Source: Siniperca chuatsi (lineage: Eukaryota > Chordata > Actinopteri > Centrarchiformes > Sinipercidae). From it: a DNA stretch of 64,000 bases. Under the pieces are notes generated by a model. It saw only the letters and a list, made by a program, of their open reading frames with translations. It had not been told where the DNA came from and ran no database searches. Positions 1-64,000 of this stretch are shown piece by piece. Both the position numbers and the translations under genes were made by a program. Every line of letters starts with the position of its first letter. Position 1 is the stretch's first letter. The DNA lies in the NCBI RefSeq assembly GCF_020085105.1, contig NC_058063.1:16849262-16913261 (forward strand), in the 5' to 3' direction.

Positions 1-2440
1 ACCTGTAACAACAATGCCTAGCTTTGCACAAGGACTAGTGGAATTTATCCAATTTGGTGCAGTTAAGATACCCTCAAATCACACAATTTCAATATAAATA
101 TTAATAGCAGATAGACACACAGACACATACTAAAAAAGAGATACATTTAATCAGCATGACCTTAAACTATTCAAAATTAAGTTTATTTCATTAAAACAAA
201 CTAGATGAAGATGACTAAAACGTATGTGTTTGTAGATACAGTGTTTTGCCTTTGTATCAGCTGAACATAGTACAAAGGCAGAGTGCAGTATCTGCCTTTA
301 AATGGGTATGTATGATATATGTTTATATGTTTTTGTGTTAAAATAATCAGCCAAAAAAGGCATAGAATCAAACATTTACAACCTATCTATCAGTAATAAC
401 TTTTTGTAGTTACTGTTACCCTCTACCTTTGTAGGGCATATATAGAAAATGCTGTTTGGCAAAGGCCACACCATGTCTTGGCTAACTTCTTTGTTGTCCA
501 CAGACAGAATTCCCCTACACCAGTGGTTCCAACATGGTTTTTCTTTCACTTTCTTGACAATCACATGACTTCTTGGTCGCATATCAAGATGTACTCAAGT
601 GATGGTGACCTGTGATGCCTAAACATCTGTATGACAACAAATGATCATACATTTGATATTTACATGTAAATGCTTTTAATTGAATTTTGAATAACCGTGT
701 TTTACACAGGCTAAAGCGTACCATAGTATATGACACAAATCATGGCAAAATTCCTCTGTATTATTTTAATTTAAGAGTCAAATGTCCCTGGTGTTATGTC
801 TTATTGAGTTTGAGCCTTGAATTACACTGTTGGTAACAGTTTTGCTGAAGATAATACATTTTAAAAGTAACTACCAAACCTGCTACTGATCCAGAAACAA
901 AACATTATTATCATATAGTTAAGATTTTCAGTCTTCTGCCCTCTGCTGGACAAATAATGTTACAACATTGTCTATATAATAAAATTAGCAGCTGTTAAAA
1001 ACATTTAAAGACACTTTGCATTTTACTATGCTATGCATGATGCATAAGAACTTAATATATACTCACAGTTAGAACTAACTATAAACCCAGGTGTCTCTGC
1101 ACTCACCAGTTCAAGGACAATCATCACAGTGCCTCTCACTGAGCTGCTGTCCATCTACAGTTGACACGAGAGTATGTTTTATGCTAACAATGTGATTTAT
1201 TATTCAGGACTCAAGATTTGCCTACATCCCTACCAGTTACATCACAGCTTGGTTTTAAAATACATCAGATGCTCTTAATCCGCCCTAAGGCCACACTTCT
1301 GGTATGCCAATGATATTGATCCCCTGATTTTGGGATGAAAACTTTTGTTGTTCCAGCAATATTTACTCTTTTGTGTGCATTGCCTGATTAAAATCCCCAT
1401 TTGAACAATCATCATTTTTTTTAAACTAAAGTTTAAGATGCAGAAAACCTTGAAAAACTAGGCCCAGTTGATGAAATAATTGTTTGTTTGTTTTTTATTC
1501 CTGCAGGTTTTACTCAAAGAAAGACTAGGATGATAATATATCAGTGTAAGTTTATTTAAATTTTAAGTTTACATTTTGAGGAGTCACACTAATAAAATTA
1601 CTATTTAGATTTCCAGTAATGGCCTATTAGAAAAACATCATTCTAGAGACAAAGTGGAAATGGTTGCTGCAGTGAGGTTGCAGTCTGTTAAATGGAGGCT
1701 TGATTCCTTAAGCATGTAGAAAAAACTGCACTGCTGGAATTGATCCTGTCTGTGTTTGCTTTCATGTTACTTGTTACACTTTTAGAGTTTCCTCATCTGT
1801 CAGCACAGAGCTTCAGCACGTCGACACACCTGGACAGGTTGCTGGACAACACCACCCAGCTGAGCTGCGAAGGACAACCGGTTGGTTTGCATTGAGAGGA
1901 AGACTGTCAGTGTAAAGGTTACAACTTTTCACAAGCCAAGGCAGTCAGAAAGAGGTAAATGTAAAATAACCTCCAGTTTCCAAATTTGGGGTCATGGTCA
2001 ATGGCTGAAAATCTTCTTTGTCATTTAGTAACCAAATAACCTTCTTAGATACAGTAATGATTGCAGATTGTTCACTGGTTTCACAATACATAGATTCTGG
2101 GAAATTACCCCTTTAAAGTTTCCAGATCTATAATTTATGTTCTACTGCTGGTTTGACAAGTGGTGCAGTTTTCAGAGAGTATACGAGAGTGACCTCTACA
2201 TCCTGGTTTTGGGAATATTGTTTGTTCTTTAGTTCCTTTGTAAATCACTGCTCTCTGTAGATCACTTTGGTATCAAATCAATTTGATAAAAAAATGCAAA
2301 TAAGTGCTGACCGTTTGCAGTGATTCCTTTATGGATAAGTAAATGTTCTGGTTAAGAAAATTACTTAAATATATAAAGCTCCACTGGCTGACTCTAAATA
2401 GGCCAAGTTTAATCACAGCAATGTCTCAAGCCAGAAACAA
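1..2440. other. 5' flank, no supported gene
   Basis: AT-rich DNA upstream of gene A. I see no exon chain that holds a frame. Two short stretches look exon-like (1107-1154 on the minus strand, and around 1786-1920 on the plus strand) but neither can be joined to a neighbour with confidence. They are discussed under rejected items. The rest resembles non-coding intergenic sequence. Confidence 0.5.
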
Positions 2441-2698
2441 ATTATCAGGAGACTGAGCATGCGCAAGTATAGCCTTTTATTTTGAAAATTGAAATTCCGG
2501 ATGCTTACGTATTCCTCGCTGCTGACTTGTCACAGGTGTATCAAGCTGCGAGATAATTGCCAACGTGAGTCCTGTTAATTCCGGGGACGCACTGACGGGT
2601 TTTAATGCAAAAGAAACGTTATCGTCCATAAATCTCACCGGTGGGAAAAATAATCTGGTTTTACTTCATAATCAAATATTAAACCAGCTTCACTGATC
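2441..2698 (+). promoter_or_regulatory. Probable promoter and 5' UTR of gene A
   Basis: This segment immediately precedes the first ATG of gene A and is richer in GC and CpG than its surroundings (for example gcatgcgcaa near 2459 and ccggggacgc near 2581). There is no clear TATA box. A possible 5' splice donor lies near 2564 (caac|gtgagt), so an alternative non-coding first exon may exist. Assignment as promoter/5' UTR rests on position and composition only. Confidence 0.4.
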
Positions 2699-5600
2699 AT
2701 GACTGGAGATGCCACGACGGTAAGTCTTGAGTTGTTCAAGTTATCCTCGATTGAACTGATGCAAACTAATTTTAGTGTTAGAGTAGAAGAAGGTTTAAAA
2801 TAGTTTGAAAAAGTGTTGGAAACATGTCTGCTCGGTTATTATTATTTTTTTACTCTATTTCTAATATTAATGTTTATTAGCAGAATGAGGTGGAGGCGGG
2901 CGATCACGGAGAGGGTGCAGCAGCAACAGAGACTGCATCTGGGGAAAGACGACCTGTGAGTACATGTTATAGTAGTAATGGTGGTTCTATTTGTGTTGTG
3001 ATGTAGTAAATTGCATTGCATTGGAGAGTGTTTTATTCTCACATATGCCAGAAATCACTGCAGTGCCTAATCCATCCTCTTCCTCCATGTGTTCCATATT
3101 TAACATGTTATCCTCAAACAGTTAAACAACCAGTTCAATCAGTACAGGACATGAGCGTGGTGTGTTTCCCTGTACTGCTGGGACACTGTTTGCTGGCATG
3201 CAAAGCAAACAAACTGCCAAACACCTAGTATCATGATGTCAGCTGTTCTAAATGTCATCTCTGTGACTGAGTACACGACAGAAAGAATATGCTGTTGTCA
3301 CACTGCGGTTTGAATTCATCATGTGGCTTTTCTGTGCTTTCTTACTAAACTACAGACAAACTTTACATGTATAGTCTGTAACAAATTCAATAATTTAACA
3401 GTTTATTTAAGAGGAAAGCATCAAAAGTAGTCCTACTCATTCTGAAGAACTGTGTTTTCAGTGTTGCTATATCTAACTACTTTGTGTAATGTTGAGTAGT
3501 TTAAACATTTGTTTTGAATATGAACCTTAACCTGCTTTTTTTTAACTATTAACCACCGCCTTCAGATAAATACAGTGGAGTAAACAATATAAATATCTCA
3601 AAATAATGTACTTTATGTACAGGAAAAGTTATGTTCCACCCCTGGAGATGGGAACAATCAAAGAAACAATAGTTTAATGGTGATTTAGTGCAGGATTAGG
3701 CAATAAGTATGATAGTTATTTAAACTTGTCTGTCTAATTTAACTTATTATAATACAATAGAAAAGTACCTGCACAATAGAATTAGAGCTCCGTTTATCCT
3801 TTTTAGTGTTGTTTCGACCCAACACAGGTCTTATCCGGGCAGGCATAGTCTCGTTGATATTTCTGGTATCCAGCACATATCTCAATAAGTTTTTGTGGAT
3901 GTGCAGAAAACTGTTAGCTATATTTACCATATGAGTCGAGCACAATGTGTCATCAGAATTAAAAGCAGCCTCAATTTGTAGTTTTATTCGGGTTTGACAT
4001 ATTTTTGAGTGACTGAATTTTAACCAGCAAAGACATAGTCAACATAATTTTACAGCAATCCAAAAAATATTCCTTTCATTAAGATACAAATTGAGCAATA
4101 TGTTTTTTAAAGAAAAGTTGCTGATTTTCTGTATCTTTTCTTCAGAGTATTGTGAAGCTACAAAATATGCTAAAGAAAGTTTCCCAAAACCCTTTCCATA
4201 ACCAATACAAGGTTAGTGGGCACACACACACAAACACACTTGCAATACAAAATTACAAACTGTCACATACATGCACACTTTCTACATCTCAAAGACACAA
4301 GCTAACACCCACTCAGTCTAAGTACAGTAAGGGAGTTACATTTGACTTCTTCCCTTTCTACAATTCCTGACCCTTATTTATTTTTATTTTTTTGCAGTTT
4401 GTGGATGAATAAAAAAATTAACTGGCTAAATAAATTAGACTCCTGATGATGATGATGATGATGATGTTTATTTTTTCTTCATCTCCCTTCTCTCAGACTC
4501 TTGTTTCATCAACCTCTGACTCCAGTGGCTCATCAGCAAACGAGTCTCGAAACGAACAGGTTAGAGACCAGCTTTCAGCTCTGCATATACACAGAGGTAT
4601 ATGCAGGTTGGGGGTCCTTGTTGAAAAGCAGTATCGTTTCATCAGCTGCAAGTGTTGTCAAATTTGTGTTTACATTTCTGACAAGTGATGCGTGACTTTC
4701 ATATCACAGCAATTCGCAATGCGTGGAAAGCACGATGCGTGTCTTCTCACGCTTCATTCCATAAATATGTTTTGTTCATTTAGCATCATTAATTGATTGT
4801 TTGGTCCACAGGATGGTGAGTTCTTTGGTGATCTCTCAGCTGCTGCTACAGATGTGACAGACAGCCACCAGCTACACCAGGTAAGATTCAACATCTGCAG
4901 AGCATACACGAATGACAATGACGTATGGTACAACTCAGAGACATTATAACCAAGATTTGGCTGAAATGCCTCAAATTTGCCAAATGAAATGCATTATTTT
5001 TAAGCGGTATTTTGCGAAAGTGTGTTAGTTCAGCATCCATAAAGCCATGGTTGAAACTGCTGTTCATATTTTCATAAACGCAGAACGGTTTGAAGACGGA
5101 GGATCATCATCTTCTCTCTGCTGTAGCACAGGTTAAATCCACACCCTTTCTCTTGTTCTTTGAAGTACAATCTGACTTGTGAGATCTTCGCAATGTGTAG
5201 GCGTGTTTGTGTATAAGCTGTCTGACTAGACCTTTCTATAAATAAGTCAGTTAAATGTCGGTCAAAAAAATCAAAATACAAAGTAATAATAAGCATTCAA
5301 ACCTCTCCAAATGTTACCATATTGTTATGAAAAATCATTACATTAATTATTTTGGAAGATGCAACATTTTGTCTTGAGCAGTCTTTGAGACCAAAAGTTA
5401 ATTTCCTGTTTTGCTCATGTGGTATTTGCACTGCCTCCTCCCAACAATGATTCAACATGTAACATTTCTGCTGTGTCACTGTCTAATCCTTTCAGAATGG
5501 AGAGCACGAACAGCTCCATGTAGGTCCTCAGGTATGTTTTTAGATGTTAGCAGTTTTAGCACTCCATCAACAGTCCAAGTGAAATCTAACACCTCATCTC

Positions 5601-8600
5601 ATTTCCCTTTCGTTGTTTATCAGAATGGAATCAATGGGGGTTTGGCCAGAATGAAACCTTTTTATGCATATTCTTTGGTAAGTACACAGATTTCTGTTTT
5701 TAAGACCAGCTCACGACGTTACCTTAACTACCATCATTTTCATTGAACACGTCGCTAATGACTTTGTGTTCTGTCATCAGGAATCGAGCAGCAAAGGTCA
5801 TGTAATGGAGGATGTAGGGAGGAAAACCTCAGAGGTAAACCTCGATACCATCTTTGTCCCGCCACCTGAATTTCAGAGTTCACCTCTGGATCTTCAAACT
5901 GAAATTAAGACTGTGGAAAATGGAGCCCAATTTTCTGAACATCAAAAGGACCTGTTCCAGGCCCTTACCCCCAACCATACACAAGGCCTCTTCCAGACAT
6001 CGACATTAGCCCAAAACGCATCTGCTAACGGCCATTTTCATGACGTAACCCTGAACTCACTAGACTTATTTAATCCAATTCCTGATCAAACACATAATCT
6101 CTCCAAAACCTTGCAGTTAAAAAGCTCTGACCTGTGTAAAAATGATGGGGTCAGTCTTTTCCAGGCTGCTAAAGGAGAGGATGCATTCCATGCTGAAAAC
6201 ACCAGGGAGGTGAATCTCTTTGATAAATCTCCCAGTATTTTTGAAGACCCATTCAAATCTCCTTCAAACAAGGAGGATGATCAGTTCCGGTCTCCACAGC
6301 CTATGATGGCAAACCCATTTCATACTGCCAAGACCAATGAAACTAAAAGTGGGGAACTCTTCCACATCAGGGAAAACAAACAAGATCCCTCTACGAAAGA
6401 GGACCTTTTTGGCATGTCTTTTAAGGAAAACCTGGATATATTTTCATCTTCATCCACAAATGCAGTCGACCCATTCCCAAGCCCGATTACAAGGACTTTA
6501 TTCCAAAGTGTTTCCAGTTTGGATGACCCGTTTGGTAATACGCCCTCAAAACAATACGACCCTTTCCAAGATGTTTCAAATGGGACTTTCAAATTTGATC
6601 TCTTCCAACCACTTCCCTCAAAGACTAATAGCAATATATTTGAGAGAAACCCCAGCAATACTGCCTATAAGGCCACATACTCTACACCTTCACTCAACAG
6701 TCCGTCAGAAATGAAGATGGACATGCTATCGTCACCAGATCTCTTCAAGGCAACGCCATCAGAATCTCATCCAGCCATCCAACCAACCTCTTCCGACAGG
6801 CCACATGCTGCTGTTTTGACGACTCCTCAGGGAACTAGACATGATAATCTTCAGCCAAGTCCCTTCAGTCGGGCCAGGAATCTGTCTGTGTCATCAAGGC
6901 AATCTCCAGCTGAAATGGCTCATGTATGTAACAAGTACCATTTGATATTTGAACCGCCATAAAATCAATATTCAATGCTAATAGATTGCACTTTGTAATT
7001 GTGCATTGTTGAGGGCCCCACTGTACTGTAGGAAACATCTAGTCAACCAATTGCTCAATTTATATGACATGCACTTTATACCTTCTTTTATAATCAAACT
7101 TGCAGGTGCAGACCTTCAAACGTCCGCCAAAGCCACTTCCTCGAATTAGATCACCAAGAACGGAAAAACCACCCACACCAGCAAACCCTGTATGCAAAGA
7201 ATTCAGTTTAGCATAATGCTGCTCACTCATTTCTCTGCTACTGTAACTGATGTGCTGTTAATTACCTTCTTTGTCTCTTTTGGACTGTTTAGATTGAACC
7301 TGAACCAACTGTACCAAAAACTTCTCCTAAGCCAGCCTTCAGACCACTCCCAAAACCAGTTATTCACCGCCAACCAAAAACTCCGGTATGCATGCTGTTG
7401 AAATTTGACCTAAATAGCTGTCCTAATTAGCTTGGGCAACAATATGTTTTAGGATATTGCTCTAAATATCTAATGAGGAGCAATGTAAAAGGTCATATGT
7501 GTGGGTAGTTAGTGTAGCTGTTAGACTGTGGATATAACATCATCTTTCTGTGGGCATGTTTCAAGTACTTCTTTTTTACAGGAAAGTAAAACGACGGACC
7601 CTGAGAACTATGTTGTCTTTGAGGACGTCCTGCTTATTGGTCAGGTGTGTTTTTAAGCAAAAGTGATTTTCAATATTAATTACAAAATGTATAAATTTAA
7701 ATATATTAACAAATTGATGGGGGGAAAAAAGTCACTTTGATAAAAGCAGAGAGAAACATCACTGAAAGTCTAAAGATATGATAGCGGCCCTGAAGCCTGC
7801 GATGTTCATTATACCCAATAATATGAACATGTTGGATGGTATAAATGTTAGTAGTTGTAGATTTACAAATTTTGGCTAATGGTGAGAGAAAGGCAATGGG
7901 GTCATTGAAACCAAATGGGTTTATCCCATTGGGTGTATGAATGTCCTCAGCAAATGTGACGGCAATCTGCCTCTTAGATAATGAGATATTGTGTATGCAG
8001 AATTGACATATTGGCCTGACAATGCCACAAGGCAAAGAGTTTCCAAAATGGAAATTAGTTATCCTCAGGGGAGCATTAATGTGCTTAGTTAAATTCAATG
8101 GCAATCTAATTTTGGCATGTGTGTTTTACAAGAGGGAATTTTGGTTTGATGGTGGCATTAGAGGAAAAATCTTGATGAAAAATGCCAATCGAGCAAACAG
8201 GAGTGAATATACAGATGGGTGACAAATTAAAGGAAAAACCGACATGAAGTGTCTTAGCATGGGCCTCCAGCCTCCAGAACAGCTTCAGTGCTCCTTTTCA
8301 AGATATGTTTCTCCACTCTTTTATTCAGGGTTTTCCTTTAATTTGTTCCCTGTCTGTATCTCCTCTCGAAAAGTTTTGGATGGATGGACATGGATGAAAC
8401 TGTCCATCATCACCCCTCTTAGACCCTGCTGCTATTGAAGGAAAAATATGCATATTGTATGTTGGATTATTTTGAAAACATTTTAGAAGCATAACTGTCT
8501 ATATAAAATGTTTGCTTTACTAAAATCCCAAAACAGGAAAGGTGTGTTGAAGACTGGCCTGAAGACAGCCCTGAGCTTAACCCCGACTTCAGACCAGTAA

Positions 8601-11600
8601 AAAAAACATTTTCAAAATTCAATTCTTTCATCACATTCTCTCTGAATATGTTGGCATACTACCTTGAGTTCTCAGCATTGTTCGCTATGCAAAATTAATG
8701 TTCTGTCAAAGACATTTCAGCTAATGAAACGTGTATTTGTTTTGGGGTTTTTTTTTTCTTCTTCTTTTGTTCTATAAGTCTGGAACATTGAGACTACGGC
8801 GAGAATCATTGAAAGTAAGAGACAAGTTATTTCTCTAGTTAGCATTGTTTGTTTGTAAGCAGAAAGAAGAAGCTAAAAAAAGCTAACCTTTCTCTTAGAT
8901 GAAGGCAGACTCTGATGGAGGAAGTGGGGAGGATCAGGATAGCCCTGGGAGTCACGGCAAGGTACTATCTGAGAGTCTCACTCATCAGTCACTATTAGAC
9001 TTTCTGTGGTTGTTATCAATATATTATCCAGTATATTGTTTAACATCCTTTTTTTCTTTTTACAGAAAAAGGACAAAAAATTCAGAATGTCCCTACTTTC
9101 CAGAAGAGGGTCAAAGGTAAATGAAGCAATGCAAAATAACAGTTTCACTGATTTGATTGTATTTGCATGTTCATCTTTATAAGGTGACGATTTCACTTTG
9201 TAGGAAAAGTTTGCTGATGACACAAAGGAGGGGAGGAGCGGGACACTACCCACCAATCGTAAATCATCAAAGGTAACAATCAGGGTGTCTGGAATCAAAT
9301 GTAAATCGTGTAAGCATGTGACAGTAAGCCTATTCTTAACATCATTATCTATTATTCGATATTAGTATTAAAACTGTAATGTGTTATTGCATCAAATGGG
9401 CTAGGGTGATCTCTTACAAGCTTTTAATGGTGAGTCCAGATACAGTGTGAAAGATTGAGGTAGTACAAATATATTCAAATAGAGGAAGCAGCATTATAGG
9501 AAGCACAAATAAAGGCAACTTAAACTTGTGTTAAAAATAATTCATCCTGAGTGAGAAACTCAGTGGTTTGAGCCTCATCCCCACCTATTTGGAATTTCTT
9601 TCAAACACGGAAGATAAACTCAATCATGTTTTTCTTGAATTGTTTTGAGTGATGCTAGAAGTCCAGTCAAAGAAGTGGACTGACGATAAGTTTAGCAATT
9701 AAAAGACAAATCACCGACTGCTTGCTATACTGTAAAGCCAATTAAACACTTGATCCAGAAGTGAAATCTGCTCAAATTAATCAAGACAAACATTATTGTG
9801 GCATTATATCTGAACACACCAGTGTGTTTTTATAATGGCACTTGCTCAGTTTTAAAAGTGAGCGCTTCTGTTTTTCAGGAGTATATTCCAGATATGCACA
9901 TGTTTGCAGGAGAGAATGAAGATGGGGAGCAGAATGGGATGGACTATAAAGTATGTTTTTGTTTTTTAAACAGTTTGTTGTTTCTGTATGAACACTATTA
10001 ATAAAGCAGTATTGGTTTAATAATGTGTTCTTTTGTCAACAGAAGAAACCTCTGAAGACCAAAGTCAATCGGCTGCTTAGAAGAGCATCCACCACTTCCG
10101 CCATGCCAGAGGGAAAGCACATGAACAGACATTTACCTCAAGAATCAAAGGTAAGTTATCTGAAGTGTGTGTGTGTGTGTGCGTGCGCGTGCGCGTGTGT
10201 TTTCCATGGAAGATTCATCCAAGCAAACTGACACATCCTAGCCATCCTATAGTGTGTCTGAAAAGCTTACACACACAGGACTTCTTACATCAATACTGCA
10301 GTTCTGATGCCTTTTTCTTTGTAATTCCACAACAGGATGATGACATCAATAAGAAAAGCGTTGGCAAGAAAAACTCCATCATACGCCGATGGTCAGAGGT
10401 AAAGTAGTCACAGACTGCAGTCTGCCAACTGTTTATCAAACTAGTTGGATCCTGAATTGTCTGCTGCAGACAAGGTGCAAGAGGGTGAGGGAAAATGAGC
10501 TATCAAATTCAAATGTGCTTTATTGGCACGCTATGCTTTGAACCTTCATTTCAAATTCCGAAGATTATCTCGAGCATTAGTGGCTCAAATTCTCCCCAAA
10601 TGCTTGTTTTTTGTGTGTTTTTTCCCCCCTTTTCTAAGTGCTGGAAAAAGTAATATATTGTTGTTGTTTTTTCTCAATATTGTACAGTCTTGGGAAGAAA
10701 TTGTGTACATGCTTTAACTCCTTAAAGGCAAATATTAGTCTTCCTAAAGAGTTTTTGATGCAGGTTTTCATTGTCAACAGGGGACCGTTTTGGATGGCAG
10801 CACTGGTGAGGAGGAGGAGGAGGGATGGGAAGCCCAGCATGAAGAGGTTGTGAGCCATGGATTTGTATGCTTTTGTTATACGCACATGACCATTCAGCCT
10901 ATAGAAGTTGTAGTCTGTAGATGCTAATTTTGAATAAACTTTCTTAGAGAGAGACTTTAGATATTTTTGAGAAAGGGAGAACTGTGAATATTCTGTCATG
11001 CACTGATTTGGGTAATCTAATCTTTTCTCTCTTCAGAAGAAAAAAAAGAGTGTGAAAATCAGGTTTGTGCCACAAAGAGGATTTGCCATCAGTGTAGAAA
11101 AGGTATCCCACCCCTACTGTACTTTATATTTCGCTATTTCACAGCATATTTGTTTACACCTTAATGAATGTGTGTCATGTTACAACTTTTTCTCTCCAGA
11201 AGGATGATGAACCGAAGGGAGCACATGGATACACACCTCGCAAAGGCTCAAAGGTATGACTGTATTCACGTGAGAATATGTGTGTGCTTTGCTCGTGCAT
11301 TGTACTTCCGGTATGTGGATGGTCTAGGTGGTGTAACATGTTTGGAATTTTTTTTTTCTCTCAGGAGAAATCACAAGATGAAATTTTGGGTGCACATGGC
11401 TACACACCTCGTAAAAAGTCCCAGGTAACAGTCACCTTCACTTCCGTTGACTCAACATTTAAACAATAAGAAACGATATGTCATAGGACAATGACCAATG
11501 ACCATTCCCTCATTGTCTAATATGAGAGTGAATGGTCTGATTGTTTCCTGTGAATCATTTTTATGCCTCTGCGGCAGTGATAGCCGTGGCCGAAGGCATT

Positions 11601-14600
11601 ATGTTTTGGGGTTGTCCGTGTGTTCATCCCATTCTCATGAACACGATATCTCAGGAACGCCTTGAAGGAATTTCTTCAAATTTAGCACAAACGTCCACTT
11701 GGACTCAAGGATGAACTGATTAGAAGTTGGTGATCAAAGGTCAAGGTCACTGTGACCTCACAAAACACGTTTTTGGCCATAACTCAAGAATTGATGACCG
11801 TATTTTACAGTTGGTCGGACACTGAATAGGTGACACTTGACTCAAAGGTCATTATGACCTCAAAACAGATTTTTAGCCATAATTTAAGAACGAATTGGGC
11901 GATTCCAGATTAAACACACATGTTGATTGGGACGACACAATGAATAAACAATAACTAGCACAGTACGGGCTTTCCTCCATCTCGTCCATTCTGCCTTTCA
12001 CTTCCTGCCTCATTCTGAATGTCGAGCATCATCGGAATCGCGTGACTGCAAACCGTGAGCGAGTGAGTTTCACCTACAGCCCATAGAGCGGCTTTGCATC
12101 TAAAAATGCCAGGAGAAAACAAAAGCACCGCATTTTGTGTAGCTATACTCTATAAGAATCCATCTTTACATAGTAATCAAGTACATGTGTACCTATTTAG
12201 CCAATACATCTATGATAATCCTTCATTAATCAGTTTAACAACGTATATTCACTGGAATCATACATATGTATCATCAATATAGTGATAACTTCCACTTAGC
12301 CAAAAAATACTTTTTTTTTTTTTTTTTTAATTCAACTCCTTCACTACATATTTTATGAGTCCTGACAGAAATGGATGTAAACTGTAACTTGACTGGTTGG
12401 CGGAGGCATACAACCTCGGGGCGGTAATTCTAGTTGGAGATGGCCTGGTTTATTTATGTTAAGTTTAGCTTTTTTTCAGTTAGCATAGCAAATCCACTTC
12501 CATAACATCAAATGACTTCATCACTTGTTTTGTTCTGAAGCAGCTTTGTTTTTCCACACTCTCACTCTTAGGATGATACTTTTGAGGATGTAGAGGAAAT
12601 GAAAGGCCACAGTCTTCAGTCAACTAGCAAGGTTCTATTTTCTTATTGTTACCATTATATGATATCATGTTGTTTAACAAAAATGTACATTTATTTATTT
12701 TATTGTGAATATACTGTAGTTATCTTCTGACTTGACTCGTGCTTGAAAATAACTAATATTCCATACTTTTTTTTTTTTTTTTTTTTTAACCAGAAAATGT
12801 GGTTAGATGTCTAGAAACAGGGCATATCATTTTGCAGTATCTCTTCTATGTTGCATGGTTTTCAGCGTACCTCTATAATTTCAACATTCCTGACTTGCCT
12901 ACCAAGACTAAAGGTTGTTTTGAATATGTTACTTAGGCTGCTTTCATGGATGATGAGCTCTTAGAGAAAACACTCCATATGTCTGCTGGATTGAATGGAG
13001 ATGAAGATCCATATGGAATGGAAGACTGGAAACCTGTAACTTTCTTCTCTTTTAATACTTTTTTTTTTTTTCCCTTGAACATTTTTGTTGTCTGTTTTCA
13101 CTTTATGGGCTTTTTTTCTTTTGTCAATAGAAGAAAACAACCAAGATGAAACTGCTGCACATGGATCGTCGAAGCTCTAAGGTAAATATTTTTCTGCGAA
13201 ATGTTTGGTTGCAAGGCAATGGGAGATTAAAGACATTGTTTTACTTAATTTGGGTTTTTCATAAATGTATGAATGTTATTGTTGTTTTGTTTTTTTTAAA
13301 TTAGGACGACATGCTGGACTACAACAGTCCTCAGAAAAAGAAGGGCAGTTTCTCGGCAGAGGAGTTAGACGATGAAGACCTAAACGGGGTGGAGGACTGC
13401 AAAGTGGTATTTTTATATCTGAAACCAATATTTTTGTTACAGTGGCACCAGTAACAGGCTGACAGCAGCAGTAGTAGAAGCACATTGTAACTGCTTTGTA
13501 GAAACACCATGTGATGCAATGAAAAGAGCAATGAGGGCACCAATCATTTTGACAGGATAGATAGGAAACAATAGAGAAAATAACTGCTTGTGCTGTCAAA
13601 TGCATCATTGTGCTAAATGTCAATTTCAGAGCAGATGTAAACCCTCCTCTAAACATCATATGCAGAAGAGAGGAAGATTCTTTTCCAACTAGATGCCGTT
13701 TGCTTTTGATTTTCTTCCTCCTGACAGCATTTCTTAAGCTTTACTTAACAATATTTTTTGTTTCTTGTGTCAGAAAAAATCCAAATATAAAGTCTCTATT
13801 CCCATCCCACGCAAATCTAAGACCACCAATGGAGAGAGGGAACCGATTGGATTCAGCCAGCACATACCTCAGCAAGCATCCAAAGTATGTTTAATGCACA
13901 ACATAAGCATGTGACATTATTCTAATATACTAATTCAGTTTAATTGTTTTCTGTGGTATTGACTTTATTTCTGACATATTTTAGCAGGATGCCTTTGCTG
14001 AGGATGACATCACTCAAACAGGAAAAGATTTCATGAGTCCTGGAGAGATGTATGACAGCGAACAAGATGAAGTGGAAACCTGCAAACAGGTATTTTTGTC
14101 CCTCTCATGTTCACTTTTACTGCTTTACTTTAAGGTTATTTAATATATGATCCTCAAACATTTTTTTTTTCTTTTCAACAGAAGAAGCCGTTTAAACTTA
14201 AAGGCCTCAAAAAACACAAGGCCAAGGTGAATCAGTGCAGTCTAACTTATTTCTAATCACATGAGGAAAGAGCGATTTTGCTCATATTGCTGTCAGATCT
14301 GTAAAAACAAGATAATGACATGCTCACTTTTCATTATCTCTTTGTCATGCCAGAGTAAAGCCATGCATCAAGAGTGTGAAGATCCACCAGGAGCTACGTC
14401 TAGTGACTACCTGTCAGAGGCCGCTAAGGTAAGATTGAAAATACTGCAAGATATTTAAATAATGAGTCAACGTGTGGCTTACTTAGCCAAAACGTGGTAT
14501 CTTGGATTCTTCTGACAGTTATTAGTAAATGGTCTGTCTTTAATTCTTAGATAAACTTCTCCTTCTTTGGCTCAAACCGGTTAGCATGAATGTCCTAATT

Positions 14601-17600
14601 AATGATCCACTTCTCAGTATTTATCTAACCCACAGCTTTACTTCCTTCGTCTCAAACCATCAAGTCGTGATGTAGCAATACACCGTTTAAGTTTATCAAC
14701 TTCTGTTGATCTTGATAATACATTTTGTTTCGGTCTTGAATTTTCCAGTGAGTCAGACCTGACTAGCTTTATGGAAAATCACCTCTTTGATCAGGTTTAC
14801 AGCATATTACTATTGTAAAAAATGTATTTACTGTCTGCCTATCCAGCACTGACGGCTCTGTATATGTTGGAGTTTTTGAGATAATGTTGAGCTTTGTGTG
14901 GCTTTTTTTTTTTTTCACACTGTGTCCTAAAGCATTTTCCTGAGGGGGAAAAAAAATGAAATGAATACCTATTTTACTATTGTACACTGTTTTGTTCTGA
15001 CCGAGCCTTGCTGAGAGTCGGATTACAAACAGGATTAAAAAGAAACTCTTTTGTTAAACAATTCCTGTGCACAAAAGACCATTTCTCTGTTCCTGATGGG
15101 ACACATTCCTTTGGCATAGGCCAGTTCAGCAACATAGCATACATACTAGGCAACACCAATTAGTGCATAGGCAGGTCTTAATATGTACAAAGGCCTTGGT
15201 TAAATAAATAAAGCCAGGTGCATATGGTAAAGTATGTAGAGGAGACCTATTGACGTCTTCACTGGCTTGTTTTGTCGCCTCCCTCACCCCTCATTCAGGC
15301 GGAGTGGCTGGCTGCTCAGGAGGATGAGCGCACTATAGCAGGTCTCGAGGACGGGGACGAAGATGGGGTCAGTTTCTCTTAAAACTGGCTAAACAGAAAC
15401 ATATTCCACTTCACCATACATTTCCTGTATATGCAAGTGAAGAAAATTCACCTTTTAGTACTGTAGTGCTCAGGTGTGAACCATCATGCTTTTGTTTTCA
15501 CAGGACACTGACAGTTTGATGGAGTGGTGGAACACTGTGGAACGTGAGTCACAACCGAATCAGACAACTGAAACTGGCCAATAAAATAAACACTTGAATG
15601 TCTTTTTTTTTTTTTATTTATTTTATTTTTTAACTTCATTAAGACGTGTTGTTTGATTGTATTTCAGAATGGGATGAGGTGCCATCAGACGACGAGGACA
15701 AAGTCAGAAAAGAGGATGAGTCCAAGTGCGTCTGTTTATATGAATTTGGTGAAAGTAAAAGTGTACTGATCTGGCCAAGTGTGCTGGATGGATTGTTTCT
15801 GCTGTTGCTATACCAGTAGTTAGGGGTGTTGTGAATCAGATCACTGATTGCAACAGGAAAAGTTGTGCTAAATGTAGAGCTGAAACTAATTATTAGTGGA
15901 TCAACAGAAACATAATCTGTAAATATTTTGATAATCAGTTAAACTTTTCAGTCATTATTCAAGCAACATTTGCTGGTCTTAGTTTCTCAAATGTGAGGAA
16001 TTGATGCTTTCTTTGTCATCTGATAGCATACTGAATATCTTTGGTTTTGGACCTAAATAAATTAGATAAGAAGCAATTTGACCCTGGGCTCTGGGAAATT
16101 GTAATTGGCATTTGTCACTATATCCTGACATTTTATAGACAAAACAATAAATCAAGAAAATAATAAAAGTAATTGTTAGTTGTATTGTCCCTTCAAAATG
16201 AAGTCAACTGAAAATATTTAGACATAACCTGCATATGTGTGTTAGATCTTTCTGATAATTGGGTAGCTTTACAAGTACAAATGAAAGCTGTTGATATATT
16301 TTGCAATGACAATTTTGAGTGTGAGAATTTATCCAGCTACTTGATAAATGAGTGATTTATTTCTTACAGGGATATCAGTGTTCAGTGTTCATAGGGAACA
16401 TGTTTTGGGTATAGAAGTTTTTGTAAGGCTTAATAAACATTACATTAGAAAAAAATGGGTTTGGCTTAGCAAAAGGGGTTAAAACTGATCATGCACTACG
16501 TTGTATTATATTATTTAGAAAGTTTACACTACTCTGTAGATCCCTTGATCCAGTCTTTCCTAGTGTAAAGTCAGTGAGTGAATAGAGTATTGCTTTAATT
16601 TCATTGTTTGGCCTTTCCAATCATAAACCACAATTTAAGGTGCTGCTTCCTTATTCCGTACTGTACTTACCAAGAATAACATTGCTTTGTCTACCAAATA
16701 CATCTCAGGTCATTCACCATCTTGGCAGACAAGGTTCATCGCGGCCTGCGTGTCTTCAACAAGGTCTTTACAGAGCGAGCTGAGGTCCTCTGGCAGTCCG
16801 TCATCACGCTCCATGCCATCGCCGACGGCATCAACAATTTCCACCACAAGGCCAAGATCGCTGGCATCACTGGTGGCACGACCACAGCCGTGGGTGGTGT
16901 AACAGCCATCGCCGGTTTGGCTTTGGCACCCTTTACTTTTGGTGCCTCTCTCATAGTTACCGCCGTTGGTGTGGGCGTGGCAACGGCTGGCGGAATCGCT
17001 TCAGCCTCTGCGGCCATCTCGGATAACGTTAACAACATGCACGACCGGAAGAAGGTAAGCTGCAATTTTACTGGCAACATTTCGTATAAATAAAATAAAA
17101 AAGGGACAGATGCACACTCATAACTCTGATGCACTTATTTCAACTAATAAAGATCCAACATTTCAGCAAACTGCCCCCTTCAGTTTGCTGAAACCTTCTT
17201 CTTTATTCTTCTTCTCTAATCTCTCTTATTTGAAATAAACGCATCAGTTATGAGTGTGCAGCTTTCCCATTCATTTTTTTTAACGTCTGCCTGCGAGCCA
17301 GAACCTCATTGGAATATGTGTGCATTTTCCCTCAGATTTTTATTAACATTTCGTTTCAATGCAGGAAGTAGTGTGACGTTCTTTTAACGCTGCAAACAGT
17401 TAAAAGTGCGTGACTGTGACACCGGTGACCAAGACTGACACCCTGTCCCATCTCATGCGTTAACTTACCATTGACTTTTTCAGCCTTTAACCAAAGACTG
17501 TGGTCTTTCCCTCTCCTTCTGTAGGTGGAGACAGTACTGAAAACATATGAGGCTCAGCTGCTGGACATTGGGAAGATCCTCCACTTTGTCAATCAGGGCT

Positions 17601-17929
17601 TGTACAAACTCCGTGGCCATCCTCTCCTCAGGTCTGGCACCCAGCACTACTCAGAGGACTGGGAGATCCGCAGAGCAGTCCAGATGATCAGCTTAGTCGA
17701 TCAGCCCGTGATGCGAGCGACCGAGGTAACAGACGCGGCAGTTGCCTCGGTCCAAGGACTCTTCAATGGCATGGACAAGTACTTCATCAAGGACTCCAGA
17801 GAGCTGAAGAAAGGCTGCAAGAAAGAGGTGGTGAGTCAAATAAAGGTGGTGGCGAATGTGCTCAATGATGGGGTAGTGGAGCTCAATGCCATCAGAGAGG
17901 AGCTACAGGATGCTACTGGAAACATGTGA
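2699..17929 (+). CDS. Gene A: APOL-domain protein with long endocytic-motif-rich N-terminal arm
   Basis: I read 37 coding exons giving about 1,380 aa: 2699-2719, 2884-2955, 4146-4211, 4497-4559, 4812-4880, 5084-5131, 5496-5531, 5624-5677, 5781-6923, 7106-7189, 7293-7385, 7582-7644, 8537-8596, 8779-8814, 8899-8961, 9066-9116, 9204-9272, 9879-9950, 10043-10150, 10336-10398, 10781-10846, 11037-11102, 11200-11253, 11365-11424, 12572-12631, 12937-13035, 13131-13181, 13305-13406, 13774-13884, 13988-14089, 14182-14226, 14354-14428, 15299-15367, 15504-15543, 15668-15725, 16709-17054, 17525-17929. The first 33 are phase-0 symmetrical; the 40-nt and 58-nt exons before the APOL domain change phase. Order: acidic/Ser-rich start, NPF exon, large DPF/DLF exon (aa ~144-524), proline-rich part, acidic/basic cassettes (aa ~637-1075), W-W motif, APOL domain (aa ~1131-1380). 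APOL proteins usually have only a few hundred residues, so the N-terminal arm is exceptional. Cellular role is not known from the sequence; individual small exons may be alternatively spliced. Confidence 0.85.
4146..4211 (+). other. Gene A exon 3: NPF-motif exon
   Basis: This 66-nt phase-0 exon encodes N-M-L-K-K-V-x-x-N-P-F. NPF is the classic ligand of EH domains (Eps15, EHD family). The exon is recognisably related to the repeated NPF exons of gene B (M-L-K-x-V-M-Q-K-V-N-P-F), so it probably represents the ancestral cassette shared by the two genes. Gene A exon 8 (5624-5677) appears to be a degenerate second copy with K-P-F in place of N-P-F. Confidence 0.7.
5781..6923 (+). other. Gene A exon 9: large disordered DPF/DLF/NPF-rich exon
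   Basis: The 1,143-nt exon encodes 381 residues with low hydrophobicity and many Ser, Pro, Asn and Asp. Seen directly: four DPF tripeptides (EDPFK, VDPFP, DDPFG, YDPFQ), one NPF (ANPFH), five DLF (KDLFQ, LDLFN, EDLFG, FDLFQ, PDLFK) and several related x-L-F or x-I-F motifs. In clathrin adaptors and accessory proteins (epsin, Eps15, AP180, stonin) DPF/DPW and DLF bind AP2 appendages or clathrin, and NPF binds EH domains. Spacing is about 15-30 residues, like those proteins. Function by analogy is inference. Acceptor tcatcag and donor CAT|gtatgt are clear. Confidence 0.8.
7106..7385 (+). other. Gene A exons 10-11: proline-rich PxxP segment
   Basis: Two phase-0 exons (7106-7189 and 7293-7385) encode a Lys/Arg/Pro-rich stretch with several P-x-x-P cores flanked by basic residues, for example K-R-P-P-K-P-L-P-R and F-R-P-L-P-K-P. 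Such sequences are typical SH3-domain ligands, as found beside DPF/NPF motifs in endocytic scaffold proteins. Binding itself cannot be judged from sequence. Confidence 0.65.
7582..8596 (+). other. Gene A exons 12-13: acidic linker pair
   Basis: Exon 12 (7582-7644) encodes E-N-Y-V-V-F-E-D-V-L-L-I-G-Q and exon 13 (8537-8596) encodes E-R-C-V-E-D-W-P-E-D-S-P-E-L. They read as one continuous acidic module interrupted by an intron of about 890 bp, and the composition (aromatic and aliphatic residues in an acidic context) suggests a short linear binding module. I do not recognise the family. Confidence 0.5.
8899..14428 (+). other. Gene A exons 15-32: repeated acidic/basic exon cassettes
   Basis: Eighteen phase-0 exons of 45-111 nt alternate in charge. 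Basic exons start with two or more Lys and usually end in S-K: 9066-9116 (KKDKKFRMSLL), 10043-10150 (KKPLKTKVNRLL), 11037-11102 (KKKKSVKIRF), 13131-13181 (KKTTKMKLL), 13774-13884 (KKSKYKVSI), 14182-14226 (KKPFKLKGL). Each is preceded by an Asp/Glu-rich exon, several ending in a lysine-containing DYK, WKP or CKQ. Exons 23 and 24 are an obvious duplicated pair sharing G-A-H-G-Y-T-P-R-K. The pattern implies serial duplication of a two- or three-exon unit, with all units symmetrical so copies can be gained, lost or skipped without changing frame. Function is unknown; the basic helices could contact acidic lipids. Confidence 0.7.
11566..12434. repeat. Dispersed teleost repeat inside intron of gene A, with two ERE palindromes
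   Basis: The segment between exons 24 and 25 begins with tgccgaaggcattatgtt-like sequence and ends with ggcggaggcatacaacctcg, both of which I recognise as characteristic of a dispersed fish repeat. It contains two perfect estrogen-response-element palindromes (AGGTCA-nnn-TGACCT) at 11744-11758 and 11846-11860. Family name and exact borders cannot be fixed without a repeat library. Confidence 0.55.
15504..15725 (+). other. Gene A exons 34-35: conserved W-W segment preceding APOL domain
   Basis: Exons 15504-15543 (40 nt) and 15668-15725 (58 nt) encode E-W-W-N-T-V-E-Q-W-D-E followed by a strongly acidic stretch. The first exon has the same length and phase as gene B exon 30656-30695, and the second corresponds to 30784-30829. 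This Trp-rich segment is therefore ancestral to both genes and forms the hinge between the disordered arm and the membrane-active domain. Confidence 0.75.
15872..16180. repeat. Dispersed repeat (copy 1; second copy near 57.1 kb)
   Basis: Sequence beginning gagctgaaactaattatt and containing tttctcaaatgtgagga and gaatatctttggttttgg matches, with divergence, the segment at about 57119-57390. Two copies 41 kb apart plus the familiar wording mark it as an interspersed teleost repeat. Here it lies in the intron before the APOL-domain exons of gene A. Confidence 0.6.
16709..17929 (+). other. Gene A apolipoprotein L domain (exons 36-37)
   Basis: Exon 36 (16709-17054) encodes an amphipathic helix pair followed by a Gly/Ala/Val-rich hydrophobic hairpin (about aa 1182-1235) with the turn L-A-P-F-T-F-G-A-S. 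The hairpin is flanked by charged segments and ends in H-D-R-K-K. Exon 37 (17525-17929) encodes predominantly helical sequence including E-L-K-K-G-C-K-K-E and ends at TGA. Hydrophobic hairpin, A-P-F turn and the D-R-K-K-V boundary are the APOL family signature, the region linked in mammalian APOLs to membrane insertion. The stop (ATGTGA) overlaps a strong donor-like gtgagt, so an alternative C-terminus is possible. Gene B shows the same domain. Confidence 0.85.
17108..17262. repeat. Palindromic MITE-like element in the last intron of gene A
   Basis: Outer arms gcacactcataactctgatg (17112-17131) and catcagttatgagtgtgc (17242-17259) are inverted copies. At the centre a 13-bp perfect stem at 17161-17173 and 17181-17193 (tttcagcaaactg / cagtttgctgaaa) encloses a 7-nt loop. 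The whole can fold as a nested hairpin, as in small non-autonomous DNA elements. Confidence 0.6.
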
Positions 17930-19700
17930 GTATCTTCCTGCATGATCCCACTTTGACCATCAAGGATCACCAGCCCCCTCTCCAGGCCAAATGAGGGAAC
18001 TGTTGGTTAAAAGGAACCCATGGGCCCAGTAGGTCAGCACCTGTTAGGTAGGCAGTTTCAGACATTCAAAGGGTGCATATGGCCAAATCTTTCTAATATC
18101 AGTTTGCTAAAAAACAGACTCACGACATTATAAGAAGTTTAGACAACTGACACTTTATTCCAATAAATTGTAATAGTCCTGCAAAATGCTGATAATGGTC
18201 ATTATTTTGTTGTGAATTTGACAGAGAGGTGTTAATTCAACTCTGGTAACTTTTGAGGCTGTGGGTTATTCTTGTATTTGTATTATATTATAAGGTGTTT
18301 ACTGTACACACAGGGGCTGGTCAAAATAAGAGGAAAACAGACACCCTTTTGTGGGCACTGTATGCATTGTTCTGTGGGTAAAAGGTTTAAATATAAGGTG
18401 TATCAAAATGTAGCTTTGTGGTCACAGACAGTTTAATTTCAACATGTGAGTCGATTATTTTTTTTTTTTTTCAGTTGAATGTGTCCACCCACTGTACTTA
18501 CAGGAGGAGGACAAATTTCTAAACAGGAACATCTTACAATATAACGCAATCCAACACAGCATGGTTGAGTTCAGTAACACCTCTCACACAGTTTCAACAA
18601 AAAATTTATAGAAATTCAGTATTTTTTTTTTGTAATGCTATTGTATTAAATGGTGTTATATTGTCAGCAATTCCTATTATTTTGGCCAATCCCTGTTTCA
18701 GTTTAATTAAACAAATGTTAGTAGTTGAGAATCTACAATGAGAGTCAATGCAAGGATCACTTTTTGTCTGCACAGTTTCCTCCTTTTGTTTTATGGAGTT
18801 TGTAAGATTTTAATGTGTTTAAAATTAGCATGTTGATAGTTTTCATTTGTTGAATTAAAGTTACTGTATTTAGTTTACCGACAGGACTGTGTTTGTAAAT
18901 TGTAACTTTCAGCTCACAGCATCATATGAAGATATCCATTTTTAAGTGCTTCTTCTTTAAAAGAAAAGGTGCCACTGCCACATATTTACAATTAAATGAA
19001 TGTTGTGTATAGGGTAATTTATTTTTAAAATATCACTGTATGGCATTGCTTCAAAACGCCAATTCACTACACATCTGAGAATTGAATCTCAGTTTTACAT
19101 CTGAGTTTTTAAATCTTGTTTGAAGCTGCTGGTTGTGGTTTGCTGGTGCATCAGTTACAAAAGCTTCAACTATTCGCATCGCCTCTTTCTGTTGCAGGTC
19201 TGTTGGTTTAAGTATTTCTGCACTTAAAGCCACACATGTCACCATGTAAAATTATTGCACAAAAATATATTCACTTGCCTGAATGGTTTATAGAAACATT
19301 TTGAGAACATGTTGCATTTTAGCCACATGAAGAATCCATTTTATTACTCCCCATAGATTTTCTAAACAAAACCTGGAGACTTTTTGGTCTTACCATGTGG
19401 CATCCATGTAAATGTGTAGATACTGTTATGATTTATGAATATGATGATCTATAATATTCTATTAAACTGTCAAAGCTAACTATTCATATGTTAATACGTT
19501 GTGTATACAGAAATATTTCTATTACTGTATGTTTTAAATATTTTGGAGACCACTTGTGGTCTTAATGGATAGTGCCTTTATTTTGGTTGTGCATCTTCCT
19601 GCATTATTTTAACCTGAACAAAATGTATCTGTAAAGGTCTATTTTAGTATATTCCGATATTTTAATGTAACACTGAATCTGTGAATAAAGACTGTTTACA
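17930..19700 (+). other. Gene A 3' UTR with AATAAA near 19684
   Basis: No coding exon is visible after the stop at 17929. An AATAAA at 19684-19689 (gtgaataaagactg) is the best poly(A) signal before a long TG microsatellite. A non-autonomous transposon-like segment (about 18309-18699) lies inside. Extent is inferred from the signal only; shorter ends are possible. Confidence 0.45.
18309..18699. repeat. TIR-bearing non-autonomous DNA element
   Basis: The left end caggggctggtcaaaataag and the right end ttattttggccaatccctg are imperfect inverted copies about 370 bp apart. Sequence with aggggntggacaaaataa ends is a familiar fish repeat. It lies within the predicted 3' UTR of gene A and carries no coding capacity. 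Confidence 0.6.
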
Positions 19701-19734
19701 ATAGTGTAAACATTAAGCTGATGCTCCCAGCCTT

Positions 19735-19736
<2 letters not shown>

Positions 19737-19789
<53 letters not shown>
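19737..19789. repeat. (TG)n microsatellite
   Basis: About 26 uninterrupted TG dinucleotides just downstream of the likely poly(A) site of gene A. Likely polymorphic. Confidence 0.95.
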
Positions 19790-19791
<2 letters not shown>

Positions 19792-19984
19792 TACGTGAAA
19801 GAGAAGGAAAGACTGTTTACATCACTTTAAACTGAGCAGACATACCTCGGTAGTGTATTGTTTACCCTGCAATTCAAACTATGCAGAGATCTGAATACGT
19901 AAAGGAATCTGGAAGGTTATTTTATGAAAACAAATAAGCTTATACTGTAAGATTGTTCAGAATCTTATAAGCAACTGAATATTT

Positions 19985-20315
19985 AATTACTACTGAATAC
20001 ATAATATTGAAATTTAAATACTGAGTTTATAGCATTCTTATTTTACTTTAAAAACGGTCAGTTTTTAAAGTAAAATATATATTCAAATACACACTTTGAA
20101 TATATATAAATACATTTCATAAACAACTAAATACATAATTGTGAAATTACTACTGAATACTTATAGGGGGAATGTAAGTTTTAAGACAATTGGAAAATTC
20201 AAAGAGGGGCATTTAAACTACATAAACAGATACAGACTGACAGTTTTTAAAGTAAAATAAGAATGCTATAAACTCAATGGTATTTAAATTTCAATATTAC
20301 GTATTCAGTAGTAAG

Positions 20316-20317
<2 letters not shown>
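19985..20317. repeat. Long inverted repeat with ~80-bp arms
   Basis: The arm at 19985-20068 (containing tactgaatacataatattg and gcattcttattttacttt) is repeated in reverse complement at about 20234-20317 (aaagtaaaataagaatgc, caatattacgtattcagta). A spacer of about 165 bp separates them. The arms differ by a few bases and a small gap. This is a foldback or MITE-like element directly abutting an (AT)n tract. Confidence 0.7.

Positions 20318-20318
<1 letters not shown>

Positions 20319-20379
<61 letters not shown>
20319..20379. repeat. (AT)n microsatellite
   Basis: About 30 alternating AT dinucleotides immediately after the foldback arm, an unusually cruciform-prone stretch in the intergenic space between genes A and B. 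Confidence 0.95.
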
Positions 20380-20383
<4 letters not shown>

Positions 20384-20702
20384 AAACATAACTATAAAAG
20401 TTTATCAATATAGAATTCTCAAAGGAATAAATAAGGTGAAAAGACTGAAACAGAGAGTAGCCTAAATATTTTGAAAAAATTAAGGAATAAAAAGAAAAAG
20501 GGCACAGACTTTAAACAAGGTCTTGATACTACATGGCAGGGAGTAGCTATGATGTTGCTAAAGTGTTAGGCAGCCCAAAAATTATAGATTATAATGTGTT
20601 TCCTCTTGGAAATGTTATGAGGTTTATGATAGTTTCCGCAGTTCCTGATTTTATTGAGTGCTGTTATTATTGTATGCTTTATCAATTACAGTCATTCATT
20701 GC

Positions 20703-20704
<2 letters not shown>

Positions 20705-20738
<34 letters not shown>
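20705..20738. repeat. (GT)n microsatellite
   Basis: About 17 GT dinucleotides upstream of the gene B promoter region. Confidence 0.95.
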
Positions 20739-20739
<1 letters not shown>

Positions 20740-20879
20740 TGGTTGGGGGACTTTCTTAAACTATGCACAACTTTGAAGGTGTGTGCCCCCCTGATACTCT
20801 GTACATTGTTCGCCTTTCAAACTAAAACTTCCCATGAAATGAAAGCAGACGAGAAAGAGTCAAATTCTATTCAGTAGGC

Positions 20880-21722
20880 TAATCTAACGCTTCTGACGTC
20901 CGCCTCAGTTTTTGCCAAACCGGTTTGACGTATCTACGTAATGAAGGGGAAATGAAGGACTGCGTTGAACAACTTTTCGAACTTGTTTACCCAGCGTTTT
21001 TTGTTTGTTCTTTAGTTTTTTTCTGTCTCCACGCGGAGGTAGGCACCCTGCTCTTTGTGTTCTTGCTGGCGTTTTGTGTTGTCAAACATTCCTGTGTAGT
21101 GACAGACACAGTGTACGATGTTGTTTGGCACTGTATGTGACGTTCTTTTGTGTGAGAACGACACGAGATAAACTGTGTTCAAAGTTCCTCCGATTTAAAG
21201 GTTTCTTGCCTTTTTACTAACGTAAGCGTTGCAGAAAGCGAATTCAAGACTATTACCACTCAGTTGGACATATTTGTCAATTCGGCGAAATCCTGTTTAC
21301 CAAAGCATCACTTGTACTAAGACAACCACACTTTTAGAATTAGCTTGCTCAGATTTCACTCGGGCTTTTTCAACTTATGGGTGGGAACTAGCTAAGTATT
21401 GTGACCTAAATACAGTGGAAATATTACTGAAAATGCGATGTATGATGGGTCTGATTTTAAACCGATTTTTATAATATAAGGGAAGTTTTCACAAAAGCAC
21501 TCAACTCGTACTTAACGAGTTTTGCAAGTTACCAGTTATACAGAACATGTTAAATAGTCAAATATTGGAATGGAATTTGGTGTGTGGAACCATCCAGAGA
21601 AAAGAGCAGCAGCGACCTTGGCAGCTGATGACAGCTTTAAAACACTATTGTTTGTTGTTTATTTGGAGCCATGTTTTCTTGCCACATCGCATCCTAACAT
21701 TTAAAACACCATTTATTTCAGC
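20880..21722 (+). promoter_or_regulatory. Probable promoter and 5' non-coding exon of gene B
   Basis: Local CpG enrichment (20885-21065), two TGACGT half-CRE-like words (ttctgacgtccg, tttgacgtatct) and a GGGGAAATGAAGG word at 20946-20958 that resembles an interferon-stimulated response element lie upstream. A plausible non-coding first exon ends at about 21036 (cgcggag|gtaggc). It would splice to the acceptor tttatttcag just before the ATG at 21723. All regulatory readings are weak inferences from short words. Confidence 0.35.
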
Positions 21723-24700
21723 ATGAATATGTTAAGAAGCGATAAAGGCTCAACAGCCCCAACTCCAGAGGTCACATCTAGACCCAGCAAGGAGGTACGG
21801 AGTGTGACAGAGTGGTCAAGGCTAGTGGGATACTTTGTTTACATGCTTTATTCCATTAACTGAGGCCTTCATTCATCTCCAGGATTTAGACAACCCCATC
21901 ACGCACAGCCTGAACAGTCAGGATGCAGCAACGGCCGCAGCCGCGCAGGTGAATGTGCAAACCCGCAAATACACAAAGTTCTCTCATTTTGTCATATTTT
22001 GACTGTAATTATTTCTTGTAGGAAACCAACAGTGAGGTCACAAGTGAGCTTAACCCTAAGACCAAGGTGAGAACAAGTCACAAATTTGTAATATCTTTTC
22101 TACCATTCTGACACACTTACCTGACCTTATTTATGTTTTTTTTAGAGGACCGGCGTGACGGGAGTTGTGCAGAAGGTCAACCCATTCAAGTCTATTTCAC
22201 AGGTAAAACATGATAAAATTAAACCGTAATTGTCATACTTTGGACTACTTAATGTAAAATCATGTTAATAAGCTTTTGTTTTTTATTCAGGCCCCCTCCA
22301 CGGTCAGCAAAGCTCCTTCCTCTGAATCACCAGAACAGGGAACAGACGCCACGCAGGTGAGAAGAACTCAAATGTAACTTATGTGCCGTTACTGTACAGG
22401 ACAGGTGGGTGACCAGCATGGTCTGGGAAAAGTATTTTTTTGTTTATTAAAAGCAGCTCTGTAGACGACATTTGCAGTACCCTACACAAGTTTTAAAGAG
22501 TAAGCCTGACTCATTTGTATTAAACATGAAGTGTCAAGATTGTGTTTTTAGTTATGTTTTTACCCAAGATTTTTACTTTTCCTCATTTATTCTGACAAAA
22601 ACGTGAGACAATAAGAGATGTAATAGCATTTCAATGTAAAACGTTACTATTAACTGATTACAAGAATTGAATAACGTCAGTAGTCACTGCAAAAAAGCAT
22701 AACAGTAAATATGCCATGCCTTTCTTATGCCAGATGTAGTTCTGTGTTTTCTTCCCAAACAACTCCACTTTCGTCTCATCCGTCCATAGAACATTCTCCC
22801 AGTAGTGTTGTGGAGTATCGACATGCTCCAGGGGTGCAGCAATGGGTGTTTTTTTGGAGAGCAATGACTTCCTCCGTGGTGTCCATGACAGGACACCTTG
22901 TCTTTCAAAGTTTTGCGTATGATGGACTCATGAACAGAGATGTTCACTTGTTAACCTGTTCCAGTGTTCCTTAGGCCTTTGGCTGTGACTCGAGGGTTCC
23001 TTTTTTTACCACGTATAGCATTCTTCGTTGTGCCCTTGCAGTCATCTTGGCTGGGCGTCCACCTTTACAGAGATTTGCGACAGTTCTCAGTCGCCGCCAT
23101 TTGTAGACAACTTGTCTGACTGTGGATGGATGAATATCAAGAATTGTTGATGGGTCTGTAACCCTTTCCACTTTTATATAAATCAATTATTATTGATCGA
23201 AGGTCAAGAGAGAGTTTGATGTCACACTTCCTCTGTGTGTGTTGTCATCCAAGCGTTTGTTTTTTGTTTCGGTAGCCGGTCCGGCCAAGCGTGCATGTTA
23301 GCCTGCATGTTAATGCATGTGAGTCCCTCCCTGTGAAACTGTTGGCTTTGAGGAGAGTGATATAACAGCTGTTTCTTTTCTCATCTAACATGGTGAATAA
23401 ATGATTTATTTCAACCAAACCAGAGTTGGTGATTGTTGGAACAGTGGAAAGACTAACAAAAATGCTTTTGGTGAGTTTTATTTTGTTTCTCTCCAGTTTG
23501 AATGAAGTATGTTTTCCAAAGATCTGCGAGGTAAAATTATTGTTTTGATAAGTGGAGTCTGGTAGTGAGCAAGAGCGATAAAACAGCTGTTTCTGGTTAA
23601 ACAAAGATAATCTTACTCTTTAACAAAAAGGTGTCTCTGTAGAGATCATTTCCAAAATGTTGTCAGACACTTAGAATGAAGTGTGTTTTACGATGATCTG
23701 CGAGGTAAAATTAATGTTTTTCTCAATGGAGTCTGGTGGGCATAGCGCCCATTTTGAGATGCTGGTGCTCTAGTGCGACATGTAGTGGCAGTGAATGTCC
23801 CATACAGGAATTTAATGATGTATTCAATATGGACAAGTGCATTGTGGTTGTTCATTGTTGTAACTTAGATGGAGATCAGGCAATATTTTAAGACATATTT
23901 ATAAATAAATGCAAGTAATTCCAAATGGTTCACTCTCTTTTTCTTGGCACAGTATGTGGCTTATATTCCATCTGGATTTTATTTGGATACGAGACACTTG
24001 AAATGTCAAGTGGAAACGGGACCTTAGTCATTTCAAATAAGCCACAGTATGGATGTTTTTTTGTTTATCATGCTAGGTGATTAACTTCAGTCTTCAGCCT
24101 TCAGTCAGTGCCCCAGCTGTAAATTCCTTTAATACAGCTATAATGTAAATGAATAGGAGTAGAGGACTTGAATTGGGAATTGTAAGTTGAGTGCATCAAT
24201 TTATGAAATATTTGAAACTTGTATTTCAGAACCGTGGTATGCTGAAAGGGGTCATGCAGAAGGTCATCCCATTCAATAATTCCAGTACATTCAAGTGAAA
24301 TCTGTTAAAGTGTATCCAAATAATAAGCCCTGGGTTACAAAGCCACTGGATTTTGCCCCCTTTTTTTTTTTTTCTTTGATGAACAAAGTGTGATCAGGAA
24401 CTTCCAGCATAGCAAAGCCAGAAAGGGCCTAGGGCCAGACAGCATACTTTGTCATTTACTCAAGTCATGTGCTAAGCATCTAGGCCCTGCCTTCTGTAAC
24501 ATATTTCAAATGTCGCTTTCAAACAACAGACAGTGCCTAACCTCTGGAAGCAGGCCATAGGTCCTTAATGACTTTAGTAAATGAGTTGCGACAAGTGTGA
24601 AAAGTAAAAACTAGATTATAGGAATCAGACAGGCTGGTCTGGCCAATTATTCAAAAGACAAGTCCTGCAGAAAGCCCATGCCATCCTTCTTGATGTCGAT

Positions 24701-27700
24701 CACCACGTAGAGTTCCAGACTCCTCCACCTCAGGTACCCGTTTTAAGGTACAGAGGACTAAAACAACTAGCGGTTGGAACAAATGAGTGCTTGTGTCTAT
24801 TAGCTTGTTAAATACACTCACCAGCCACTTCATTAGGTCAATCTTCACTTATACAATCTAATTACAGCTCTGCTATAACTTCTGCCTTTACAAAGATAAT
24901 AATGTTCAGTTTTGATTGACACTGTCAGAGGGGTATTAATTTAACTACATGTTTATTTCTGAGGTGGAAGTTTGCAGTGGGGTCGAACCGTACTGCATTA
25001 CATTGAGAGGTGTTTCTAATGTTTTGGCCACCCCATTTACATACACGAGAGGGCCAGAATATTAGAAACACCTGCCAATATAATGCACTCCACACCACCA
25101 CCCACTACGACCTCAATAATAAACATAAAGTGGAATTACTACGTTTCTGACAGTGTCAACAAAAACTGAAAAATTATAAGCTTCATAAAATTAGAATTCA
25201 TGGCAGAGCTGTTGAAGTGACCGGTGAGTGTAGATTGCACTCGCACTTTGCTGTCGTAATGCTTTACTGTAATGCAATTTACCCTAGACTACAACCCACT
25301 GCAATATGTGTTTGACTATGTCTTTTTAACCTCTGTATTGTCCTGTGTGCTGTGTATTGCTGTGTTGCTCTTGGCCTGTGAAATAATTGCCCTCTGGGAT
25401 CGTAAGTTTGAAATGTACTTTGTTTGAACAAGTCTACCGCTCAGGTAACCACAGCTTTGTCTGCATGTTATAATGGTAACAATGGTAATGGGAGTATCTG
25501 TGTCAGAAAATAAGGCGTCCACTCAGCTGGTTTTCTCACACAGGTCTCTAAAGCTCCATCTTCAGAGTCACTGGAACAGGGAAGGGTTTCAGACTCCAAT
25601 CAGGTGGGTGAAAGATGATTTCCCTTATCCAGAATCAAAAAGCTTTAAATATAGACCCCAGTATACATGGCCAATTAATCAGACTTCTCTAGATTATTAA
25701 TCTCTTAATTTGAAACGCATTTTATTCTGAAATAGGGAACAACTGGAGATTATTCAAAAACGCCACAGCAGTGACTTCGTTAGTGCCAGGAAAAAGTCAG
25801 ATTAACTCTACATACTGTAAATGTAAATTACTTGTGTCCCCAGTAATAGGCTCTTTTTAAATTTTCAGTCTGTATATGCCAATGTATTTTACTTGATGGA
25901 GCACAGGATGACCTTGTGTGGTTGTGTTTCAGACCCCTGGTATGTTGAAATGGGTGATGCAGAAAGTCAACCCGTTCAAGCGTTACACACAGGTACCTTC
26001 ACTGTACATTTAACATGAGCTGACCAATGACCCACGAATCATTTTAAGAGGCAACGTATCAGGAAAAACTGACTTAAATATGCAACTGTAGATCTGAGCT
26101 TTTGATTTGGACTAATTGACACAACAGCCTTTTTGAGATGGTGCGATTAAGTGAAGCTTAGTATTTTGATGTCTAGATGACACTTCGCTACTACCTTGAT
26201 ATTCTGAAATTGACTTTAACCTCAAAAGAATCAAAAAGCAGAATTTTTTTTAACTCAAACCTGAATCAGGTGTCCGGTGCCTATATCAAGTCTAAAAACA
26301 AATGAGTTCTGCCAGTTGTATTCCCTATTTGTCCCTTTTCATTGGTTTCATAGAAGTAAAACTGTAAAGACCAGTCAGGGAGGTAGCTTTATATTAATGA
26401 ATTGAAGTTCACACAGTGGTGCAAAATATTAGGTTGTTTTTATTTTGAGCATCTTATGGGTTTTTTCCCCTGACTATCGTCTCTTGGCTGCAGGTGCCAA
26501 AGAGCGATACTGAAAATGATTCTGCAGATCCACCAGAGACAGGAAAAGAACTTCAAGGCAAACAGGTAAACATGATCTGCTCTACTGTACATACTAAAAG
26601 TCATAATTGACTTGCAAATTTGCAGCTTGTTCATATGGCAGTGTGATTAGTTGAATTTGTTATGCTTTGACTTCAACTGTCCAATTAATGTATTTATTAT
26701 TTAGAATCCAGGGATGATTGCAGGAATGATGCAGAAAGTCAACCCATTCAAATCCTCACAGCCAAAGGTACCAGTTGTACTACTGATGATGCCACTCAAT
26801 GGATGTTTGGGAGAGAAAAAGTTTCTTATCGACTTAACTTTTCTAGACATTATTAACACACCAAGGAGCCCCCTTCTGCACATCCTCAGTTTGTTTGTCT
26901 CTGCCTTGCATCTTGTCTCTCCAGGATACCCGGCCTCTGCACAGTGACCTCTCCTCCAGCAGTGGAAGCTTAGCAGAGAATACCGACTTGCCAGAGAAGC
27001 AGGTAGATCTGTGCAATTAAGCACTTTGTCAAAAAGCCAGACCCCATCAGGTTTTTCTTTTTTTTTTTTTAAGTGATCGTAACACGTTAACATTTTATGC
27101 ATGTCAACTACCTAATTTGGAGTAGGGCAACCCTTAGTCTTTAGATTAGCTTCATGCAGTCATGTTTGGATCAGTTGAATTGGGAGTATTTACTAAATTA
27201 ACCAGTCCAGTCGGTTCGTGTGCAATCTTGGATTCAGGGACCTTCATGAAGCTTTGCTCCATGTAGTTCTATAAATAATCAGAATAGTATTTAATAATCG
27301 CACACAGAGAAAACATAAGCCATAATAACTGATAAATTGGTTATTATTCTTGCTACTACCACCAGATGGTGCCAAATAAAAGAATGAGTCTTTTATTTAC
27401 TGTTTTTTGTCCACCTCCTGACTATTGCCTATATGGTGAGGTTGTTTTTCTACAGTTTCTGCTGTGTCATAAATACAGAAAAAAGGCAATGAAGTAAATA
27501 ATCCCATTCTGTTATTTGTGTAATTTTTGTATTTGTTTTAGAACCTCGGGATGTTCAGAGGGATGATGCAGAAAGTAAACCCCTTTAGGTCTTACACACA
27601 GGTACTCTGTCTTAATCATGTCGACTTCCGATTTTGTAATTGCAGGTTAAGTTTGCTTAGAAAAACATTTGATGACTGAGACAGTTGATTACCAGTTTTT

Positions 27701-30700
27701 TTTTTTTTTTTAGATAATTTTTCATGGGCTGCCAGTGTTAACTGTATAAAGCCATGATAGCAATGTAGTCTAGTTTGGACTTGCATTATTTTCTAAAGAC
27801 AAACACCAGCTTGGATGGTCATGTTTCACTCTTTTGTTGTGATACAGATCCCAGATAAGGAATGCCAGACAGACTCTGCGGTTCCCAATACAGCTTCCTC
27901 ATTCAACACGCAGGTACAGGATAAGGTTATGGTAAATGGGGTGGAATGGAGAAGTTGGCTCTAGTTTTTAGTAAGTTGAGATGATTTCAGAGGTAACCAA
28001 GGTGTTATCGCATTAATTGTAGACCAAGTTGAAGATCCTTGGATCCATTTTTGTTGTCTGTCGCTAGCTTAACTCTTAATCTAGAGTTCATAACTTAAGT
28101 GCCCAGTTTATCATAGTTATAAGATGCCAGCAAGAATACTTAAAACACAATTCCATCATTTGCCGATACTCTTTTTATTTACATCTTAAGACCCAGCTGC
28201 TCTTAAGTTTTGTTTTCCTCCCACCAATTTCTTTCTTCTTATCAGGAAAACAAAACTATTCACAGTGAGCAGTCCACCAGCTCTGGAAGCTTTGACGACA
28301 GCACCACAGAGAGACATGTAAGACATTAAGTACACCATCTCATCTTTTGGTTGTTTTTTTCCAACTTCTAAAACAAATCTAGATGAAAGTTTCTGCCTTA
28401 AATCTAATAAACCTCTAAATGGACAGCTGTTAACAGTGGGTGACTCTTTATCCATTGTTTTCAATGAAAATATGTGGTCTAGCCGGAAAAATCGCAAAGC
28501 ATGTCATGAGAGAAGCGCATGACGTGCAAACTTACCACAAGAAAATTTTTCATGAAGGTTGTTCATCAGAGTCTGACACGAGCCAGACAAACAGTTGTAG
28601 AAAAAGACGAGCTAAAGTAAAATGAATAATAAAAGACTTATTCTGGCGATCTTTGAGTCATTAGGAAAACATCACAACAGTGAATCAAATGTAATAAATC
28701 TTATACCCCAATAATCATGAAAAACTACACCCAGCAATCAGTCATTATACTGCACATAGATTGCAGCCACACAAACGCATGAATGTGATCTTGTCTGACG
28801 GCAGCTGTGAGGAGAAAAGCCTACAGAGGCACCGAAGAAAAGAACTATGGCATGTAAAACAGGGGTTTAGATAAAATTAAGTATTTTATATATGAAATTT
28901 AATATATGAAGTACACTGCTACTAAAAGCTATGTACAGTACTCTTTAACCACTAACACTTGTGTCCGGAACAAAGGTACAGTAAACATGTCATAGTGCTA
29001 AATGAAGGGGTCCACTCCAAAATGCTATATTTTTACCTTGTGGTATTGCTTTGTGTTTAAAAACACTAGTGACATTTTCTACATCCAAAGTAAAATATTC
29101 CATAGTACAATTTTGCTTTATTTAAAAAATGTTTTCAAATAGTTATGTATTCTAAAATGGGAATGTTTCCTCCATCATAGTGCAGTTAGTAATTTTGTTT
29201 TACATTTCTAGTTTTTCGTATTTATTTTTTGCTCCACGACTCATCCTCTGACACTCAGGCGCTGCCGCGGGTGAGTAGGCAAGGCAGCTTTATGTGTAAA
29301 GCACCTTTCAAACACGCAATTCGGTGCTTTACATAAGGTATAAAAGTGAATTAAAAACAATTAAGAACAACTTTAATAGCATAAAATGAGATAAAACCAA
29401 CAAAAGAATAGTAGACACTGCAGTGTAGCTGTTTTCCCCATATTGCAAATAACAGTACACACACATACTGGCATGCTATTCACTTTTTAGTGGCATTATG
29501 AAACTATATTAATAAAACCATACACAGCTCAATGTGGCTACTTCAATAAACCAGGCAGGGTAATATTTTTATAAAAGGCCGTGGGTAGAGGATAGCCTTT
29601 ATTTGCCAATGTCTTTCTAATTTAAATAGGAGTCCCTTTTGTTGGAATATATTTTGTCCTGTCTTAACCTCACCATAACAGAGCAGCCTGTGGTTTCTCA
29701 GGTTTTCCCATGGCTCTCGTCATTTCCTGTTGGTAAGTGCATCCCTTTAATCACATGCCAACTCCAAGCTTAAAAGATGGGCCAACTTACTTTAAATGCA
29801 ATGGAAAATGAAATGTAGCCTGCTTTGTATGCCATAATTAATTTTAAAGAACAGGAAAGACGCATTATACAACAACTGGTATATCAGTCCTGTACTGTAG
29901 GCTTACTTTAGCCTTCCTGCTGTATTTGTCGTAGCCTACAACTTAATGTTGATGTTTTGGTACACTGTGCCACAATATTTTTTTCTTTTTCACTTAAAAC
30001 CTCAACTGAAATTGGCTAAAATACCAGTGGCTCATATACAATTCTGGTTATATGGATGGGACGCAAATCAATGTCTGTGTATCTTGTTTAAAAAAAAAAA
30101 CAGACTGGTAAGAACAGGCGTTTCAGTTGTCCCTAGTTATTGTATAATGATCATTTGGCCATGATAATCAAACTGAATGTTTTATATTGGCACATGCCAA
30201 TATAAGCATGCCAGCTGTAGTTGTAGTCCTTGCGAATATTTAATAGAGTAACACTGTTGCTTTAAACTTGAATAAGTTTATTAACATTCTTGAAATGGGA
30301 ACAAAGGATGCATCAAGGTGTAGTGTCTCAACCATTGTGGGGCAGCAAAACAGTATTTTACAATTGTGTGTAATAAGTAGCATCCAACAGCTCTGCAGAA
30401 ATTTTGTCCAAAGCTTTGTGTACAGTGTGCTGTATTTTTCTGTTACAGGAAGCAGTGGAAGTTCAGACACTAGAGCTGGCTGAAGTACCAGTGCCCAGTG
30501 AAGGAACAGTCCTGGACCCTCTAGACGTAAGCTTATTTTTATGTCTTATAATATTACGTCACACGATGCTTGTTTTTTTGTTGTTTTTTTTTTGTAATTT
30601 AATTTCCCTGTATAAACAGAATTATTCCAATGACTCTAAAATTGTTCACTTCCAGGATGAGGAAGGCCTTTTAGCGTGGTGGAGAACAGTAGAGGGTATG

Positions 30701-33016
30701 CTTGATATTGATAATGTTTTGTTGTTTTATTGTTGATTGCAGTTGAAACTTGTAGTTGTAATCATGTCGTTTCTGTGTGTTAGGCTGGGATGAGTGGAAT
30801 GAGGCAAACCAGCATGATGAGGCTGAAGAGTAAGTAGCGCATTTACTTATCAATTTGCTTGTAGAATTGATTTTTAGAGTAGCACTGGCCGATATTAACG
30901 GAAAAGAAATCTAATGCGTTTAAAAACAGCTAACTCCTAAGCTGTATCACAGTATACTAAAAATCCCAGACAATCTAGTTTATCACAAAATATTTACTAT
31001 AATGATATTTCTACCTTACAAAATAGTTTTCCTGCTTATCCTTAACAATTAAGGTTGACATTTTGCCCATCTTGTCCACAGAACTAACCTCAACCAAAAG
31101 TTTTGCCGCATAATGCTGCACCCTCATAATACACGACGTTTCTTCTGAAATTAACTTTTTCAGCTCCCTTTTTTAAAACTTCTTTTGAACTGAAAGTTGC
31201 ATTAAAATCCAATGTTTCTCCCATAACACATTTTCCTTGTTTCCTCGTCTCAGAGTGGTGGAACAAGTAGCTGATCGTGTCTTCATGGCGGCTCGTCTTT
31301 TTGTTCGCTTTTTCAACCAGCGTGGCGCCTCACTCCAGCAGCGTATCCTGGAGCTGCTCGATTTGGCTGATTCAGCTGACATTTTCCATAAGAAAACGGT
31401 CACGGCCAGTGTCAGCGGTGGGGTGGCCAGTGTTGCAGGGTCTATAACTACTATCACCGGCCTCATTCTGGCACCCTTCACAGCAGGAACGTCGCTCATC
31501 GTCACAGCTGTAGGCATTGGTGTAGCTACGGCAGGTGGGGTAGCATCGGCTTCAGCCAACATCACAGACACAGTCCATTCAAAGACGGACCGCAAGAAGG
31601 TGGAGAAGATGATCCAAGACTACCAGGAAGAGATGAACGACATCAAGGAGTGCCTGGAGTTTTTACAGGTGAGAAGATAGAAGACAGATTTTCAGCCGGT
31701 TTGTATCAGTTGCATGTAACCTCATGGTCATTTTATTCATGTTCTTTTAGTTTTGAGTGTAAGAAATTGTATCTCCCTCAGGTTTAAAATTAGTGCATAG
31801 ATAATAACCTCCCATTTTTAAACAGGACAGAGAGCTGCAATATTGTTCCACTAACTTCTATAAACAGAAGTCTAAATTGTCTACTGTGAAATTTTTTTAC
31901 TCCAGACTCTTCGGCCTTTTCACACCTGAAAGTCCGAACCACGGTTCGCATTTTTATTACATTGTATACATTTGATCCGGTAGTTTTGGTTTCACTTTGC
32001 AATTATGCAAGCACACTAAAGAACTATACATGACTTACCTACGTCCTGTCGTCATAACCTACATGAGCTGTCTCTCCCTAAACTTGCAATTCACTGGTTC
32101 GTAGATGGGTGTGAGTCTGATGTTGGCGTGTTGTCAAATCAGCAGGTGACCTGTGTGTTGTTTTCCGGTTCTGATGATAGCCTGCCAGAACTTCCTCTAA
32201 GTGGTAATCAAAATATGCAAATGACTAATTTTATTTTGTACACTGGAATCTTGGTTTTCCAGTCCTGTGCAAAAATTAATATGCAGCTTTCCATGCCAAA
32301 CAAAATCTAGAGCAGCAATTTGAAATTATCTGCAAACACTAAGGTGTCAATGCTCAAGAATTGACAACCACAGAGCTAAATGTTTTCTTTTTCCAACCTA
32401 CCATTAACAAGTTTGATTGGTTAACAAATCCTTTTTTTATTTAATGCCTATCTGCAGTTTTATTGAATAAAAATATTTGATTTCAAAAACCTATGGGGTT
32501 TAATCCTAATGTGAAATCTCCTATTCCTTATCTACCTGACAGGAAGGGATGGAGACGCTTGAGGAGTGGAACTTTGAGCAGTACGCTGAGAGCATCTCAC
32601 AGAAGCACCTCAACCAGAATGTCAAACATGTAATGAAGGAGGGCGGCCGGGCCGGCAAGGCTTTAATGATCAACACTGAGAGCCTGGTTAGTACCGTTCA
32701 GGTCCTCGGTGTTGCAGGGGGAGCTGCTAAAGCCACGCAGGTGATGAGTGTTACCACTGGAGTTATGTCAGGTCTCTTCCTGGCTCTTGATGTCTTTTTC
32801 CTGGCGAAGGATTCCATGGAGCTCAAAAAAGGCGCAAAGACAGAGTTTGCCAATAAGATCCGAGAAGTTTGTAAGGACCTGCAGGACGGGCTGCTGGAGC
32901 TGAACCGCATCAAGGAGCAGCTGCAGAAAACCATGGATGGGATAGAGGTGGAAGTAGAAGAGGATGAAGAGCTGTTGAAGTTTGATCTCAAGAAACTTAT
33001 CGAGCTTGAAGAATAA
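21723..33016 (+). CDS. Gene B: APOL-domain protein with repeated NPF exons
   Basis: Eighteen coding exons give about 629 aa: 21723-21794, 21883-21948, 22022-22066, 22146-22202, 22291-22356, 25544-25603, 25933-25992, 26494-26565, 26705-26767, 26925-27002, 27542-27601, 27848-27913, 28246-28317, 30449-30526, 30656-30695, 30784-30829, 31254-31668, 32543-33016. Order: acidic/Ser-Thr-rich start; four exons with Q-K-V-N-P-F (aa ~62-80, ~123-142, ~167-187, ~214-233) separated by Ser-rich acidic linkers; a W-W-R-T-V-E-G-W-D-E segment (aa ~310-320); APOL domain (aa ~335-629). All arm exons are phase 0, so the cassette number can change freely. It is a tandem paralogue of gene A. NPF is an EH-domain ligand, which suggests recruitment to endocytic recycling machinery; this is inference. 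The ATG at 21723 is followed by a second ATG at 21729; either may initiate. Confidence 0.87.
22658..23190 (-). mobile_element. Truncated Tc1/mariner transposase relic
   Basis: Minus-strand reading shows an HTH-type segment (V-R-Q-V-V-Y-K-W), a G-R-P-A-K motif, and W-T-D-E-T-K-V-E-L-F-G, which is the first catalytic-Asp block of Tc1 transposases. The pieces lie in different frames with stops between them, and the C-terminal catalytic part is absent, so the element is dead. It sits in the intron after exon 22291-22356 of gene B. Confidence 0.85.
23255..23800. repeat. Dispersed repeat with ~170-bp internal direct duplication
   Basis: The phrase gatctgcgaggtaaaatta occurs at about 23521 and again at 23694, each preceded by gaatgaagt(a/g)tgtttt and followed by a ggagtctggt word. 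This tandem-like duplication is typical of a percomorph interspersed repeat. No coding capacity. Confidence 0.6.
24230..24299 (+). pseudogene. Decayed fifth NPF exon of gene B
   Basis: After an intact acceptor (gtatttcag) the sequence reads N-R-G-M-L-K-G-V-M-Q-K-V-I-P-F and then runs into an in-frame TGA at 24297-24299, with no usable phase-0 donor. It is clearly a copy of the gene B NPF cassette, but the motif Asn is changed to Ile and the 3' splice partner is lost. LINE-derived sequence begins within about 80 bp downstream, suggesting the insertion or an associated deletion inactivated it. Confidence 0.75.
24379..25420 (+). mobile_element. LINE reverse-transcriptase fragment with nested MITE
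   Basis: Plus-strand translation of about 24379-24567 gives K-A-R-K-G-L-G-P-D-S-I-L followed by L-L-K-S-C-A-K-H-L, which matches the K-A-x-G-P-D-x-I block of non-LTR retrotransposon reverse transcriptases. A segment at 25235-25420 ending in tgccctctgggatcgtaag resembles a CR1/L2-like LINE 3' tail. A separate TIR element (24813-25232) interrupts it. Stops and frameshifts show it is long dead. Confidence 0.65.
24813..25232. repeat. 420-bp TIR element (MITE)
   Basis: Ends tacactcaccagccacttca and tgaagtgaccggtgagtgta are inverted copies, and internal words aggtgtttctaatgttttgg and ccagaatattagaaacacct form a second inverted pair. This is a non-autonomous DNA transposon nested in LINE-derived DNA inside gene B. 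Confidence 0.75.
28318..30448. other. Large gene B intron
   Basis: About 2.1 kb without a convincing exon. It contains a dispersed repeat near 29276-29400 (gcagctttatgtgtaaagca ... gtgctttacataaggt). A segment at about 29702-29732 has acceptor and donor signals but a length of 31 nt, which would break the frame. Confidence 0.5.
30656..30829 (+). other. Gene B W-W segment exons
   Basis: Exons 30656-30695 (40 nt) and 30784-30829 (46 nt) encode A-W-W-R-T-V-E-G-W-D-E-W-N-E followed by an acidic run. They match gene A exons 34-35 in position, phase and sequence. Confidence 0.75.
31254..33016 (+). other. Gene B apolipoprotein L domain
   Basis: Exon 31254-31668 encodes the helical start, a hydrophobic Gly/Ala/Val-rich hairpin with turn L-A-P-F-T-A-G-T-S (about aa 383-436) and the K-T-D-R-K-K-V boundary. 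Exon 32543-33016 encodes helical sequence, a second hydrophobic patch (V-M-S-G-L-F-L-A-L-D-V-F-F-L), then E-L-K-K-G-A-K and an acidic C-terminal tail. In gene A the intron follows D-R-K-K directly; here it lies 23 codons later, so an intron was gained, lost or moved since duplication. Confidence 0.85.
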
Positions 33017-33310
33017 AGGACAGTGGTTAGAAAACAAAACCCTCACTGTCTTAATCCTAACACCCCCAAAAAAGTTTGTGTCAATTCAAAAATATAGTTT
33101 CAGCAGAAATGGCATTGTAGTTTTGGTAGATAGGAATTTTTACAATCACTCAATTATTACTGAATAGCTGTTTTGTAGTAATATATTTAAATAAATATTT
33201 TAAAGTAGTAATTTTAATTATGTGTTAAACCAAAATCTGCCGTATTGTCACTATGCTTGTGTCATTTGTTAAATGAATGTCAGTGTCTTTGCAATAAAAG
33301 TGGTTTCCTA
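33017..33310 (+). terminator. Gene B 3' UTR and poly(A) signal
   Basis: A compact AT-rich 3' UTR with AATAAA at 33293-33298 (gcaataaaagtgg) followed by a T/G-rich stretch, as expected for a cleavage site. Confidence 0.65.
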
Positions 33311-34070
33311 TTTATTTGTCTGTCTCAGTTGTGAAAGGTAGGGGCCCAATACTCACCAGACCAGTAGAGGTAGGAAAACATTTTTTCTTAAGCAGAGGAT
33401 TCAGGTGTGATCACCTAGTGCTCAGAGAGTGATGCACTCGTGCACTGAAGGATAAAAAAAATGTTGAAAGACAGGCTTTTCATGACTTCCTCTGCGCTAA
33501 TCATATCATTGATTGGCACACCATTTCAGAGGTTGTTTACAACTTCTGATAAGTTAATTACACAATGTATGTGCTACACAGCATGAAGCCTGTGGCAGGG
33601 AATGGAAAAACTACCAAAACACTTCTTTTAAGCAGTGTCTATCTGCTTCTTCTGAATGAGGAAGTATCTAAAAAGAACTCAATGAGAACATGCCAGAGGC
33701 AGGCTAATCCATGTATAGCATACATGCTCCTTTCAATGAGTTAAAAAAAAATAAAGGTTGAGCAACTTTGGATTGCATCTGAGAATCACTCCTCATACTT
33801 GCTCTGTCCAATGTAAGCTAGGACAGTTTCTTACTTTACATGAACCCAACAACCTGAACAAGAATAAGTGGGTCAACAGAACAAATGAATTAAGTTTGTG
33901 GGAGGATTCACATTTCTTCAAGTCTATCTTAAAATACTCACATGCCCATAAGTACATTGAACCGGTTTTTGGTTGTAGTCGCAAATAAATCCCTTTCTAA
34001 TGCGTTTTCGATGTCAGTGATGAGGACATAATCCACACTCTTTGCTCAGTGCAAAAATATTAAGTTCCAC

Positions 34071-34308
34071 AGAAGCTAATATGAGGCTTCAGACGTCTAA
34101 GTGAGACAAATCAAGTGGTTATCTTCCAAAGTTAGTCTTTTTAGAATGAAATGCCCTCTTTGTGCTTCCTTGGACAGTGTTTTCTTGCTGAGCTGTGACG
34201 GAGGGATAGTAACAAAGCAGAAATTTGGTACTAAAACGACTAACATTGGAAGATTCCCCCTTGAGTCATCTAACACAGATTGCTGAAGCCTCATATTAGC
34301 TTTAGCTT
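34071..34308. repeat. 238-bp TIR element (MITE)
   Basis: Left end agctaatatgaggcttcag and right end ctgaagcctcatattagct are perfect inverted copies. The interior has no coding capacity. The sequence wording matches a common fish MITE. Confidence 0.8.
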
Positions 34309-36879
34309 AACTTTAGAATTAATTTATGTACACAGTGAGGACTGTAGATTTTGTCCCCCAGCACTAGTATTGAAATGCTTTAAGAAGGGATGCCTTTGTG
34401 GCCAGTATGGGCAGGTAGAACTACAGCGACCAATAACCCTTTAATGTACACGTGTTTGTAAGTATTAGTTTAAGATAGATTTGAAAAAATGTGAACCTAT
34501 CCTTAAACAAAAGTAAAACAAATACCACTACTAAAAAAATACTAGGAATGCTGTCATACTTTCTCCTCCTCTTAGAGAACTTGAGCTGGGTAGGGAACCT
34601 GTGCTGCTGTGGGCTGCTTATAAAGATCTTTGAAACACTAATGGATACTGGCTTACACAAACTACTGTACCCAAAATTATGTCAAATACAGAAAAAAAGA
34701 TGCACTATTGTTAAAACTGAAAACAATACTTCCCTAAAAACATAATCTGTTTCAGCACAAAACTTGGATTTGCTTTTATTTTTTTCTTCTGTGAATTGAA
34801 CACATGGGCCCAGTGTTTCAAGCCTATAAAAGCGAGGACTTGTTACTCATGATCCCTCTCTCGGCCTGCTTGTCACTCCTTCTCCCTCTTTTCTAATTTA
34901 GGCACACTGCCAGTCATGTGAGGACTGCAGCATTACCTCACATTCTCTTTTGTTCTTCTATGCACTTTACACAACACCCACACTAACTCATCCCTCATTA
35001 ACACCTTACACTATTGATTCCACTGATACTCACACCACGCCTCGCTAATGTTCAGTTATGTATTTAATTCATTTGCTTTTGTTAAATTTACTTAGGTTTA
35101 ACTGTTGAAATGGTGAGTCTCCCACATTTGTCAAGGTCCAAGAGCCAGATTAGTAAGACACAAGGATGAGTAGTTCAAGCATGTGTGTCACCACAGTCGT
35201 AGGATGAGAGGGCTTAAAGCCTGTCTATTGATCTCATGTCAAAGCATTTCTTAGAACACCATGGCCTACGTCCTTTGCATGTCTAATTGTTGGATTGACG
35301 ATTATATGTTTATGGCCACTTGCTACAACACCATTTGTCCCTCAGGGATAATGGCAACTCTTCTCTGACCTCTAAACCCTCACTCTCCACTGGGCTAGTG
35401 CAGTGTGAAAATACACTGCCTATTTCTGCTCTCCCTTTCACAATAATCCTTTACTAGCTTCAATAAAATCACTGAATTTGGTCATATTTTGGCCACTGTG
35501 TCATGCTTGAGGCCAGTTTGCTTCGCTTGTCCTTGTCAGTGAGATTATCAAGACTTTCAAAGAACACACTCAGTCCGTCCACATCAAGATTTCAAGAAAT
35601 TTGCAAAGCTGATGCCACATCATAGATACATAAAACAACGTGTGTTTATTGCCTTCACGCTTCTTGAACTACACGTCAGACTATGACGAGGGAACAATTT
35701 TGTTCTTTTGATTTACCTTGTGTTAGTGGCTGTATAATATGTACTGAGCGCTACATGGATCCTATCAGAGAGCACAGTCAAAAGGTGGAGTTTAACTCTT
35801 TAAAAAGACTATTACTGTTACATTCCAGGTGCTCTACAGTAGGAATATGTACATAATAAGAGTAAGTATATTGTTTCTGAAAATAAAGTACAGGAATATC
35901 ACTTCTTCTAAGTGAATTACTATGTCATTAAGGTGTTACCTTCAATAGCAAGAGTAAAGTATACAGTTTCTATATTACGTACGCATCCACATCGGTACAA
36001 GTTCTATTTTAAGAATGATAAGAGTGGTGAGACTTAGTCATACAGTCCATATGCAGGCTGGAAAAATTAAAATCAGAAGATGCAGACTCATTTGATTCAG
36101 TCTTAATATTTAAAATATAATAATGCATGTTTAACGTCACACAAATACACCAATTTATTCATTACTCATTACAAACTGTAAACAATTAAATTATTACATA
36201 TGTACTCTGCCAGTGACAACTTTTAGTCTAAATGTTTCCTGATTCAGCACAAGCAACTGTCACAGTGAAATAATGAATGCGGTACTTAAATGTAAAAATC
36301 CACCCTCATGTTTGACTCTTTAAAAATAAATAATAAAATAATTGTTGCTGTCATATAGTATTTCCATTATTTGACTTCTGCTGTTCAGTAAACTTGTTAG
36401 AATTCACAACTCAAAACTGCACTGTAGCTGCACTCAAAATAACATGAGAAAGTTTTACACCATGTGCTTGTGTGCTTTCAGCCTGCAAAATATCTAAAAT
36501 GTTTAAAATGAAAAAGATGCCAATGCTAATTGTGCTTCCTTGGGTTCCACATCGCTGCAACACCAGTATTTCTAGAGGTTTCCTCTAATGTGATGCAGCA
36601 TATGCTGCAATTTACTGAAAACAAGCCAGTTCTTCATGCTTAGACCTATAATTAGGACCTAGGAAGAACATGCATAAGGCATTTACAGTAAAAGCAGCAC
36701 TGGGAATGCATCTATGAGGAATCTTTGACACATCTTATCTATCTTGATCTTCAGCAGTGACAGACTCAGATCTGACTGATTCAGTTACTCAGCACAAATG
36801 GTATTATGTGTGTACATGAAGGAATACAATAAGGAATCAATATTTTAAGTTTTATGGAAACTAAACTTTATGATCTTGG

Positions 36880-37440
36880 GCCACATCTGCTTTTTCCCCA
36901 TCATAAAAGTTTTTCCTTGATTCTTATAGAGTGCTGCAGGAATTACATATTTTTGTAGGCCAACCTGGAAGTTAGCATCGCCCTGGTTCCCTCGACAAAA
37001 ATCCAATGGGATTTTTCCATTGGATTTTGTATTATTGCAGAAAATAAGCTCTGTGGCAAACAAAAGTTTGAAACTTAGATGTTTGTTCAGCAAGATAATC
37101 GTCACAAATGAACATCATTTTTATGATTTTTGAAGCGTAAATGCAATCACCAGGTAAAAAGTTAATGTTAGGCTATAAACAAACTAAACCATCACTAAGC
37201 TTCCAACTTGAAATTTGATTTCACGTGCTAAACTCTTCTGATCTAGCTAGTGGTCATGGCTGTGGAAATTTGGAAAATTGTTGGGAAAAAACAATTAAAA
37301 AAACCCCATTGACTTCAAGACGAGGGAACCAGAAGTGCAAAAATGCTAAGTCATTTAGGGTTTTTAGGACTCATTCCTGCAGCACTCTATTGTGTAACGC
37401 AAAAAGAATCTGCTCCAGCTTGTTTATGGCACTGCGAAAA
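36880..37440. repeat. Inverted-repeat element with ~110-bp divergent arms
   Basis: The left arm contains agagtgctgcaggaat (36928-36943) and tggttccctcgac; the right arm contains gacgagggaacca and attcctgcagcactct (37373-37388) in reverse order. Arms are diverged, so this is an old foldback or MITE-like element. Borders are approximate. Confidence 0.55.
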
Positions 37441-40400
37441 CAGTGCTTTATCAAACGCCTGACTATTTCCTCTATTTGAATAGCCTTTGTTCATTAAGAA
37501 AACAAGTGTGTCTTCTTAAAAAAACACACACTTAAGAAGGCATATCTTGATTTGTCTGTCTTGATTTACCTATTTATTTCAATATATATTCTTTTTATTC
37601 TTTCTTTTGTTCATTTGAATTACTTTTGACCTAATTTACCCCATTTGTTTTTGTCATTGTGTTTTTCCATCAGTTGTTTTTATGTGTGGCATTTTGTAAC
37701 TTTGTGAAAAGTGTTCAACAAATAAACAGATTGCATTACAGGCAGTACAGTGTATTGGTGATGGTGGTGGTATTAGTCCTTAGCACTGATAGATTTTTAG
37801 TAGCAACATTTCTACAAACAGCATATGCAGTGGTACCAGTTATAGTAGCAGCCATATTCATCACAGCAGCATTAGCAGTTATGCAATAGGAGCAGTAGCA
37901 GTTCAACAAAAGCAGAGAGTGGAAGACCAGAAAGAAGCACAACAGAACACAGCAAGAAATTCATGAGCACTTCTAAAAGGTGACACAAACTGACTTAACA
38001 TGAAGAGAAACCTGAGGCCAATCTGTTTTTGGACAAACTGCTGTAACATTTGAATCCAAAACCATACAATGACCCTGGTGGATAGAAAAAACAAAAACAA
38101 AGAAGAGTATCAGTCTACAATCTATTTTACCCATTTCATATAGCACTGAAAAAACTGTATGCATGACTAAATCTTACCTACATATACAATGCAAAGACAA
38201 GAATGTATGATGTAAGAAATCTACAAAAAGATTACAATTGGAATCAATGTTTTCTTTTTTTTCATTTAAAAATGTCCTATTTAAATCTTTATCTTAATTG
38301 GTGAAATTAAGAATTTAAACGCCTTCTACCTATAAATCTACTTTTAGTAATAAGTTGTAAGTACTTTGTAGAGAAGATTGTAATTAAAATTAGTTTTAAG
38401 TCATAAAACAGCAGAGTAAAGCATTGTGCAATAAAGTAAAGCAACTTGCCATTCAGAAGAAAAACATTAAGTTCACTCATGTTCTGACTTCTCAGGGTCA
38501 AAATCTTAGAATGAATAGGGATAACCAAATGGTCCTATTCTTCAAGTATTGCTTTGATAAAATAACATTTTTAAAACATTTTTTAGAAAACTTTAAATAT
38601 ATTCAAAGGCTCAGTAAATGCATTTGTAATCAATTATGTTGACTAAAATGACCACACAGATTTAGCCTGATCTTTTTTTCATTTTCTATCATCCAAATTT
38701 GACGGTCACAGCTCCAAAACCTTTCTTGAGCCTCGCTATGCATAAGTTAACACCTCTCTTGTCCTGACAACACAGATGTGGTGAAATAATTTATTTACTG
38801 TGCTGTATGCTGTATGACATGGGCTTCAGAAACAAGTTTTTTCTTTATATATTATCTGTCTATAATGTGTGTACACATACAGATTTATGGATGTGTGATT
38901 TTTTTCTGCAAGGATGAACTAATGATTAACACTGTACTCTGAAACACAGACCCTTTTTTGTGGTTATAAATTTGTTTGTGTCAATGCATGAATTCCATTC
39001 AATCACATCTGTCTGGTTGTGAACACCAGTTAGATATGCCTTTCAGGATTAATTGATTGAAAGGTGGCAAAGACAGCTACTTCATCAGAAGTGGGAGGGA
39101 GACTGAGAGAGTGAGATAGGAGAAGAAGAGAAACAAGATGCCTGACATCTGTATTACACCAATTACTGTAACTCCAAAGGGGAAAATCAACACAATGTGC
39201 CAGTGATGCAGATGAACAAGTAGAGCTGGATTTTTATGCCTTCATTATTCTTGAAGCCAGCCTTTAACAAACAAGACTGACCTCAGATCTCACATTTCAC
39301 AGCGCAAAATAAAACAAATTTAGTAACAGGTTCTTGTTGCATTACAGTGTTTTTCTTTTGCTTCCGAATCAACAGAACATATTTTTTTAATAGAGAGCTA
39401 AAATTAAAGTACAGTTTTTCAACCACAGCCAATTGTCATAATTATTTAAAGCTTTGCAAACATGTTTAAGAACAGAACCTCAAAATACTGCACTGCAAAA
39501 TAATCTACACATTATCACATAACATTTGTCTATTATTGAACCCTGAAAGTCTGACACATCTGCCAGTGCAGTAAGATTGTTTCCGATACAGATCAACTTG
39601 TTCGACGAATTTTCTAGAAATAAGTGCAGGTATCTTGAAAGTAGACAGAATAAGGCAGACTGACACACTAGAATAAAAAAAAAAGTCAATACTGCAAGAA
39701 TATAAAAAAACAGGTTCTGATTATCTCCCTGCACAAGCATCTCATTGTTTTGAAAAAGACAAACATGACTTGATACAATTTTTTCAGTATGTTTCAGTTT
39801 CATATTTGACATTAGTGCAAGAGATCAATGAAAAGCATCAGTCAAACGGTAAAGCATTTTTGCATAAACTTGGCAGCACACTCGCGTCAGCTAAACCTGT
39901 TACAGTACATCATGCCCAACCCTTGTTTGGTCTGGACATGATGTGAGAAAGAGTGAGATTTGGATATTTGAGTGTTGATAGGTGCTCAGGTAACAAAACA
40001 TGCACAAGCATTACTCTGCTGATCGGATGAACACATTTTCTGAATGTCACTACTGTGAGGAATATTTAACTTCTGACCCTCAACCTAAATTTGCCTTAAA
40101 ACTAAATATCTATGGCCTACTTTTCACAACACTGTGTTTTGGATTTCTTTTAGTGGCACACTTTCTTTAAAATATATCTATTTGACCTTTATTGAACTAG
40201 AAAGTATCTGTTTTACAAGAAAGAACTGGCCAAAATTGCAATTGACATGAAGGCTACACTATAGTCACATGACAGAGCTGCCTGTTAAGTATTTTTTATT
40301 TTTTATTCAGTGTATACACTACATGAAGGACCGTGCCTAATTCAATGTTCACTACCATCCGTCACACACTGTAGCAGCATTGGATATTTACACAATGAGA

Positions 40401-40721
40401 AAAAGGAGGACTTAGGTAGATATATTTGCATATACTGTAGTCTAGCACAGTGTAAACAAACAGCTATTCATGTCTGTGTATCAACTCAGTTCCTTTCAGT
40501 AAAGTGCTTCAATGTACTGAACTCCCTCAGATGTTTTAGAGGGAAACTAATACAATGTGCACTAAATACAAAATGGATATGCAAAAATGTGGACAATGGA
40601 TTTTTAATTATAAAGTTCCTCTACACTTTGAAACATCTATATTGCAAACAGCAATAGGCTATTTTATTTCTTATGGTAAATACTTAAAAAAGGAAAATAC
40701 TGATATTCTCTCTCTCTCTGT

Positions 40722-40745
40722 CACACACACACACACACACACACA
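40722..40745. repeat. (CA)n microsatellite
   Basis: About 12 CA dinucleotides after a short CT tract. Confidence 0.9.
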
Positions 40746-41800
40746 GTAGGTGTGGTGCTGTTACCGGAGCACACCTATGACGCATGCACATGTGTGCACA
40801 CACGGTTAAGTTAAAATCAGTGATCTGCTCTGCTCCTTTTAAAAAAATCTAGGTATTTTGTGTTGAAAACGGGGAAAAACAAAAACAATGAGCTTTACAG
40901 ATAATGAAAACTGGAAATAACTCTTTTCAAATGTCAAAAATGTCTACCTTTTTCAAATCAACCTAAATCACCTGATTAAGAAATCATATTTGTGAAAAGA
41001 AGAGTTAATTTTAGACGCATATACTGTACTGCATAGACTTCTCCATTATTACCTTGTAGCAATACAACACTTTATTGACAATGTATTTGTGGTGCAACAT
41101 GCTGCTTAAGTATATTATTAGTTAAATACATTTTTAAAATCAATTTCTTGTGTGTGCTAACAAACTTGAAGCGCTGAAACAAATCACAAGACCAATTTCA
41201 TATGAATAGAGATCCTTCTCTATCATGCCAACCAAACGCAGCGAGGTCATGACCGAGACTTTCATGCCACAATATGAGTCAGTTTTTTTGTCTGTAACAT
41301 TCTTCTGTTCAATTAAACATTTACTACATATTCATAACCATTAAGCCATGTAATTTCACTATTATCACTGTTTATGTTATTCTAGTTTGCACTTATGTCC
41401 ATATTATCACTGTTGTGCACTGAGTCATCATTTCCCAAAGAGGTTTTCCAAAGTGCAAGAGGTTGGACAATCTCCTGAGCAAATGCAAAAAGTAAATAAT
41501 TCCTCACATGGCATAAAGCCACAATGAGGTATGAAATGTATGCACTTAGGCAGAAGAATTATTGTTTTTCCTGCTTTTCTATATCCTGTTGCCTAAAACT
41601 CCATTTTAAAGATAGTCTGTGTCTAGCTATTTGGCTGGTTAACTTAAATGTTACTCCTGATCCCCCGATACACAGCATTTTTTTCCATCTCATTATACTG
41701 TAGCCAAAGGACACAGTTTTCACAGTTTGCTACAGTCTACCATTGCCAAGGTTAGGACAGCCTACCTAAGTAAAAACCACAAGTTTGTATCAATGTAGAG

Positions 41801-41835
<35 letters not shown>
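41801..41835. repeat. (CTA)n microsatellite
   Basis: About 11 CTA/TAC trinucleotides in non-coding DNA. Confidence 0.9.
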
Positions 41836-41836
<1 letters not shown>

Positions 41837-43253
41837 TTACAAAGGCTAGAACATGATATAATTGGTTTTACTGCTCTAACAGCAGCAACACTTGTTTGTT
41901 GGCAATGACAGAAAACCTGGGTCGTTATCATAAGCACTGAAACTGTTACAATGGAGATATTGAAGCAAACACGAGAGCTTGCACTGCCACTGATAAACCA
42001 GTTCTTGGCATTGTGTCACCAGGTGCATGACTGGTTTCATATACCAACCCAGCCCAGCCCTATCTGTCCACTCAAATTTCTGGAGTTTCATAAAGTATAT
42101 GAAGCCTAAAACCCTTAGTATTATAAAAAGTATATTTTTACATGTTTAGAGTCATTATAAAAAAGCATGACGTTTTACATGACACTACTATGCTTCTGTT
42201 ATATCAGATAAGAGAACTATCCAGGAAGACACTACACAGTATAGTGTTTGTTTCCTTGTCAGTCAGGTAGGTTACGAGCACTGTGAGCCTTCAGGGAAGT
42301 AATATGTAAAAGTCACATGTGGTTTCCATCACACAAACACAAACCCATATTCCCCACCACACCCTCTAAAACATCATTGATGATGTCAAATGAAGTTTTT
42401 TTTTTTTTTTGGCTCTGATACCTTGACTCTTCCCAACCCCTTAGTTTAAATAGTGACAAAGAGTGAACAAGTGTCACATCTTTACCTGGGATCCTGTTAA
42501 GAACATCAGAAGTACCAGCAGTACACCTGTAAGCCACACCTGAGAATAAAACTACACATTTCAAGGAACTGCACATCTTTTTGCTTCTTAACCCAATTTC
42601 ACCCATCACTGAATCGAGGACAAGAAGATCTACAGGTAGGCTAAAACAATGCATAATGAAAGACATTAATATCTATTCATAAATTACTTCTGGCGGAATA
42701 ACATATGGTGTACATTTAATCAATGGAATATAAGTTTCTCTTTGAATCCCATTTAGGTGTATAATTGTTTTGTACAAACTTGTTTTTAAAAAGGTTTTCT
42801 TTTGCAATTTCTAAAAAAATATATCTTGATGACAATTTCAGTTATTTGAATTATCAAGAGAAATCAATTATAATAATTAATAATTGTTAATTATGAGTAT
42901 TTTAGTAAAATTTAATTAAAAAATATAATAAATATAATCTTATATTTGTATTTTGTATCTTAAATTAGAATTTTGTCCAGTTAACAGAATTCACAATTCA
43001 GTAAGCTAAATTGCATGCTGGACATGTGCTTTCCTGTGTTAATAGAAATACATTCATGTATTCACTATAGTTAAATTATTTTATATATTAACATGTCTAA
43101 TACAATAAATCTTCACCTCAATGATATATTAATGGTTCATAATTTTATAAAATTAGGTTTTGGTTTTGAAATGGTATACTATGTTACACCTCAAAGCAAA
43201 ATTAATTAAAAGGCTATCATTAAAAATGGTTCTTCTTTAGTAAGATCTAATGT

Positions 43254-43859
43254 CAGGGTTGTCACTTTTTATTCAAAAATCGAACAGTCGTTTGAACATG
43301 GGGAAAAAGTTATATACTGTAATGACCTATGCGAATTCAAAATTTACCATCTATAAGCGCAAAAGACCGTGTGAAGTAGTTCGCCTTATGATCCAGCCGA
43401 GGGCTCTCTAAAACTTCACTAAGTATCTACACCGTAGATGGTAAGCTAACTAACAAAAGGTAAGGCTGTTTGTCGACTTTGTACATAGCAGCTGTCTCAC
43501 TCTACAACGACATTCTGTGGACTCACCTGCTAGCTTGCCAGCCACGTGAGGCAGAGGAGGCACCCCAGACGAGCGGCACAATGTCATGTGTAAAACCTCG
43601 TCTGACAGCCTTCTATTCGGCACACTCAGCTTCAGCAGGCCTCTTGCCTGAACATGCAATCACTGATAAGATAGCAAGATATGCGGCGCATTGGTATTGT
43701 AACTCCTATTACTATTTTCTTTATGTTGTGTGGTCTATTTTGTTAATACTGTAGCACTTTGAGTTTTACTATGAATGAATGCATTCAAATACATTTGAAG
43801 GAATTACGTGTCATTTCAAATTCGTTCAAACTTGATTTTTGGAAAAAGTGACAGCCCTA
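43254..43859. mobile_element. hAT-like non-autonomous element upstream of gene C
   Basis: The left end cagggttgtcactttttatt and the right end read in reverse complement (tagggctgtcactttttcc) match over about 30 bp, including the downstream aaaaatc and gttTGAAC words. CAGGG/TAGGG ends are typical of hAT transposons. An 8-bp target duplication is not obvious. The interior (605 bp) contains an open frame at 43470-43754 without a recognised domain. The element ends about 250 bp before the first coding exon of gene C. Confidence 0.6.
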
Positions 43860-44113
43860 CTGTATTTTCTCCTCCACAACCCCCAACGAGAGTAGCTTAC
43901 CACTGGACAGTTGTAAAATGTTTGTGAATGCAGTGTTGTGACAAACTGTCACTTATAGACTATGTTCAGTGGGTATTATGTTTTAGTAAAATATTTTGCC
44001 TTAAAATATGTTCTAGAGCTCACCTGATACAATCTGTTACCACGCAACTAACTGTAGATGAAGTGTCCCATTATATTATTTAACTGAAAAATCTTACCCT
44101 ACCCACTCTAGGT

Positions 44114-47100
44114 ATGGACAACAGACTGATCCTCACCGTCCTGTTTGTGACGCTGTCCTGGATATATGTGGGCACCTATGCTCAAAATAACATGATGAAT
44201 GCAACAAACCCAGAGAACAACATGACAACAGCAGGGGGAAGCAACGCAACAGCAGCGGGAAGCAACGCAACAGCAGCGGGAAACAACGCAACAGCAGCGG
44301 GAAGCAACGCAACAGCAGCGGGAAACAACGCAACAGCAGCGGGAAGCAACGCAACAGCAGCGGGAAACAACGCAACAGCAGCGGGAAGCAACGCAACAGC
44401 AGCGGGAAACAACGCAACAGCAGCGGGAAGCAACGCAACAGCAGCGGGAAGCAACGCAACAGCAGCGGGAAGCAACGCAACAGCAGCGGGAAGCAACGCA
44501 ACAGCAGCGGGAAGCAACGCAACAGCAGCGGGAAACAACGCAACAGCAGCGGGAAACAACGCAACAGCAGCTCCCCCACTGACGCCCAACACCACAGTGG
44601 AGGCTCTTCAGGTCAGTGATGCCAAAAAACTAAAATAGAGTATAGTGGAATACTGTAGAACAGAATAGGATCATGGAAAGTCACTTTCATTAATGGTGTT
44701 GAACTTCATCAAAGAGCACATTTCCCACCCACTTAGATGTTTCTCGTTTCCCTTGCAGACACCTCTTTCTAGGGCAGAATGTGGGACCAAACAGCTCTGT
44801 GCGGCTGCGCCATCTAACTGCGACCCCTCCAGTGGATCATGTTTCTTTCTTGCTGCCAAGCAGCTAAGCGGTCAAAACTTTGAGTTTGGGCTCTCAGGAC
44901 AGTCACAAGGCTACATCGCTGCCACCCTGTCACCTGACAGCACACTGGTATGTCGAGTTGTGTCATTCATTCACAGACAAAAGTACCATGAAGTCTAAAC
45001 CAGAGCCAATCATACAGTTTGTTTGAAGTCATCTGTGTAAACAAGCTCTTTTTATCGTTTCTGGTTTTGCACCACAGGGAGGAAATGACACAACATACGT
45101 CTGTGCAAACAACAACGGTGTTGTTAAATTCTTCAGCACTGTCCTCAACAATGGCAAGCTGATTAAGCGAGTGGTGAGTTCTACTTGCCTCAGACTAGTG
45201 GTGGGGGTAGAGCTGGGTGAGGAGGATATATTCATTAGTCTGTTGGAGCCTACTTTCCCAGCAGTTGTGCATGCTTTTTATTCTTTCGTTGGATTTTTCA
45301 CCCACCACACCCCAAAAAAAACTAAACTCAAGAGTATGAATAAGACTTCATAGCAGCTGCATGGCACACATGAATGGCCTGTCATATAACACTGTACTAT
45401 AATACTCAAATTTGTGTAAGAAAATTATATGAGCAGCAGTAGATACGGCTGATCTAGTCTCGTTATGAACCTTATTTCTATGTCTATACTTCCATTTAAT
45501 TTTCTTTTTGTTCTACACGTCAAATACTGAACAGACACTTAACATTCAATGATTCAATCAGTATGCACACAATGCCACGCAAAGCCTTTTTCAACCTGCT
45601 GCTCAAGCAATAGCAAAGCAAACATTCATTCAAATCATCACCATCTGTATGGTATATAAATATTGGTTATATTAATCCACCACTGAACATTCAGTCTTGT
45701 TCATCACCTGTTAAACTGTCTTTGCTCTCTAGCTGAACGTGAACTCTGTGAAGGGCAAGGTCAATGGAAATGTAATCCAGTGTACATTTGCTGCCACTGT
45801 GCCAACCCCAGCTACTAGAGCATCAACTCTCTCGCTCGCAATCTCCACTGGAGCTTTCAACAGCTGTAAGCTAACATATTAAAGATACGCATTCACTCAC
45901 ACATCATGTGCACATTCATCAGTCAACTAAGACCCACTGTCACAGAAAATAGCACAGATGATATATTAATATTTTTCCATATGCTAAAAACATCAGCAAT
46001 CTTTTTGTCTTATGCTTGTGCTCTCAGCTTCTGAGGATCTGGGAGACCCCATCACCCAATTGAGGAGCCCTCCTGTAGACCTGGGAAATCCTAACACCAC
46101 TGTCACCAATGAGATTAACCCCAACACAAGTGCACCAAATGTGACAACGGCAACAAACAACACAGCAGTGGGAAACAACACAACAGCAGCTCCCCCACTG
46201 ACGCCCAACACCACAGTGGAGGCTCTTCAGGTCAGTGATGCCAAAAAACTAAAATAGAGTATAGTGGAATACTGTAGAACAGAATAGGATCATGGAAAGT
46301 CACTTTCATTAATGGTGTTGAACTTCATCAAAGAGCATATTTCCCACCCACTTAGATGTTTCTCGTTTCCCTTGCAGACACCTCTTTCTAGGGCAGAATG
46401 TGGGACCAAACAGCTCTGTGCGGCTGAGCCCTCTAACTGCAACCCCTCCAGTGGATCATGTTTCTTTCTTGCTGCCAGGCAGCTAAGCGGTCAAAACTTT
46501 GAGTTTGGGCTCTCAGGACAGTCACAAGGCTACATCGCTGCCACCCTGTCACCTGACAGCACACTGGTATGTCGAGTTGTCATTCATTCACAGATGAAAG
46601 TACCATGAAGTCTAACCCAGAGCCAATCATACAGTTTGTTTGAAGTCATCTGTGTAAACAAGCTCTTTTTATCGTTTCTGGTTTTGCACCACAGGGAGGA
46701 AATGACACAACATACGTCTGTGCAAACAACAACGGTGTTGTTAAATTCTTCAGCACTGTCCTCAACAATGGCAAGCTGATTAAGCGAGTGGTGAGTTCTA
46801 CTTGCCTCACACTAGTGGTGGGGGTAGAGCTGGGTGAGGAGGATATATTCATTAGTCTGTTGGAGCCTACTTTCCCAGCAGTTGTGCATGCTTTTTATTC
46901 TTTCGTTGGATTTTTCACCCACCACCCCCCAAAAAAACTAAACTCAAGAGTATGAATAAGACTTCATAGCAGCTGCATGGCACACATGAATGGCCTGTCA
47001 TATAACACTGTACTATAATACTCAAATTTGTGTAAGAAAATTATATGAGCAGCAGTAGATACTGCTGATCTAGTCTCGTTATGAACCTTTGATCTACACG

Positions 47101-47895
47101 TCAAATACTGAACAGACACTTAACATTCAATGATTCAATCAGTATGCACAAAATGCCACACAAAGCCTTTTTGAAAATGCTGCTCAAGCTATAGCAAAGC
47201 AAACATTCATTCAAATCATCACCATCTGTATGGTATATAAATATTGGTTATATTAATCCACCACTGAACATTCAGTCTTGTTCATCACCTGTTAAACTGT
47301 CTTTGCTCTCTAGCTGAACGTGAACTCTGTGAAGGGCAGGGTCAATGGAACCACAATCCAGTGTACATTTGCTGCCACTGTGCCAACCCCAGCTACTAGA
47401 ACAACTAATTTGGTGCTCGCAATCTCCACTGGAGCATTCAACAGCAGTAAGTTAACATATTAAAGATACACATTCACTCACACATCATGTGCACATTCAT
47501 CAGTTAACTAAGACCAGCACAGATAATATATTAATATTTTCCCATGTGCTAAAAACATCAGCAATCTTTTTGTCTTTTGCTTGTGATCTCAGCTTCTGAG
47601 GATCTGGGAGAACCCTTCACCCGATTGAGGAGCCCTCTCATAGACCTGGCAAATCCTAACACCACTGTCACCAATGAGATTACGACCCCTAATCACGCCA
47701 TTGCACTCCAGCAATCTCTGACGCAAGGTAAGCATAAGAGATAGGGTTGTTTTCCTAATAGAGCAAAGTTATCCAAAAAGTGCTGGGAATTACATGTGTT
47801 TGTACAATGCCTAATAAAAAAAAATGTCTGTTCTCCCATCCTTCCCTATAGCTCTGCTGATCACTGTGGGTGTGCTAGGTCTGGCCATGCTATAA
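44114..47895 (+). CDS. Gene C: tandem DOMON-type, sequon-rich GPI-anchored protein (FRRS1-like)
   Basis: Ten coding exons give about 571 aa: 44114-44611, 44759-44947, 45078-45173, 45733-45865, 46028-46230, 46378-46566, 46695-46790, 47314-47446, 47593-47727, 47852-47895. Residues 1-23 are a signal peptide ending in T-Y-A-Q. Then come 16 repeats of (S/N)-N-A-T-A-A-G, a first DOMON-like domain (E-C-G-T-K-Q-L-C ... C-F-F-L-A ... F-E-F-G-L-S-G ... Y-V-C-A-N-N ... V-N-G-N-V-I-Q-C-T-F), an Asn/Thr-rich linker, a near-identical second domain, and a short hydrophobic end (A-L-L-I-T-V-G-V-L-G) compatible with a GPI signal. The domains resemble those of fish ferric-chelate-reductase-1-like proteins, but no reeler and no cytochrome b561 segment is present, so electron transfer is not expected. 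Role unknown; a surface glycoprotein is the best inference. Confidence 0.85.
44240..44572 (+). repeat. 21-bp coding minisatellite, 16 units
   Basis: Fifteen full units and one 18-bp unit encode (S/N)-N-A-T-A-A-G, each with one N-A-T sequon. Units differ mainly by one base pair change that switches Ser to Asn, and blocks alternate S,N,S,N then become S-only. Such uniformity indicates recent expansion. Unit number is likely polymorphic. Confidence 0.95.
44573..47595 (+). repeat. Intragenic ~1.6-kb tandem duplication in gene C
   Basis: Exons 44759-44947/45078-45173/45733-45865 correspond to 46378-46566/46695-46790/47314-47446. Introns are also almost identical (44612-44758 against 46231-46377; 45174-45480 against 46791-47090), and even the exon tails gctcccccactgacgcccaa are shared. 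The offset is about 1,619 bp. Nearly perfect intron identity means recent duplication or ongoing gene conversion. Confidence 0.9.
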
Positions 47896-48854
47896 GGAAA
47901 GTGAAACCCCCATGAGTCAAGACAAGAAAATTATAACTTCCCTATTCATATACATGTGATTTTGAATATAAACTGCTAAAGATCTCACAGGAGGTTCACT
48001 ACATACAGTGCATCCCAGATTATTATGATCATGCTTAATTTTGTATCAACTCACATGCAGGTAAAAGTAGTGGTGGAGGGTGGTGACTCTTCTACAGCCT
48101 TCTGACTGCCTTCACATCTGTTATAGGCTCTGAAAGTAAAATAATTTTTTGTTTTAATTTAATGTTATGTGTAATCTATTTTGGTTTGTTTTGTAACCAT
48201 GGGACTGCTGGATTTCTGTCCTAAAGTAACTTAATTCAATGAATTAATTAATTAATTAATACATTAATAAATTAATACATTGACTCTCTGCCTGTGTAAA
48301 TCAATCTATGAATTGTTAGAATGGGGTACAAACGAGAGGCACTATTACAATTACAACCATTAAGAGTAATCATTATTTCAAATCCAAATCAATTGTACCA
48401 GTACCTGGCTTTCACCAGCAGATGTCATGCTTTATATAAATTTTGAATTTGGGGTCTTGTTACCTTTTAAGCCCACATTAGTACTGTCAGGCAAAAACCT
48501 CATGACTTGGTAACTCCACGGTAACCCCTAGAGACATCAAATTATTAAACTGTGATGCCAGGAAAATATCTGTTAGCAAATTTCAACAGTGCATAAATGT
48601 CAAAACTGTGTCAAAAAGCTCAGGAACTAATGAAGAACTTTTTGTTAGCCATGATATTCTTTTACCCTCAGAATAGGTAGATGTGCCCTTATGAAGAACT
48701 ATAAATATTTTGCTTTTATGTGTGTCACTACACATTACATTCATGTGTTATGTTTCTTGTGACACACACACAAGACAAATAAAGAAACAACTTTTTTCTC
48801 TCTCTCCTGTCACTCATAATGATGCCAGCAAATGGCAGACGTGGTTTTGCATTA

Positions 48855-48890
<36 letters not shown>

Positions 48891-50604
48891 GTTATTGTCT
48901 TTGGTATGAATGTACGTATTATTGATGATTCAACAATGACTTTACAATGAAGCCTTCATTGGCTGATATTTTCATGTGTGTGTGCATGTACACATGAAAA
49001 GAATGCTATACACTGTATATGATACCAAATATTGTTGTTTGCACATTGTAACAATTGAGTTTTATTATTACATGTTTTTGAAATAAATGTTTTAGGCAAA
49101 CTGATTATCTTTGTGGCATTAACAGAGGGTAAACACTGCACTGTATCACCAACAAGCAGATCCAAAGATCTGAATCTGAACCTTTAGCCGAATCAAAGTT
49201 TTTGGTGTTCATTTATAAATACAGAAGTGCAATGAGCTTACCATACCATACCAATATATCATTTTGGGAGGGAAATATATGAAGGTGAATTAAATTAATC
49301 ATAAATTTACAAAATCAGGTCTGTTTAAGTGTTATTTGGTTAACACAGAACATCACATCTACCTTTTTAAAATGATAAAAATTATTTTAAAAAAACAGAC
49401 TTGAACTTAATAAGTTATGTCAGTTCTGGTGAATGACATGAATATTTATTTGGTGCAAAGAGTTTTCCACATGATATCTGATATCAAAATTAAGCAAAAT
49501 AGTTAAATATAGCATAGCCAACGCTGGCTAACATACGCAACGAATATAGCTAGCTAACTACTTAAACTAACAGTTTCTTTAGCCAACTCAGTTACCCAGA
49601 CAGCTAACAGTTAAGCTAAGTAAAAAAAAACAAAAAAACAAGTACGCACGGTTTAGGTAATTTTTGCAGGTGAAAATACATCTAGAGTACTAGACTTGTT
49701 TACATGTCAAGATTACACATTTCAGCTAGCTAACTCTCCCACTTGTTACATAAGTTAGTTAGTTGACTTAACTTAACGTTAGTTTAACGGTGGCCCAGCG
49801 TACCTTTCACCGTTTATAGATGTGAGACTTCTTCATCTGTCACGGGGCTTTTTCTCATAAATACAAACCAAACGTGTCATCTGGCAGTACTTACCGGTGT
49901 TTTTAAGATATTTTCGCGATACCTCAATGACTAACGTTGTCCAACTGAAGAAAAAAAATCAGTGGGCTGCATAATGCAGACGTTTTTGACCGTTCCCTTT
50001 ACCCAGTAGGTAGGTCACTTTTTCTGCCAAACAAAGATGGTGGTCGGAAGTGACATATCACCTTGCTCATCTTCTAAGGTGCATCGCCAAAATGTCTTAA
50101 TCAGGTTCATCTTTATATCAATCCCTTTTCTATAATTTTCTATAATAATATAATACTGGTCATATAAAGTGAATGAGTAGGATAGCAACTCACCAGTGGT
50201 TCTATTTCCCGGTGCTAAGTGTTTTTGGAGACACTGTATTGTATGGTGGAGTGGGTACATATGTAATAGTACATATTAAATAATAACATGTGGGCAGATT
50301 GTTTGGAGAGGAAACAATTGCTTTAAAATTGGAAAAAATAACTAATCATCAAACTTGATCGAAACACAGTGGCAGGATTTGTTTACAATAACCAGATGTC
50401 CATCTAGGTGTGGTGTCCTTTATGCAAACATCTCTGACTGCATATTTACATGTTCTCATGTACCAGAACAATTTATCCAGTATAGTATGTGATTGGTTAC
50501 GTTAAGAGGAAAACTACAAAGACATTAAGTAAGTCCTAGTTGCTGTGTATCAGTCTTAATTGTATTTTTGTCATAACCTTGACTCTTGGATATTCTCCAA
50601 AACC
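47896..50604. other. Gene C 3' region and intergenic spacer
   Basis: Candidate poly(A) signals are at 48266-48271 and 48778-48783. The spacer carries short AATT (48241-48260) and TTA (48857-48890) repeats and otherwise AT-rich non-coding DNA. No exon chain is visible. Confidence 0.5.
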
Positions 50605-53600
50605 ATGAATGGGAGTCAATGCATATGGATCCTCAATGGTAAGTCACAGTACCTTAAACTATATACTTTATTTATTTATTTTTAATTATTTGTATTTTTA
50701 TCTTTTAAAATTAAATTTAATCTAAATACTTTACAAAGATAGTTTCCAAGACCAGATGACTTAAGGCTGAATTATATGCTTTTTTTGCCAAAAGGGGGGC
50801 AGAAAAACATCAAAACAAGGTGACTTAACGACCACAAATCCCCAGCTTTTAAAATTGTAATTGTGCATTAGCATTTAATTGCGTACTTTCATATCCAGCC
50901 GACGTGAAGCAACATTACCATGCAATTGTGTCTGTCCACTTGACAAACTCCAATATTTACCTTAAAACCAAAACAATTAGATAAAATAGGCAAAAAAGCT
51001 GAGAGTGTTCATTCTTGGCATCCTGCCACTAGGAGTGACATAACAGAGTAATTTGAATCAGCCTTAATTAAAAACATATATCAATGCAGGTCTAATATGA
51101 GAAGTTTTTAGAGCAAACAGGCTGTTTTTAGACACACATATTAGACACAACTCATTCCTAGTGCCATGTTTCCTTTTGTTATAATTTGCTTAGACCTTAT
51201 ATCAGTATTGGTGACATCTATTTCACTTGCATGGCAGTAGTGATGTTGATGAGGATGCTGTTCCCTTTAAATTAGGACACCTCTTCTTTCATTTCACAGT
51301 TTCTGTTTAAACTGATTAGTTCAAGATATTTCATATACTGTATATGAAAATGTACATGTGATTATTGTCTGTATCATTTTATAATGGAGATAAAATCAAG
51401 CACTTTTCTAACATCTCTAACTATGTTGTCTGAACACAGGCATTTTGCTCATGCTGACATCTGTGGCGCTGGCAGGTAAGCTGTTTTTTCCCCCTCAATA
51501 CATTCTGTGGTTTTCTTGTCTAATAATTATTTTGTTTTCCAATAAGGTAATCTTCTCCAAAATGTGGCACTGAATCAAAACGCTATCCAGTCTTCACAAA
51601 ACGGCTCAGCTGCTGCTGGCAGGGCAATTGATGGGAACAGAGACCCGAGTTTTAAAAGTGGATCCTGTTCCCTCACCAATGAAGAGTCTGATCCCTGGTG
51701 GAGGGTAGACCTGCAGAATGTGTACAAAATCACTGCTGTAATGATAACCAACAGAGATGAACAGGAAAACTGGCTGAATGGTGCTGAAATCTGGATTGGA
51801 AACTCAATGGAGACCAACACTAAAAACATCAGGTGAAACAGCTAGATACAGACTTGTATAATACATCTCCCATTGTGATATAAAAAAAAACCTTTTGTTC
51901 TTCTCACATTCTCTTTTCTTCTCCACTCTGTTTCTCTCATGCAGGTGTGCAGTAATCTCTCACATTCCGAGTGGACGCACGTTATACTTTTCATGTGGCG
52001 CTACAGAGGGACGCTACGTCACTGTGCTTCTCCCGGGAAGCCACAAGGTTCTAAGTCTCTGCGAAGTTGAGGTGTTCCCTGTAAACTATGGTAATAATAC
52101 ATGTCATATGATGTAGATAAGACTAGTAGTTTAGAAGAAGGACTCAGTTTGCGGCCCAAAATGTTAAAATCAATGTTCCTTTGTGAACAGGGATACGTCT
52201 AGACATTTTGGGCCACATGCAACAGCAATAAATGGCTTCTCTGACACTTTCCCGCTAAGGGTCCTGTCCAGTAGCCTGATAATCACATTGAATTACCATT
52301 TGGTTTCACCTCATTATTCATGACATGTTAACTGATTTTTGTTTGGGAGTTGGGGTTATGTGGGGTTGTTTTGCCACAACCAATAAGTAACAAGTGACAG
52401 CCTTCTTGCTGATGTAATTTTCAGTTGACACAGATGATTTTTCTTTTGCTTTTTTTATGGATCTAGCTTTTTCTCTAGCTCTGGCACACAAACATGACAT
52501 CCCCATTTTTTATCCTGCCTATTTGAATCGCTGAACAAATCAGAGATGTGGGTGGCGATTTAGCAGTCTGGAACCATGTGGGCTACCTTGAGTCTCCTGA
52601 ATTATTGTGGATTATCCCCTATTGGCAACACTGACTTAGGTTAAATTGTTTTTCTGAAAATATCCCCTCCCTACCTTCAATACTGCAACAATGTGTTATT
52701 TTCATGCACTTGATGCATCGTTGTAATGATGACATGGCAGACGAATCACAAGATATGATGAATCTAACCAGCTGTCTATGTTTGTTTCAAGCACATCCTT
52801 TAGCCAATGTGGCACTGAAAGGAGATGCCACCCAGTCATCAACGCTTTCTTTCGCTGCTGCCTCCAAAGCCATCGATGGGAGACGGAACTCATATTACAG
52901 CCGTGGGTTCTGTAGTCACACTGCCGAGGACGAGACCAACCCCTGGTGGAGGGTGGACCTACGATGGACATATATAGTCACATCTGTCAAAGTCACCAAT
53001 AGAGGAGACTGTTGTGCTGAGAGACTGGATGGAGCTGAGATCCGAATTGGGAACTCACAGGAGAACAACGGAAACAACAACCCCAGGTACTGACAAGAAT
53101 TCTGAACATGCGGCATTTAATATAAATTATATTTATTTTTTATTTTATAATTATTAGAACAGTAATATTTCAGTGTTTACATGATACATCTTATCCTTGC
53201 TAACTACCTTCCATTACACATGGCATTTGCAGGAAAAAAGATGATAGCTGCCAACCTATTAGCTTGTTAGCTGCCCCTAGAGAATCCAGTAAAACATCTT
53301 GAGATCTTGTTAACACGTTTTCACAGGAAAACCTTTGAAAATTGATAAATGTTTCTCCAGATTGAAATTTTTGTCCATTTTGGTTCACAACAGTACAAAG
53401 CTAAACTTTTCCATCCCAAGTGTTGGTATTTATAATGCGACTCTGGGAATAGTCTATTAAATGTTGTAGTCTAGTGATACTTTTTATCCACACTAGCAGG
53501 GGCTCTAGGGATGGCCAATGTCAGTAGTTTGATCCACCACTTTGGTCCAGACGGAAATATTACAGTAATTGTTGGATAGATTGCCATGTTTGTACAGACA

Positions 53601-56600
53601 TTCAGTTACAAACATGTCCTGCTTAGGATGAAATGTAATAACTTTGGAGATCCCCTGACCTTTCCAGTCAAAATTTCATTTTGTCAAATGGTTTATGAAC
53701 AAATACATGCAAAACTAATGGCATCCCCATCAGACTCAACTGCATTAAGCACGGTAACACGATGAGATGTTCAGATGTTGAACATGATAAATGTTACGCT
53801 CTTATCCTCGTTATGTTTGCATTGTCCTTGTAATGATAGCATGCTAACATTAGCGTTCAGCTTTATAGAGCTGCTAGCATGGCTGTAGATGCAAAATTAA
53901 TGAGCTCCCCACAACAGATTTCTAATTAAAGTTTTGCACTGGATTTTTTTCTGTAGCAGACAAAGGGTGATTATATTCACACACATTATGTTCAACAAGA
54001 TAATCTCCAAAAGAGGACACATTTTACAGTTTTAGAACTCACCACCAATCAATTTTCGCACTAGCCTGGCATGGCGCATAATTATTTTGATATTTTTGTA
54101 GTTTTGGTGTAGCAACTTGGCAATTCACTCAATGTCAGAAAAAAATGTGAATCACTCTTTAGGCTTCTGTTAACCATGTATATTTTTAGCATTAATTAAA
54201 AGCCCTATATGAAAAAAAAAGAATTTTAAATCTAGTGAGAGAAGGCTTAAAAATGTGGACTCATTTCCAGGTTTCAGGACTTATTCTCTTTTAACAAGAA
54301 GCCCACAAGATAACTACAACTATTCCCCACACTCTCCCCACTGTCAGATGTGCTTCCATCTCCCACATCAGAGCGGGTAAAACCTACACATACCACTGTG
54401 ATGGAGGCAGCATGGAGGGTCGCTTTGTGAATGTGATTATCCCTGGAAAGAGCAAGACTCTCACTCTCTGCGAAGTGGAGGTGTATGCTGCCCCAGCAGG
54501 TACAACTGTAACTGAGTGGCTTTGATTCACTAGCAAGGACCATGCCATAATAGTGTGATTTTAAAGGTTATGAAATAAGGTAGTATAGGATGTTGAGGAT
54601 GGGTGAATGGGTGTGGAGAAGAGGGATGAACGTGGGGGAGGAAGTTGTCCATTTATGCCAGTCTGGGATGGATGTATTGGAGGCCAGGGAGGAGGGGACT
54701 CAGTGTGGGGGATCTGTCACTGGAGTAGAGTCACCCAAGCCGATTATGGGCCCCAGACATTACCTGGAAAAGAAGAGATGGGAGAGGTCTACACGGGATC
54801 GAATAAGAAAGAATGAATGATGGGAAGAGAGGGTTGATGGATATGAATAAGGAGGGGCAGAGGGAGGGAAAGGGTCAGGATATAAATGGATGAGGGGGGA
54901 GGGAAAGGTCGAGAAAACTGACACAAACTGGACATGATGGGTTGACCAGGTATAAGTAGGCTTGACTGGTGATTAGAGGTGTGGTTAAGGTGTGGCCCTG
55001 CTCCTGAACCTAAGTTAACTAGTTGACTTCATTTCATTGAAACACAACAGTCTGATATTGATTCATTACTGTTTTTTCCCCCCATTTTTTTAACTTTAGT
55101 GGAACCTCTGCCAAACGTGGCCTTAAACAGACCAACAGCACAGTCATCGATTTTGCCGTTTTCTAATTCGAAAGCCTCTAATCCTGTCAGTGGGTGTAGA
55201 AGTGGATTATTTAAATGCTGTTCCCATACTATCATGCAGTCCAATCCCTGGTGGAGAGTAGACTTGTTAGCTGTGCACAAGGTTCGTGCTGTCACCATTG
55301 TCAACAGAAAAGACTGTTGTTCTGAAAGGCTACTGGGTGCACAGATCCTGATTGGGAACTCACAGCAGCACGATGACAACAAAAACCTCAGGTGAGGCAC
55401 ACTATCTACAACTGGAATATTTGTCAATAAATAATTGCAAAATATGTGTTTCTTCTGATTTAGCTACAGTGCAGAAGCATAGCAACACAATAACATATTG
55501 CCATTTACATTTTAGAGAAATTGTCCCTAAAACACATTGAAGCTTAATGTTCCGACAGGGATTAGTAAAGCTAAAATGGCACCATTGTAAATGTAATTAG
55601 AGCAAATTCTTATTTGTTAAATAAAACATTTCTCTATGACGTTTCTCTCCCTCCATCAGATGTGGTATTATCTCATCGGAAATGGGTACATCAGTACACA
55701 CCTTCCAGTGTGCAGACATGGAAGGTCGCTACGTCATTGTAATCATTCCAGGACTTTTTAAGATTTTGACACTGTGTGAAGTGGAGGTGTATGCTTCTAT
55801 GACTGGTATGATCCTTGACCATTATGTCCAATATATGGAAATCAACAAAAAACATAAAACTAGCTATCAAATACTGTATTATGTCTTAAGTGGTTCTATT
55901 ACTAATATTCTAATATATTCTGCAACTGTTATATATGCATATGTTATTGTTGTTGCTACAATGTCTAAAGTCAGCCACAGCTGATGAGCAACAAATATGA
56001 TTTTACTATTGCTTTTACCTTTTTTTCTTTTACTTAGAAAGCCAGGTGCTGACTTTCTGGCTTTCAATGTTCACTTTTCATTTTAGAACCAAAACTCCCC
56101 GGACAACTGAAGTTTCAAGACAAGCCTGTTTTAAAAAAAATGATCAAACATGTATTAAGCCAACAGAAACCTAACAACATTCTTTCTCTCCAGTGCCAGA
56201 CGTTGTCACTTCTCCTCCTCCTACTGCTCCTCCTCCTCCCACTGTGAGCATGCAGCTGAGTGGCAGGAATGTGACGATGGTGGGAGAGAGGCTTTGCTGG
56301 TCTGATGCTCTGTTCTACTGTAGACGTCACCACTGGGACCTGCTTAGCCTTCGCAGCCAGGAAGAGCAGAGTGAGGTGGAGCAGCTGTTGAGCCGCAGTC
56401 CTTTCCCCCTCACAGACTTTGTCTGGCTGGGACTGCGCAGGTACTCTGCACTGACATTTGACAGTTAAGAGATTTAGTTGATGCTCTGATTCAGGGCAGC
56501 TGTATGAATGAGCAGGTAGGTGCTCAGTGTCTCACTCAACTCAACATGACATAAATTAGCTGGTGTGGTTTTTCATTTATATGATGAATACAGTATAGCA

Positions 56601-57894
56601 TACCATTCTAAAGCTCAGATTTTAAAAGGTTTGTATATATAACCTCCCATGTTCATGTTTTGTTTAATACTTTTTCAACCAATCTCCTGCATAACAAAAC
56701 ACAACATAAAAGCCCCAAGTTGACTATTTGCACTTAAATCATCTGTTGAACACAGAAGTGCAACTTCAACATATAGACTGGCAAAACTGAGTGTGGAGAA
56801 TGCCTGAGACATTGGCAATATCGTGGAATTTGTTCAAATTTAAAAGATGTAAGAAGGTGGAATCCTGATGAAAGTCCAAGCTCCTGGAATAGACTGAGCG
56901 GGCAGATGCTCTAATATCTTCTCTTTCCATTTCCAGTAAAACAATTGTTAAGGATTTGAATTTTGCTAATTTACATATAATCAAAAGATCTTTCAGTCAA
57001 ATGTTGCGTGTCCTTATATTTGCTCTTTTGCATTTCCACCATTCCAAGACAGACATCCATGGATGCTTTGCCAACAGCTCTCGCTGGAGCCACACACTAT
57101 GACAAAGCTACTGTAACATTAGAGCTGAAACAAGGAGTCAATTAATTGGTCGATTGACAGAAAACAAGTTTGACAATAAATTGTTTCAGTAGTAGTAATT
57201 TGCTGGTTCCATCTTTTCAAATGTGAGGATTTGCTGCTTTTCTGTGTTTTAAATCATTTTAAATTGAATATCTTTGGGTTTTAGACAAAATAAAGCATTT
57301 GGAGCTCTCACCTTGAGCTTTCAGAACTTGTGAAGTGCTTTTTTCAAAACAATTATGAATAATTAAAATAGTTATTAGTTGTAGCATCATAAAGATAAGG
57401 CTGGTTTTATCTTTACCGCTCTCATGTGAAACTCAATAAACAGCTTTTCATGAGCCTGATACCTGTTGCTATGGGGTGATTACAAAGTGCAGCCAGAAAC
57501 CACTGTACAGTCCATAAACAGCAGCATTTTGTTAAAGTGTAAATCTGTTAATAAATCTATTTGGCAGAGACATCATGCGCGACAGGTGGTTCTGGATGTC
57601 TGGTGATTCTATGAAATTCACCAAATGGCCACGAGATTTGGCCCCTCACCGTTATTCTAACCCCTGTGGAGGCATGGCCAGAGGAAAGCGCTTCCTCTGG
57701 GAGCACCAGCCTTGTGCTAAGCTCCTCAACTTCATCTGCCTATCAGGTAGGGCTTACACCTCACATCCTGCATGTGTGCACATATTGTACTTCACCACAA
57801 TACCTTCACCAGCTTTTTCTGTCCCTTAGGTGCTGAGGACAGAGTCCAAAGAGTGTATTTCTACAGCACCCGCGAAGTCCTTAGTGAGGATTAA
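50605..57894 (+). CDS. Gene D: secreted chimeric lectin, three F-type lectin domains plus C-type-lectin-like domain
   Basis: Eleven coding exons give about 625 aa: 50605-50638, 51440-51475, 51547-51832, 51945-52090, 52792-53086, 54348-54499, 55100-55391, 55660-55805, 56194-56440, 57568-57746, 57830-57894. Residues 1-24 form a signal peptide ([12 protein letters not shown]). Each F-type domain is a two-exon cassette with N-V-A-L near its start, a central P-W-W-R-V-D-L, G-A-x-I-x-I-G-N-S, and a final L-C-E-V-E-V. Domains 2 and 3 keep the vicinal Cys pair (D-C-C-x-E-R) typical of fucolectins. A Pro-rich hinge leads to a C-type-lectin-like domain with W-L-G-L and C-x-x-x-L-N-F-I-C. F-type domains bind fucose-containing glycans; a soluble pattern-recognition role is likely. 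There is no transmembrane segment. Confidence 0.9.
51547..52090 (+). other. Gene D F-type lectin domain 1
   Basis: Encoded by exons 51547-51832 and 51945-52090. It keeps P-W-W-R-V-D-L and L-C-E-V-E-V but the vicinal Cys pair is replaced by D-E-Q-E-N-W, and the C-S-H motif of the other domains reads C-S-L. This domain may have weakened or altered sugar binding. Confidence 0.85.
52792..53086 (+). other. Gene D F-type lectin domain 2, first exon
   Basis: Contains C-S-H-T, P-W-W-R-V-D-L and G-D-C-C-A-E-R, the conserved landmarks of a fucolectin domain. It is completed by exon 54348-54499, which carries G-R-F-V-N-V-I-I and ends L-C-E-V-E-V. Confidence 0.88.
53488..53895. repeat. Dispersed repeat in gene D intron
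   Basis: Phrases gctctagggatggccaatgt, ccactttggtccagac, gttatgaacaaatacatgca-like text and gctagcatggctgtagatg are characteristic of an interspersed fish repeat. No coding frame. Confidence 0.5.
54348..54499 (+). other. Gene D F-type lectin domain 2, second exon
   Basis: Begins mid-codon after the 53086 donor and completes the domain (C-A-S-I-S-H ... C-D-G-G ... L-C-E-V-E-V-Y). The intron of about 1.26 kb before it contains a dispersed repeat. Confidence 0.85.
54550..54930. repeat. Purine-rich (GA/G-run) tract in gene D intron
   Basis: The plus strand is dominated by G and A with several GGG and GGAGGG runs (54605-54715, 54835-54910). It may form polypurine or G-quadruplex-type structure. 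No exon signals join it to the gene. Confidence 0.5.
55100..55805 (+). other. Gene D F-type lectin domain 3
   Basis: Exons 55100-55391 and 55660-55805. It keeps C-C-S-H-T, P-W-W-R-V-D-L and D-C-C-S-E-R, and ends L-C-E-V-E-V-Y. It is the domain next to the hinge. Confidence 0.87.
56194..57746 (+). other. Gene D hinge and C-type-lectin-like domain
   Basis: Exon 56194-56440 starts with a Pro/Thr-rich hinge and then encodes [11 protein letters not shown] and W-L-G-L-R-R. Exon 57568-57746 encodes W-F-W-M-S-G-D, N-P-C-G-G and [10 protein letters not shown]. The fold landmarks are present, but no EPN or QPD and no W-N-D motif is seen, so calcium-dependent sugar binding is not expected. A final exon adds 21 unremarkable residues. 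Confidence 0.82.
57119..57390. repeat. Dispersed repeat (copy 2 of the 15.9-kb family)
   Basis: Contains tagagctgaaac, tttcaaatgtgaggatttgc and gaatatctttgggttttag, the landmarks of the copy in gene A at about 15872-16180. Confidence 0.6.
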
Positions 57895-58745
57895 CAAAAT
57901 TGAAAGCTATATTTTTAAGTTATAAATAGCAATTTCCTGCTCTCCTTGTATGACATCAGCTAGTGTTTGAATGGCACTTCAAGATGTTGTGTTTCTGCAC
58001 AAAACATAGATCAGAGCCCAAAGTGTCAATATCAAAGCAGTCATTCATGCACTCATTTTCATGCTCTTCATATGTGGGTGACACTGTAATCTCATGTAAC
58101 TAGGCATCTGTCTGATGGAGGTTGGAGGTCTCAATCTCTCCAGACCCCTGAGAGTTAGCTGAGACCAAGATTGTAAGATCATCTGATCTCAGCTAAGAGC
58201 CTGTTTTTACTTCTTTTTTTTCCTAATTGTTTTATTTATTTATTGCATTTCTGTAGTGGTGCACCATATGTGGTTTCTGTTAACGATACTCCCATTTTGG
58301 ATGAACTGAGTTGAAATCACATGTGAACCACTGGTTTAAATGTAACAAAACCCATTATTAATTCATACATTATAATCTCAACATAAATAGTGACTGTACA
58401 AAAGTGTGAACTTTCATTCCTTCATAATATATCCCTCAGTGTGTTTATGATGTGTTTCATCCCTCAGTAAGATGCACAGTACATGTAGCTGTAAAATTCC
58501 TTGCCTGAATATGTTATTATTATATCACTTTAGCTGGTTTTGTAATGTGGGAAAGAGATTGAAGAGATGTGAAATGCAGAACTAAACTATCAATAGCAAT
58601 GTTCACTACATCAAAAGTAGTTAAATTTGCATTAAAACAACAGAAAATGTGATACTTGTGCATATTTATTCTGTGTCTGATTGACGTTGAGGTAGGAAAG
58701 AATTTATTAATTTCCATATTGTGCTAGTGGAGTGCAAATAAAGCT
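57895..58745 (+). other. Gene D 3' UTR with AATAAA at 58737-58742
   Basis: After the stop no further exon is seen. The AATAAA at 58737 (gtgcaaataaagctg) is a good poly(A) signal, giving a 3' UTR of about 850 bp. Confidence 0.5.
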
Positions 58746-60660
58746 GAATGATTGTTGATGTGAGTAGAGTAAATTTTTAATAATCAAACAGGAAATAGCA
58801 TAAATATGGAAATAAACATTTGTCAACCAGTTATGGCCTCAGACATGTTGGACTGTGGACGTTTATGATCTACCTGCTCAGGTTATACACTTGCATATTA
58901 ATGTACCGTGAGAGAACTTGCATTAGGTGTGGCACAATCCCGAGGGCTTAAAAGGAATTGCACAAGTGCCAAGTGTGAATAATAAGTGTAACTACAACAG
59001 CATTAATAAATGTGCAATATAAACAGAGCTAGAGACGCAGGAGGGATGAACACAACGACAGGTAGGGCCAGATAGAGGTTAGTCCTTTGCCAGGTGTGTG
59101 TGTGCTGAGTCACGACTTTCACCCAGCACTGACACTATACCCCTCTACCACATTTTGCATGTTTTCTGAAAATTTCTATGCTTCTATTCTATCTGATCAA
59201 ATGCTTTTGAAACCCAATATGTCACTTTGCATTTATCGCACTTGATGGACAGGTATTCACCATCACTCCCTCATACCCCTCACCCACACTTTTGTTTGAT
59301 CTTTTTTCTTTATGTTTATGATAAACTAGAAACAATCAAAAATATGTCACGTAGTTCAGACACAGCAAGGAATGTTGTCAGCCCTGTTGGACTTGAAAAG
59401 CTGCTCTGTTCTTTAGCCAGAAACAAATGTGTTTTTTATGAAACAATATCTAAGAGATTCAAGCAAGAGGCAAGTGTTTACCTCCATCGGTTGGGATCAT
59501 TTTTATTATTCTTTTCATATAAGAGGTCCCCTATAGAAGATCACCTCTATTTATGGTTGAGCTCCCTTTCCAGCCTCTACTTTTCTGTTATTGCAATGTC
59601 ATTTAATAAACACAGGGGAGCGCTGTTGAACTATTTTAGTGGCTGTTCAAAACTGACTCCATTCCTTCTCTCACAGCGGTCTAAACATAAACCAAAGAGG
59701 TTAAATTTAGCAACCAGTGTGGCACCATTATGGGGTAATAAAGCCATGAAAGACAAGAGAAACTGTGTGTGTGTCATGGCAACTCAAACCTATAATGTGA
59801 CACTATGTATATATTAGGGAAAGCAAGCCTCCATCAGCATGGTATAAACATATAAACATGGCATACAGGGAAGGTGCAGTAAAACATAGTGGAATGAAAA
59901 TAATAAAAATTAGCAAAGATGCATAAATACTCACATATTTCCTGACAGCTCTGAGACTACACATTTTTAATGGGGCATGGAGTGTGAAAGACACTGGCAT
60001 TTACTAGGTAGGGGAAGTCTAATGAAAAATGGTGTTGAGTTGCATTATGGGAAATGTAGGATCCGACATTTTGGAGCTTGATCCATACTTGGGACTAAAA
60101 GTCAGGCTATCACGACCTCTGCTGCATCGATTTTGACCATTCTTTTTATAATGTGTCTCATGCTTGTCTCCCAGTGTTGTGGAAGCACAATACTAAATCG
60201 CTGAAGTTGCCCTTTAAGCCTTCTTTAATGTCAGATGTGTGACAAAAGGGCAAATTCAATGACCCAGGAAAGAAATGTAGGTTACTTCATAGAGACAATT
60301 TACAACCTTCACAATGTTCTGGTGGAGTAAAATCCATTCCTCTAAAAATTAACTATTTGTAAATGCAATTTGGCGTGTGTTTGTTCCCTATCATGTAAAA
60401 ATGGTAAGGGTTCTCTTCCATTATGACACAGTTTGGAGCATATTTATTATTATATCAAATACACGAAACACGTACAGAAACAGACCCATTTTAGCTTTGG
60501 ATTGCCACAACCCTTTTAATCAAATTAAGCTTAATTACAAATAGATTTATTTACTGAGAATAAAGAACGTGCAATTTAACCAGTAGCCGAACAATAAAAC
60601 ATCAGACGGTTTTTTGGTGTTTTTTTTAGCAATTACGACTGGGTGGGGTAACGGCTTTTC
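58746..60660. other. Intergenic spacer with one unexplained open frame
   Basis: Non-coding in appearance apart from an open frame whose first ATG is at 59245, running to 59817 (about 190 codons). Its product has no domain I recognise, no signal peptide and no homologue in the window, and its composition is like background. Treated as probably fortuitous. Confidence 0.4.
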
Positions 60661-60689
60661 ATTGTCTATTCATTTAAGTTACTCTGGGG

Positions 60690-61066
60690 GGGAAATGGAA
60701 AGTTTGAGTGCAGAGAGGGACTGTAGTGCTCTTGTTAGGTGAGAGGAGGAGAGGGAGGGAGGTGGGAGTGCGTGGGACAGCCGGGCAGACGGAGAAGGGA
60801 GGGGGAAAATGCAGCTTGGACATTCCCAGGCTGGGAAATATAGCGGAGAGTGAGAGGGGAAGAGAGGAGGAATGTTTTCCACGCGCTGAAATCTTTCATA
60901 AAGAAAGATTGGAAGGCGAAAAATCACTCAAAGGAGGTAATGGGGGCTGTTTGATAATAACTGAGAAGAGAAAGTTTGTTTTTGTTTTTTTTGCTGAGAA
61001 TGCAGAGAGGAAGCAAATGCAGCAACGGAGCTGAGGACTATGTAGGAATTCCTGACTGAAGTCATG
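60690..61066 (+). promoter_or_regulatory. Probable promoter and first exon of a gene continuing right
   Basis: A purine-rich, CpG-containing 5'-UTR-like stretch ends in gaagtcATG|gtaagt, i.e. a start codon abutting a perfect donor (61064-61066). This is a common layout for a leader exon whose coding sequence continues downstream. No later exon was found in the remaining 3 kb, so the gene is not identified. In mammals the APOL cluster is flanked by RBFOX2 and MYH9, but nothing here proves that identity. Confidence 0.4.
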
Positions 61067-64000
61067 GTAAGTCCCCCTTTCTTAAGCTATGGAGAACTCG
61101 AGTTTGTATGGAAAATGCTAAAATAGAATCTAACTTTTCTAATAAGGAAGATACAGTGTTACATATCAGGCTGTAGCCTGCATGTATCACAAAACATTTC
61201 CAAACTCCTTCAGGGACTCAAAGTGCTTGTGTCCTCAACTATATTTTCATTTTTAAGTCCCATGAAAGGCTGCTGTAATAGGGTTTTCTGTTTTTGACCT
61301 ATGGCAATGTGACATTTTAAGTGCTGTCTGCCTTAACTCTACTTTACAGTACATTTTTAAGATCAGCATATACTCGATACAGATACTTTAACATTTTACA
61401 AACAGCCAGACTTCCACGTGTGCTTCAAAACAGCATCATTTTAATACATAGTTTACTTTAATCATTAACTTCTCATGAAGGCATGCATTTGATTTGGGAA
61501 AACGTTTAGTCAGCAGTTATAACGCTCAGTTTATAGCTTGCAAAGTTGTCAGATCCCAGTGGCAGCAAGTTATAATGGCATGATTTAAGTTGTGTGACTT
61601 TGGTGATTTTTGTGGTTGACTTGCTGAGGGAATCAGGGGCTTCACAAAAGCAAAAGAGCTCTCTGTTGCATCTCCAAGGATTTTGTTTAACATCCCCACC
61701 CACTCATGGTCTGATCAGTGACATACGGAGGCAGAGACAGCGAGATGAGTCAGGCAGACACATGCACACATATGAGAAGATAAATTAAATTAAGAAAGAA
61801 AGAAATCAGCAAAGAAAGATTTAGATCATTATCCCACTCCTGTGCATTGGGCAGGGTGGAGCAGTTTGGCAGGGAGAGGAAGAGAGAAAGCAGAGAGAAA
61901 GGGAGAGCTGGAGTTGGAAAGAGCGGAATAAAAGAGGAGGGTAGGGTTACTTTTTATTTTGGGAGACTTGGACGGCAGCAGCAGTGGTTTCAGTGATGCC
62001 ACATTTTCCACATTGAACCTGGGAAAAAAGGGGAGAGAGAGAAAAAGAAAAAAAAGTGAAAGAAAGTGGGAACAAGGGATGGCATGGACTTCAGGGGAGG
62101 AAGACATTGTGCAGTACAGTTTCATCTTCCTCAATAACCAGTTGGGAAAGTTTAGGATGGAAAACAGTAACAGATGTACAAACAAGAACTCATATAGTCA
62201 GCAAAGTCACAAGTGTATAGAAATTGAACTTTTCCTATCTGGCTCAAAAGGGTGGATTTAACACTTTAACAAAGCTGTGTAAGCTGTATGAGGGAACAAA
62301 CAACCCTCCAAACAACACTTCATACAGTACAGTGACACACACAACACTGCTCCTTTGCAAAGAATATGTGGCAGAGGGTATTTCCATTCCCTCTGTCTGG
62401 TGAGCTCTGATTTTGAAACACTAATGGGACCAGTCCTTGAGTCTGGCCAAAAAAAAAAAAAAAAAAAAAAAAGTCTGAAGTTGCAGCAAACGATTCTCTG
62501 TGTTTGTTTTAACCTGCTTGGAGTACCAGGCGAGTGAAGATAAGAGCACTAGAACAATCTGGACAGGGTCAGCGATGTTGTCAATCACAGGAATCTTTCT
62601 TTAACTAGTTTTCCTGTGATTGTCTTTATTCTCTGACATATACAGTGTATGCAGACCTAGGATGGCTACTTTTCAATGCAGCAATTTGCTGCTCACGGCC
62701 GTTTCATTGGCATCTTTATTGGGCATCCATGCACTTTCTTTGTTACCAGCAACAACAGTGTGTGTATTTGTGTGTGTGTGTCATCATGGCAGAATGTTAT
62801 CCTGGAGACACCTACAGTAGCGGGAACGACCAAAGAAGCTGTTTTGAGTACTTTGCCAGGTGTTTATGTGTCTGTCTGTGGACAGATTTTGCAGAGCATT
62901 TTAGCATCTTTCAGCTCATTGTTTTGGTTTTGCTGTTTGGGTTTAGTCTCACTGCTCTCATCAGCTTCACCTCAGCAGAAAGCTGTTTTTAGTGGAAAGG
63001 CTCTGATGAACCCACTATACGATACCTGCCCAGCAGCCAAACGGCAGAGAGAAAAGGCTAGCAACTAGCTAGTTAGCTGGTAGCTAGGTGGCATGAAACA
63101 CAACTCCAAATGAATGCTAATGTTGCTCAATGTTTGCTGGATGTGTAAATAAGCAACTCTTTGCTAGCACATTCACAATATCAATTATATGATGTGATAA
63201 TATAAGTGTTATCGGGGAAACATCTATAATTAAAACGAAACACAAGCATATGATTATACAGGTTGTAAACAAACCCTTGCATTAGTCAAACTTATTTTAC
63301 GAACGGTAAAATTATTACCCATACTGTCCTTTGTTAACATCATCACAGTGTACAGACCAAGTACCTGGTTCAACAATTTTTGTGTGCAATGAGGGATTAC
63401 CACCACCAAACCAGATGTGCCTGCTTTCAGTTTTACCTGCAAATGAAGTGATTGTTATAATATGGGTAAACTGTTGGCTTGTCTGATTGTTTGACTGCTC
63501 GTGTCTCTTGCCCCGTTGGAATTCATTGTTGCAATATTGCCGTAGGCTATTCCCAGATCTCAGCAATTACATCGGTAGTACAATGTTATTATAATGGATA
63601 GAAATGATAGTCCAAACTACACAAAAAGGACCCAAGCTGTAGTAAACTTGAATTGTCCATTAAGTTTTACTCCACACCCAGCTACTGTATGTTGCTACAT
63701 CTCTATTGATGGGATGGGACAGTTTAGCTATCAAGCAAACATTCTGCTTAGCCTAGCAAAGCCTAAGCTAGGTTACCTCAGGAACTGTCACATATAGGAA
63801 GACCAATACCAACACCAATAAATGTTACAAAATGCCATGCTCAATTGTCACATGCATTTATAAACTATTTTGCAAACTATTCGAACAACAGACAATGAAT
63901 GGAGGCCAAGTGTAGTGTGAAATCTCATCTGCTGTGAAACTTGCCTTTACTCTATTCAGCAACAGACTGTAGCACTTAAGTAATCTAAAACAATCCCAGC
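61067..64000. other. Likely first intron or intergenic DNA
   Basis: No exon chain is visible. A second purine-rich stretch (about 61850-62150) and a poly(A) run (62449-62472) are the only compositional features. It would be intronic if the 60.7-61.07 kb exon is real. Confidence 0.4.

Follow-up and report, generated by a model that had tools for sequence, protein, structure and literature searches.

A predicted APOL gene of the fish Siniperca chuatsi with a long, motif-rich arm ahead of the APOL domain

Background

Clathrin-associated adaptors carry folded domains that bind cargo or lipid, such as PTB, ENTH, EH and muHD. We know of no mammalian APOL in which an arm rich in adaptor-like peptides precedes the APOL domain. 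In the disordered region of Dab2 the DLL/DLF peptides bind clathrin, DPF/DPW the AP2 alpha subunit, FxDxF AP2 beta and NPF the EH domains (PMC12370899, excerpt). Eps15 carries many DPF peptides, and the EH domain of POB1 binds both NPF and DPF (PMC2238750, excerpt). EHD1-type EH domains prefer NPF with acidic flanks; EHD1 binds DPF too, more weakly (PMC13282721, excerpt). POLE2 is a further, unrelated receptor for NPF (PMC12808100, excerpt). As for the APOL family, a role in membrane traffic and fission is ascribed to APOL1 and APOL3 (PMC11726835, excerpt). The ordinary intracellular role of APOLs is still debated, with recent reviews favouring traffic and membrane remodelling (PMC11726835, PMC13177371, excerpts). 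Within open-licence PMC text, searches pairing APOL with NPF, EH domains or clathrin/AP-2 gave nothing beyond chance co-mention, and among the matches listed for the broader APOL literature no title concerned such an arm.

Here we analyse a window of 64,000 nucleotides from Siniperca chuatsi (GCF_020085105.1, NC_058063.1). All positions are window positions.

Results

The exon chain read from the sequence (gene 1) runs from 2699 to 17929 on the plus strand (C22:16851960-16867190 in the genome) and comprises 37 exons encoding 1,386 residues (Table 1). It starts with an ATG at 2699 and ends with a TGA at 17927-17929, which is the only stop in a reading frame that crosses 36 introns. All 36 are of the GT-AG type and 34 are in phase 0; the introns of exons 34-35 are in phase 1 and then phase 2. 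The continuous chain, start and stop claimed by the initial annotation are thereby reproduced. Nine donors (exons 6, 10, 13, 15, 21, 22, 25, 26 and 28) score below zero on a simple score, which leaves the boundaries of some small exons in doubt. Nor is the C-terminus certain: the last two codons, ATG TGA, share bases with a donor-like AT/gtgagt, which makes a further 3' exon possible. At the gene start, the CpG observed/expected ratio of 0.93 is the highest of 68 scanned 500-base windows (at a GC content of just 0.40), and this window is a possible promoter of gene 1.

Table 1. Position and content of the features in the analysed window.
Feature	Position	Strand	Content
Candidate gene 1 promoter	2501..3000		CpG-relieved window at gene start
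Gene 1 exons 1-8	2699..5677	+	Residues 1-143; exon chain
Gene 1 exon 3	4146-4211	+	First NPF of gene 1
Gene 1 exon 8	5624-5677	+	KPF version of the exon 3 NPF module
Gene 1 exon 9	5781..6923	+	Residues 144-524 (381 residues): 4 DPF, 5 DLF, 1 NPF, 1 FxDxF
Gene 1 exons 10-11	7106..7385	+	Proline-rich; PKPLPR (PxPxPR) at residue 532
Gene 1 exons 12-33	7582..15367	+	Short, mostly alternating acidic and basic
Gene 1 exons 34-35	15504..15725	+	WW linker DTDSLMEWWNTVE-QWDE; Pfam ApoL match begins here
Gene 1 exon 36	16709..17054	+	APOL core with predicted hydrophobic stretch, residues 1194-1241 (Pfam, Kyte-Doolittle)
Gene 1 exon 37	17525..17929	+	APOL C-terminal part, with TGA
Gene 2	21723..33016	+	Tandem APOL paralog, 629-residue model; Pfam ApoL 1.9e-36
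Gene 2 NPF exon a	22146..22202	+	VNPFK
Dead NPF module copy	24230..24298	+	IPF, in-frame TGA, no donor
Gene 2 NPF exon b	25933..25992	+	VNPFK
Gene 2 NPF exon c	26705..26767	+	VNPFK
Gene 2 NPF exon d	27542..27601	+	VNPFR

The Pfam profile finds the APOL domain of the initial annotation at the end of the chain: ApoL (PF05461) matches residues 1113-1269 with an E-value of 3.9e-22 (profile positions 7-169 of 298) and a score of 79.5 bits against a gathering cut-off of 25.9. The rest of the APOL part, beyond this match, aligns to gene 2, which itself matches profile positions 45-297. Residues 1194-1241 exceed 1.4 in a Kyte-Doolittle scan, as expected of a hydrophobic stretch that could enter a membrane; the same scan gives no N-terminal hydrophobic stretch in gene 1 or gene 2. 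A Pfam search of gene 1 with E-values up to 1 yields ApoL and, below the cut-off, a Chalcone_3 match (E 0.19), but no folded adaptor domain. Five PDB sequence matches of the APOL part (E 0.027 to 0.49), of which the best two are bacterial pore-forming proteins aligned over the hydrophobic stretch, were read as composition. Matches in viral contigs (5 loci), covering just 31 to 44 residues of the same stretch, were read as chance.

Ahead of the first APOL exon lies an arm of 1,136 residues with two NPF, four DPF and five DLF motifs, the same counts as reported initially. The DPF/DLF cluster of exon 9 is far from chance: the four DPF (shuffle mean 0.18) are reached by 1 of 20,000 shuffles and the five DLF (shuffle mean 0.15) by none of 20,000. 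The single NPF of this exon is by itself not significant, as 3,152 of 20,000 shuffles also reach one, and the one FxDxF is within chance (2,685 of 20,000). Over the whole arm, two NPF are reached by 45 of 5,000 shuffles. The PxxP-rich segments of the initial annotation call for a correction. With six PxxP against a shuffle mean of 6.1 there is no enrichment over the arm, but all six begin at residues 531-580, where proline makes up 19 of 59 residues. SH3 cores of class I or class II are absent from the arm; the one PxPxPR (PKPLPR) is reached by 177 of 10,000 shuffles. Sequence searches with exon 9 gave no match in viral contigs or in the PDB.

The short exons 12-33, which include duplicated exon pieces, range in net charge from -9 to +8, a spread seen in none of 10,000 shuffles. 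Residues 605-1104 hold five RRx[ST] sites against 0.17 in shuffles, and again none of 10,000 reaches this number.

Gene 2 shares 40% identity with gene 1 over the APOL parts, and its counterpart of exon 36 is 49-50% identical. Its order is also that of gene 1, with N-terminal NPF exons, the WW linker and APOL, and it has the same phase-1 and phase-2 introns ahead of the APOL exon. This shared order is the best evidence that arm and APOL form one gene, and nothing found in the sequence places the two in separate genes. That the chain instead merges an adaptor-like gene (the arm) with an APOL gene appears highly improbable. The nine weak donors would fit such a merger, and the excess of phase-0 introns was partly selected because exons were picked by reading. 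CpG observed/expected is also raised at 11501-12500 (0.69-0.70) and at 16501-17500 (0.74-0.77), although the latter rise overlaps an APOL exon and the APOL exon of gene 2 is similar (0.75). Against a merger there are also the 36 introns crossed without an in-frame stop and the likeness of two arm exons to the gene 2 NPF module: the match of exon 8 is reached by 0 of 2,000 shuffles and that of exon 3 by 13 of 2,000, with 33 exons tested. One gene for arm and APOL is the supported reading.

NPF is present in four of the five gene 2 module copies, that is, in all four live ones. These copies diverge mostly at synonymous sites: among b, c and d pS is 0.51-0.98 and pN 0.14-0.23, and for copy a against the other three pS is 0.61-0.85 and pN 0.23-0.26. 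The dead copy compared with the live ones also has a low pN (0.18-0.24, with pS 0.38-0.73), so some of this effect must be older than its inactivation. Neither DPF nor DLF occurs in gene 2. In all six NPFs of the two genes the next residue is H, K or R, never an acidic one (gene 1: HNQYKT and HTAKTN; gene 2: K or R). An amphipathic helix was rejected as a feature of the module: of 18 copies, only gene 1 exon 3 has a hydrophobic moment clearly above shuffles (16 of 2,000).

About ten APOL genes or fragments are present in the S. chuatsi genome (13 Pfam matches), including a similar tandem pair on contig C13. The repeated module of that pair is for the most part KK(S/T)PK-like, and NPF occurs in 1 of 13 counted copies. 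Since only some copies carry it, NPF varies within the module and is no hallmark of the clade. The module profile scan of 64 kb on C13 gave 27 plus-strand and 16 minus-strand matches, of which the best 14 per strand were considered. The 13 counted copies are the best 14 of the plus strand without those at 11322 and 35470 (outside the arrays), plus an NPF exon found separately. The top minus-strand score of 18.7 sets the noise level; copy 49093 (16.8) lies within it and was counted for its position and exon context. A clean phase-0 exon is found in 11 of the 13 copies, the exceptions being 23926 and 49772. Among the best 30 matches in the APOL regions of C13, C21, C8 and C3, neither exon 9 nor the acidic/basic array has a counterpart. 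Further along the window itself sit F5/8C and C-type lectin domains.

Discussion

As far as sequence can tell, the fish gene is a real new APOL variant, with a phase-consistent open chain, an APOL domain, a dense D(P/L)F segment, charge-alternating exons with RRxS sites and a same-order sister gene. The long-arm architecture appears unusual, as a prediction. Tentatively, and with somewhat less than even confidence, we take the product to be a single cytosolic protein, about 1,390 residues long, in which a probably disordered arm would tether the APOL domain to membranes that are clathrin-coated or belong to early endosomes.

A role at coated pits is plausible, and parts of the adaptor reading put forward initially have to be adjusted. 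The DPF/DLF cluster speaks for it; against it, NPF varies within its module, its flanks are H, K or R, and PxxP is not enriched. The N-terminal NPF lies in a repeated hydrophobic-plus-basic module that has this peptide in only some copies. As NPF flanks without acidic residues make EHD1-type partners less likely than Eps15-type EH domains, AP2 and clathrin, an EHD1-type recycling partner was dropped as first choice and, given the weaker binding of EHD1 to DPF, is kept as a less probable one. The arm, presumed disordered, could act as a multivalent tether, with its DPF, FxDxF, DLF and NPF peptides as ligands of AP2 appendages, clathrin and Eps15-type EH domains, and PxPxPR possibly as a ligand of the SH3 domains of CIN85/CD2AP. 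Basic exons would lie on acidic membranes, with phosphorylation of RRxS as the release. In this way the arm might deliver the APOL domain to clathrin-coated membranes or early endosomes, and there the domain would insert into the bilayer or help remodel it. The full account, an APOL-based endocytic adaptor with a membrane-inserting APOL domain, a Dab2/Eps15-like tail for targeting to clathrin coats and early endosomes and phospho-switchable basic patches for holding, born in one tandem fish APOL gene that duplicated exons and acquired a D(P/L)F exon, is in our estimate rather unlikely to hold as a whole.

Another reading keeps the fusion but takes the arm for a disordered spacer that evolves fast and grew by duplication of symmetric phase-0 exons, with Phe motifs that serve another partner or none and no function at coats; this we consider fairly unlikely. 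Exon duplication is evident, the paralog arms differ strongly (gene 2 being devoid of DPF and DLF), most C13 modules lack NPF, and exons 9-33 are without counterpart among the best 30 matches in the other APOL regions mentioned. Against a mere spacer stand the D(P/L)F cores of exon 9, nine in number and far above shuffles, and the retention of NPF by each of the four live copies in gene 2 amid many synonymous changes.

An immune membrane effector seems improbable. Here APOL would act on intracellular pathogens or on the vacuoles that hold them, disrupting or coating the membranes, the arm would serve clustering or delivery, and endocytic partners would be secondary. Tandem duplication and the number of APOL genes or fragments in the genome fit this picture, and for mammalian APOLs reviews suggest a part in pathogen-linked membrane events (PMC13177371, excerpt). 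The F5/8C and C-type lectin domains may be added, but adjoining lectin domains are no proof of a shared function, and the motifs assembled in exon 9 favour coats.

If the tether reading is true, a natural fusion of an APOL domain to motifs that bind coats and EH domains would indicate at which membrane an APOL acts, which could then be tested in fish. With arms from the same exon module and different peptides, the tandem pair analysed here and the one on C13 also illustrate how short motifs change inside duplicated exons.

Comparison with known systems

Dab2 is drawn with dense DPF, DLF and NPF peptides in a disordered region (PMC12370899, excerpt) and Eps15 has many DPF (PMC12370899, PMC2238750, excerpts); gene 1 is alike, its disorder being presumed. 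The likeness claimed is one of motifs rather than of sequence. Gene 1 has no PTB, EH or other adaptor domain, just ApoL above the Pfam cut-off. In the EHD-binding proteins MICAL-L1 and Rabenosyn-5, NPF is followed by acidic residues (PMC13282721, excerpt), whereas in gene 1 and gene 2 all six are followed by H, K or R. Zebrafish apol1 (ENSDARG00000007425) is a fish APOL gene too, and its knock-down leads to kidney filtration defects; the excerpt describes a single 2.6 kb locus and mentions no arm, in contrast to the long arm of gene 1 (PMC4492502). Mammalian APOL1-6 (PF05461) share with gene 1 the ApoL domain with its hydrophobic stretch. Human APOL1 and APOL3 are described as having helices flanking a transmembrane hairpin and a short helical N-terminal domain (PMC11726835, excerpt), whereas the gene 1 model has an arm of about 1,100 residues ahead of the domain.

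Gene models

The window occupies C22:16849262-16913261, and its genes have a teleost appearance. The APOL gene with the long arm (gene 1) was rebuilt as a chain of 37 exons with 4,161 coding bases and 1,386 residues, containing a single stop, at its end. All 36 introns are of the GT-AG type and measure 84 to 1,190 bases; 34 are in phase 0, one in phase 1 and one in phase 2, but since exons were chosen partly by eye the phase-0 excess is a biased statistic. Nine donors fall below zero on a simple scoring scale. Codon usage (trained on exons 9, 36 and 37 and on the APOL exons of gene 2, the tandem paralog) favors the predicted frame in 29 of the 34 small exons; the exceptions are exons 13, 14, 16 and 29, with exon 4 tied to two decimals. 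Alternative frames are closed by stops in 18 and 27 of these 34 exons, commonly among the 29.

Residues 1113-1269 match Pfam ApoL (E 3.9e-22) over profile positions 7-169 of 298, and by this test the predicted product is a member of the ApoL family. As the match overlaps exons 34 to 37, it includes the WW linker DTDSLMEWWNTVEQWDE. A Kyte-Doolittle scan shows one hydrophobic region above 1.4, at residues 1194-1241, and no N-terminal hydrophobic stretch, and the arm is therefore expected to be cytosolic.

That one exon chain joins the arm to the APOL domain, as claimed in the initial annotation, is supported by gene 2, which has the same order: NPF-module exons, then APOL. Its model comprises 629 residues with linker DEEGLLAWWRTVEGWDE, and upstream of APOL it shows four GMxxGMMQKVNPFK-type exons with serine-rich exons in between. 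Among 33 exons of gene 1, each 10-60 residues long, that were compared with this module (2,000 shuffles), the top matches are exon 8 (0/2,000) and exon 3 (13/2,000), followed by exon 31 (154/2,000). Exon 8 holds when corrected for the 33 tests; exon 3 alone is borderline, though it carries an NPF and lies in the correct place. The phase-1 and phase-2 introns ahead of the APOL exon are alike in both genes, and the APOL parts share 40% identity. Both ends of gene 1 thus have same-order partners in gene 2, which we consider the best evidence here for a single gene. CpG observed/expected ratios are highest, among 68 windows, at 2501-3000 (0.93) and 21001-21500 (0.84), near the starts of genes 1 and 2; other windows, those of both APOL exons included, reach 0.69-0.77.

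Features of the window and APOL loci on other contigs of the same genome
Feature	Position	Strand	Remarks
Gene 1	2699-17929	plus	APOL gene with long arm
Gene 2	21723-33016	plus	second APOL gene; Pfam ApoL E 1.9e-36
Broken frames resembling a Tc1/mariner transposase relic	22658-23186	minus	by eye; within gene 2 intron
Dead copy of NPF exon, gene 2	24230		IPF, in-frame stop, without donor
Threonine/asparagine/alanine repeats (NATAAG)	44084-44638		possible secreted mucin-like protein
Second NATAAG-repeat copy	45988-46257		shorter; 1.6 kb past first
Flanking coding pieces	44669-45353; 46288-46955		near-identical duplicates
Three F5/8 type C domain frames	51546-51836; 52635-53093; 55027-55395 (within 51546-55984)		Pfam F5_F8_type_C_2 E 1.3e-11 to 4e-16; presumably fucolectin-like
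Weak C-type lectin match	56175-57829		Pfam Lectin_C E 0.0017; 19.5 bits where the cut-off is 22.6; also a second exon-like frame
Last exon of second C13 APOL gene (L013)	C13:7019787-7021568		open for 594 residues; ends in long K/E/R/S-rich charged tail, absent from gene 2
Three APOL frames and one partial (L014-L017)	C21:4127467-4151748	minus	separate frames nearby of ~200 residues (HKLDDVLSYRKELQEALCCYTADTL) may be their N-terminal exons
One APOL copy (L020-L021)	C8:16529950-16530567		LRALADSLERVHHGTT stretch, which we take to look closest to mammalian APOLs

Motifs of the arm

Exon 9 (381 residues) contains four DPF, five DLF and one NPF. At least four DPF occur in 1 of 20,000 shuffles and at least five DLF in none, whereas the lone NPF and FxDxF are at chance level (at least one in 3,152 and 2,685 of 20,000 shuffles, respectively). 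PxxP is also at chance level over the whole arm (6 against 6.1 expected); all six begin at residues 531-580, and exons 10-11 are rich in proline (19 of 59 residues). PxPxPR, a pattern given for CIN85/CD2AP SH3 (PMC8728146), occurs once (reached by 177/10,000 shuffles). Net charges alternate for the most part along exons 13-33, with extremes of -9 and +8; this spread is matched in 0/10,000 shuffles. Residues 605-1104 hold five RRx[ST] against 0.17 expected (0/10,000 shuffles). Exons 23 and 24 are duplicates with GAHGYTPRK in common (pS 0.48, pN 0.14); at the DNA level, exons 19, 27 and 31 have the same acceptor flank and the same start.

The gene 2 arm (333 residues) has four NPF, a number reached in 0/20,000 shuffles, and neither DPF nor DLF. 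Over short stretches of 14-18 codons, its NPF exon copies b, c and d differ by 0.51-0.98 per synonymous and 0.14-0.23 per non-synonymous site, copy a differs from these by 0.61-0.85 and 0.23-0.26, and the dead copy by pS 0.38-0.73 and pN 0.18-0.24. The latter values indicate that its protein sequence was mostly kept until its death.

APOL loci elsewhere in the genome

Searching the whole 719-Mb, 65-contig assembly gave 13 Pfam ApoL matches. We take these to represent some ten genes or gene fragments, with two on C13, two on C22 (the contig of the window), four on C21 and one each on C8 and C3. The two C13 genes lie in tandem and point the same way. The second shows 74% and 72% identity to gene 2 over the two APOL exons; the APOL domain of the first is as far from gene 1 (47.6%) as from gene 2 (47.7%), so that what ties it to gene 1 is its position and the linker DVENLMEWWNTVE. 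The C13 and C22 pairs may derive from whole-genome duplication.

Similar modules repeat upstream of the C13 APOL copies (GGMFSGMFKKSPKP, GIFSGIFKKTPKP and alike), and partner exons of the ELSASNDSLSEN kind give eight pattern matches on the plus strand and none on the minus strand. Using the best 14 of 27 plus-strand profile matches, with two outside the arrays dropped and the NPF exon added, we counted 13 module copies (four ahead of the first APOL, nine ahead of the second), one of which has NPF (SKPPGAMTKLNPFRSAK). Either some copies acquired NPF or the C13 copies lost it; it is not a fixed feature of the module.

For gene 1 exons 9-33, the 30 best tblastn matches (E up to 20) include no credible counterpart in the fetched regions of C13 (64 kb), C21 (50 kb), C8 (25 kb) and C3 (26 kb), nor do these matches reveal a phenylalanine-motif cluster at the C21 APOL region. 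The best match is charge-driven, in a K/E-rich tail (E 2.6e-4), and the second is the linker. This lack of counterparts is no proof, because disordered sequence diverges fast.

Proposed mechanism

The disordered region of Dab2 is drawn with the motif set found in exon 9 (PMC12370899), the EH domain of POB1 recognizes DPF in addition to NPF (PMC2238750), and EHD1-type EH domains prefer NPF with acidic flanks and bind DPF more weakly (PMC13282721). In the two genes, the residue after each NPF (six in all) is H, K or R. Against the acidic preference of EHD1-type domains, this shifts the proposed site from recycling endosomes to coated pits or early endosomes; of the two sites initially suggested, coated pits are retained and recycling endosomes via EHD are disfavored. 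The protein would arrive there through AP2, clathrin or Eps15-like proteins. Possibly none of these is the partner: at least one unrelated protein, POLE2, is also a receptor for NPF (PMC12808100). The basic exons that carry RRxS sites may bind acidic membranes, and phosphorylation would weaken that binding. Some kinases prefer sites of this type. Human APOL1 and APOL3 are described as controlling membrane fission and the traffic of vesicles (PMC11726835), in keeping with an APOL domain being brought to traffic membranes.

Comparison with known systems

A literature search of open-licence PMC text retrieved no paper on an APOL with such an arm, and the words fish and clathrin are absent from the searched text of two Pays reviews. 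Gene 1 may well be annotated already under a generic name. For zebrafish, a single small apol1 locus is reported (PMC4492502). By domain content the product of gene 1 does not belong to the endocytic adaptors, as a folded adaptor domain was not found in it, but it may work like one.
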